Positions 1 to 40,078 of a stretch of 40,078 nucleotides of DNA are shown piece by piece. A program made the position numbers and the translations under genes. The notes beneath the pieces are model-generated. The model was not told the DNA's origin, did not search any database, and saw only the letters and a program-made list of their open reading frames with translations. Where the stretch lies: contig CAMNFV010000005.1 of assembly GCA_946537515.1 (NCBI GenBank), positions 1 to 40,078 of the forward strand, in the 5' to 3' direction. The DNA is from an uncultured Ruminococcus sp. GTDB lineage: Bacteria > Bacillota > Clostridia > Oscillospirales > Ruminococcaceae. How positions within the stretch are numbered: position 1 is the stretch's first letter; each line of letters opens with the position of its first letter.

Positions 1-278
1 TCACTCCTCCCTCCTAACTTCTCTCTCATCCATTAACTCCTCACTACGCTTTTCTCCCTTTTAAAAAAATCATCGCGAAGCGATACATTAACTTTTCACT
101 TCTCCCTCCTAACTTCTCTCATCCATTAACTCCTCACTACGCTTTTCTCCTTTAAAAAAACATCGCGAAGCATACATTAACTTCTCACTCCTCCCTCCTA
201 ACTTCTCTCTCATCCATTAACTCCCCACTACGCTTTTCTTCCTTTAATAAAATCATCGCGAAGCGATACATTAACTTC
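1..278. repeat. Three tandem copies of a ~90-bp pyrimidine-rich repeat
   Basis: Three consecutive near-identical units (1-95, 96-184, 185-278) each begin with TCACTYCTCCCTCCTAACTT, continue through a C/T-rich stretch and end with a small hairpin of the form ATCGC-GAA-GCGAT followed by ACATTAACTT. Unit 2 carries small deletions. No open reading frame of note is present. The family continues in degenerate form to 392 and recurs inverted at 34211-34345. It looks like a dispersed intergenic repeat; its function is unknown. Confidence 0.85.
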
Positions 279-392
279 TCACTCCTCCTTCCTAACTCCT
301 AACTTTCTCCTATCTTCCTATTTTAAAATTTGTCCGCGCAGCGGACACCGCAATTTCTAATTTCTCATTTCTAATTTCTCATTTCTCATTCC
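279..392. repeat. Degenerate fourth repeat unit with GC hairpin and TTTCTAA/TTTCTCA heptamers
   Basis: The unit starts like the three upstream copies, then switches to a perfect palindromic hairpin (GTCCGC-GCA-GCGGAC, 332-346) and a run of alternating heptamers TTTCTAA and TTTCTCA (about 353-391). The segment from about 325 to 392 is nearly identical to the reverse complement of 34211-34270. It ends just before the promoter of the expansin gene. Confidence 0.8.
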
Positions 393-417
393 CTCACTTC
401 CAGGATATTTCTGTACA

Positions 418-446
418 TTGAAATCGAGGGGATATTGTGGTATAAT
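418..446 (+). promoter_or_regulatory. Sigma-A type promoter of the expansin gene
   Basis: TTGAAA (418-423) and TATAAT (441-446) are separated by exactly 17 bases. This predicts a transcription start near 453 and a short leader before the ATG at 481. Confidence 0.75.
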
Positions 447-480
447 AAGGAAAATGCAAAACGAAAGGCGGTGCCCTGAA

Positions 481-1365
481 ATGAAACGAATCGGAACGGC
501 AGCGGCTGTGCTGCTGATGATGCTCGGGTGCGCGGTACCGGCTGCTGCGGCATCTGCTGACGGCGATTTCAATGCAGACGGCGTGACCGACCGTGCGGAT
601 GTACTGCTGCTGCGCGACTGGCTGCTTGGCAAGGCTGTGAAAGGAACGGGCAGCCGCGCCGATCTCAATGCGGATCAGATGCTGGATGCACGCGATCTGA
701 CGCTGCTCAAGCGGCTGATCCTGCCGGAGCCGGAAGCGCATGACTGGATTCTGGAACCCAAAGGAACGATTCACAGCGGCGAGGCCACCTTTTACGGCGG
801 CGGCTATGAGGGCGGCTGTGCGATGCTCGATCCGGTCTCAAAGGATTACTGGATCACGGCGATGAATCTCCCGGATTACAACTGCGCGGAACTGGCCGGG
901 GCGTATCTGGAAGTCACCGGCGAGCTCGGTACGATCAATGTTCTCGTGACGGATCTGCTCCCTGAGGGCAAAAAAGGCGACCTCGATCTCTATACAGATG
1001 CATTTCCGCTGATCGCGCCGGTCGAGAAGGGCAGGGTACCCGTGACCTGGAAGATTATTCCGCTGGATACCGCGGCGGATGCACCGCTCAGCTATAAATA
1101 TAAGGTCGGCAGTACGGCGTTCTGGTGCGCGGTGCAGGTGCGCAATCACCGCTACCCGATTGAACGTCTGGAGTATCTGAACAGCGACGGCGAATTTGTC
1201 GAGCTGCCGCGCCGGAATTTCAATTATTTTGAGGCGCAGTCGGGGCTCGGCGAGGGGCCGTTTACGTTCCGGATTACCGATATCTACGGGCAGGTTGTCA
1301 TTGACGAGGATATCCCGTTCACGCCCGATGAGATTCAGCAGGGACATGCGCAGTTCCCGGAATAA
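481..1365 (+). CDS. Dockerin-bearing bacterial expansin (EXLX1-like)
   Basis: This secreted 294-residue protein should loosen cellulose non-hydrolytically as a cellulosome component. Residues 1-26 form a signal peptide. Residues 27-85 are a type I dockerin with two intact calcium loops (DFNADGVTDRAD and DLNADQMLDARD). The rest matches the two expansin domains. The double-psi barrel shows GEATFYGGGYEGG, the conserved acidic VTD-LLPEG segment and DLYTDAF. The CBM63-like domain shows FWCAVQVRNHRYP, RLEY, FNYF and a terminal GHAQFPE close to Bacillus subtilis EXLX1. The first of the paired surface tryptophans is Phe here. The dockerin lies at the N-terminus, whereas most enzymes carry it at the C-terminus. 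The start at 481 has AAAGGCGG upstream; the in-frame ATG at 454 would lie at the predicted transcription start. The next gene follows after 26 bases. Confidence 0.88.
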   Translation: MKRIGTAAAVLLMMLGCAVPAAAASADGDFNADGVTDRADVLLLRDWLLGKAVKGTGSRADLNADQMLDARDLTLLKRLILPEPEAHDWILEPKGTIHSGEATFYGGGYEGGCAMLDPVSKDYWITAMNLPDYNCAELAGAYLEVTGELGTINVLVTDLLPEGKKGDLDLYTDAFPLIAPVEKGRVPVTWKIIPLDTAADAPLSYKYKVGSTAFWCAVQVRNHRYPIERLEYLNSDGEFVELPRRNFNYFEAQSGLGEGPFTFRITDIYGQVVIDEDIPFTPDEIQQGHAQFPE

Positions 1366-1391
1366 ACGATCAGGACAGGAAGTGACGCAAA

Positions 1392-1985
1392 ATGGTTACG
1401 ATTGACAAACGCCTTAACCCGGACGAAATGGATATTCTCCGGCAGCTGATTGGCAGGAAGATTGTATCATTGCGGCATAATAAGTTTTGCCCCGTTCATC
1501 TTCATGCAGCTACCGGGGTCGTGGGCATCGAAACTGAGCAGGGTATGATCTATCTTTATAGTGAGACGGATTCCATGAATTACTTTGGCTCTGTTGAAGA
1601 CGAGGCAGTATTGACGTTATCGCACGAACGTCATGCGTGGCTTGATTATGATGAGTGTTCTAATGCTCTCGCGACCGCATCTCCGGTACATGAGGCCGTA
1701 AAGGAGATTAATGTTGTGCAGGATCATCAGCAGCTGTATGAAAACGGCGAGCAGACCTTTGATATCTGGCTGACATGGGGAATCATATTTGATTTCGGAG
1801 ATTACCAATACTCGCTTGAAAAGTCGCAAGGGTTTTCTGGGCTCATATTTATTGAGAAGGGCAAAGACCTGATCCATACGTTTTCCGGTACGGATGCGTT
1901 TGAAAACCCTGAGCTCTGGACCGACGACTGTATCGCCAAATGTGACAGAGAGATTGTGGTAATCAACGAAAGCAGCCTCTTGTAA
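1392..1985 (+). CDS. Conserved-looking protein of unknown function
   Basis: I do not recognise this 197-residue protein. It has no signal peptide and no membrane segment, so it is probably cytosolic. The composition is that of a real soluble protein: acidic, rich in aromatic residues, with alternating strand-like segments such as GIIFDFGDYQYSLEK near residues 130-145. An AGGACAGGAAG ribosome binding site lies about 10 bases before the ATG. It is only 26 bases downstream of the expansin gene and is followed by a strong terminator, so both are probably one transcript. A role linked to the expansin cannot be inferred from the sequence. Confidence 0.75.
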   Translation: MVTIDKRLNPDEMDILRQLIGRKIVSLRHNKFCPVHLHAATGVVGIETEQGMIYLYSETDSMNYFGSVEDEAVLTLSHERHAWLDYDECSNALATASPVHEAVKEINVVQDHQQLYENGEQTFDIWLTWGIIFDFGDYQYSLEKSQGFSGLIFIEKGKDLIHTFSGTDAFENPELWTDDCIAKCDREIVVINESSLL

Positions 1986-2005
1986 TTGCATCTTTATTAT
2001 TACAG

Positions 2006-2045
2006 CAAAAGCCGCTCCGATCAGCTGACCGGAGCGGCTTCATTC
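2006..2045. terminator. Bidirectional terminator between convergent genes
   Basis: A 9-bp perfect stem, GCCGCTCCG (2011-2019) and CGGAGCGGC (2030-2038), is preceded by AAAA and followed by a T-rich tract. It serves the plus-strand unit ending at 1985 and the minus-strand gene ending at 2053. Confidence 0.85.
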
Positions 2046-2052
2046 TATTCAT

Positions 2053-3441
2053 TTATCGCGACTGATTTCTGAGGTGACCGGCTCTTGCGGCGGCGCGCTT
2101 CTTGCGCTCTTCATGATAACGGAATGCGAAGTAGATGCATCCGCCGATATACAGAAGCGAGAGCACGATGCCGAGAATCCATGTGTTCCGGAGATACTTG
2201 GACTTGAAGAAGCCCGGAATCTCGCTGAGGTTGTACTTCCAGAACGAACGCTTGACATCCGATGCGGCAACGACGTCGATCTCTGCGAGCGTTTCGCCGG
2301 AGAGCTTCAGCGTGACAGTACCGACCTTGTCACCGGCAGCGACCGGCGCGTCAATGGTTTCCGGCCAGTTATAGATTTTCTGGACGCTCTTGATATCGGT
2401 CGTATCGCACCAGATGCAGGAGAAGCCTTCCGTCGGCTTGACAAGGACGAAGTCCTCTTCCTCTGCATTGTTGACGCGGACCTCACCGAGCTGCGTATTG
2501 GCCGGCAGGATTTCCTGCGGCGACAGATGCACAAATGCCCATTCGAGAATATTCTTTGCATCTTCCAGATGATAGAAATGGTTGTTGCCGTCCAGATCCT
2601 GCATACTGGAATCCAGGCAGATCAGCAGGTAGTTGCTGCCGTCGCGGGAGCCCTTGCAGGCGATGCAGCGGCCGCCTTCCTGTGTGTTTGCGGTTTTGAT
2701 GCCGCGGACACCTTCACAATAGTATTCGCTGGATTCATTGACCATCAGGTTGGAATGTGTCCAGGCCCAGAGGTCTCTTTTATCATAGGCGGTTGCAACG
2801 CTCGGCGTATAGGAGTTTGCACAGGCGATCGCTTCAAACCGCGGCTGCTTCATCGCATAATCAAGCAGGAGCATCATATCGCGTGCAGTCGTCAGCTGAC
2901 GTGCGCTGTAAAGACCGGTACCGTTCAGGAATCGGGTATTGGTCATGCCGAGCGACTCTGCCTTTGCATTCATTTTCTCTGCGAATTTATCCTGACTGCC
3001 GTCGCCGAATTTATCGCACAGCATATAGGAAGCTTCGATCGAGGATGTCAGCATCATCGCATAGAGCAGATCCTCGACGGTGAGCGCTTCGCCGGATTCG
3101 ATATCCGCTTTCCGCAGATCCTCGGGATATTCGTCGTTCTCGAAGACCTCATACATGTCTTCCTTCGCTGTGACCTTTGTGCCGGAAATATCCTGGCATT
3201 CTTCCAGAACGATGAGCGCGGTCATGATCTGGACGAGAGAGCCGGGCATTTTCTTCATGTCGGCATTTTTCTCATAGACGATCTCACCGATATCGGTATT
3301 CATCAGAATCGCAGCATCGCTCTGCACGGTTGCGTTCGGTGTGAAAAGAATCGCATCGGCCCTGAATGCCGGAATCTGTCCGACAACAAGCACCGCAGCA
3401 ATGACTGCCGCTGTGACGGAAGTGAGCAGTCGTTTCAGCAT
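2053..3441 (-). CDS. Membrane-anchored S11 D-Ala-D-Ala carboxypeptidase homologue, degenerate active site
   Basis: The 462-residue protein has an N-terminal signal segment (about 5-28), an S11/PBP5-like domain (about 38-310), a C-terminal beta domain (about 315-395) and a membrane anchor (about 420-440). This is the standard layout of a DacA-type carboxypeptidase that trims pentapeptide stems. All three catalytic motifs deviate. SxxK reads S68-L-V-Q71, so the general-base lysine is glutamine. SxN reads S133-S-I135. KTG reads K249-T-A251. The codons CAG and ATC can be read directly, so the changes are in the DNA. Loss of the SxxK lysine should abolish acylation chemistry, which suggests a binding or regulatory role. 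The frame is open throughout with normal composition, so it is maintained rather than decayed. An AGGAG site lies 8 bases before the ATG. Confidence 0.85.
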   Translation of the reverse strand: MLKRLLTSVTAAVIAAVLVVGQIPAFRADAILFTPNATVQSDAAILMNTDIGEIVYEKNADMKKMPGSLVQIMTALIVLEECQDISGTKVTAKEDMYEVFENDEYPEDLRKADIESGEALTVEDLLYAMMLTSSIEASYMLCDKFGDGSQDKFAEKMNAKAESLGMTNTRFLNGTGLYSARQLTTARDMMLLLDYAMKQPRFEAIACANSYTPSVATAYDKRDLWAWTHSNLMVNESSEYYCEGVRGIKTANTQEGGRCIACKGSRDGSNYLLICLDSSMQDLDGNNHFYHLEDAKNILEWAFVHLSPQEILPANTQLGEVRVNNAEEEDFVLVKPTEGFSCIWCDTTDIKSVQKIYNWPETIDAPVAAGDKVGTVTLKLSGETLAEIDVVAASDVKRSFWKYNLSEIPGFFKSKYLRNTWILGIVLSLLYIGGCIYFAFRYHEERKKRAAARAGHLRNQSR

Positions 3442-3503
3442 GATATCATCTCCTGTATGCGTTAGACAAAATGGTTTCGGTCTGAAAAGACACGATTACA
3501 TTT

Positions 3504-3532
3504 ATTATACCAGAAAAACAGAAAAAATGGAA
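3504..3532 (-). promoter_or_regulatory. Extended -10 promoter of the carboxypeptidase homologue
   Basis: On the minus strand TGGTATAAT (TATAAT at 3509-3504) gives an extended -10 box about 60 bases upstream of the ATG. The -35 region (TTCCAT, 3532-3527) is poor, so the extended -10 would carry recognition. Confidence 0.5.
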
Positions 3533-3654
3533 TACCCTTTTTGAAAATTTTACGGAAAAATTCAGAATTTTACGATTTCAGGCAGCGAAAAACGGGATTT
3601 TGTCGTTCGGAACCGTAAAAACGCACATTTTTAGGCGCAGATTGCAAATTGCTC

Positions 3655-3683
3655 TTGACTTTAGCGCTTTTTTGTGCTAAAAT
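3655..3683 (+). promoter_or_regulatory. Promoter of the acyl-CoA synthetase gene
   Basis: TTGACT (3655-3660) and TAAAAT (3678-3683) are separated by 17 bases. The transcription start would fall near 3690, directly before a 9-bp hairpin. Confidence 0.7.
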
Positions 3684-3693
3684 GGATATATTG

Positions 3694-3716
3694 CGGATTC
3701 CGGCAGACGGAATCCG
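3694..3716 (+). other. Leader hairpin before the acyl-CoA synthetase gene
   Basis: CGGATTCCG, loop GCAGA, CGGAATCCG forms a perfect 9-bp stem at the predicted 5' end of the transcript. There is no T tract, so a 5'-protective structure or a regulator site is more likely than a terminator. Confidence 0.5.
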
Positions 3717-3744
3717 AAAAACAGAAGTGAAAGGACGAATTGCT

Positions 3745-5382
3745 ATGCCGATTACAGAAATCTTAGAGCGGAACGCTGCGCTCTACGGAAATGATGTCGC
3801 GCTGGTGGAGCTGAATCCTTCGGTGATCGAACCGCGCAGAGTGACATGGAAAGAATATGAACTGATCGAGCCGCGCCGCCCGAATATTTACCGCCGTGAA
3901 ATCACCTGGAAGGTGTTTAATGAAAAAGCAAACAGATTCGCACATTTTCTGATCTCCCGCGGTGTGAAGAAGGGCGATAAGGTCGGCATTCTGCTGATGA
4001 ACTGCATCGAGTGGCTGCCGATTTACTTCGGCATCCTGAAGGTCGGTGCGCTGGCTGTGCCGCTGAATTTCCGCTATGCTGCGGATGAAATTGAGTATTG
4101 TGTCGGGCTCGCGGATATTTCCGTTCTGGTATTCGGACCGGAATTCATCGGCAGAGTCGAGGAAGTTGTTGATACGCTCGGCAATGACCGGATGCTGCTC
4201 TATGTCGGACAGGGCTGCCCGGGCTTTGCAGAGAGCTACGATCAGCTGACTGCAAACTGCCCGAGTACAACACCGGCCGTTGCGCTGACCGATATGGACG
4301 ATGCTGCGATCTATTTTTCTTCCGGTACAACCGGTTTCCCGAAGGCAATCCTGCACAATCATGAGAGCCTGATGCACGCATGTAAGGTCGAGCAGGCACA
4401 TCACGGCCAGACCAAGGACGATGTATTCCTCTGCATCCCGCCGCTTTATCATACCGGCGCGAAGATGCACTGGTTCGGCAGTTTCCTGGTCGGCGGCAAG
4501 GCTGTTCTGCTGAACGGCGTCACCCCGAATGTGATTCTCGATGCAGTCTCCTCGGAGCGCTGCACGATCGTCTGGCTGCTGGTGCCGTGGGCGCAGGATA
4601 TTCTCGATGCGATCGAGAGCGGCAAGGTCTCGCTGAGTGATTATGAGCTGTCGCAATGGCGCCTGATGCACATCGGTGCCCAGCCGGTTCCGCCCAGCCT
4701 GATCACCCGCTGGAAAAAATACTTCCCGAATCATCAGTATGATACGAATTACGGCCTGAGTGAGTCGATCGGACCGGGCGCGCTGCATCTCGGCGTGGAG
4801 AATATCCATAAGGTCGGCGCAATCGGCAAGGCCGGCTTTGGCTGGGAGAGCAAGATCATCGGCGAGGACGGCGAAATCGTTCCGCGCGGCGAGGTCGGTG
4901 AGCTCTGCGTCAGGGGTCCGGGCGTCATGACATGCTACTATCATGATGAAGAGGCGACCAAGCAGGTGCTGATGCCGGACGGCTGGCTCCGCACCGGCGA
5001 TATGGCGCAGGAGGATGAGGACGGCTTTGTCTTCCTCGTGGACCGCAAGAAGGATGTCATCATCACCGGCGGTGAAAACCTCTATCCGGTTCAGATCGAG
5101 GACTTCATCCGCACAAATCCGAAGGTCAAGGACGTTGCCGTGATCGGTCTGCCGGATAAGCGGCTCGGTGAGATTGCGGCTGCAATCATCTCGATTAAGG
5201 AAGGTGAGACCTGCACCGAGGAAGAAATGAACAAGTTCTGCGAGGCGCTGCCGCGCTATAAGCGGCCGCGAAAGATCATCTTCGCAGATGTTCCGCGCAA
5301 TCCGACCGGCAAGATTGAGAAGCCGAAGCTTCGCAAAATGTACGGCGCAGATAAGCTCGTTGCAGAGCAGAATCAGGGTTGA
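3745..5382 (+). CDS. AMP-forming acyl-CoA synthetase (ANL superfamily)
   Basis: The 545-residue cytosolic enzyme would activate a carboxylic acid as acyl-adenylate and transfer it to CoA. The ANL motifs appear in order: the P-loop SSGTTGFPK (192-200), YGLSES near residue 335, GWLRTGD near 413, the hinge DRKKDVIITGGENLYP near 433, and NPTGKIEK with the catalytic lysine at residue 523. The acid substrate cannot be predicted by eye; medium-chain fatty-acid or crotonobetaine-type ligases are closest in layout. The start at 3745 is preceded by AAAGGA; the frame is open upstream to 3649 but without a ribosome site. Near residues 26-52 the segment PRR-x-TWK occurs twice, suggesting a small internal duplication. 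It is monocistronic, with its own promoter and terminator. Confidence 0.88.
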   Translation: MPITEILERNAALYGNDVALVELNPSVIEPRRVTWKEYELIEPRRPNIYRREITWKVFNEKANRFAHFLISRGVKKGDKVGILLMNCIEWLPIYFGILKVGALAVPLNFRYAADEIEYCVGLADISVLVFGPEFIGRVEEVVDTLGNDRMLLYVGQGCPGFAESYDQLTANCPSTTPAVALTDMDDAAIYFSSGTTGFPKAILHNHESLMHACKVEQAHHGQTKDDVFLCIPPLYHTGAKMHWFGSFLVGGKAVLLNGVTPNVILDAVSSERCTIVWLLVPWAQDILDAIESGKVSLSDYELSQWRLMHIGAQPVPPSLITRWKKYFPNHQYDTNYGLSESIGPGALHLGVENIHKVGAIGKAGFGWESKIIGEDGEIVPRGEVGELCVRGPGVMTCYYHDEEATKQVLMPDGWLRTGDMAQEDEDGFVFLVDRKKDVIITGGENLYPVQIEDFIRTNPKVKDVAVIGLPDKRLGEIAAAIISIKEGETCTEEEMNKFCEALPRYKRPRKIIFADVPRNPTGKIEKPKLRKMYGADKLVAEQNQG

Positions 5383-5394
5383 GACAGGAAACGC

Positions 5395-5436
5395 AATATC
5401 CCGTATTGTTCATGCAATACGGGATATCTTTTGCTT
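5395..5436 (+). terminator. Terminator of the acyl-CoA synthetase gene
   Basis: A perfect 13-bp stem (ATATCCCGTATTG, 5396-5408, with its complement 5415-5427) encloses the loop TTCATG and is followed by CTTTTGCTT. Confidence 0.85.
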
Positions 5437-5463
5437 GACAAGCGGACAGGCTTATGATATAAT
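5435..5463 (+). promoter_or_regulatory. Near-consensus promoter of the adaptor scaffoldin
   Basis: TTGACA (5435-5440) and TATAAT (5458-5463) are both perfect consensus with a 17-base spacer. This is one of the strongest promoters in the window, directly behind the preceding terminator. Confidence 0.85.
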
Positions 5464-5476
5464 ATATATAAAGAAG

Positions 5477-5516
5477 TGCAATTATTGAAAACTGCTGTGC
5501 GATTTTAATAATTGCA
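5477..5516 (+). other. AT-rich leader stem-loop before the adaptor scaffoldin
   Basis: TGCAATTATT (5477-5486) pairs with AATAATTGCA (5507-5516); four further A-T pairs can form inside with one bulge. It lies near the 5' end of the transcript, just before the GGGAGG ribosome site. It may stabilise the mRNA; no known riboswitch is recognised. Confidence 0.45.
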
Positions 5517-5535
5517 TTAAATCGGGAGGCTACCT

Positions 5536-6459
5536 ATGGGGAACAAGCGCATTTGTTCTTTGCTGACTGCTGCGGTTTGTACGGGCGCTGCGGTCTGGTC
5601 TTTGCTGTCCGGAATGCAGGCGGGATGCCCGGTGCTGCCGGCAGTTAAGGCGGAGGCTGCGGAAAAGCAGCCCTGTATCTATCTCGGAAATGTGACCGCA
5701 GATCCGGGAGAAACGGTTTATCTCAATGTTCTGCTGAAAAATAATCCCGGCTTTGCGAATTGCGGATTCACAATCTCTTATGGTGAGACCGGCCTGCTGC
5801 CGGTACTGGATGCGGAGGATCTGCCGGAATTCCAGAAGGGTATGATCGCGGACAAGCTGATCATGAAGGCTTATCACAATCCGGAGACGCATATGATCGG
5901 CATCGGCACGATCGGTACGGAAAACGCCGCGGCGAACGGTATTCTGGTGACGCTGCGGTTCACGGTTCCGGAGGATGCGGTCCGCGGAACAAAATATCCG
6001 CTGAAGATTACGACGGACAGGTTCTGCGACAAGAATCTGCGGGAAGCGGCTGTTACCGCGGAGGACGGCTGGATTGAAGCCGCGCCGGAAACCACGACTA
6101 CGACTACGACTACCACTACGACTACCACTACGACTACTACGACGACTACTACGACGACTACTACGACGACAACGACGACCACCACCACGACCACGACGAC
6201 CACCACGACCACAACCACCACTACGCCTACTACTGCCACGACGACCGTATCCGAACCGCTTTTGAAAAAAGGCGATGCGAACCGGGATCGCAGCGTGGAT
6301 CTCAAGGATGTTGTTGCGATGCGGCGTTATGTGACAGGCGGATACGGCGAGCAGATTGACCGGAACCAGGCGGATGTCAATTCAGACGGCGCTGTCAATC
6401 TCAAGGATATCGTCATTCTGCGGCGGTATCTCGCAGGAAACTGGAATACACCGCTTTGA
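5536..6459 (+). CDS. Cellulosome adaptor scaffoldin: cohesin, poly-Thr linker, dockerin
   Basis: This secreted 307-residue protein carries a signal segment (1-41), a cohesin-like beta domain (about 45-183), a linker of about 52 residues that is nearly all threonine (186-237) and a C-terminal dockerin (about 245-303). The cohesin shows the usual strand pattern, with ADPGETVYLNVLLKNNPG followed by CGFTISY, and near the end GILVTLRFTVP. The dockerin has two intact loops (DANRDRSVDLKD, DVNSDGAVNLKD). A single cohesin joined to a dockerin is the layout of ScaC-like adaptors of Ruminococcus flavefaciens, which swap one binding specificity for another inside a cellulosome. Its dockerin differs clearly from those of the GH5 enzymes in this window. 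It is monocistronic under a near-consensus promoter. Confidence 0.83.
   Translation: MGNKRICSLLTAAVCTGAAVWSLLSGMQAGCPVLPAVKAEAAEKQPCIYLGNVTADPGETVYLNVLLKNNPGFANCGFTISYGETGLLPVLDAEDLPEFQKGMIADKLIMKAYHNPETHMIGIGTIGTENAAANGILVTLRFTVPEDAVRGTKYPLKITTDRFCDKNLREAAVTAEDGWIEAAPETTTTTTTTTTTTTTTTTTTTTTTTTTTTTTTTTTTTTTTTTTTTTPTTATTTVSEPLLKKGDANRDRSVDLKDVVAMRRYVTGGYGEQIDRNQADVNSDGAVNLKDIVILRRYLAGNWNTPL
6091..6246 (+). repeat. ACN-codon repeat encoding the poly-threonine linker
   Basis: Fifty-two consecutive codons, all ACN except one CCT and one GCC. ACG, ACT and ACC are mixed, so the tract is not a pure microsatellite, but it could still change length by recombination. The antisense frame reads as poly-valine and is not a gene. 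Confidence 0.9.
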
Positions 6460-6506
6460 TCGGCTATACTATTTATAATAGGGAAACTGACGCGGTGCCA
6501 TGGTAA

Positions 6507-6546
6507 ACAAAAAGCACCCGTCATGTATGCGTGACAGGTGCTTTTG
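6507..6546. terminator. Bidirectional terminator between convergent genes
   Basis: AAAAAGCACC(C)GTCA (from 6509) pairs with TGAC-AGGTGCTTTT (to 6545) with one bulged base. A-rich and T-rich flanks let it serve the scaffoldin gene and the minus-strand lipoprotein gene. Confidence 0.8.
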
Positions 6547-6565
6547 TTCATTTGAGGGTTTCGGG

Positions 6566-7378
6566 TTATTCTGCGGCGCTCTCCGCGGTCGTTTCTGCGG
6601 CAGCTTCATCTGCTGCGGAAGATTCAGCGGGCGCTTCGCCTTCAGCCGGCGTGCCGTCACCGGTGCCGGTAACGGTGAAGTCTACTTCAACGGTTGTCCA
6701 CGAAGCAAAATCATCCGGATTGATAATCATGGAGGAGTATTCGCCGAAATCGCCTGTGACAGCACCCTCGGCATTGTGTGCATCCTCTGGGAAATTACTG
6801 ACGACGTGATTATAGATGTTGGAGCGCATTTCGATGCCGTCATCCGAAGAGGTATAATTCTTCGCAGTCATCTCGATCGGCTTGCCGTCTACGCGGATTT
6901 CCTTGATCTCGATGCTCATATCCGGGAAAAGCTTGGTGCCGTCGATGACTTTGACCGCAGCGAAATCAATTCCGCCGCATTTGTAATCGCTGTCAGGATC
7001 GCCGGTAATGTCAAACTGTGCACCCTTTGTGCCGACGTTGACGCTGACGGTGTAGTCGCCGTCGCCGTCGATATGGGCGATACCGGCGTCATAGGTCAGC
7101 AGGTCGTCCTTGCTGCCGTTATACTGCACATACCATTCATCGTCACTAATATAAAGAATCGCATCGCCGGAGCCGGCCTCGACAGCTTCCTCAAATTCAA
7201 CCGGTTCGGCCGCGACGGTTTCTGCGGTCTCTGCGGCTGCATCCGAAGCGGTTTCAGCGGTCGTGACAGGTGCAGCGGTCGTTTCAGCTGCGGTGGAATC
7301 CGGTGTCGTGCTGCCGCAGGCTGTGCAGAGCAGCAGAGCGAGTGCACCGGAAAGCGCAGCAAACAGTTCTTTTTTCAT
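6566..7378 (-). CDS. Secreted lipoprotein with a beta-rich central domain, unknown function
   Basis: The 270-residue protein begins with a lipoprotein signal peptide with the lipid-attachment cysteine at C21 (CTAC-GS). An Ala/Glu/Thr-rich linker follows to about residue 65. A beta-rich domain with many Asp and Gly residues spans about 72-235, beginning SGDAILYISDDEWYVQYNG. The tail is again Ala/Glu/Ser-rich. The central domain resembles carbohydrate-binding or bacterial surface sandwich folds in texture, but I cannot assign a family. The lipid anchor and flexible linkers suggest a membrane-tethered domain reaching into the cell wall. It has its own promoter (7470-7498). Confidence 0.78.
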   Translation of the reverse strand: MKKELFAALSGALALLLCTACGSTTPDSTAAETTAAPVTTAETASDAAAETAETVAAEPVEFEEAVEAGSGDAILYISDDEWYVQYNGSKDDLLTYDAGIAHIDGDGDYTVSVNVGTKGAQFDITGDPDSDYKCGGIDFAAVKVIDGTKLFPDMSIEIKEIRVDGKPIEMTAKNYTSSDDGIEMRSNIYNHVVSNFPEDAHNAEGAVTGDFGEYSSMIINPDDFASWTTVEVDFTVTGTGDGTPAEGEAPAESSAADEAAAETTAESAAE

Positions 7379-7469
7379 GTTTCAACCTCATTCCTTATAT
7401 GAGCAGATGATATCTCTCCGGCACGGGGGCGGAATGCACAAGAATCCGCTTGCCTTGCCGACTGATACT

Positions 7470-7498
7470 ATCATACACCATTTTTTGCGAAATCGCAA
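7470..7498 (-). promoter_or_regulatory. Promoter of the lipoprotein gene
   Basis: On the minus strand TTGCGA (7498-7493), 17 bases and TATGAT (7475-7470). The remainder of the 449-base gap 7379-7827 holds only this promoter, the divergent lacI-type promoter and AT-rich sequence without other recognisable elements. Confidence 0.6.
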
Positions 7499-7714
7499 GT
7501 GAGAAAAGGCCGAATGTTCACAAATTATATATGTTGATTTTGAACAGCCTGCACAAAAATAAAAACAAAATCTTGTTGAAAAGGATAGAATGCATAATTT
7601 AAATGGCTAAATCGGACATTTTTTGTCAAAACTCTATTACAATATGGCAAATGATAGACGGATTCTATGGAAAATCCGGCCGGCATTATACGGAAAGTTT
7701 TTTTTGCATAGGTA

Positions 7715-7743
7715 TTTACAAATGAAAAAAGATGTGCTATAAT
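7715..7743 (+). promoter_or_regulatory. Promoter of the LacI-type regulator
   Basis: TTTACA (7715-7720) and TATAAT (7738-7743) with a 17-base spacer, about 85 bases before the start codon. An AT-rich stretch between the promoter and the gene could hold an autoregulatory operator, but no clear LacI palindrome is visible. Confidence 0.7.
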
Positions 7744-7827
7744 AAATAAAAAGTATCCGCAGGAAGCATATACTATTTATATATAATATCGCGTTTATGA
7801 TGTTTTGCGGATAACGGAGGAGTTCCT

Positions 7828-8859
7828 ATGAAAAACGGCATTCGGATGTCAGACATCGCGAAAGAGCTCGGCGTCAGCGTTGTGACCGTTTCCAATGCGC
7901 TGAATGACCGCGGCGGTGTCAGCGAGGAGATGCGCAAAAAAATCAAGGAGCGCGCTTCCGAACTGGGATATCGTCCTTCTGCGCCGCGTGCACCGCGCAA
8001 AGCAGCACCGGAGATTCAGCAGCAGGGCGGCAGCATCGGAATCCTCACAAGCGAACGCTTTGCCAATGTCCGCGGAACCTTCTACTGGTTCCTGACAGCA
8101 GGCGTTTCCAAGGAGCTGACATACTGCAATCTTTACTCGGTCTATGAGAGTATCTCCGAAGCAGACGAAAAGGCAGGGGTTCTGCCGCGGATCGCTGCCG
8201 AACGGCAGGTGCGCGGTTTGATTATCGTCGGTCAGCTTGCAACGGATTACCTGGAGCATCTTGCAGCGCTGCATTTGCCGATGCTTTTCCTCGATTTCTA
8301 TGATAAACACAGCGAGATTGACGCTGTCATCTCGGATAATTTCTACGACAGCTACCTGATGACCGACCGGCTTGTTCAGCTCGGACATAAAAAGATCGGC
8401 TTCATCGGAACTGTCACCGCGACCAGCAGCATCCATGACAGATTCCTCGGTTATATCAAATGCCTGATGGAAAACGGCCTTGAATACCGGCAGGAATGGA
8501 CCCTGGAGGACCGGCTCCCGAACGGCTACAGCCTGACGGAATTTGCATTTCCGGAAGAAATGCCGACCGCGTTTGTCTGCAACTGCGATGAGACTGCGTT
8601 CCGCGTGATCGGCGCGCTGCAGCGGCGCGAGCTTCGCGTGCCGGAGGATATCTCCGTCACGGGTTATGATAATTATACTGTCTCTGATATGTGCGTGCCT
8701 GCGATCACGACCGTTGAGGTCGATCTGGCGGAAATGGCACATGCGGCAGTTTCTCTGCTGCTCAAGCGGATCGAGAATCCGCAGAAGCAGCCCGCCCGAT
8801 ATGTAATCCCCGGAAGGATTATTCTGAAGCAGTCGATGGCGGCACCGCGTGAGGATTAG
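7828..8859 (+). CDS. LacI/GalR-family transcriptional regulator
   Basis: The 343-residue protein has the N-terminal helix-turn-helix of the family (about 6-55: MSDIAKELGVSVVTVSNAL, then a hinge helix). The periplasmic-binding-protein-like sensor domain follows (about 70-335), with the family signatures HKKIGFIG and RVPEDISVTGYDN. It would bind a sugar and control genes as a dimer. Position between cellulosome genes and the T4P locus suggests a regulator of fibre use, but the target is inferred only from neighbourhood. It has a GGAGGAG ribosome site, its own promoter and no clear terminator before the pilus promoter at 8904. Confidence 0.92.
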   Translation: MKNGIRMSDIAKELGVSVVTVSNALNDRGGVSEEMRKKIKERASELGYRPSAPRAPRKAAPEIQQQGGSIGILTSERFANVRGTFYWFLTAGVSKELTYCNLYSVYESISEADEKAGVLPRIAAERQVRGLIIVGQLATDYLEHLAALHLPMLFLDFYDKHSEIDAVISDNFYDSYLMTDRLVQLGHKKIGFIGTVTATSSIHDRFLGYIKCLMENGLEYRQEWTLEDRLPNGYSLTEFAFPEEMPTAFVCNCDETAFRVIGALQRRELRVPEDISVTGYDNYTVSDMCVPAITTVEVDLAEMAHAAVSLLLKRIENPQKQPARYVIPGRIILKQSMAAPRED

Positions 8860-8903
8860 GCGAAACAACTAAATTTGAGGCCGAATTTTTGGTTGAAACA
8901 TAG

Positions 8904-8933
8904 TTGCAATTATCTATCATCATGTGGTATAAT
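8904..8933 (+). promoter_or_regulatory. Promoter of the type IV pilus operon
   Basis: TTGCAA (8904-8909) and TATAAT (8928-8933) with an 18-base spacer and a TGTGG element before the -10. The transcript would begin near 8940 and carry a leader of about 190 bases before pilC. Confidence 0.7.
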
Positions 8934-8939
8934 ATCCCT

Positions 8940-9132
8940 ATGGATCTATGTGTGGCTATTGCTATGCCCATTTGCAGAAATCCCGGCAGTTTCAGTTCCG
9001 GTACACGGTTCCTGAAAAAACGGCGAGTCTGTTCTGGGTGCACAGGTTGCACACGGATAAATGCAAAGGCATACGGCTTCGCTCGCCGTATCGCTTCAAA
9101 ATCATTTTACAGGCTTGCAGGAGGTGGTTTTC
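8940..9132 (+). other. Structured 5' leader of the pilus operon
   Basis: The 190-base leader holds several local hairpins: TTTCAG (8990-8995) with CTGAAA (9012-9017) around a CCG/CGG core, GTGCA-CAGGT-TGCAC near 9038, and ATACGGC with GCCGTAT around 9071-9091. I searched it for the class I and II c-di-GMP riboswitch signatures often found before clostridial pilus genes and do not find them. Short reading frames inside have no ribosome sites. Confidence 0.45.
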
Positions 9133-10332
9133 ATGCCAATGAGTTTCAGCTATACTGCGAAGGATGCAGCCGGCAACGTGCGCAAGGGCGTTCTGACTGC
9201 TGCGGATGAGCAAGAGTTTTTGGCAAGAATCCGAGAAAAGGGAATGTATGTCACCGATTACAAGGAGCGGCAGTCCAACACCAAGACGATCAAAAAGTTC
9301 AGGACAAAAGACCTGGCTTTTGCGACGCGTCAGATGGCGGCAATGCTGACATCCGGTCTGACCCTGGTTAAGGCTCTTGACATTCTCTGCAAAGAGCAGG
9401 AGAGCGAAGCTGCTCGAAACGTTTGGCGTGATGTGTATGAGAACGTCCAGAAGGGTGAATCCTTCTCGGATGCGCTGGAAGTACACGGCAGCGTCTTCCC
9501 GACTCTGATGACATCCATGGTCGGCGCGGGCGAATCGTCCGGTCAGATGGACGTTATCATGCAGCGACTGAGTGACTACTACGCAAACCAGAACAAGCTT
9601 GCTAACACGATCAAGAGTGCGATGGTTTACCCGATCATCCTGGTCATCCTGACTGTTGCGGTTGTTATCGGCGTCTTCGTCTTTATCATGCCGACCTTTG
9701 AGGATCTGTATGATGATCCGAATGATATGCCGACGCTTTCCAAGGTCATGATGAATATCGGTAAGTTCCTTGTTGCGCACTGGCTGATTCTGATTCTGCT
9801 GGTGGCAGCGCTGATCTTCTCGTGCATCTATTTGCTCAAGCTTCCGAATGTCCGGATGAAGTGGGATCGCTTCATTATAAAAGGACCGGGCTTCGGCAAA
9901 CTCGTTGTTAAGATCTATACAGCACGTTTCGCACAGACAATGGCATCCCTGTATTCTTCCGGTCTGCCGATGGTTGAGTGTCTGAAACGTTCCGCGGATA
10001 CCTTGAACAACTCCTACATCTCGATGAAGTTCCGTGATATCATTGATGAGGTTAAGAGTGGTGAAACACTCAGCTCCTCGATTCAGAGAGCCGATATCTT
10101 CGACTCCATGTTCTGTTCGATCATCTTTGTCGGTGAGGAATCCGGTGCGCTGGATGACATTCTTGCAAAGACTGCTGAATACTATGACGAAGAAGCTGAC
10201 TCCGCTGTTAAGCGTCTGTGCTCGCTGCTCGAGCCGGTCATGCTGATTGTTCTCGGCGTCGTCATCGGTCTCGTCTGCGCAGCGTTCTTCCCGGCTCTGT
10301 ACGATTCGATCGGCAATCTGGGCGATCAATAA
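9133..10332 (+). CDS. Type IV pilus platform protein PilC
   Basis: The 399-residue inner-membrane protein is the platform on which the PilB and PilT motors add or remove pilins. It has the two duplicated T2SSF cytoplasmic domains (about 60-185 and 262-390) and membrane segments near 165-190, 215-240 and 365-390. Each T2SSF repeat has the family pattern: ATRQMAAMLTSGLTLVKAL with VGAGESSGQMD, and FAQTMASLYSSGLPMVECL with VGEESGALDDIL. The N-terminal SFSYTAKDAAGNVRKG is also typical. The ATG at 9133 has an excellent AGGAGGTGG site; the frame is open from 9061. It is the first gene of the pilus operon. Confidence 0.94.
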   Translation: MPMSFSYTAKDAAGNVRKGVLTAADEQEFLARIREKGMYVTDYKERQSNTKTIKKFRTKDLAFATRQMAAMLTSGLTLVKALDILCKEQESEAARNVWRDVYENVQKGESFSDALEVHGSVFPTLMTSMVGAGESSGQMDVIMQRLSDYYANQNKLANTIKSAMVYPIILVILTVAVVIGVFVFIMPTFEDLYDDPNDMPTLSKVMMNIGKFLVAHWLILILLVAALIFSCIYLLKLPNVRMKWDRFIIKGPGFGKLVVKIYTARFAQTMASLYSSGLPMVECLKRSADTLNNSYISMKFRDIIDEVKSGETLSSSIQRADIFDSMFCSIIFVGEESGALDDILAKTAEYYDEEADSAVKRLCSLLEPVMLIVLGVVIGLVCAAFFPALYDSIGNLGDQ

Positions 10333-10346
10333 TCCAGACGGCAATC

Positions 10347-10378
10347 ATTTGTGCGGCGGCAGCCGCTGCCGCACAAAT
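10347..10378 (+). other. Strong intergenic hairpin between pilC and pilM-pilN
   Basis: ATTTGTGCGGC and GCCGCACAAAT form a perfect 11-bp stem around a 10-base GC-rich loop. There is no T tract. It may protect the pilC mRNA end or mark a processing site rather than terminate. Confidence 0.65.
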
Positions 10379-10419
10379 CAAATGTTATCAAAGAATAAAT
10401 TGAGAGGTGGATTTTGTAA

Positions 10420-12081
10420 ATGCTTTCCTTTGACATTACTGACCGCAATATCAGGATCATTAAAGGTACTGAAAATAACGGCAGAATCCGTATTAATTCT
10501 GCGGCAACACTCAACCTTGAAGAAGAGGTCATCGTTAACGGCCATGTCCGCGATGTCCCGCGTCTTGCGACTCTGATCAACCAGGTGCTCCGCACCAACA
10601 GAATGGCTGATAAAGAAGCAATCGTCAGCATTTCCTCGAACATGACAATCTTCAAGGAACTGCATATCCAGAGAGCAGAGAACGCTAAGCAGGACTACAT
10701 GAAGATGGTTCGCGCTGAGATGGCTGCTGCACTCGGCATTGATGATTCCTATTCTGTTTCCTACATCGTTGTCGGTCCGTCCGATCAGGTTGACGGCGCT
10801 GACAAGGTTCTTGCAACTGCGTGCCCGTATGAAGTCGTTGACTGCTACAAGCGCGTTTTCAGCATGCTTCAGCTGACACTGAAGAGCGTTATGATCGGCT
10901 GCAACTGCATTACCAAGGTTCTGCTTGCAGATACCAAGATCAAGGCAAAGATGCCGCTGCTTGCTGTTCAGATCGACAACAACTTTATCTCCCTGAACCT
11001 CTACGAAAAGGGACAGCTTTCCTTCTCCCGTTTCGCTTCGATTTCCGCTGAGGACTACGATGATTCCGAAGACTACGTCTTTGAGGCAGTCAACGAGAAC
11101 ATCTTCCGTATGCTCCAGTTCCAGAAATCCAAGCCGGGCAGCGAGATGATCGAAAATGTTGTCTTCTATGGTGATACACATGAATATGTCCGACTCACCA
11201 ATGAGCTGGATAAGATGGGTATCCGTACCAGCATTATCAATGTTCCGCCGCAGATTCACGGCTACGAGAACCTCGAGTTCTCCTCTTACGCAAATGCTAT
11301 CGGCGCAATGTTCAAGCGTAATAAGGAAACTGAGCGCATCAACCTGCTTGAGACTGATACTGTTAACAACAACAGAATCCGTTCTGATTCCTCTTATTTC
11401 GCATTGCTCGGCGGCCTGGCACTCGGCTCTGTTCTGATTTGTGCAGCTGCCTGGGGTGTTCTTGCAATTCAGAATCAGCATGTCAAGAATGAAATTCAGA
11501 CACTCAATGAGAAGATGAACAGCCCGCTCAGAAAGCAGCTGGATGAGCAGCTTGCAATGCTGACACAGCGCCAGACTGCTGTCAACACATATGTTGAAGG
11601 CGTTCAGGATGCGTACAATTCGTTCCTCTCAACTCCGAAGCCGGTTTCCAAGTTCTATCAGGAAATTGATGAGACTGTCGGCAAGGTTGTCGGCGAAGTG
11701 CTCGGCGCTGAGGATGAAGAGGCTGCAAAGGATCTCTATAAGTTCACAAAGATGGACTATGCAAACGGCAGCTTCGCACTGGAAATCCTAATGGATCGCG
11801 AAGACGATACCCCGATGCCTGTTGCCCCTGAAAAGATTGCTGAAGCGCTTCGCGGTCTGAGCGATGTTCAGTCTGTAACTTACAGCGGATATACGTTTGA
11901 TGCAGAACAGATTGACGAGGAGAACCAGCAGGGCAAACCGATTCTGGATGATGACGGAAATCAGATCGGTACCGAAGAGCCGGAAACCGAGAAGAAATTA
12001 GTCAAGATCCCGCTGACTGTGAAGATGCAGGGCGAAAAGGTTGACCTGACAAAGCTTGGCAATGCAAAGGAGGCAAACTAA
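10420..12081 (+). CDS. Fused PilM-PilN pilus assembly protein
   Basis: The 553-residue protein combines two subunits that are separate in Gram-negative T4P. Residues 1-310 have the actin-like PilM layout, beginning MLSFDITDRNIRIIKG, with a middle FYGDTHEYVRLTNELDKMG segment and ANAIGAMFK near the end. A single membrane helix lies at about 326-349. Residues 350-553 are coiled-coil then alpha/beta, as in PilN, ending in a strand-rich part with a DDDGNQIGTEE insertion. The protein would link the cytoplasmic motor ring to the extracytoplasmic PilN/PilO assembly. GAGAGGTGG precedes the start. The stop overlaps the next start by one base (TAATG), pointing to translational coupling. Confidence 0.83.
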   Translation: MLSFDITDRNIRIIKGTENNGRIRINSAATLNLEEEVIVNGHVRDVPRLATLINQVLRTNRMADKEAIVSISSNMTIFKELHIQRAENAKQDYMKMVRAEMAAALGIDDSYSVSYIVVGPSDQVDGADKVLATACPYEVVDCYKRVFSMLQLTLKSVMIGCNCITKVLLADTKIKAKMPLLAVQIDNNFISLNLYEKGQLSFSRFASISAEDYDDSEDYVFEAVNENIFRMLQFQKSKPGSEMIENVVFYGDTHEYVRLTNELDKMGIRTSIINVPPQIHGYENLEFSSYANAIGAMFKRNKETERINLLETDTVNNNRIRSDSSYFALLGGLALGSVLICAAAWGVLAIQNQHVKNEIQTLNEKMNSPLRKQLDEQLAMLTQRQTAVNTYVEGVQDAYNSFLSTPKPVSKFYQEIDETVGKVVGEVLGAEDEEAAKDLYKFTKMDYANGSFALEILMDREDDTPMPVAPEKIAEALRGLSDVQSVTYSGYTFDAEQIDEENQQGKPILDDDGNQIGTEEPETEKKLVKIPLTVKMQGEKVDLTKLGNAKEAN

Positions 12082-13034
12082 TGAAATTCGGTTATCGTGA
12101 CAGAATTGTTCTGTTGGTTGTTGTAATTGTTGTGATTTTCTGCGTTGGTATTTTTGCTGTTATCAGACCGACCTGGGAAAAGCTCAATACCAATAAGGAA
12201 ATCAGAAAGAACCTCGAAAGCGAGTGGACGCAGAAACTGCATGAATTCAGCATGATCCCGAAGAGACAGGAGATCATCCAGAATAAATACGACGAGGGCA
12301 CAAAGCTTGCCGCGGAATTTACCGATGAAATGGATTCTGTTGAGCTTGGTAAGTTCCTGCAGGATAACTTCATCAACATTGATAAGTTCCGCGAGGACGA
12401 TGTTGAGGTGATTGAGACAGTTCAGCTCGGCGATAAGAGCACAACTTCGCTGAACTACTACTACTACACCCCGAGCATCATCACTTATCCGCTCTATGAG
12501 TATGCTGATCTGGACGGTTCTCTTGCAAAAGCAGCTGAGGAGAAGATGAGCGAAGCAAAGCTGCTGGGCGCCCGTTCTGCACAGACAGTTGGTTCCAGCG
12601 CTTCTACCATTCAGCTGAGAATTAACCGCGAGGATACCATGGCGCTTCTTGATGCGATCAATCAGTACGCAAAGGATCACAAGGATACGATGATGATCAA
12701 TTCTGTCGCACTGAAGGAAGCGGAATTCAACGAGGCATATCTTGAAGGCGAAGAGCAGCCGCAGCAGCAGGCAGCACCTGCAGAACCAGAACTTGATGAT
12801 GAGGGCAACCCGATTGAGAATGAGCCGGCTCCGCAGGCAAATAACGACGAGAACGAAATTCCGGCAGATGTGAAACCGGGATATACGGATGTTACGATTT
12901 CCTATCGTGCGTACTATGTCCAGGCTCCGACAAAACCGGAGGTCGGTCCTTCGTATGATGAGTCGATCTGGGAAGGCAAAGAGTGGAAAGCAGTTACAGC
13001 TCCGGCTGAAAATGCTGAAGCCGCTGCACAGTAA
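12081..13034 (+). CDS. PilO-like pilus alignment protein
   Basis: The 317-residue protein has a short cytoplasmic N-terminus, one membrane helix (about 8-28), a coiled coil (about 32-70) and an extracytoplasmic domain. A low-complexity Gln/Glu/Pro stretch (about 221-262) interrupts the C-terminal domain. This is the PilO/GspM type layout, and the position directly after PilM-PilN with a one-base overlap supports it. The primary sequence alone is weakly conserved in this family. AAAGGAGG lies inside the end of the preceding gene. Confidence 0.72.
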   Translation: MKFGYRDRIVLLVVVIVVIFCVGIFAVIRPTWEKLNTNKEIRKNLESEWTQKLHEFSMIPKRQEIIQNKYDEGTKLAAEFTDEMDSVELGKFLQDNFINIDKFREDDVEVIETVQLGDKSTTSLNYYYYTPSIITYPLYEYADLDGSLAKAAEEKMSEAKLLGARSAQTVGSSASTIQLRINREDTMALLDAINQYAKDHKDTMMINSVALKEAEFNEAYLEGEEQPQQQAAPAEPELDDEGNPIENEPAPQANNDENEIPADVKPGYTDVTISYRAYYVQAPTKPEVGPSYDESIWEGKEWKAVTAPAENAEAAAQ

Positions 13035-13046
13035 TTAGATCGGATA

Positions 13047-13085
13047 GGATATGCCTTCTTAGAGTGATCTTTAAGAAGGCTATCC
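13047..13085 (+). other. Strong intergenic hairpin after pilO
   Basis: GGATATGCCTTCTTA (13047-13061) pairs with TAAGAAGGC-TATCC (13072-13085), a 14-bp stem with one bulge and a 10-base loop. No T tract follows. It sits 23 bases before the giant pseudopilin gene. Confidence 0.65.
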
Positions 13086-13108
13086 GCAGTTGAGAAAGGT
13101 GGTTTCTA

Positions 13109-16100
13109 ATGAAAAAAATCAGGAGGAAAGGAAAGGCAGAAGGTTCCGTTCTGTTTACCGTTGTCACCGTGATGATGGTAATGGTCGTGTTCCTGATGTC
13201 TACGCTGGTTCTTACGACATCAGCAAACCGCCGTTCGTATTACACATTCTATGAGAATCAGGCACAGTATACGGCGCAGGGTGTTCTGGATGCGATCCTC
13301 ACAGCAGCAAACGATCCCGATCCCAGTAATGTGGAGAGTGCGAATTTCTATCACTGGGTGCAGGGTCTGTCTAATGTAGGCGATGTTGGCACGATTGATG
13401 TTCAGCTGAATATTGATGATACATCAAAGGCGTTTATTCCGCTGACAAGGCACTCAAACGGTGACAGTGCGGTCACAGCTACGGTTGAGCGTATCGGCGC
13501 GAACTACATCTGGGATGCAGAATCCGCATCTGTTTGCGAGCAGGGCGGCTGGAAAATTACTGTTACTGCTTCCGTAGGTCAGGGCAGAAATGCTTCTGAG
13601 TATACGATGGCGAGCTACATTTATGAAAACCCGGTTAATAATGTTAACACAGGTGCCGTCAATGATGCTGCATGGAACGTTATCAATTCGTTCAATGTTA
13701 CACCGGGCAGCACGACTATCATCGACCCCGGCTCCGGTTCGAGCAATAAGGCGAAAGCAATGTACATGGGCGGCCTCAGTAATGACGCTGCCAGCAATAA
13801 CCTTCTCTGCCTTGGACCGCAGACATACGGTATCCGCAGACTGCCTGCCGGCAGAGGCAACTATGCAAATGAAGCCGTAGTCGGCTTCCGCAACAATCCG
13901 CAGACAGTCGGCGACGGCCTCTTTATCGGAAACTTTGAAGCAAACTGCGCGACATCCTTTGTTGCACAGAGACCTGGCGAGGGCGTTCAGTTCTGGGGCA
14001 ACATCTATGCACAGAACATGTTTGAATTCCGTTCTGAAATCAATGATTCCAGCTATCCGACAGAATACAGATTCATTCCGTATCTGTATGTTGACGGTAA
14101 TCTTCATTTCAACGGTGATACCGGTCAGGAGATTGGTATGTCGGGCACGCCGAACGACACGCCCCAGCCGGTCAATCTGTATGTTGGTTCGATGACCAAT
14201 ATCGCGCAGCATATGAACGGCGATATTTACATGTATGACCCAGCTGCTTCTTCCAATCTTGAAAATGGCCGTAAGACAACGCTCTCAACTTTTGTTAGAA
14301 ATAATGTCCAGAAGACTAACTATACTCCAAGAGGCTTCGTCGGCGGCGATGTCATCTGCAACAATAGTGCGCTGACGATTGCCGGTGCTGTATCGGAAAT
14401 TGGCGGTGACGTCATTATGACGAATCCGGACGGAAAACTCACAATCAGATTGCAGAATGAGGATCTTACGATCAGAGGCGCGCTTCTTTGTGCCGGCGAT
14501 CTTGAGATCAATACAGGCAATAAATCACTGACCGTTCTCGGCGGTATTTATTCAACTGCTTCCAAAACGACTATTAACGGTAGAGTCAATGGCGTAACAA
14601 GCGGCTCGCTTTCTGAAATTTGTGATGCGACCAAGAATATGGAGGCATATCTTACTGCTCAGACGTTTGTAGGCGATGACGGTGTTGAGAGATTACAGTA
14701 TATTCAGAATACCTCTACATCCGCACATTTTGAAAGCCTCGGCGGCAGAGGCGCTGACGGTACCGGCTACGATGATCTTGTCAGCAAGCTTCTGTCTGGT
14801 AATCTTGGCGCGCAGAGCGGCTCTGACTACTATACACTCACCAATAACTCCGGCCGTGATTACAGTATGTTCCCGTTCTGCAGCAGACAGGATGAGATCT
14901 TTACGCATTATTTCCGCTGGGATCTTGCAGCAGATTCTGCAGAAGCAGCTTCTGCAAATTGCGATAATGATCCGCTCTGCCAGGAGAGTAAAGCCTGCGG
15001 TCATGAGTGGCGCGTAACGCAGAAGGCCAGCGACGCTGCGACAAAGTGGGTTCCGTATACAGTTCCGAAGGCAGCTTCGGCTGTAGTTGAATCGCTTGAT
15101 CCGAATTCGGTTATGCTGAACAACAATAACAGCTTTATCCCGATGCTTGAGACAAGTCAGGGCTCTCCGATCGCTGCAAATGAATACATTAATACTGTTG
15201 GCGATTTTACAAGTGGTGCAAATTGTACTGCTGTAAATATTAAGGATATCCCGACGAAAAATGTTACATTTATTTCTCATTCGGCTAACGGTACAGCAGT
15301 ACCGACAACGCTGAACTCGGTTCCGGTTGTAACATCGAATACTGATATTGATCTGACGTGCAATGACGTGGATTATACGATCTTTGTCGATCCGCCTCAG
15401 CGCAACAGCCAAATCCGTATTGTTCTGAGAGGCCGCTTTATGAACAGGGCTTTGAACATCATTGTTAACAATAACTGCTCGTATGAATCCGGCGGCGGCG
15501 GTGCTGATTATTCAAAGCCGACGACCTATGCCGACTCCTCACACAGTACAGGCAACCCTAGCTTTGCTGGCAGAAGTAATGTTCTGATCTTCTTTGATTC
15601 GAGCATTTACGTGAATAAGGGCCTGAATATTATGACAACCGGCGCTTATCAGCAGCTGATGAAGGATCATACTTATGATATCATCAGTAATCCGCTTTAT
15701 CCCGGCACGATGGACGCAAACGGCAATCTGGTTCTCAATGGCGAGTGGGATGCACTCTATCCCGGTGCGGATGCATTCAAGTTTGAGCTGATTCCGAATA
15801 TTGTCATCTACGGTGAAAAAGATTTCAACTATAACGGTTCTTTCCAGAACGGTTTTGTTGCAAACGCTGAGTTTATTGCTCCGGATTCCGACTTTGGCTC
15901 TGCGATTAGTGAACCGAATGTTACATCGCTTGAGTATCGCGAATTTACTGAGTCGGTCAAGTACAATCCGTATGCAAACACGAACAATAAGCCGAATTCT
16001 TCCGGTATCATGACAATGGGCACAATGCTTGTCCGCGATCTCAAGGGCTATACAAACCTGCCGATCTGTGTCTACCTCGGTGACCTGAACAGACCTTCTA

Positions 16101-16219
16101 GACAGAGTACTACGGCTCCGACTGTAACTGCGAATGACAACAGTCTTGGCAACCAAGGCGGTGCAACCGCAGGATCCAGAAAAGACCGATTCGGTAAGGA
16201 TCACCAGGGCGCGCGCTGA
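13109..16219 (+). CDS. Giant tip-type (PilX/GspK-like) pseudopilin with a beta-helical ectodomain
   Basis: The 1036-residue protein begins with a positively charged leader, a Gly at residue 12 and one hydrophobic helix (13-38). This is the form of PilX/GspK-type pseudopilins. The residue at +5 from the possible cleavage site is Thr instead of the usual Glu, as in tip subunits of the GspK class. A QAQYTAQGVLDAIL helix follows (51-64). The ectodomain is Asn, Gly and Thr-rich. About 325-500 has repeated short strands with G-D-V/L-x-I patterns, which suggests a beta-helix reminiscent of bactofilin-like folds. The tail (about 1000-1036) is polar and probably disordered. Its size is several times that of normal minor pilins. 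A role as tip adhesin, perhaps for fibre, is inference. AAAGGTGG precedes the start. Confidence 0.72.
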   Translation: MKKIRRKGKAEGSVLFTVVTVMMVMVVFLMSTLVLTTSANRRSYYTFYENQAQYTAQGVLDAILTAANDPDPSNVESANFYHWVQGLSNVGDVGTIDVQLNIDDTSKAFIPLTRHSNGDSAVTATVERIGANYIWDAESASVCEQGGWKITVTASVGQGRNASEYTMASYIYENPVNNVNTGAVNDAAWNVINSFNVTPGSTTIIDPGSGSSNKAKAMYMGGLSNDAASNNLLCLGPQTYGIRRLPAGRGNYANEAVVGFRNNPQTVGDGLFIGNFEANCATSFVAQRPGEGVQFWGNIYAQNMFEFRSEINDSSYPTEYRFIPYLYVDGNLHFNGDTGQEIGMSGTPNDTPQPVNLYVGSMTNIAQHMNGDIYMYDPAASSNLENGRKTTLSTFVRNNVQKTNYTPRGFVGGDVICNNSALTIAGAVSEIGGDVIMTNPDGKLTIRLQNEDLTIRGALLCAGDLEINTGNKSLTVLGGIYSTASKTTINGRVNGVTSGSLSEICDATKNMEAYLTAQTFVGDDGVERLQYIQNTSTSAHFESLGGRGADGTGYDDLVSKLLSGNLGAQSGSDYYTLTNNSGRDYSMFPFCSRQDEIFTHYFRWDLAADSAEAASANCDNDPLCQESKACGHEWRVTQKASDAATKWVPYTVPKAASAVVESLDPNSVMLNNNNSFIPMLETSQGSPIAANEYINTVGDFTSGANCTAVNIKDIPTKNVTFISHSANGTAVPTTLNSVPVVTSNTDIDLTCNDVDYTIFVDPPQRNSQIRIVLRGRFMNRALNIIVNNNCSYESGGGGADYSKPTTYADSSHSTGNPSFAGRSNVLIFFDSSIYVNKGLNIMTTGAYQQLMKDHTYDIISNPLYPGTMDANGNLVLNGEWDALYPGADAFKFELIPNIVIYGEKDFNYNGSFQNGFVANAEFIAPDSDFGSAISEPNVTSLEYREFTESVKYNPYANTNNKPNSSGIMTMGTMLVRDLKGYTNLPICVYLGDLNRPSRQSTTAPTVTANDNSLGNQGGATAGSRKDRFGKDHQGAR

Positions 16220-16236
16220 TGAGAAGGAGGATCGAA

Positions 16237-17313
16237 ATGAAAACGAAACGGAAACTCAAAGGCATGACGCTGATGGAGGTTGTCGTTTCTCTCGCTGTTT
16301 ACGCCGTCATTGGTCTGCTGATTGCAGAGATCATGACGCTTGTAAATGCAACGATGAAAGCGACAAATCAGCTGAATCGACGCTTGAGCTACGAGGCGAA
16401 ATTTGCTGATAACTTTCTCTATAATGACGGCGTAGACCCAGGCGGTTTTGATCATACAGGAGTACATGTTACGCTGAGTGATTCTGGTGGACATTTTAAT
16501 CTTACTTCACCTGGCATGGTTTTTACGACGAATACGAAAAGCATGGAAAATCCTGAACATAATCTCATTATCAACCCCAATACAAATTATCGGTTTCTTG
16601 TTTTCACAAGAAGCGGTTCAACCGTTCAGACGACGATTCCCGTCTTTTATGTCCACCTGAATCTCGGCACTTCTCTCTCATCGAATCCGATTACGAAGAT
16701 TATTGTTGAGGGCGAAGGTGTTCCCAATTTCGGCGGCACATACGAAATCGGTCGTGTAGATGGTCCCTTATATTCGAAGCAGATTCTGACCGATTTTAAT
16801 GCAATGGCGCATCATCCAGGTAGAGATGTTTCCAATGCTTCCTTCGATGTTAAGGATACGACTGAGATTGAGCACGATCTTCAGAATCTGGAATCCATTA
16901 CAAGCGGCGAAATTGTGACGATCCCGGTTCCTGCTGCTGATGCACAGGGTCATGCAATTCTGCCTCCGGCTGATCCGAATGATCCGGATGCGGAACATGC
17001 TCAGGTTAAGGGACATCTCGTAGTCAAGATTTACCGTACCATCGCGGATCAGACTGGTAAGGAGTATAACTGGTATACCAGGAAGGATTGGGAGACGATC
17101 AGTATTGGATATCCGAATCCGAATGATCCTCTAGTCGATGGTCATGGATTCCCGGCAGCTGCAACACTGACTCTTGATTTCGTGCTTTCGGCTGAGAATC
17201 CGAATACCGGAGTGCGTTCTTTCTTCCCTGGTGTCACTTACGTATGGAATCCGAACCTGGATCCGACGAATCCTGATTACCTTGTAGTAGAGGAGTCCGT
17301 GGCTGCGAACTAA
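16237..17313 (+). CDS. Large minor pilin (prepilin), homologue of the tail at 26175
   Basis: The 358-residue prepilin has a class III signal, KLKG-MTLMEVVVSLAVY, with cleavage after Gly9 and Glu at +5, then a hydrophobic helix to about residue 35. The C-terminal ectodomain is beta-rich and unusually large. Residues from about 140 to the end have a clear homologue in the frameshifted tail of the GH5 gene at 26175-26741; shared blocks include NPITKII, a TIADQTGKEYNWY-like block, NGFPA/HGFPA and Y-x-WNP. AAGGAGG precedes the ATG at 16237. It lies 17 bases after the giant pseudopilin gene. It probably joins the minor-pilin tip complex. Confidence 0.83.
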   Translation: MKTKRKLKGMTLMEVVVSLAVYAVIGLLIAEIMTLVNATMKATNQLNRRLSYEAKFADNFLYNDGVDPGGFDHTGVHVTLSDSGGHFNLTSPGMVFTTNTKSMENPEHNLIINPNTNYRFLVFTRSGSTVQTTIPVFYVHLNLGTSLSSNPITKIIVEGEGVPNFGGTYEIGRVDGPLYSKQILTDFNAMAHHPGRDVSNASFDVKDTTEIEHDLQNLESITSGEIVTIPVPAADAQGHAILPPADPNDPDAEHAQVKGHLVVKIYRTIADQTGKEYNWYTRKDWETISIGYPNPNDPLVDGHGFPAAATLTLDFVLSAENPNTGVRSFFPGVTYVWNPNLDPTNPDYLVVEESVAAN

Positions 17314-17327
17314 AACTGAACCGAAAT

Positions 17328-17359
17328 TTCCGCTGCGTGCAATGCAGCGCGCAGCGGAA
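17328..17359 (+). other. Strong intergenic hairpin between the two minor pilin genes
   Basis: TTCCGCTGCG (17328-17337) pairs with CGCAGCGGAA (17350-17359) around a 12-base loop. There is no T tract. It is the third such hairpin between genes of this operon. Confidence 0.65.
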
Positions 17360-17389
17360 TAAATGATTATGAAAGGAGTGTCATTTACA

Positions 17390-18529
17390 ATGAAAAAGCT
17401 GAAAGGCTTTACGTTGCTTGAGCTTATAATTGTTATGGCAATATTCTCTATTATCATGTACAGCGCGGTTCAGTTGCTGAATCCGGTTTCAAAGTTCTTT
17501 GTCAGAAGCTCGAACTTTGAAAACACAACCGCTTGTACTGATAATATGCGGCGCTGCATTGAAGGCAACCTTAAATATGCTGACCGTGTTCGCGCTTATA
17601 ACAAGTATCAGCCTTATACAGGCAACCCCAGTACGCCCTCGGCAGATTTGCTGTCGAAAGTACAGTCTTTTTACACACAGTTCTTTAAAGACCGCAGATT
17701 TATTGATTCCAGCGGAGTCATCAATGTGCTTGTATTTGATAATACGGTTCTGCGGGCTGATATCAGCGGCATGAATCAGATCAGCGAGTATACAGGTGCT
17801 GAGCTGAACCGCGGTAAAATCATTCTCTATCGTTTCGAGTTTGATAATTACGACGGCGATGATGAGACGACAGTTATCAATAATATGCTCACGCCGACAA
17901 TCTGGTGCGTGAATCAGAAGCTCTACGGTAATTTCGATTACACGTTTACGCTGAATGATCCGAGCGTCATTTCTGAATCAATCATCAGCGCAAATGCTGA
18001 TCCGTTTGTTACAACTGGTTCGGATGAAACTACGCGGATGGTATATTCCGGTACGGACGTAAACGGCAGCGATGTTTATACTCCGTATGTCCCGGTTGTT
18101 TTCAATCCGCGCGATTTTAATATCGGCATTGCAGTTCAGGAAATTAGACGAGTTCCCGGAGGCGGCCTGGAAAGAGCAACTCCGACAACGAGTATCGTTG
18201 CTTCGTTCTCGATGAAAAATGTTCTGAATTCAGCTGACGGTTATAAGACTGCCGGTGTTGACTATGTTCCGACACTTGGTTATGGCGATGAGCATGGCGA
18301 TCATGCATATCAGGTCAATCCGAAAAGAGCACAAGGACAGATGATTCCGCGCTATACCGGTATTGATGAGAATATCGGTTCGGATCAGTTCGACGGCTTC
18401 TACTTTATCTTTACGCTGCCTGAGGAAGTGCATGATGTTGCAGATGGTGCACATTATGATGATGCATTTTTGAATCGGCAGGTAACAATGCCGACCGGAA
18501 GCTCCAGCTCCAGCTCCAGCTCCACTTAA
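17390..18529 (+). CDS. Second large minor pilin (prepilin) with poly-Ser tail
   Basis: The 379-residue prepilin has MKKLKG-FTLLELIIVMAIF with cleavage after Gly6 and Glu at +5, followed by a helix to about residue 28. The ectodomain shows no family I can name. It ends in an eight-serine run plus threonine, encoded by alternating AGC/TCC codons. The start at 17390 has AAAGGAG at a proper distance; the in-frame ATG at 17363 lies only a few bases after the upstream hairpin and lacks a ribosome site. It is probably the last gene of the pilC operon, since a terminator-like hairpin follows. Confidence 0.83.
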   Translation: MKKLKGFTLLELIIVMAIFSIIMYSAVQLLNPVSKFFVRSSNFENTTACTDNMRRCIEGNLKYADRVRAYNKYQPYTGNPSTPSADLLSKVQSFYTQFFKDRRFIDSSGVINVLVFDNTVLRADISGMNQISEYTGAELNRGKIILYRFEFDNYDGDDETTVINNMLTPTIWCVNQKLYGNFDYTFTLNDPSVISESIISANADPFVTTGSDETTRMVYSGTDVNGSDVYTPYVPVVFNPRDFNIGIAVQEIRRVPGGGLERATPTTSIVASFSMKNVLNSADGYKTAGVDYVPTLGYGDEHGDHAYQVNPKRAQGQMIPRYTGIDENIGSDQFDGFYFIFTLPEEVHDVADGAHYDDAFLNRQVTMPTGSSSSSSSST

Positions 18530-18550
18530 ACGTAAAATCAGAATCAATGT

Positions 18551-18597
18551 ATAGAAAATGGCAGCCGGTGTTGCCGCCGGCTGCCCTCTATACTGCA
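18551..18597. terminator. Terminator between the pilC operon and the convergent peptidase gene
   Basis: GGCAGCCGG (18560-18568) pairs with CCGGCTGCC (18577-18585). Outer TATAG and CTATA can extend the stem. A real T tract is missing, so termination may be only partial. Confidence 0.6.
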
Positions 18598-18603
18598 AAT
18601 TAT

Positions 18604-19506
18604 TCAATGCATCAGCATTGCGGTGTAATACTGAACAGTTTCTTCATGCGGCAGCATCTTGATGTACCACATGGTAATCTCTTCGCCGAACATTGCACCG
18701 ATCCAGAGGCCCATGCAAAGATAAGGGCCGAATGCGAATTTTGATTTGCCGGTTACCTTTTTAATAATGAGACCGAAGATTGCAGCAAGAATAATACCGA
18801 TGAACGCGGAAGGAATCATGGCCTTCCAGCCGATCAGCGCTCCGGCACATGCCATCAGGATTGTGTCGCCGAGTTCAATTCCGCGGACCTTTTCACCGGT
18901 TTTCTTCTTGATGTAAGCACCGCTGATCTCACCGATCAGCAGGAACGGAATACTGATCACAAAAATGCCGATGATGCGTTCCTTCAGCGGAATGTATGTC
19001 AGGAAGTGCGAGGGGATTGCCAGAACGGCGATCAGCAGCAGCATCGGGATGTACATGTCCATCGTGTCCCAGTCAATGAATCCGATGCAGATCAGCAGCG
19101 ATGTGAAGAGCATCATGATCACGCAGTTGACATTGACACCGAAGATCAGCAGATCCACTACATAGAGAATGCCGTTGAGCGCTTCTACGATCGGATACCG
19201 GGGGGAGATCTTCTCTCCGCAGCTGTGACATTTTCCTTTGAGGAAAAGCCAGCTGAAAACCGGGATCAGATCAATGATCCGGATTTTGGCACCACAGGTC
19301 ATACAATGAGAAGAGCGCTTGATGAGGGATTCGCCGCGCGGCACCCGGATGATGACAACATTCAGGAAGCTGCCGATGCAAATGCCGTAGATGAAGACAA
19401 CGGGAATCGCCAGAAGCAGAAATTTTGCAAGGTCACTTTCATAATACTGCCATTCCCGCCATCCGGTTTGTGCTGCCAGAGCAGCAAGCAAGTTTTTTTG
19501 GTACAT
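18604..19506 (-). CDS. Prepilin peptidase (PilD-like)
   Basis: The 300-residue polytopic membrane protein is an aspartic protease that cuts and usually N-methylates prepilins. It has the family start GSFLNVVIIRVPRGES (45-60), the two CxxC pairs of the cytoplasmic zinc loop (C68/C71 and C93/C96), and catalytic aspartates in FIDWD (145/147) and in ELGD (D214). The second motif departs from the usual GxGD: the first glycine is Glu. About eight hydrophobic segments are visible. It sits on the opposite strand inside the pilus cluster, with AAAGGAGG before the ATG and its own promoter. It is the only processing enzyme seen for the five prepilin-like genes here. Confidence 0.92.
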   Translation of the reverse strand: MYQKNLLAALAAQTGWREWQYYESDLAKFLLLAIPVVFIYGICIGSFLNVVIIRVPRGESLIKRSSHCMTCGAKIRIIDLIPVFSWLFLKGKCHSCGEKISPRYPIVEALNGILYVVDLLIFGVNVNCVIMMLFTSLLICIGFIDWDTMDMYIPMLLLIAVLAIPSHFLTYIPLKERIIGIFVISIPFLLIGEISGAYIKKKTGEKVRGIELGDTILMACAGALIGWKAMIPSAFIGIILAAIFGLIIKKVTGKSKFAFGPYLCMGLWIGAMFGEEITMWYIKMLPHEETVQYYTAMLMH

Positions 19507-19541
19507 AACGGTACCTCCTTTATGGTTTGTACTGTTATTCT

Positions 19542-19570
19542 ATTCTACCACAGATTGGCATATTTTTCAA
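19542..19570 (-). promoter_or_regulatory. Promoter of the prepilin peptidase
   Basis: On the minus strand TTGAAA (19570-19565), 17 bases and TAGAAT (19547-19542). It lies in the 85-base gap to the divergent pilB gene, whose own promoter is not clear. Confidence 0.65.
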
Positions 19571-19591
19571 GAGTTTTTTGGAGGTTGGATT

Positions 19592-21253
19592 ATGAGAAAC
19601 ATCCGCATCGGTGACTACCTCGTCGAGGAAGGTCACATCACCCCTGAGCAGCTGCAGCAAGTTCTGCAGAGACAGCGCGAATCGACGGACCAGAAGAAAT
19701 TTGGTGAAGTCATTGTCGAGATGGGATTTATGTCCGACATCAAATTTGCGCAGGCTTTGTCAGTCAAGCTGCAAACACCGTTTGTTGACCTGAACAACGT
19801 CGAGGTTGACGGTGAGATCGCCCGCATGGTTCCTCAGGATCTTGCAGAACGTAACTGCGTTATCGCGATCAATAAGACCGGACGCCGTCTGACTGTTGCA
19901 ACGGATGATCCTGTTAACTTCAATATTCTTGAAGATATCAAGGTCAAGACCGGTTATGACTGCATTCCGGTTCTTGCAACCCGTTCCGCGATCAAGAAGG
20001 CAATCGGTAAAGCATATCAGATGACCGACCTCGGTGACCTCGGTATTGACTCGTCTCAGGGCGAGATGATGGATGATGAAGAATCCAGAGACCGTGTTGA
20101 GAGCGCCCCGATCGTTAAGCTCGCAACACAGATCGTTGAGAATGCTTTCCGTATGGAAGCAACGGATATTCACCTGGAGCCGTTTGAGAAGTATACACAG
20201 ATCCGTGTTCGTGTCAACGGCGACCTCGTCGTCCTGATGAATGTTTCTTCCAACGTCCAGAATCAGCTCGCTACCCGTCTGAAGCTGATCTCCGGTATGA
20301 ACATCGCAGAAAAGCGTATCCCGCAGGACGGCCGTTTCACCCAGACAGTTGACGGCATCCCGCTTGACCTCCGTGTTTCCTCGCTGCCGATGGTTCACGG
20401 TGAAAAGATCGTTCTCCGAATTCTGTCTACCGGCGCAATCAAAACGCGTGGTCTGCACGAACTCGGTATGTCCGATTATAACTTCCGCCTGTTCGAGAGC
20501 ATGATCAAGTGCCCGCACGGCGTTATCCTCGTTACCGGCCCGACCGGTTCCGGTAAGTCCACCACGCTGTATGCAGCGCTCGGTGCTATTGCAAGACCGG
20601 AAGTCAACGTCGTTACCGTTGAGGACCCGGTTGAAAAGCAGATCGAAGGCATCAACCAGTGCCAGATCAATGTTAAGTCCGGTATGACCTTCCCGGCGGC
20701 GCTTCGTTCGATTCTCCGTCAGGACCCGGATATCATCATGATCGGTGAGATGCGTGACGGCGAGACCGCTGAAATCGGTATCCGCGCCGCTATCACCGGC
20801 CACCTGGTTCTTTCCACGCTCCATACCAACGACGCAGCTTCGACAATCGTTCGTCTGGTCGATATGGGTATTCCGTCTTACATGGTTGCTTCCTCGCTGA
20901 TCGGCGTTGTCGCACAGCGTCTCGTTAAGGTTCTCTGCCCGAAGTGCAGAAAGCAGAGAATGTCTACACCGGAAGAGAATGAGCTGATGCACCTCGATCA
21001 CTCTGTACCGATCTACGATGCAGTCGGCTGTAATGAGTGCGGCGGCGGCTATCGCGGACGTACTGCTATTCACGAGATCATTCATTGCTCCGGCGACATC
21101 TCTACGCTGATCGCGAACGGCGCAAGCTCTGATGAACTCGAAAAGACTGCACGTGCCAACGGCACCAAGCTCCTCCGTGATAACGTTGCTGACCTCGTTC
21201 AGCAGGGTGTTACTACGATGGATGAGCTGATTCGTGTAACATACACGGTATAA
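19592..21253 (+). CDS. Pilus extension ATPase PilB
   Basis: The 553-residue cytoplasmic motor powers pilin polymerisation. It has an N-terminal GspE/MshEN-type domain (about 1-145; IRIGDYLVEEGHITPEQL, then a second region). The secretion ATPase core follows: Walker A GPTGSGKST (316-324), the Asp box around 340-346, Walker B DPDIIMIGEMRD (378-389), the His box TGHLVLSTLHTND (402-414) and the zinc-binding CxxC pairs (449/452 and 480/483). MshEN domains can bind c-di-GMP in some bacteria; whether this one does is open. TTGGAGG precedes the start. pilT follows after 31 bases and is probably co-transcribed. Confidence 0.95.
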   Translation: MRNIRIGDYLVEEGHITPEQLQQVLQRQRESTDQKKFGEVIVEMGFMSDIKFAQALSVKLQTPFVDLNNVEVDGEIARMVPQDLAERNCVIAINKTGRRLTVATDDPVNFNILEDIKVKTGYDCIPVLATRSAIKKAIGKAYQMTDLGDLGIDSSQGEMMDDEESRDRVESAPIVKLATQIVENAFRMEATDIHLEPFEKYTQIRVRVNGDLVVLMNVSSNVQNQLATRLKLISGMNIAEKRIPQDGRFTQTVDGIPLDLRVSSLPMVHGEKIVLRILSTGAIKTRGLHELGMSDYNFRLFESMIKCPHGVILVTGPTGSGKSTTLYAALGAIARPEVNVVTVEDPVEKQIEGINQCQINVKSGMTFPAALRSILRQDPDIIMIGEMRDGETAEIGIRAAITGHLVLSTLHTNDAASTIVRLVDMGIPSYMVASSLIGVVAQRLVKVLCPKCRKQRMSTPEENELMHLDHSVPIYDAVGCNECGGGYRGRTAIHEIIHCSGDISTLIANGASSDELEKTARANGTKLLRDNVADLVQQGVTTMDELIRVTYTV

Positions 21254-21284
21254 TCCTGAAACAGGAAGAAACGGAGGAATTACC

Positions 21285-22394
21285 ATGCCCATTATTTCAG
21301 TGAATAAAATCCTGGACGACGTCCGTGCGCTCGGATGCTCCGACCTTCATTTTACGGTCGGTATCAACCCGGTTGTTCGTCTGCACGGCCAGCTCCGCAA
21401 AATGAGCAGCTATCCCGAAATGACTGACGAAATGATCGCTGAGATCGTTGAGCAGATGACCAACGAACAGCAGCGTAAAAAGGTTACCCAGCGCATCGAC
21501 GTTGACTTCTCTTATGTCACCCGCGCCGGCTACCGTCACCGCTGCAACATCTTCTATCAGAGAGATCATCTCGCAGTTGCAATTCGTCTTCTGCGTAATG
21601 ACATCCCGACGCTGGACGATCTGTTCATGCCGCCGATCATGTCCGAATTCGCAATGCGTCCGCGTGGCCTTGTCCTCATCACCGGCCCGACCGGTTCCGG
21701 TAAGTCCACTACGCTCGCAGGTATGATCGACTATGTCAACTGCAACAAGTCCGCTCATGTTATCACAATCGAAGACCCGATCGAGTATGTCCACGAGCAC
21801 AAGCGCTGCATGGTCAACCAGCGTGAAGTCGGCGCTGATGTCCCGAGCTTCGCAATGGCGCTGAGAGCAGCACTTCGTGAAGACCCGGACGTTATCCTCG
21901 TCGGTGAGATGCGTGACTTCGAGACCATCCAGGCTGCAATTACAGCGGCTGAAACCGGTCACCTTGTTTTCTCCACGCTTCATACTACATCTGCGCCTGA
22001 TACGATCAACCGTATCATCGACGTGTACCCGGAGCACCAGCAGAACCAGATCCGCGCTCAGCTCGCGAACGTTCTCGTCGGCGTTGTCTCGCAGACGCTG
22101 CTGCCGCTCAAGAACGGTACCGGCCGTATCGCTGCAATGGAAATCCTGAACGTCACAGACGCTGTTTCTGCGATGATTCGTGAGGGTAAGATCCACCTGA
22201 TCCTCAGCTCGATCCAGGCAGGTAAGGCACACGGCATGATGTCCCTCGACCAGGAGCTCGCACGTCTGGTCAAGAACAACACGGTCAACGAAATCGACGC
22301 ACTCGAAAAGTGCCAGGACAAGACCGAGTTCTATCGTTACCTCACCGCTATGGGCGGCCAGTCTGTCATCACCCGCGAGGGCGTGATCGGTTAA
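21285..22394 (+). CDS. Pilus retraction ATPase PilT
   Basis: The 369-residue protein is the retraction motor of the T4P, so these pili should be dynamic. It has the PilT N-terminal PAS-like part (SDLHFTVGINPVVRLHG), Walker A GPTGSGKST (134-142), the Asp box EDPIEYVH, Walker B DPDVILVGEMRD and the His box TGHLVFSTLHT. The usual AIRNLIREG element near the C-terminus appears as AVSAMIREGK. A GGAGG ribosome site precedes it. A strong terminator ends the pilB-pilT unit. Confidence 0.95.
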   Translation: MPIISVNKILDDVRALGCSDLHFTVGINPVVRLHGQLRKMSSYPEMTDEMIAEIVEQMTNEQQRKKVTQRIDVDFSYVTRAGYRHRCNIFYQRDHLAVAIRLLRNDIPTLDDLFMPPIMSEFAMRPRGLVLITGPTGSGKSTTLAGMIDYVNCNKSAHVITIEDPIEYVHEHKRCMVNQREVGADVPSFAMALRAALREDPDVILVGEMRDFETIQAAITAAETGHLVFSTLHTTSAPDTINRIIDVYPEHQQNQIRAQLANVLVGVVSQTLLPLKNGTGRIAAMEILNVTDAVSAMIREGKIHLILSSIQAGKAHGMMSLDQELARLVKNNTVNEIDALEKCQDKTEFYRYLTAMGGQSVITREGVIG

Positions 22395-22408
22395 TTACCT
22401 ATGCTCTG

Positions 22409-22454
22409 AAAAGCCGCGGAACCGGACCTCAAAAACCGGTTCTGCGGCTTTCAT
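22409..22454 (+). terminator. Terminator of the pilB-pilT unit
   Basis: AAAGCCGC-G-GAACCGG pairs with CCGGTTC-T-GCGGCTTT, a 15-bp stem with one mismatch, followed by TCATTATTT. Confidence 0.8.
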
Positions 22455-22636
22455 TATTTATGTCAAATCTTGCGGTGCTCTTGTTTTTTTATTCAATGAT
22501 TGCGGCGAACTCTGCTAGAATGTTACACGACTGTTACCGAATTTGTGCACAATGCTGAAAACGAAACCTGATTTATGGCCAAAAAATCGAGATTCGTAAA
22601 AGTTTGTTCACAATTCAGAAATATTGCGGAAAAGAC

Positions 22637-22665
22637 TTGACATTTCCTTTTGGATGTGTTATACT
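22637..22665 (+). promoter_or_regulatory. Promoter of the major pilin
   Basis: TTGACA (22637-22642) and TATACT (22660-22665) with a 17-base spacer. The separate strong promoter allows far more pilin than assembly machinery. Confidence 0.8.
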
Positions 22666-22725
22666 AAGACCATAGAGAACGACAGACGATGTCAGACGTC
22701 GCATCGGGCTGTTACTCTGGAATCC

Positions 22726-22742
22726 GCAATCAAAATGATTGC
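22726..22742 (+). other. Leader hairpin before the major pilin
   Basis: GCAATC-AAAAT-GATTGC is a perfect 6-bp hairpin in the 105-base leader, which also holds CGATG/CATCG pairing near 22688-22706. No riboswitch signature is recognised. Confidence 0.4.
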
Positions 22743-22775
22743 AACATGTTTACAATCTTGAGGAGGTTATTTATC

Positions 22776-23258
22776 ATGAAAAAGAAAGGTTTTACCCTGA
22801 TTGAGCTGATCGTTGTTATCGCGATCATCGGCGTTCTGGCAGCTATCCTCGTTCCGGCTATGCTCGGTTACGTGAGAAAGTCCAAGATCACCACCGCTAA
22901 CACCACCGCGAAGTCTATCTACAACGCATTCAACACTGCGCTGGTTGACCTCGATACCATTGATGCTAGTGTTTCTTTCGGCTCTACCACTTACAGCGGC
23001 TCTGATTTCTCCGCTTCTGCTTCCGGCCTTGAGGGTTCCGTTTATGGTTACTTCTCTGATGTAGCTAAGGTTTCTTCCTTCTATGTTAAGGAAACTGACG
23101 GTGCTTGTGTTGGCTGCGGCGTTCTCGCTGGTAAGTATCCGGGTGCATATCCGAATCCGTGGACTGTTGATGCATACAAGTCTGCTACTTCTAAGCCGTC
23201 TACTGCTCAGGCTGCATTTGATAACGCTCCGGCTCCGGCTTCTAGCAGCAACTCCTAA
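22776..23258 (+). CDS. Major type IV pilin PilA1
   Basis: The 160-residue prepilin has the signal MKKKG-FTLIELIVVIAIIG with cleavage after Gly5 and Glu at +5, and the conserved helix running into LVPAMLGYVRKSKITTAN. The globular head has many Ser, Ala and Tyr residues and a Cys pair in CVGCG. It ends in an Ala/Pro/Ser tail. The length and short head are typical of major pilins. AGGAGG lies before the ATG at 22776. It shares the N-terminal 40 residues almost completely with the next gene. Tandem pilA1/pilA2 genes are known in Ruminococcus albus, where a pilin protein takes part in cellulose adhesion. Confidence 0.93.
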   Translation: MKKKGFTLIELIVVIAIIGVLAAILVPAMLGYVRKSKITTANTTAKSIYNAFNTALVDLDTIDASVSFGSTTYSGSDFSASASGLEGSVYGYFSDVAKVSSFYVKETDGACVGCGVLAGKYPGAYPNPWTVDAYKSATSKPSTAQAAFDNAPAPASSSNS

Positions 23259-23281
23259 TTTGTAATTACTGATTGATTGTA

Positions 23282-23328
23282 ATTCAGAAAACTGAATGAA
23301 CGAATGCCCCCTATCTTGGGGGCATTCG
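23282..23328 (+). terminator. Two adjacent perfect hairpins after pilA1
   Basis: ATTCAG-AAAA-CTGAAT (23282-23297) is followed by an 11-bp perfect stem, CGAATGCCCCC (23301-23311) with its complement (23318-23328). The second lacks a T tract, so it may attenuate or stabilise rather than fully terminate, letting some transcripts reach the second pilin. Confidence 0.6.
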
Positions 23329-23416
23329 CTGTATCATGACAGCTGTGACAAATAAAATTGACAATTTGAAATATCTTTTATTGATATGGGTGTTTTTTGA
23401 CTGAGAGGAAACTGGA

Positions 23417-23998
23417 ATGAAAAGAAAAGGCTTTACATTGATCGAGCTGGTCGTAGTCATCGCGATTATTGGTATTCTCGCTGCGATTCTCGTACCCGCG
23501 ATGCTCGGCTATGTGCGCCGTTCAAAGATCACAACGGCGAATAATGCTGCAAAGTCCGTTTACAATGCAATCAATGTTGCGATGGTGGAAATGGAGGCCT
23601 ATGACCTTCCGCCGCAGCAGCTTGAGAATCGCGATATCACGACAACCGGTGCTACGATTTATGCACAGAAGGATACCGCAATGCCGAACGGTCCGACAAG
23701 TGATTATAATACGCTGCTGAATACGCTCTATGCAAAGGTTTGCAGCTATTTTTCGGATGTCGGCAAGCTTCAGGATATCTCGTTCCGTCTGCGCGAATCC
23801 GGCTGCATCGGCGTCGGCGTTGTCAACGGCAGATATCCCGGAACCTATCCGCTGGCGATCACCGTGGATGATTATAAGCAGCGCAGAAATGCCTGGACTT
23901 CTACGAATGCACTCGCATTCGCGCTGAAAGATCCCGAGAGCACAACAATTCCGGATACACCGCCTGCAATGGGTGAAGAAGGCGGCGGAAACGGCTGA
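23417..23998 (+). CDS. Second type IV pilin PilA2
   Basis: The 193-residue prepilin has MKRKG-FTLIELVVVIAIIG and the same LVPAMLGYVRRSKITTAN helix as PilA1. The head is longer and different, but a block near the C-terminus is shared (CIGVGVVNGRYPGTYP, versus CVGCGVLAGKYPGAYP). The tail is Gly/Glu-rich. GAGAGGAAA precedes the start. A TTGACA at 23358 could be the -35 of a separate promoter, but no good -10 lies at the right distance. Expression may depend partly on read-through of the hairpins behind pilA1. Confidence 0.9.
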   Translation: MKRKGFTLIELVVVIAIIGILAAILVPAMLGYVRRSKITTANNAAKSVYNAINVAMVEMEAYDLPPQQLENRDITTTGATIYAQKDTAMPNGPTSDYNTLLNTLYAKVCSYFSDVGKLQDISFRLRESGCIGVGVVNGRYPGTYPLAITVDDYKQRRNAWTSTNALAFALKDPESTTIPDTPPAMGEEGGGNG

Positions 23999-24057
23999 TT
24001 CCTGCTGCCTGATGCGGCGTGTAACGCACGGGCAGAAACAATGAAACTAAGAAAATG

Positions 24058-24102
24058 AAAAGCCGCTCAAATCAGCGAATTTGCTTGATTTGAGCGGCTT
24101 TA
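24058..24102. terminator. Bidirectional terminator between pilA2 and the GH5 gene
   Basis: A 16-bp perfect stem, AAAGCCGCTCAAATCA (24059-24074) with its complement (24086-24101), and an 11-base loop. It lies between convergent genes. Confidence 0.85.
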
Positions 24103-24117
24103 TGTTGTGTGTAAGGA

Positions 24118-25962
24118 TTACGGTTTCAGCTCTTCTTCTGTGATGAGCTTTGCAATATACTTCAGAATCTTGAGCGTACAGTCAGAATTGATAGATGCTC
24201 CGCCTGCAACATTTGCGTTCAGTTTTCCGTTCGCCGTGATGTTCGCTTCCGAATCTTCAGCAACAAAGCGGCTGACAAGAACAGCATCGGAAACATCCAC
24301 AACGCCGTCTTCATTCGCGTCGCCCCATTTGATTTGCCTGGCAGGCGTTGTGCTTTCAGAGCTTGTGGTTGTAGGCTTTGTGGTTTCGCTTGTTGTGACT
24401 GTCGTAACGGTCGTCGTCGTTGTTGTCGTGGTTTCGGAGGTGGGCTTTGTCGTTTCAGAGCTGGGCTTTGTCGTTTCGGTATTGCGCGGAACCGTAATGT
24501 CAACTTTGTTGCCCTTGTTGCCCTTCGAGCCGCCGTCGAGATTGCTGCTTTCGCCGGAAGCATAATACTCGGAGAGCGAGATGCCGTTTTTGCCGAGCGC
24601 GACCTGATGATCGAGGCCGATGTATTTGCCGGAAGCGGTCTGCCAAAGTGCCTTCTCAAAGAGACCGTATTTATCATCATCCCAGGTGATTGTTGTGCCG
24701 GAACCCTGCTGGAAGCCGAGGCCTTTCCAGAGTCCGCCGGTGTCACCGGAGTTTGTATTCAGGCACCAGAAGGTGTGGTTGATATGATTCTTGATCATAT
24801 AGTCACGCAGCAGCGTCATCCATTTGAGGTTATCGCCTTCCATGTGACCGCCCCATTCGCCGATCAGCAGGGGAGCGATGTTCTCTTCATTGATAAATGC
24901 CCATGTATCGCGCCAGTAATCATCGAGGAGCGTTTCCTCGGTAAAGTTCTTGTCAAACCATGTCTGTGCGTAGACGGACGGGCCGTAATCGTGCGGAGAA
25001 TAGACAATCTGGCTGGTTCCGTGCTTGGGCTTGATCGGATACTCGCGGGCGCCGCGGAAGTTGCCGCCCCACCATGCACCGATATACGGCGAATTGTCGC
25101 GTCTGTCGGGCATTCCCCAATAGTCGCCTTCCATTGCACCGCTGAGCGATTGCTCTACGCCTTCGATCAGGATCAGCGCGTTCGGATTGACATCCAGGAT
25201 TGCATCTGCGCATTTTGTTGCGGCATATGCCCAGTTGTTTTCATCGGTCGAGCCGTCCCATTTTGCTGCATCTTTTCCTTCCTGACCTTTTCCGTGCGGC
25301 TCATTTTTGAGGTCGAAAGCGAGCAGCGTATCATCATTCTTATATTTGTCTGCAAGCCAGACAAGTGTGTCGATCCAGACATCTGTGGTGACGCCTGCCT
25401 TACCGTACCAGAGGTTGTAGTTGTGGCCTGAGTTGTCTGTATGCGGGCTGTGAATATCAATAAACGCCTTGATACCGTACTTTTTGCACTTCTGCATGAT
25501 GATGTCAAAGATCTCCATGCTGTTTTTGAGCGTCTTGCCGTCCGATTCACAGAAATCCGGGTTGATTGTGAATGCGGGATCAGCATTTGCTGAGACACTG
25601 TTGACCGGATTCGGCTTTCCGGCCTTCCAGGAAACGAGCAGTTCTGTTGCGATTGGGAAGCGGATGATGTTAATGCCGTGATCTGCTACACTTTTCAGGA
25701 CATCGTCAACATCGGCGCTCCAGAGATAGTGGACGCAGTTCTCCGAGCAGTTGAAGCCGAACCAGTTTGCACCGGTCAGCCAGACTTCGTTGCCGTCTTT
25801 GTCATAGATACGGCTGCCTTCGCAATGAAGCCAGTCGTCATTGGTGTCGTCAGCCGCATAGACCGCGGCCGGCGCTTTGAGACTGCCGCCCGCTAAGCCG
25901 ATCGTGCCGGTTGCGGCGACAAGTGCTGCCAGACAAATTGACAGCAGATGCTTGTTTTTCAT
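24118..25962 (-). CDS. GH5 endoglucanase with C-terminal dockerin
   Basis: This 614-residue secreted cellulase has a signal peptide (1-36), a GH5 catalytic barrel (about 42-470), a Thr/Ser/Lys linker (477-543) and a dockerin (544-614). The opening GANWFGFNCSENCVHYLWS resembles the GH5_1 subfamily of Acidothermus E1. The acid/base is E221 in FDLKNEPHG and the nucleophile E369 in LLIGEWGGHM. The first dockerin loop is intact (DANEDGVVDVSD). The second reads NVAGGASINSDC and has lost most calcium ligands. It is a close paralogue of the GH5 gene upstream at 26729-28777. GAGGGGAAA precedes the ATG, and a folded leader lies between it and the upstream hairpin. No clear promoter is visible, so read-through from the upstream GH5 gene is possible. 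Confidence 0.92.
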   Translation of the reverse strand: MKNKHLLSICLAALVAATGTIGLAGGSLKAPAAVYAADDTNDDWLHCEGSRIYDKDGNEVWLTGANWFGFNCSENCVHYLWSADVDDVLKSVADHGINIIRFPIATELLVSWKAGKPNPVNSVSANADPAFTINPDFCESDGKTLKNSMEIFDIIMQKCKKYGIKAFIDIHSPHTDNSGHNYNLWYGKAGVTTDVWIDTLVWLADKYKNDDTLLAFDLKNEPHGKGQEGKDAAKWDGSTDENNWAYAATKCADAILDVNPNALILIEGVEQSLSGAMEGDYWGMPDRRDNSPYIGAWWGGNFRGAREYPIKPKHGTSQIVYSPHDYGPSVYAQTWFDKNFTEETLLDDYWRDTWAFINEENIAPLLIGEWGGHMEGDNLKWMTLLRDYMIKNHINHTFWCLNTNSGDTGGLWKGLGFQQGSGTTITWDDDKYGLFEKALWQTASGKYIGLDHQVALGKNGISLSEYYASGESSNLDGGSKGNKGNKVDITVPRNTETTKPSSETTKPTSETTTTTTTTVTTVTTSETTKPTTTSSESTTPARQIKWGDANEDGVVDVSDAVLVSRFVAEDSEANITANGKLNANVAGGASINSDCTLKILKYIAKLITEEELKP

Positions 25963-26050
25963 AGGAAATTTCCCCTCTCAGTTTATATTCACCGTTTCCG
26001 GTGTATGATACGGCGCGGCACAGGTACCCGTTCCCGTGAGAGCGCCGTTC
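25963..26050 (-). promoter_or_regulatory. Structured leader of the downstream GH5 gene
   Basis: On the minus strand ACGGCGC (26048-26042) pairs with GCGCCGT (26016-26010), enclosing an ACGGGTA element. A small CACCG-GAAA-CGGTG tetraloop hairpin (26003-25990) follows, then the ribosome site. The leader of the paralogous GH5 gene has a similar arrangement. No known riboswitch is recognised. Confidence 0.45.
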
Positions 26051-26077
26051 GGAACAAAATAAAGTAATTTGCGCTTG

Positions 26078-26125
26078 CCGGAAACCCACCCTCAAGGCTT
26101 TGGGGGTGGGTTCCGGTGCTTTTTT
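26078..26125 (+). terminator. Plus-oriented terminator inside the minus-strand GH5 region
   Basis: CCGGAA(A)CCCACCC and GGGTGGGTTCCGG form a strong stem, followed on the plus strand by TGCTTTTTT. On the minus strand no T tract follows. No plus-strand gene lies immediately before it, so either an antisense RNA or a rearranged remnant is implied. Confidence 0.65.
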
Positions 26126-26174
26126 ACATGTTTTTTACGCCAATTTTAATCGTATTGACGCTGCTGTTTTTGCT

Positions 26175-26732
26175 TTAATGGAAGTTTCCCGGTTCATCGA
26201 AGCGCGGCATGGTTCTGTTTCCAAGTCCGCCCTCGCGAACGGAGATTTCGTTGGTCTCCGGATTCCAGATGTAATCAATCTCTTCCGGGTAGCTGACTTC
26301 CAGGGTCTCCGGATTGACATTTCTGGTTACAAAATCCAGGTCTATCACGGCGCTGGCCGGAAAACCATTCTCATCGGTTTTGTCAGACTGACCGGCATAG
26401 ACCGGTGCCAGACGGGATACATCATCTTTTTGATACCAGTAATATGTATTGCCGTCCTTATCTGCAATCGAAGAGAACAGCAACAGCTTGAGCGCTCCCT
26501 TTGTCGGTTCATTTGCGGGCATTGCGGGATTCAGTTCGATCGGAACACAAATCGTCAGCAGCTTGCCGCCGGAGACAGAACGCTCCGGAAGGTCAGCATC
26601 CTGAATAACAGGGCTGAGGCTTGAAGAAACATCCTTCGATGCGATCGTCTGTGCATGAATGATATTACCCGAATGTGAACCGATCGGGTAGGCATCGCCG
26701 CGAATGATGATCTTCGTGATCGGATCATTCAG
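26175..26732 (-). pseudogene. Minor-pilin-like C-terminal domain, out of frame with the upstream GH5-dockerin gene
   Basis: On the minus strand 185 codons are open directly after the A9 tract, in the -1 frame relative to the GH5 gene. The translation matches the C-terminal part of the minor pilin at 16237-17313: LNDPITKIIIRG against SNPITKIIVEG, SIADKDGNTYYWYQKDD against TIADQTGKEYNWYTRKD, NGFPASAVIDLDFV against HGFPAAATLTLDFV, DYIWNPE against TYVWNPN. The homology seems to start before the frameshift, in the last residues of the GH5 frame (YFTVNLYL against YVHLNL). There is no prepilin signal and no ribosome site of its own. It is therefore a decayed in-frame fusion or the product of a frameshift; with a shift the combined protein would be 867 residues. 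Confidence 0.75.
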
Positions 26733-28777
26733 TTTTTTTTTACGTCATCCAGATACAGATTGACAGTGAAATAATCCTTCGGTGCTTTCTGTGCTGCCTG
26801 TGGAGGTGCAAGTTCCTCTTCGGTAATCAGTTTTGCGATATACTTCAGGATCTTGATCGTGCAGTCGGAGTTAATTGTTGCGCCGCCGGCTACATTTGCA
26901 TTCGATTTACCCTGCTGCTTGATCACAGCTTCGCTGTCTTCTGCGACAAAGCGAGCAACCAGAACTGCATCCGAGACATCGACTTTGCCGTCTTCGTTCG
27001 CATCGCCCCACTTGATTTTCCCGTTTGCGGGATTGTCAGCCGAGCCCTTGGAGCTTTCCGGCGTTGTGACGGTTGTGGTTGTTGTCGTAGGTTTCGTCTG
27101 CGAAGAGGTGGTTGTAGAGGTTGCAGTCTGCGAAGATGTAGTCGAGGTGCTGGTGCTTGTTGTCGCAGAGCTTGTGGTTGTTTCAGACGCGGTAGATTTG
27201 GTCGGCGTGGTTTCAACGATCTTGCCGGAGGAAGTCTTGCCGCCGTCGAGGTTTGAGCCCTCGCTTGCGGACGCACCGGAATAGAATTCGTTGAGCGAAA
27301 GACCGTTCTTGCCGAGTGCGGTCTGGTGATCAAGACCGATGTACTTGCCGGACTTGGTCTGCCAGAGCGATTCTTCAAAGAGGCCGTACTTTGCGGCATC
27401 CCAGCTTGCGAACTGCGTATCAAGCAGGCCGCCGGTATCGCCGGAGTTCGGATTGATGCACCAGAATGTGTGGCTGATGTGGTGATTGATCATGTAATCA
27501 CGCAGCAGCTCCATCCACTTCTGGTTCTTGCCCTTATCCATATGGCCGCCCCATTCGCCGATCAGCAGGGGCGCGATGTTGTCTTCATTGATATATGCCC
27601 ATGTTTCGCGCCAGTAATCATCGAGCAGCGTTTCGGTAGTGAAATCCTTGTCGAACCATGTCTGCGCGTAAACAGAAGGGCCGTAGTCATGCGGCGAATA
27701 GACGATCTGACCGGATTCCGGCAGAATGGGCAGGGTTTTGACGCCGCGGAGATTGCCGCCCCACCATGCGCCGTACCACTTTTCCTCACCGGGCTGCGGA
27801 TTGAATTTATCCGGCGTTTCCCATGTGACGCCCTTATCGAGCATCGGGGACTGTTCAATGCCCTCAACGAGGATCAGTGCGTGCGGATTGACTTTGAGGA
27901 TTGACTTTGCGCATTCCTCAGCGGAATATTTCCAGTTGTTCTTATCAGTGGAATTATCCCACTTTGCGATACCTGCCGGACATTCGCTGCCGTCGTAGCC
28001 GCGCTTGCCGTGAGGCTCATTTTTGAGGTCATAGGCGAGGATGGTATCATCGTTGGCGTATTTCTTCGCGAGCCATGTGATGGAATCCTTCCAGTCGTCC
28101 CATGTGATCTGCTTCTTGGAGAAGTGACCGGTCGCCATGCCGCCGCAGTCTTCCGCAGTCGGCTCATAATACCAGAGTGTGTAGTTATGACCGGAATTAT
28201 GAGATGCAGGGCTGTGAACGTCGATCAGCGCCTTGACGCCGTATTTTTTGCACTTCTGCATGATGATATCAAAGATCTGCATACTGTCCTTGAGCGTTTT
28301 GCCGTCCTCAAGAACGAAGTCGCGGTTGATATTGCCGTATTTGCCGGCAGGTGTGACGGTTCCGTCCTCACCGATTTCGTCCTGCGGCGGATTATAGCTC
28401 GCCTGCACGGAGCTGACCGGCAGCGGTTCGCCGTCCATCCACGAGAGCAGCAGCTCTGTGGAAATCGGGAAACGGATGATATTGATGCCGTGATTTGCGA
28501 TATCGGAAACCATGTCATCGACATCTCTTGCATAGAGACCGTGCGGCACGTTTTCGGTACAGTTCATGCCGAACCAGTTTGCACCGGTGAGCCAGACCTC
28601 ATTGCCGTTCACGTCGTAAAGACGGCTGCCGACGGCGTGGAGCCAGTCGTCATTTCCGTCGTCTGCCGCTGCTGCCGGAATGGAGCCGTTAAGTGTTTTC
28701 GCGAACGGCATTCCAGCGGCAGAAGTTACGGCCATCAGGGCTGCCAGCGAGGCTGACAGCAGGACCTTGTGCTTCAT
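26729..28777 (-). CDS. GH5 endoglucanase with dockerin and short pilin-like extension
   Basis: This secreted cellulase has 682 residues in the unshifted frame: a signal peptide (1-38), the GH5 barrel (about 42-500), a Ser/Thr linker (about 510-586), a dockerin (about 588-656) and an extension of 26 residues. The acid/base is E254 in YDLKNEPHG and the nucleophile E408 in LLIGEWGGHM. Compared with its paralogue at 24118 it has insertions near 130-150 and 205-225. The first dockerin loop is intact (DANEDGKVDVSD), the second degenerate (NVAGGATINSDC). After TEEEL, where the paralogue stops, the chain continues for over 20 residues that already resemble the minor pilin, then ends at TGA beside a slippery A tract. 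The start at 28777 has GAGGGGGAG; the open frame to 28870 is leader sequence. Confidence 0.9.
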   Translation of the reverse strand: MKHKVLLSASLAALMAVTSAAGMPFAKTLNGSIPAAAADDGNDDWLHAVGSRLYDVNGNEVWLTGANWFGMNCTENVPHGLYARDVDDMVSDIANHGINIIRFPISTELLLSWMDGEPLPVSSVQASYNPPQDEIGEDGTVTPAGKYGNINRDFVLEDGKTLKDSMQIFDIIMQKCKKYGVKALIDVHSPASHNSGHNYTLWYYEPTAEDCGGMATGHFSKKQITWDDWKDSITWLAKKYANDDTILAYDLKNEPHGKRGYDGSECPAGIAKWDNSTDKNNWKYSAEECAKSILKVNPHALILVEGIEQSPMLDKGVTWETPDKFNPQPGEEKWYGAWWGGNLRGVKTLPILPESGQIVYSPHDYGPSVYAQTWFDKDFTTETLLDDYWRETWAYINEDNIAPLLIGEWGGHMDKGKNQKWMELLRDYMINHHISHTFWCINPNSGDTGGLLDTQFASWDAAKYGLFEESLWQTKSGKYIGLDHQTALGKNGLSLNEFYSGASASEGSNLDGGKTSSGKIVETTPTKSTASETTTSSATTSTSTSTTSSQTATSTTTSSQTKPTTTTTTVTTPESSKGSADNPANGKIKWGDANEDGKVDVSDAVLVARFVAEDSEAVIKQQGKSNANVAGGATINSDCTIKILKYIAKLITEEELAPPQAAQKAPKDYFTVNLYLDDVKKN
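26733..26741 (-). other. A9 tract with A-AAA-AAC slippery heptamer next to a stop
   Basis: In the GH5 frame the codons are GTA AAA AAA AAC TGA. The last seven bases before the stop are A-AAA-AAC, a canonical -1 slippery form. A -1 shift or one extra A joins the frame to the pilin-like domain. A 6-bp stem (ATGATC with GATCAT) begins directly after the stop; it is a weak stimulator. Runs of nine A are also prone to transcriptional and replication slippage, and to sequencing error. Confidence 0.7.
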
Positions 28778-28885
28778 AGGAATCTCCCCCTCATTTGAAT
28801 TTGTCCGTGCGGTACGGCACGGATTGGCGGACGGCTTTACCCGTTTTGCGGCACCCTCATACCGCATCAACAGCCGTTTGAACCA
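28778..28885 (-). promoter_or_regulatory. Structured leader of the upstream GH5 gene
   Basis: On the minus strand ACGGC (28877-28873) pairs with GCCGT (28835-28831) and encloses a TGCGG/CCGCA hairpin (28866-28847) and an ACGGGTA element. TCCGTGC with GCACGGA (28823-28804) follows. The same order occurs before the other GH5 gene. No terminator separates it from the SseB-like gene, and no convincing promoter is visible. Confidence 0.45.
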
Positions 28886-28888
28886 AAA

Positions 28889-29830
28889 TCAGAACAGACC
28901 GAAGCGCTTCTTCTCGTAGAAGGGCTTGCCTTCTGCAACGAGTTCCTTTGCGCGGATCGAGCTTGCCGGGACGCAGTCAAAGGGCAGATCGGAATAATCT
29001 GCACATTCTGTCGTGACGGTATTGCCGATTGCTTCGATATCAGCGCTCTCGTCTGCTTCGAGTGCAACGAGCAGATAACGTTCGCCCTGCTCGGACTCTG
29101 CTTTGATATAAGCTTTCTTGACCTGCTTCTGCTTCTTGAGCACGCCCTTGAGTGCGCCGAGCAGATCGTCGGTAATCGGATCCTTTTCCGGTTCCGCATC
29201 AGAAGCTTCTGCGGCAGCCTTGTCCGCATCGAGCTGTGCCATTGCTGCACGAATCATATCCTGCTGCTGTTCGCGGGAATTCTCCATTGCGCCGAGTGCA
29301 TTATTCGGCTGCGGCTGCGGTTCCGGCATCGGCTGTGCATTTGCGGAAGGACGCGGTGCGGAGAGAACCGGCTCATTGTTATGATCGCCGATTGCAATGA
29401 TCTGCTGACGGATCAGGCAGAGCGCAGAGCCGAACGGATTGATGACGACGCCGTTGATCGCCTCATTGGACTTCATGAACTGATAGAGGTCATTGAAGGA
29501 CATTACAGCGACCTGGAAGCGCTCGCCGGGCTTACGGTTCTTTTTGAGCTCGACTTCGTCTGTGAAAGCCGGCATGAACTTTTCGCCCTTGGGATTGGTC
29601 ATGATCTGGAAAGCAACGCGAGCCTGAACCGGTTCGCCCTCCTTCGGGGGCTCTTCGGGCTGCTCGACCTGTGCGGGCAGAAGATATCTTGCATCAATCG
29701 CTGCCATCAGGAAAGCTCTTTCGTGTTCTTTGAATACTTCTTCGTTCTCGCGGTTTGCAAGGTCAAGCTTAAAGGTTGCCATTGCATCCACAAGAACGGG
29801 ATTGGTAATCGGCTGCATAGGTTCTGGCAT
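28889..29830 (-). CDS. SseB-family protein
   Basis: The 313-residue soluble protein has the N-terminal SseB domain (about 12-138, including FMPAFTDEVEL, VAVMSFNDLYQFM and GVVINPFGSALCL). A Pro/Gln/Ala-rich linker (about 140-215) follows, then a C-terminal SseB domain (about 225-310; KKAYIKAESEQGERYLLVALE, CVPASSIRAKELVAEGKPFYEK). SseB proteins were named for enhanced serine sensitivity in Escherichia coli; the biochemical role in Firmicutes is unclear. GGAGGATT precedes the ATG, and a promoter lies at 29881-29909. The stop is 111 bases before the GH5 gene, on the same strand, without a terminator between. Confidence 0.82.
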   Translation of the reverse strand: MPEPMQPITNPVLVDAMATFKLDLANRENEEVFKEHERAFLMAAIDARYLLPAQVEQPEEPPKEGEPVQARVAFQIMTNPKGEKFMPAFTDEVELKKNRKPGERFQVAVMSFNDLYQFMKSNEAINGVVINPFGSALCLIRQQIIAIGDHNNEPVLSAPRPSANAQPMPEPQPQPNNALGAMENSREQQQDMIRAAMAQLDADKAAAEASDAEPEKDPITDDLLGALKGVLKKQKQVKKAYIKAESEQGERYLLVALEADESADIEAIGNTVTTECADYSDLPFDCVPASSIRAKELVAEGKPFYEKKRFGLF

Positions 29831-29880
29831 TGAGAATCCTCCTCAATCTATATTTTCGCCATTATAATGGCTTTATCTTT

Positions 29881-29909
29881 ATTCTAGCATATTTCTCAGA
29901 AAAAAGCAA
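29881..29909 (-). promoter_or_regulatory. Promoter of the SseB-like gene
   Basis: On the minus strand TTGCTT (29909-29904), 17 bases and TAGAAT (29886-29881). It lies directly downstream of the terminator of the 6S-like RNA. Confidence 0.6.
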
Positions 29910-29930
29910 GCGATTTTGCAGATATCTGCA

Positions 29931-29962
29931 AAAAAAGCGGACGGATCGCGTGATCCGTCCGC
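29931..29962 (-). terminator. Terminator of the 6S-like RNA
   Basis: On the minus strand GCGGACGGATC and GATCCGTCCGC form a perfect 11-bp stem with a 4-base loop (29962-29937), followed by six T residues. Confidence 0.9.
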
Positions 29963-30112
29963 AGCGTATACAGTCTCCGCCTTGCCGTCGCCTGTGCAAT
30001 AAAACCCGCTTTGAGCAGGTGGGTATCTGCCTGCGCACCTCGTGCTCCCTGGCAACCGCCGAAGCGGGAGGTCTGCAATCTTTACGCAGAGACAGGATTC
30101 CCTGAATATAAG
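29931..30112 (-). ncRNA. Probable 6S RNA
   Basis: A promoter at 30119-30147 and a perfect terminator at 29931-29962 delimit an RNA of about 182 nt, the usual size of 6S RNA. The transcript has a closing stem, GUCUCUGC with GCGGAGAC. Inside, CCCGCUU pairs with AAGCGGG, and the apical part GAGCA-cga-GGUG pairs with CACC-UGCUC. Long interrupted helices with a central open region fit 6S, which mimics an open promoter and sequesters sigma-A RNA polymerase. The blocks GGCGGUUGCC-AGGGAGCA and the 3' part GCACAGGCGACGGC resemble the 6S consensus in arrangement. I see none of the marks of RNase P RNA, tmRNA or SRP RNA. The assignment rests on layout, not on a covariance score. Confidence 0.6.
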
Positions 30113-30118
30113 TGTTGG

Positions 30119-30147
30119 ATTATATCAAAACAGGCTTGGTCGCACAA
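30119..30147 (-). promoter_or_regulatory. Promoter of the 6S-like RNA
   Basis: On the minus strand TTGTGC (30147-30142), 17 bases and TATAAT (30124-30119). Upstream, AATTCACAA with TTGTGAATT (30240-30208) forms a 9-bp hairpin right behind the DUF1292 gene and may end that transcript. Confidence 0.65.
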
Positions 30148-30240
30148 GGCAGAATGCTTTGTGCTAATACTAGTATATCAGATCAGGCACAAAAAATCAA
30201 CTGGCAAAATTCACAAAAATCATGTCAAATGTTGTGAATT

Positions 30241-30579
30241 TTACTCATCTTCTTCATCCTCTTCATCGTCTTCTTCATTGAGCCGCTCAAGGAATGCTTC
30301 CGCGATACGGTCATACTCCTCGTCGGTCTCGATCGGCTCAAGAATCTCATTGCCGTCTGCATCCTTCTTCGCATTGAGCACGACGAGCTCAACTTCGCCT
30401 TCGAGCAGCTCGTTCGGATCCTCAATGTGCGGGATCAGGGCAAAATAAACCTGACCGTTTTCTTCAAGAATATCAATCAGCTCAAAGAGCTTCTCATTGC
30501 CTTCCTCATCCACGAGCGTATAGAGATCGGCTTCGTCCATCATTGCATCCTGTTCCATTGGTGTATTCTGATCTTGCAT
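30241..30579 (-). CDS. DUF1292-family acidic protein
   Basis: This small cytosolic protein of 112 residues is very acidic. Its core reads LYTLVDEEGNEKLFELIDILEENGQVYFALIP, followed by ELVVLNAKKDADGNEILEPI. This is the typical DUF1292 (YrzB-like) pattern of Firmicutes. It ends in an Asp/Glu tail. Function is unknown; in many Firmicutes the family sits near the Holliday junction resolvase YqgF, which is absent here. The ribosome site is weak (GGAGCG). The promoter is TTGACA/TAAAAT at 30675-30647. Confidence 0.82.
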   Translation of the reverse strand: MQDQNTPMEQDAMMDEADLYTLVDEEGNEKLFELIDILEENGQVYFALIPHIEDPNELLEGEVELVVLNAKKDADGNEILEPIETDEEYDRIAEAFLERLNEEDDEEDEEDE

Positions 30580-30646
30580 ATTTCGCTCCGTTCCGCCCCG
30601 TATGTATCCGGGCTAGAGATTTGCGGAAAACAGTCCGCATAGATTT

Positions 30647-30675
30647 ATTTTATCAGATTTTTAGTAAAATGTCAA
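30647..30675 (-). promoter_or_regulatory. Promoter of the DUF1292 gene
   Basis: On the minus strand TTGACA (30675-30670), 17 bases and TAAAAT (30652-30647). It is divergent from the promoter of the large non-coding RNA 60 bases away. Confidence 0.7.
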
Positions 30676-30733
30676 GCGTTTTCTGAATCAATATAATTTT
30701 CACGAAAATATCACAAAAAGTTTCAGAAAACTA

Positions 30734-30762
30734 TTGACAACTGACGAGAAATGTGCTATAAT
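30734..30762 (+). promoter_or_regulatory. Near-consensus promoter of the large non-coding transcription unit
   Basis: TTGACA (30734-30739) and TATAAT (30757-30762), both perfect, separated by 17 bases. The predicted start is near 30769. This strength is normal for abundant stable RNAs. Confidence 0.82.
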
Positions 30763-30768
30763 AAGACC

Positions 30769-31518
30769 ATAAGAAAGGCAAACGAAATCTCCGGACGGAA
30801 GCAAAACCAAATGGCACGGCAATCGGTTCTGTCAATGCTTCCGCAGCTTGATCAATCTGAATTTGCAATTCTTATAAATGAATCATGCGGCGTTTCCGCT
30901 CTGCACAGATGCAGATGATCGTGAACGGCCGGCAGCGTGCCGGCAAGGATCCGGCCGCAAATACTGATTCGGAAAGGATGCGTGAGTCCAATGGATACGA
31001 TGGAAAATGTCCCGTTCATTGGCGAAGGCTCGCGCGTGATGAATTCTGTGTGACATGAAAAGCATTCTTGACTTCCGGTGAGCACATGCAAGTACATGCT
31101 TGAATACCCGGATATGCGGATGCGATTCCGATATGGAAGCAGGCATAGAATTCAGCCGCTCGACGGAGTGGTGCGAAAGCAGCGCGCAGCCGCAATGAAG
31201 CAAGAAGGTTGTAATAATCAGACTGTGCAGAGGGTGCAGTCGCCGGCGGAGACGCAAAGCAGCAAAATCGCGTCGGTCAGCCGCCGTGAAAATGATGCAA
31301 TCGCCAGTGATGATATGGGAAGTGATCTTACTCCGTGCGTCGGGGATCAGGTGCACGACTGGTTCTCGTCAGCTTGGGAACACCGGAGCGCATTCCCGTG
31401 AATGTGAAGCGGTTCCCGCACAAATGCTCAATGCAGCATTGATATAGATTCTTTCTATACCGTCAAAAATTGAATAAAAAATAAGGGGAGGCTCCGGCAT
31501 GGGAGCCTCCTTTATTTT
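30769..31518 (+). ncRNA. Large (~750 nt) highly structured non-coding RNA, family not identified
   Basis: A perfect promoter and a perfect terminator delimit about 750 nt without a credible gene. Both strands have only short frames without ribosome sites and with improbable Arg/His-rich or Ser-rich composition. Many stems are visible: CGGAAGC/GCTTCCG around 30795-30845 with nested AACC/GGTT; CTGCA-CAGA-TGCAG near 30900; GCCGGCA-GCG-TGCCGGC near 30930 with outer CGGCCGG/CCGGCCG; CGGCGG/CCGCCG near 31245-31285 enclosing GACGC/GCGTC; GGGAAC/GTTCCC around 31375-31420 enclosing CATTC-CCGT-GAATG; TCAATG-CAG-CATTGA near 31430; TATAGA-TTCTT-TCTATA near 31445. Size and context suit large ornate RNAs such as ROOL, GOLLD or OLE, but no family can be assigned by eye. 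RNase P and tmRNA signatures are absent. Confidence 0.72.
31487..31518. terminator. Terminator of the large non-coding RNA, bidirectional
   Basis: GGAGGCTCC (31487-31495) pairs with GGAGCCTCC (31502-31510) around a 6-base loop and is followed by TTTATTTT. On the other strand the stem is followed by a T-rich tract as well, serving the operon that ends at 31520. Confidence 0.88.
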
Positions 31519-31519
31519 G

Positions 31520-32113
31520 TTATGACGGATTTTGTCCGTGCGGCTGATAGTGCGCGGTCAGCATTTGCAAGAGCTGCTCCCGCTCCTCGATGATTGTGTA
31601 CTTTTCCGGCGTCTTGCTCTTGCGCCAGAGCATCAGTGTGTCGCCTTCGATCTGATAGGTGAATTGCTCCGCGGCTTTGAAGCCGTCCGGATAGTAAACG
31701 CCCTTCGGGGTGACATACTGATCGTGAAATCTGGCTAGCTCTGCAATGCAGAGAACCGCGTCAAACAGCCAGAATGCGCCGAGCAGAGTGTATATCCTGA
31801 CATCGCGCGTTTCAGGCTTGCGCAGTTCATCGCGGTACGCCTCAATGCTCTGCGTTTGATTGCGGCGCTGATCGTCATAAAAGCCGCTGTCGATCTTTTT
31901 GATTTTATCCGTACCCGTGCCGATCCGGAAGCCGCAGTTGAGCATCCAGATGCAGGCGCAGATGAGCCATGTCCGCGCAATCTTTGCACTCCGGCGGAGT
32001 TTGACGATTTCTTTCTCTTTTCTAACCAGAAGCGCATATTTGGCATAACGATAGGTGATCCAGCAGATCGCGGCGATCAGCAGAACGATACCTGCAACAT
32101 AAAGATATTCCAT
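31520..32113 (-). CDS. Membrane protein of unknown function, tandem paralogue A
   Basis: The 197-residue protein has a membrane helix near the N-terminus (about 4-24), a second near 47-65 and a third near 108-130. A cytosolic or external tail has a strand-rich pattern (VTPKGVYYPDGF, FTYQIEGDTLMLWRK). It ends with HYQPHGQNPS. It is clearly paralogous to the next gene upstream in the operon: shared YVTPKGVYY/YITPKGIYF, QLLQMLTAHYQPHGQN/QLMQMLKDNYRPHGQN. The tail resembles short PH-like domains of Firmicute membrane proteins (DUF5673 type), but this is a guess. GAGGAAA precedes the start. It is the last gene of the operon. Confidence 0.78.
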   Translation of the reverse strand: MEYLYVAGIVLLIAAICWITYRYAKYALLVRKEKEIVKLRRSAKIARTWLICACIWMLNCGFRIGTGTDKIKKIDSGFYDDQRRNQTQSIEAYRDELRKPETRDVRIYTLLGAFWLFDAVLCIAELARFHDQYVTPKGVYYPDGFKAAEQFTYQIEGDTLMLWRKSKTPEKYTIIEEREQLLQMLTAHYQPHGQNPS

Positions 32114-32123
32114 GGTAATTTCC

Positions 32124-32723
32124 TCATTGTGTGTTCTGTCCGTGCGGCCGGTAGTTGTCTTTGAGCATCTGCATCAGCTGCGTGCTGTCTTCGGGGAGCG
32201 GATGCCTGCTCGGCGATTCGCTTTTGTTTTTATAAAGCAGCAGACGATCATCGCAAATCTCATAGCTGAATTTTTCCGCAGGGGAGAATTCATCCGCGAA
32301 ATAGATGCCCTTCGGCGTGATATACTGATTTCGGAATGCTGTCAGTTCCAGCACATAAATGATGCCGTCAACCAGCCAGAATGCGAGCAGGAGCGTGTAC
32401 ATTTTTTTCTTCATCGCCGGCTGTTCCCGCAGGATGCCGCGGAATTCTTCGATTGTCTGTGATTCGGAGCGCTTCTGGTAGTCAAGTGTTCCCGCATTGA
32501 TATCGCGGATTTTTTCCTGTGCAAAATAAATATAGCTGCATGAGAGCGGAATCCAGATCAGCGCACAGATGAGATTCAGGATTTTTGCACGCTGATCCTT
32601 GCGGACTTTGATCCGTTCCGGTTCGGTTTGCGCCAGACGGCTGTATTTGACATAGCGAAAGATGATCCAGCCGACCAGAACGGCCAGCAGTCCCCATGCT
32701 GCCGGATAAAGATATTTTAACAT
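32124..32723 (-). CDS. Membrane protein of unknown function, tandem paralogue B
   Basis: The 199-residue protein has the same plan as its downstream neighbour: membrane helices near 5-25, 47-67 and 108-130, then a domain with YITPKGIYFADEF and FSYEICDDRLLLYKN, ending DNYRPHGQNTQ. The conservation between the two is strongest in the C-terminal domain, so that domain probably carries the function. AAGGAG precedes the ATG. Only 10 bases separate it from paralogue A. It follows the PstS-like gene after 51 bases without a terminator. Confidence 0.78.
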   Translation of the reverse strand: MLKYLYPAAWGLLAVLVGWIIFRYVKYSRLAQTEPERIKVRKDQRAKILNLICALIWIPLSCSYIYFAQEKIRDINAGTLDYQKRSESQTIEEFRGILREQPAMKKKMYTLLLAFWLVDGIIYVLELTAFRNQYITPKGIYFADEFSPAEKFSYEICDDRLLLYKNKSESPSRHPLPEDSTQLMQMLKDNYRPHGQNTQ

Positions 32724-32774
32724 GTTTAACTCCTTGGTGTGATTGGTGGTTTGATGTTTCCGGATTTACAATGA

Positions 32775-33734
32775 TTATGGATTACATGGAATATATCCTG
32801 TATCTGCGATGATTTTCTGTGCTTCATCAGATTGCATCCATTCGAGCAGCACCGGCAGATCGGGATGCGGATTGTGTTTATCATAGACCGCGTAGAATGT
32901 GCTGACGATCGGATAGCTGCCGTCTGCGATGTGTTCCGGTGTCGGTGCAACGCCGTCCAGCGCAAGCATTTTTATCCCGCTGCTGCCGGCCAGATCAGAG
33001 ACATAATAGCGGAACGAAAAGCCGATCGCGCTGCCGAGCGCACCAAACGGATTCGGATGAATCTCCCGGCCGCCCATGAAAGATTCCATTGCGCTCTGGC
33101 TGCCGCTGCCAGGATTGCGCTGCTTTGCGTCAATCAGCAGATGCTTTCCGCCGACCTGATCCCATGCGAGAATATCGCCCGCATAAATATCACGTATCTG
33201 CTCGCATGTCAGGCTTTCAACCGGATTGCTGCTATTGACCAGAAATACAAAGGCATCATAGCCGATCGGTACAAATTCCAGCTCTGCGCCCTGTTCCTCT
33301 GCGTATTGCATCTGCGCTTCCGAGGGCTTGACGAGTACTGCGACATCAACTGTACCCTCAGCGAGTGCTTTGTAAGCGCCGCGGGTGTTGGTATATTGCA
33401 TGGCGCTTTCCGCCGTGAACTGGTCGCCGTCATAGTGAACGCTGTCTTCCGGATAAACCGCGTGTACAAACGCCGAATACACCGGGAATAATCCGGCAGC
33501 GCCGTCAATCACAGGCGGATGTGAAGAGAGCTTCAGCTGAGAATCCGCTGCTGCGATTTTAGAATCCGGATCAAACGGCAGATACTCCGAAACTTCAACG
33601 GATTTTGCCTGCATCTCTGCGCTGGTATAGTCGATACAGCGCTTTGTTACGTTCTGATAAACGGCATAATCAAAGACGGCAAAGATTGCAGCCGCGCCGA
33701 TGAGTGCAATGCATTGTTGTGTCAGTTTTTTCAT
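32775..33734 (-). CDS. PstS-like phosphate-type solute-binding protein, membrane-anchored
   Basis: The 319-residue protein resembles periplasmic phosphate-binding proteins. It has SSHPPVIDGAAGLFPVYSAF near the first binding loop, KPSEAQMQYA, LTCEQIRDIYAGDILAWDQVGG and the oxyanion loop QRNPGSGSQSAME. The last part, PIVSTFYAVYDK and PVLLEWMQSDEAQKIIADTGYIP, is typical of the family. The N-terminus is a single hydrophobic helix (about 8-28) without a lipobox Cys, so it seems membrane-anchored rather than lipidated. No Pst permease genes are adjacent, so a sensory or accessory role is as likely as transport. The ATG at 33734 is chosen; an in-frame TTG at 33755 has no ribosome site. The upstream 45-residue gene ends five bases before. 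Confidence 0.82.
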   Translation of the reverse strand: MKKLTQQCIALIGAAAIFAVFDYAVYQNVTKRCIDYTSAEMQAKSVEVSEYLPFDPDSKIAAADSQLKLSSHPPVIDGAAGLFPVYSAFVHAVYPEDSVHYDGDQFTAESAMQYTNTRGAYKALAEGTVDVAVLVKPSEAQMQYAEEQGAELEFVPIGYDAFVFLVNSSNPVESLTCEQIRDIYAGDILAWDQVGGKHLLIDAKQRNPGSGSQSAMESFMGGREIHPNPFGALGSAIGFSFRYYVSDLAGSSGIKMLALDGVAPTPEHIADGSYPIVSTFYAVYDKHNPHPDLPVLLEWMQSDEAQKIIADTGYIPCNP

Positions 33735-33738
33735 GTTG

Positions 33739-33876
33739 TTACCGTCCGTTTGCAATGTAGGAGAGGATGGAGCAGTTCTGATACATATGGATTGTGACGA
33801 GTACCAGAATGATGCTGCTGACGGAGCCGACGATCATGACTGCCGCGAGCAGCCTGCGGAATGTTTTGTCTTTCAT
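33739..33876 (-). CDS. Small single-pass membrane protein (45 residues)
   Basis: The frame runs from an ATG preceded by GAGGTG to a TAA. It encodes 45 residues: a basic start (MKDKTFRRLL), one hydrophobic helix (about 10-30) and a short polar tail. It fits exactly between the 77-residue membrane protein (8-base gap) and the PstS-like gene (4-base gap), which supports that it is real. The function is unknown. Confidence 0.65.
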   Translation of the reverse strand: MKDKTFRRLLAAVMIVGSVSSIILVLVTIHMYQNCSILSYIANGR

Positions 33877-33884
33877 CTTGCACC

Positions 33885-34118
33885 TCACATGTGGGAAACC
33901 CCGATCATCAGCGCAATCATCAGCGCGGCGATCAGGCCGACCAGAATGAGGCAGAAAATCCCCGAGATCACAAGCATCCGCCGTTTTTTCCGACGTTCCG
34001 GTGCGTCCTTCGGTGTGCGGAGAAACAGAATCAGGGAAACAATAAACCAGATGAGAATGGCGACCGGTAAAACCAGATATGCTCCTGCATAGAAAATGGT
34101 TGTCAGAAAATCTTCCAT
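33885..34118 (-). CDS. Small two-helix membrane protein (77 residues)
   Basis: It has two hydrophobic helices (about 8-33 and 49-74) joined by a basic loop (PKDAPERRKKRR). By the positive-inside rule the loop should face the cytoplasm. It is the first gene of the five-gene operon that includes the PstS-like protein. AGGAGGG lies 11 bases before the ATG. No family is recognised. Confidence 0.7.
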   Translation of the reverse strand: MEDFLTTIFYAGAYLVLPVAILIWFIVSLILFLRTPKDAPERRKKRRMLVISGIFCLILVGLIAALMIALMIGVSHM

Positions 34119-34171
34119 AGCTGTGGGATCCCTCCTGTGCTTTGAATATGTGAATCTGGTCTGCTTCCTAG

Positions 34172-34200
34172 ATTATAGCACAAGCAGCAGGGAAATGCAA
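34172..34200 (-). promoter_or_regulatory. Promoter of the five-gene membrane operon
   Basis: On the minus strand TTGCAT (34200-34195), 17 bases and TATAAT (34177-34172). It starts the transcript that runs to the terminator at 31487. Confidence 0.7.
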
Positions 34201-34210
34201 TAGTGGCGAT

Positions 34211-34345
34211 GAAAATGAGAAATTAGAAATGAGAAATTAGAAATTGCGGTGTCCGCTGCGCGGACGATTTTAAAAGATAAGAGTTAGGGGGAGGAGTTAG
34301 GAGATAGGAGTGAGAGGTGAGGAGTTGTGGTATCGCTTCACGATG
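34211..34345. repeat. Inverted copy of the left-end repeat family
   Basis: Read on the minus strand this segment repeats the elements at about 279-392: TTTCTAA/TTTCTCA heptamers, ACACCGCAAT, the palindrome GTCCGCGCAGCGGAC (34251-34265) and a C/T-rich stretch with CTCCTAACTC. The part 34213-34275 is nearly identical to the left copy in reverse complement. A variant of the ATCGC hairpin (TATCGCTTCACGATG) follows at 34330-34344. Confidence 0.8.
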
Positions 34346-34455
34346 TTTTATAGAATGCCTGAATGAGAGCGTTACAGCTTCCGCCGCAGTTGACCTACCG
34401 GAGAGCTTTAGATCTATACCACCGGGCGCTGCCCGGCGGGCACGGCCTGCGCAAC
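34346..34455. other. Intergenic segment with a GC hairpin, no gene seen
   Basis: About 110 bases between the repeat and the yfhO promoter. The only clear structure is CCGGGC-GCT-GCCCGG near 34424-34438. No frame, tRNA or riboswitch is recognised. Confidence 0.4.
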
Positions 34456-34484
34456 TTGACAATCGGGCGCCTTTATGGTATACT
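34456..34484 (+). promoter_or_regulatory. Promoter of the yfhO-type gene
   Basis: TTGACA (34456-34461) and TATACT (34479-34484) with a 17-base spacer, about 64 bases before the start codon. Confidence 0.75.
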
Positions 34485-34547
34485 CATTAGGAAAACGCGA
34501 AACCGGCCACTTTATAAATAGAAGCAGGCCGCTCTAGGAGGGCTGAT

Positions 34548-37277
34548 ATGGAAAAAACTGTGAAAAGAACAAACCGGATTTACCGGCTGCTCAGTTTCCT
34601 GATTCCGTTTGGTGTCATGCTGCTGGCACTCGCTGCCGGGGGATTTTATCCGTTCGGAAAGCTGTCTATGTTCAGAGGCGATGCATCTGTAGAGTATTAT
34701 CCTTATATTATCATGTTTCGCAGGATTATTCAGTCGCATGAGAGCCTGTTTTATACCTGGCGCTCCGGCCTCGGCATCAGCCTGATCCCGACCTTTGGAT
34801 ACTTTGGCTTCAATCCGTTTAACCTTATTGCGTATTTTCTGCCGGAGTCTGTGCTCCCTGCATATTTTTCGGTTTCGATTTGCGCACGGATTGCGCTGTC
34901 AGGTTATTTTTTCTCGATCCTGCTGCAAACGATCCGGCAGAAGCTGACACCGGCTGCTGTTGCGTTTTCCGTGATGTTCGCACTGAATTCCTGGATGATC
35001 GGCAATTCCCTGCAGCTTGTCTGGCTTGATTCGATTGCGCTGCTGCCGCTGATCTGTGCCGGACTTGTCCGCGCTGTACGGAACCGCGATTACCGGCTGT
35101 ATATCCCGGCACTCGGCTTTTGCATTGCCTTTAATTATTATATCGGATTTATCATCTGCGTCATGACCGGACTTGCCTGGCTTGCGCTGCTGATTGTTGA
35201 TCAGAAGCCGCTCCGAACCTGGTTTGCAGAAGTGCTGCGGTTTCTGGGTACATCGGCTGTCGGCGCGGGGATTGGTGCGGTTCTGCTGATTCCGACCGCT
35301 CTGGTACTCCGGCAGACTTTAACCTTCGGCGATACCGTGACCGACTGGAAGGAGTTTTATTGTTCCATTCCGAAGCTTTTCGGCTCGCTTTCTCCGTTTC
35401 TGGATATTACGCTGAACACGCATCCGGGATATTATGCATCCAGTATTCTGGCGGTGCTGCTGCTCGGGGGATATCTCGTTTCAGAGAAGCTTCCGCTGCG
35501 GGAACGTCTCTGCGGCCTTGCTGTTTTCCTGTTCATCATGCTGAGCATCTGGTATGCGCCGCTGAATTTTGTATGGCACGGTCTGCACTATCCGCATATT
35601 TCCGTACAACGGTTTGGCTTTCTTGTTCCGTTTGTGCTGGCTTTTATGGGCTGGCGATTTACGGATACGCTGCATGATCTTCCTGAAAAACCTGCCGGAA
35701 AAGGGATTACCGCGCTGCGTATTATCTTCGGCGGAATCCTGATGCTTGGGTTCGCTGCGGGCGTTATTTACTGTGCTATCGCAAGCAGCGCCATTGATAT
35801 TCCGCTGGTCGCGGCAGTTTTTGCAGGTCTGTATTTTCTGCTGTATGCTTTTTACCGTTTTTGCCCCAAGCGCGTGATGCCGTTTTATCTCTGCCTGCTG
35901 GTGCTGGTCTGCGGAGAGCTTGGGCTGAATTTCTACTTACAGAATATCGCACTCAAATCACCTGTTGACTGGAATTACGTCATTCCGGATGAGAGCATCA
36001 AACAAGCAGCAGCTGCTGTCAGCGCGGATATAAAAAGCACGCCGGATTCGTTCGGCAGAACTGCGCTGAATTATCCGGGCATTCAGCTGAGCGATGAAGA
36101 ATTGATCTATGACATTCCGCAGGGCAGCTCTGTATTCAATTCGCTGATTCCGCATGAACAGTTTTTATTCTGTGAGGAAATGGGCTTTCAGTCAGATCAT
36201 GAACACGGCTACTGCTATTTGTGCAGAAGGCTGAATCCGTTTGCTGCATTGCTGTCGGACATGCAGTATGCTGTTTCATCGCAGCCGGTTCCGGGATATG
36301 ACGTACTGGATTCTGATCGTCCTGATGAAAAATTCCATGCGTATAAAGCGCAGCAGGAAATGCCGCTTGGTTTTTGCATTCCGGATTTGATTCAGTTGCC
36401 TTCGGATCACGATATGCTGGCTTGTGAAGCGCAGTCACAGCTATTTCAGGAGATGACCGGTCTGGATCTGCCGCTCTTTACGCAAGTTCCGGAGTACGCA
36501 CATCAATCTGAGGGTATGACGCTGTCCTGTTCTGGCAACCGGTATGATTATCAGACTTTCGGTATTCAGAATGATATGGAAAGTGAAGAGAAGTATCATC
36601 CGTCTTTGAAGATTGACTTCCGGATTCCGGAAGACGGAGCATACTACTGGTATTCCAGCTGGGATACCGAAGTTGCAGGCGCAAATAATGTGAAACTCTA
36701 TACGATTCGGCTGAATGATGATGTGGTCAGCGAGTTCGCTGTGATGTCAAAGCAGCCGCTGCGCTGCGAGAGCTGTGCAGTCGGGAACTGCAAAAAAGGC
36801 GATAATGTTTCGTTTTCAGCAAAGTTTTATGCAGGTACGTCGGCCTCTTTGAACGTTCATCTTGTAAAATTCAATGACGAGACATATGAAAAAGGCTATG
36901 AGATTCTGCATGAATCGCCGCTGAAACTGACATCCTTTTCACAGGATGAATTTACAGGAACTGTCGATGCCAAAAAGGATTCTGTGCTGTATCTGTCGCT
37001 GCCGTATGATGAGGGCTGGTCGGCCTATGTTGACGGCAAACAGGTTCCGGTTGAGCGCGTTCTGGATGCGATGAGCGGAATCCGGGTTTCTGCCGGAACG
37101 CATCAGATCCGGATGCGCTTCCGGCCGAAGGGTCTGATTACGGGTGCTGCGGTCAGCGGTGCCTGCATACTGATTTATCTGATTCTCTGCATTGTGTATG
37201 CCGTGCGGCTGCATAAACAAAAGAAAGCGGCTGTACCGGCTGCGGCTGAAGAGAAACCCGCAGCGCAGGAGAGCTGA
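34548..37277 (+). CDS. YfhO-family polytopic membrane protein (GT-C type glycosyltransferase)
   Basis: The 909-residue protein has about a dozen hydrophobic helices in its first half, then a large outer-face domain and a final helix near 866-888. The family marks are the early acidic loop FRGDASVEYYPY, the aromatic segment GYFGFNPFNLIAYFLP and, near the end, LPYDEGWSAYVDGKQVPVERV. YfhO proteins are GT-C enzymes that add sugars from lipid carriers to lipoteichoic acids or other envelope polymers; the substrate here is unknown. AGGAGGG precedes the start. The cytoplasmic tail is Ala/Lys/Glu-rich. The FHA gene follows after 44 bases without a terminator. Confidence 0.88.
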   Translation: MEKTVKRTNRIYRLLSFLIPFGVMLLALAAGGFYPFGKLSMFRGDASVEYYPYIIMFRRIIQSHESLFYTWRSGLGISLIPTFGYFGFNPFNLIAYFLPESVLPAYFSVSICARIALSGYFFSILLQTIRQKLTPAAVAFSVMFALNSWMIGNSLQLVWLDSIALLPLICAGLVRAVRNRDYRLYIPALGFCIAFNYYIGFIICVMTGLAWLALLIVDQKPLRTWFAEVLRFLGTSAVGAGIGAVLLIPTALVLRQTLTFGDTVTDWKEFYCSIPKLFGSLSPFLDITLNTHPGYYASSILAVLLLGGYLVSEKLPLRERLCGLAVFLFIMLSIWYAPLNFVWHGLHYPHISVQRFGFLVPFVLAFMGWRFTDTLHDLPEKPAGKGITALRIIFGGILMLGFAAGVIYCAIASSAIDIPLVAAVFAGLYFLLYAFYRFCPKRVMPFYLCLLVLVCGELGLNFYLQNIALKSPVDWNYVIPDESIKQAAAAVSADIKSTPDSFGRTALNYPGIQLSDEELIYDIPQGSSVFNSLIPHEQFLFCEEMGFQSDHEHGYCYLCRRLNPFAALLSDMQYAVSSQPVPGYDVLDSDRPDEKFHAYKAQQEMPLGFCIPDLIQLPSDHDMLACEAQSQLFQEMTGLDLPLFTQVPEYAHQSEGMTLSCSGNRYDYQTFGIQNDMESEEKYHPSLKIDFRIPEDGAYYWYSSWDTEVAGANNVKLYTIRLNDDVVSEFAVMSKQPLRCESCAVGNCKKGDNVSFSAKFYAGTSASLNVHLVKFNDETYEKGYEILHESPLKLTSFSQDEFTGTVDAKKDSVLYLSLPYDEGWSAYVDGKQVPVERVLDAMSGIRVSAGTHQIRMRFRPKGLITGAAVSGACILIYLILCIVYAVRLHKQKKAAVPAAAEEKPAAQES

Positions 37278-37321
37278 TACGAAAGGCCGCAGAGCAGATT
37301 CCAAAAGAAAGGTGTAGTGAT

Positions 37322-37771
37322 ATGGATTTTACGCTGCTTTTTGAGCGGTATCCGTTTTTTCGGGAAGCGGCAACTGCTTTTGTTGTGATATTTGTTGATA
37401 TCTGTGCGCTGGTGATTCTGATTGCAGCGGGCAGAGAACGCCGCCGCGGTGACCGCCGCTGGGCGAAGGAGGGCAGGGGCTATATGCTGAGCTGTGCCGG
37501 TGAGGTGTATCCGCTCGGTGCGGCAGAGGTGCTGATCGGCAGACATCCTTCTGCGGATATTCAGTTTCCTGATACCGAAATCTCCCGCTTTCATGCGCTG
37601 CTGACGCTCTCCGGCGGAAAATGGCGGATCGAGGACATCGGCGCGCATAACGGCGTGCTGGTCAACGGCAAGAAAATCACAAAGCCCTGCACGCTGCATC
37701 TCAATGACGCAATCACGATCGGCAGCCGCAAGCTGGTTGTCATCAAGGGTGCCGGAAAGGATGTGGCATAA
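37322..37771 (+). CDS. Membrane-anchored FHA-domain protein
   Basis: The 149-residue protein has one N-terminal membrane helix (about 16-37), a basic linker and a cytoplasmic FHA domain (about 65-145). The phosphothreonine-binding residues are visible: IGR (72-74), S89 and H91 in ISRFHA, and N110-G111 in AHNG. It probably recruits a Ser/Thr-phosphorylated partner to the wall-synthesis proteins encoded next. The gene overlaps the SEDS gene by one base (TAATG), which implies coupled synthesis. FHA-SEDS-PBP clusters are known around pknB in Actinobacteria and also in Clostridia. No kinase is visible in this window. Confidence 0.9.
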   Translation: MDFTLLFERYPFFREAATAFVVIFVDICALVILIAAGRERRRGDRRWAKEGRGYMLSCAGEVYPLGAAEVLIGRHPSADIQFPDTEISRFHALLTLSGGKWRIEDIGAHNGVLVNGKKITKPCTLHLNDAITIGSRKLVVIKGAGKDVA

Positions 37772-39039
37772 TGGCATCTAGTACAAAACCGGTATCGCAT
37801 CCGTTTCTGCTGCTGCTGGTGCTGATTGCCCATGCAGCAATGATGCTGCTGGTTGCGCTGTCCTTCGGGCTGACGCCGGAGGTCCTGAAAATGGCATGTG
37901 CCGTTCTGACGGCGGATCTTGTCGGCTCGATCATCCTGGCATTTGTGCAGCGCGAGGCATGTACGGTGGATACGGTCATGCTGCTTGTCATCGGCATGAG
38001 CACGATCTATCAGTCCTGCTTCGGCGGATTATCGTTTGCGGTCAAGCATTTTGTCTTTGGCATTGCGGCGTTTCTGATGTGTCAGATCTCCTACGCCGTA
38101 ACGCGGAATCCCTACCGTGCGGAGCGGCTGAAGCCGCTGTGGTACGGCATGTTCTTTGCGCTTGTCGCGGCGATTTTCTTTCTGACGGGCAGCCGCGGCA
38201 TCTGGATTGACCTCGGCGTATTCACGATTCAGCCCTCGGAATTTGTCAAGCCGGTGTTCGTGCTGATCTGTGCAAGCTCGGTGCGGACGCAGCTGCATAA
38301 ATCCGAAGTTGCGGGCATACACTTTGTCCCGGATAATCTGATGCTGATCTTTTGTACAGTCGTGATCGCTGCGCTGCAATGGTATTGCAGGGATCTCGGC
38401 TCGCTGCCGACCTTTGTTGCGATTGCGGGCTGCGGCATTCTGCTGCGCTTCTGCTATCTGCGTGAAAAAATCTCGCTCCGCCTGATGATCTTCCTCGGGG
38501 CATGCGCGGTCATGGTTGTGGTTTTCGCCTGTAAATTCGCGCCGGACTATGTGCAGGACAGACTGCATTCGGATATCTGGTCGGATATGTCCGGCTCCGG
38601 CTATCAGCAGGTCAAGGCGCTGACGGCGATTGCAGAGGGCGGATGGTTCGGCAAGGGCGCCGGAAACGGTACCCTGATCAAGGTTGCGGCATCCCGCACG
38701 GATATCGTATTTTCGACGATCTGCGAAGAATGGGGACTGTTCACCGGCATGATGACCGTCATTCTGGTGCTGTTCCTGCCGGCTTCGATTCTGACGGTCC
38801 CGCCGCGCAGCTATTATCACTCGGGACTTGCCGTCGGTGTTGCGGCAGCATTCATCGTGCAGATGGCGCTCAATATTTTCGGCTCCTGCAATGTGATTCC
38901 GTTCACGGGCGTTACGATCCCGTTTATCTCGCAGGGCGGAAGTTCAATGCTTGCAAGCGGCATACTCGCAGGCTTTCTGAAGGCCGCGCAGGCGCCGGTT
39001 CTGACCGACTGGTCTGCGGAGAAGAAGGAGGGCAAGTGA
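37771..39039 (+). CDS. SEDS-family peptidoglycan glycosyltransferase (FtsW/RodA/SpoVE)
   Basis: The 422-residue protein has about ten hydrophobic helices. SEDS polymerases extend glycan strands from lipid II together with a class B PBP. Family marks are WIDLGVFTIQPSEFVKP (145-161), CRDLGSLP with the catalytic-type aspartate D208, the loop GGWFGKGAGNG, TDIVFSTICEEWGL and the final FTGVTIPFISQGGSSM. Whether it acts in elongation or division cannot be told. Its partner is the PBP gene directly downstream, which begins one base after the stop codon. Confidence 0.93.
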   Translation: MASSTKPVSHPFLLLLVLIAHAAMMLLVALSFGLTPEVLKMACAVLTADLVGSIILAFVQREACTVDTVMLLVIGMSTIYQSCFGGLSFAVKHFVFGIAAFLMCQISYAVTRNPYRAERLKPLWYGMFFALVAAIFFLTGSRGIWIDLGVFTIQPSEFVKPVFVLICASSVRTQLHKSEVAGIHFVPDNLMLIFCTVVIAALQWYCRDLGSLPTFVAIAGCGILLRFCYLREKISLRLMIFLGACAVMVVVFACKFAPDYVQDRLHSDIWSDMSGSGYQQVKALTAIAEGGWFGKGAGNGTLIKVAASRTDIVFSTICEEWGLFTGMMTVILVLFLPASILTVPPRSYYHSGLAVGVAAAFIVQMALNIFGSCNVIPFTGVTIPFISQGGSSMLASGILAGFLKAAQAPVLTDWSAEKKEGK

Positions 39040-39040
39040 T

Positions 39041-40078
39041 ATGGCAGCAAGACAGCAGCTCCGGCAGCGTCCGCCGATCCCGGTTCTCGATGTATCTTCC
39101 CCGCGCAGTATGCGCAGAGCCGGAAAATGGACGGCGCTGTTCCTGACCGCATTCGCCTGCGGACTGGTATATCTCGGCTGGCGCCTGATCTCGCAGTCTG
39201 CATTCTATATGGCAAAATCCGGTCAGGCAACCTACGGCAAGGTCACGGACCGCACCGGCGATGTGCTCTTTGACGGCACGCAGCCGCTCACGAATTATGA
39301 GTGGGGGCATTTTGCGGATGTCGGCAATCTGATCGGTGATACGAGCGGACAAATGACCAATACGGTGGTTGCGCGCAATCTCAGCGACCTTGTCAATTAC
39401 AGCTTCACCTACGGAGCCGGTGCCGATGCGGCAGTACTGAAAACGACGCTGCTGCACAGCGCAAACCGCGCAGTTTACAACGCATACGGTATGAAAAACG
39501 GTACGACGATCGCCTATAACTGGAAAACCGGCGAGACCTATGTCTGTGTCAGCCGTCCCTGTGTGGATATTGCACAGGGCTATGCCAATATCGGGGAAAT
39601 GGCTGAGGGCAGCCTGCTCTGCAAGGCCTTTTATCCGACGGTTCCCGGTTCAACGCAGAAAGTTTCAACGCTGCTCGCGGCGTATCAGTCTGCCGGAGTG
39701 GATGCCGTCAACAGCCAGCAGTTTGACTGCCCCGGCTACTGGACGAATCCGAACGGGGATGTCATCAAATGTCATCAGGAGTACGGCCACGGCACGCAGG
39801 ATCTTGCGGCAGCCTTCGCAAACAGCTGTAATCCGTATTTTGCACAGCTTGTGCAGTCCGGCATCGTGCCGCTCTCGGATATCATCACGAGCTATACCCG
39901 CATGGGCTATGCCGTCAACGGTGAACCGGCGGAACCGCTGAATCTCAACGGCATTGTCATTCAGCCGGCTTCAACCAAGCTGACGGACAAGGATCAGTTT
40001 GAGACCGAATGGGGCGCACTCGGACAGGGCAAGACGCTCGTCAGCCCGTTCCAGCTGATGCTCTGGCAGGGCGCGATC
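39041..40078 (+). CDS. Class B penicillin-binding protein (PbpA/FtsI-like), partial
   Basis: The first 346 codons are in the window and the gene continues beyond its end. It has an N-terminal membrane helix (about 30-50), a short dimerisation region and the transpeptidase domain. The active serine motif is S204-T-Q-K207 in VPGSTQKVSTLL, and the second motif is S262-C-N264 in NSCNPYFAQL. The KTG motif lies beyond the window. The short N-terminal part resembles PbpA proteins that pair with RodA in FHA-SEDS-PBP clusters. In contrast to the S11 homologue at 2053-3441, the two motifs in view are intact. GAAGGAGG lies inside the end of the SEDS gene. Confidence 0.9.
   Translation, partial: MAARQQLRQRPPIPVLDVSSPRSMRRAGKWTALFLTAFACGLVYLGWRLISQSAFYMAKSGQATYGKVTDRTGDVLFDGTQPLTNYEWGHFADVGNLIGDTSGQMTNTVVARNLSDLVNYSFTYGAGADAAVLKTTLLHSANRAVYNAYGMKNGTTIAYNWKTGETYVCVSRPCVDIAQGYANIGEMAEGSLLCKAFYPTVPGSTQKVSTLLAAYQSAGVDAVNSQQFDCPGYWTNPNGDVIKCHQEYGHGTQDLAAAFANSCNPYFAQLVQSGIVPLSDIITSYTRMGYAVNGEPAEPLNLNGIVIQPASTKLTDKDQFETEWGALGQGKTLVSPFQLMLWQGAI

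What the first reader, a model, noticed from the sequence alone, without database searches (positions are those of the whole stretch)
26175..28777. GH5-dockerin cellulase joined to a minor-pilin domain through an A-AAA-AAC slippery site
The zero frame of the GH5 gene ends GTA AAA AAA AAC TGA. The -1 frame is then open for 185 codons that match the C-terminal part of the minor pilin at 16237-17313 in several blocks. The match seems to begin before the stop (YFTVNLYL), which argues for an original in-frame fusion. Either the A9 tract suffered a -1 event, or frameshifting or transcriptional slippage yields two products: a 682-residue free cellulosomal enzyme and an 867-residue enzyme carrying a pilus-type domain. 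The second would put a cellulase in contact with the type IV pilus encoded next door. I know of no description of such a fusion.
Basis: partly seen in the sequence, partly recalled or inferred. Interest (0 to 1): 0.9.

Follow-up and report, generated by a model that had tools for sequence, protein, structure and literature searches.

The report
Frameshifted cellulase tail shared with pilus
A gut bacterium's cellulose-cutting enzyme probably comes in two lengths made by a slip of the reading frame, the longer one carrying a module that the same cells also put on a pilus protein; sister species put comparable modules on other fibre-degrading proteins and on a likely sensor.

Summary
The GH5-dockerin gene (28777-26729, minus strand) ends GTA AAA AAA AAC TGA; the -1 frame is open for 185 more codons that match the C-terminal module of the minor pilin about 9 kb away. 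Sequencing error alone does not explain it: two sister species have the same junction with only six A (TCA AAA AAC TGA) and a 10-bp RNA stem 7 nt downstream. A third has the fusion in frame (A10).

Best reading: -1 recoding gives a dockerin enzyme without and one with the module. In the window's A9 tract this may be ribosomal frameshifting, transcriptional slippage or both.

The pilus-tether idea is weaker. The tail lacks the pilin helix. Elsewhere in the genus, pilin-type modules occur on a GH5, a GH11-dockerin protein, LRR-dockerin proteins, other dockerin proteins and a membrane protein beside an ECF-like sigma gene: the distribution of a ligand-binding (CBM-like) module. Pilus and cellulosome probably share a binding module.

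Not shown: any frameshift product, ligand or fold match. The window clade's module type and the other type are not proven homologous. The A9 count was not checked on reads.

The parts
26729..28777 (-). GH5-dockerin endoglucanase, zero frame, 682 aa (short product)
   Evidence: PF00150 E 2.8e-44; best solved chains CelE2 and endocellulase E1
27443..28615 (-). GH5 catalytic domain (residues 55-445)
   Evidence: Pfam PF00150
26822..27007 (-). dockerin-like region (about residues 591-652); end set by eye
   Evidence: PF00404 16.8 bits, below cut-off 22.9, residues 591-615 only
26732..26773 (-). first strand of the pilin-type module, still in the zero frame (YFTVNLYLDDVKKN)
   Evidence: compared by eye with VFYVHLNL of the minor pilin
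26733..26741 (-). A9 tract
26732..26738 (-). slippery heptamer A AAA AAC in phase, followed by zero-frame TGA 26729-26731
   Evidence: no in-phase A AAA AAN outside this tract in the 682 codons
26702..26730 (-). predicted RNA stem-loop directly after the slippery site (spacer 1 nt)
   Evidence: -8.4 kcal/mol; 75 nt downstream z -2.31, 6 of 102 gene windows as low; weak
26175..26732 (-). -1 frame tail, 185 codons plus stop: C-terminal module of minor-pilin type
16219..17313 (+). minor pilin with the same C-terminal module
   Evidence: N_methyl PF07963 E 0.01, 15.8 bits, below its cut-off 21.2; prepilin-type N-terminus by reading
24118..25962 (-). paralogous GH5-dockerin gene without tail
10420..23998 (.). 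type IV pilus locus: PilM (10420-12081, +), another pilin-type protein (17363-18529, +); prepilin peptidase, PilB/PilT ATPases and two small pilins assigned from recall by reading the homologous loci
   Evidence: PF11104 and PF07963; ORF order; homologous ORFs

Best explanation
A -1 recoding event at A-AAA-AAC lets part of the expression of a cellulosomal GH5 endoglucanase run past its stop and adds a 185-222 residue module of the kind carried by the minor pilin. Shown: the junction, the open tail, the same frame change in three species, an in-frame fusion in a fourth, an RNA stem at the usual spacing in two. Inferred: the ribosome slips (AAA AAC re-paired as AAA AAA), helped in the window by RNA polymerase slippage on A9; most product is the dockerin enzyme alone and a fraction carries the module; the module binds the same ligand, probably a plant cell-wall polysaccharide, on the pilus and on the enzyme.
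For: The same stop, heptamer and -1 tail occur in G017 and G026 with only six A. G020 has the fusion in frame. No stop in the tail in 4 of 4 genomes; simulated chance at most 0.0012 each. Tail dN/dS 0.315-0.553 in 5 of 6 pairs, the sixth not computable. G017 and G026: 10-bp stem 7 nt after the heptamer; 75 nt downstream z -3.77 (1 of 105 gene windows as low) and -3.40 (7 of 106). Between -48 and +135 they differ at one base, in the stem, and the pair is kept as G-U. 81 eligible codons in a row without synonymous change span the site, 0 of 20000 permutations. A9 slippage of about 16% each way is published for IS1447 in C. thermocellum (PMC6211511, passages). Module distribution.
Against: No product was observed. 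A AAA AAC is a weaker shift site than A AAA AAG in E. coli (PMC5009743, passages). No Shine-Dalgarno-like stimulator stands out: 34 to 96 positions per gene were as good. The window's stem starts 1 nt after the site; G020 has no stem. In G017/G026 four outer pairs can extend the stem to within 3 nt of the site (fold). G017 has one other in-phase A AAA AAA, at codon index 237. Synonymous suppression is seen only in the closest pair, not in the other five; its length could reflect recombination, and a second run of 30 codons exists. dS is near saturation in distant pairs. The module's first strand lies before the stop, so the short product keeps an orphan strand, which suits a tolerated indel better than a designed two-product gene. 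No carbohydrate binding is known, no Pfam family reached its cut-off for the tail, and no PDB fold matched at E <= 0.001.
Confidence: 0.6

Rival explanations
1. Tolerated indel: an in-frame fusion lost one A in an ancestor, and slippage at the site rescues enough full-length protein. The short product is a by-product.
For: The module's first strand lies upstream of the stop, so the break is inside the domain. G020 is in frame. Frameshifting that corrects 'savior' indels is named in the abstract of PMC5009743 (seen in the listings).
Against: Stop and heptamer are kept in phase in lineages with near-saturated synonymous divergence. In G017/G026 the tract is six A with a stem at the usual spacing.
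Confidence: 0.2
2. Phase variation: A9/A10 length changes by slipped-strand replication switch the module off and on between cells.
For: Window A9 (off) against G020 A10 (on) at the same place. Homopolymer slippage in genes for surface proteins is a known kind (PMC3711429, passages).
Against: G017 and G026 have only six A, a length I would not expect to be hypervariable.
Confidence: 0.1
3. Assembly or sequencing error in the window's A tract; the gene is a simple in-frame fusion there.
For: The genome is a 294-contig assembly; A9 is the longest A/T run in the window; G020 is in frame.
Against: The same arrangement in two other assemblies without a long homopolymer.
Confidence: 0.15
4. The tail docks the enzyme onto the type IV pilus.
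For: Sequence match to the minor pilin of the neighbouring pilus locus. In G009 and G016 the modules on enzymes group with their own genome's pilin.
Against: No pilin helix in the tail. The other module type also occurs on LRR, GH11 and dockerin proteins and an anti-sigma-like protein.
Confidence: 0.15
5. The tail is a separate gene translated by re-initiation.
For: The zero-frame stop and the tail frame overlap.
Against: The first ATG, GTG or TTG in the tail frame is the 71st, 65th and 46th codon in the window, G017 and G026; no signal peptide could precede the module.
Confidence: 0.03

Closest known systems
dnaX (tau/gamma), including the reversed arrangement
   Same: One gene, -1 shift on an A-rich heptamer, two products differing by a C-terminal region; in some bacteria the long product seems to be the shifted one (PMC5009743, passages)
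   Different: Here a secreted cellulosomal enzyme and a module; roles differ between sister species (G020 in frame)
Saccharolobus solfataricus fucA alpha-L-fucosidase
   Same: Glycoside hydrolase gene with a -1 shift at A-AAA-AAT and a putative stem-loop (PMC8037382, passages)
   Different: Archaeal; there the shift makes the enzyme itself and two-product use was argued against; here it adds a C-terminal module
IS1447 of Clostridium thermocellum
   Same: A9 tract that slips both ways at about 16% in a cellulolytic clostridium (PMC6211511, passages)
   Different: Transposase, +1 transcriptional slippage productive; two sister species here have six A, below the seven found necessary there
Modular minor pilins PilB/PilC of Streptococcus sanguinis
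   Same: Extra module grafted on the C-terminus of a minor pilin (PMC9934059, passages)
   Different: vWA and lectin folds there; here an unassigned module also found on enzymes
RsgI anti-sigma factors of C. thermocellum
   Same: Membrane protein beside a sigma gene with an extracytoplasmic sensory module (PMC6056542, passages)
   Different: L132 pairs with an ECF-like sigma (by reading), not SigI; Pfam found no domain in it

Membership tests
-1 programmed ribosomal frameshift genes | In-phase X XXY YYZ heptamer at the frame change | tested here: met
   A AAA AAC in the window, G017 and G026; A AAA AAG in G020, where the zero frame is already the fusion
-1 programmed ribosomal frameshift genes | Stimulatory downstream RNA structure at about 5-9 nt (spacing recalled) | tested here: inconclusive
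   7 nt in G017 and G026; window stem at 1 nt, z -2.31; none in G020, z 0.04
-1 programmed ribosomal frameshift genes | Frame change conserved across species | tested here: met
   3 of 4 tail-bearing genomes among 30 searched; fewer than the five fs-genes asked for a cluster in PMC3711429 (passage)
-1 programmed ribosomal frameshift genes | Both products made | not testable with these tools
   needs proteomics or reporters
transcriptional slippage genes | Run of about 7-9 or more A or T | tested here: inconclusive
   A9 in the window, A10 in G020; only A6 in G017 and G026
type IV pilin | N-terminal prepilin signal and hydrophobic helix | tested here: not met
   The tail holds only the C-terminal module
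carbohydrate-binding module | Matches a known CBM family | tested here: not met
   Pfam gave the tail only one match, SipA_VBS, 16.6 bits, below its cut-off 20.3; CBM databases other than Pfam were not searched
carbohydrate-binding module | Binds carbohydrate | not testable with these tools
   binding assay needed
GH5 cellulase | PF00150 domain | tested here: met
   E 2.8e-44
type I dockerin | Two calcium-binding repeats above the Pfam cut-off | tested here: inconclusive
   16.8 bits against 22.9; residues 591-615 only

The most novel reading that the evidence does not exclude
A cellulosomal bacterium uses programmed frameshifting to set how many copies of a cellulase carry the same ligand-binding module that its type IV pilus displays. 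Sister species place pilin-type modules on a GH5, a GH11, LRR-dockerin proteins and a sigma/anti-sigma sensor, so adhesion, digestion and sensing share one target-recognition module.
Probability: 0.35. Interest if true: 0.88.

Novelty: new variant of a known kind. Interest (0 to 1): 0.72.

Why it matters
From recall, few bacterial cellular genes outside replication and mobile elements are known to use -1 recoding for a C-terminal extension. My literature searches showed none for a cellulosomal enzyme, but they are open-licence papers and only part of each result list was shown: 2 of 2 papers; 15 of 172; 8 of 155. A module shared between a pilus subunit and cellulosomal proteins would give a concrete molecular link for the reported role of type IV pili in cellulose adhesion by Ruminococcus (PMC3672088, passages). 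It can be tested with one purified domain and one reporter.

Tried and rejected
Tail profile A2 in 396 family genomes (126 genera): 1 of 396, the own genome; the draw did not hold the three tail-bearing relatives. GTDB contig scan: 3 loci, the same three relatives. Viral contigs: none. Profile A5 of the other module type in 396 family genomes: 5 of 396, all of the same genus. Profile A1 in 30 genus genomes: only the four pilins and four tails. Foldseek on the G020 tail model (pLDDT 74.6): 0 matches at E <= 0.001. Minor pilin model too poor to use. Profile comparison of the two module types: probability 1.1% and 0.4%, so their homology is not established; they share their place in orthologous minor pilins. 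Shine-Dalgarno stimulator: none that stands out. The tree of tails and pilin modules does not settle whether there was one capture or several; G020's tail joins G020's own pilin weakly (82/85). Nucleotide gap lengths in the tail alignment include values that are not multiples of three; at this divergence I take that alignment as unreliable and make no claim from it. The terminator scan found no minus-strand site, so I claim no terminator. In one search the G020 stretch was not centred on its slip site and is not used.

Full report
What is there. The window is one whole contig of a dockerin-rich genome: 294 contigs, 142 dockerin matches. A GH5-dockerin gene runs on the minus strand from 28777 to 26729 and ends GTA AAA AAA AAC TGA. 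The -1 frame is then open for 185 codons to 26175. It matches the C-terminal part of the minor pilin at 16219-17313, about 9 kb away (39% identity over about 110 residues, E 1.4e-13; alignment). The similarity starts before the stop (by eye), so the frame changes inside the module. A paralogous GH5-dockerin gene next door has no tail.

Not only a sequencing error. In 30 genomes of the genus, the own one included, the tail is found in 4: window, G017, G020, G026. G017 and G026 end GAC AAC TCA AAA AAC TGA, six A only, with the tail in the -1 frame. G020 has A10 followed by GCTGACTGA and reads straight through as an 857-residue fusion. The window's own A count was not checked on reads.

Signs of selection. 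The tail has no stop in 4 of 4 genomes; first-order Markov sequences of the same make-up have none in at most 0.12% of 5000 trials each. Tail dN/dS is 0.315-0.553 in 5 of 6 pairs, the sixth not computable, with dS near saturation in distant pairs; the minor pilin gives 0.21-0.40. In the three frameshifted genes the first start codon in the tail frame is the 71st, 65th and 46th codon. AAAAAACTGA occurs 26 times on both strands of the 3.09-Mb genome, the reversed control 4 times, so the motif itself is not rare; its place is what counts.

Signal. G017 and G026 have a 10-bp stem beginning 7 nt after the heptamer; in the 75-nt fold four more outer pairs bring it to 3 nt. The 75 nt downstream have z -3.77 (1 of 105 gene windows as low) and -3.40 (7 of 106); the window has -2.31 (6 of 102) with a stem after 1 nt; G020 has 0.04 (69 of 100). 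Between G017 and G026, 130 of 755 eligible codons carry a synonymous change, but none in 81 consecutive eligible codons around the site, 0 of 20000 permutations. Between -48 and +135 the single base difference falls in the stem and leaves a G-U pair. Against this: the other five pairs show no such suppression, the run is longer than a shift signal needs, a second run of 30 codons exists, and recombination could also make it.

Mechanism. In G017/G026 six A is below the seven found necessary for slippage in IS1447 (PMC6211511, passages), so ribosomal -1 shifting is the better reading there. In the window A9 allows both. G020 needs no shift for the long product; a -1 shift or loss of one A there would give a short one. 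None of this was observed as a product.

What the tail is. The GH5 gene is present in 29 of 30 genus genomes at E <= 1e-60. I read the ends of the 30 places for which loci were returned, L027-L056, not of the remaining matched places: 4 carry the tail, 1 (G016) carries a module between GH5 and dockerin, and by eye 25 end near the dockerin, with no tail seen in the first 90 residues of the other two frames. The G016 insert is 46.5% identical to residues 144-373 of its own minor pilin, E 6e-58 in a small database.

Other carriers. A profile of minor-pilin modules of other species (A5: 11 pilins and the G009 GH11 carrier) matched 15 of 30 genus genomes. Besides pilins it hits a GH11-dockerin protein (G009; GH11 E 1.3e-15), LRR proteins with a dockerin (G001, G002, G006, G016), dockerin proteins without a recognised enzyme domain (G000, G001, G006, G016, G017, G020) and a G009 membrane protein directly downstream of an ECF-like sigma gene (sigma and anti-sigma by reading). 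Pfam was run on 7 of these 12 carriers besides the G016 GH5 and its split neighbour: dockerin passed its cut-off in L097, L129, L134 and L136, fell below it in L128 and L133, and L132 had no domain; L130, L131, L135, L137 and L138 were judged by resemblance. The matches of G006:C36 and G001:C31 are short and weak (E 4.7e-4 and 6.1e-4), but these proteins resemble G016:C79 along the module.

Kinship. In a tree of 24 modules both G009 carriers group with the G009 pilin (100/99) and the G016 GH5 module with the G016/G002 pilins (96/96); the LRR and the two dockerin groups stand apart. So pilins and enzymes exchanged cognate modules at least twice outside the window clade; the direction is not shown. 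The tail's type (A1) and this type (A5) are not shown to be homologous.

Interpretation. Enzymes, LRR proteins, a sensor-like protein and a pilus subunit are the usual homes of a ligand-binding module, so I favour a shared binding module over a pilus tether. This is inference: no ligand, no fold match, no Pfam family above its cut-off for the tail. Precedents for each element exist: dnaX, archaeal fucA, IS1447, modular pilins, RsgI. The combination was not seen in the listings (15 of 16 papers shown; 2 of 2; 8 of 163; 15 of 172; 8 of 155), which cover open-licence PMC papers only.

Noticed in passing
L132 1403-3474 (G009:C18): ECF-like sigma gene overlapping a TM protein with an extracellular pilin-type module about 55% identical to its own minor pilin's module: a candidate substrate or surface sensor.
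   Followed up: partly
L098 13319-15062 (G016:C91): Beside the module-bearing GH5, a secreted-type gene with the same kind of module and a dockerin is split by a frame change without an obvious slippery site; pseudogene, error or recoding undecided.
   Followed up: partly
L128-L131 (G001, G002, G016, G006): Large BspA-type LRR proteins that end in a pilin-type module and a dockerin, a group of their own in the module tree.
   Followed up: partly
L134 1083-2429 (G000:C32): The window's own genome has another dockerin protein with a module of the other (A5) type.
   Followed up: partly
window 29970-30158 (-): 6S RNA by Rfam, 56.8 bits.
   Followed up: no
window 13109-16219 (+): 1036-residue protein in the pilus operon with an N-terminal hydrophobic stretch and no Pfam family at E <= 0.1; possible large minor pilin or tip protein.
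   Followed up: no
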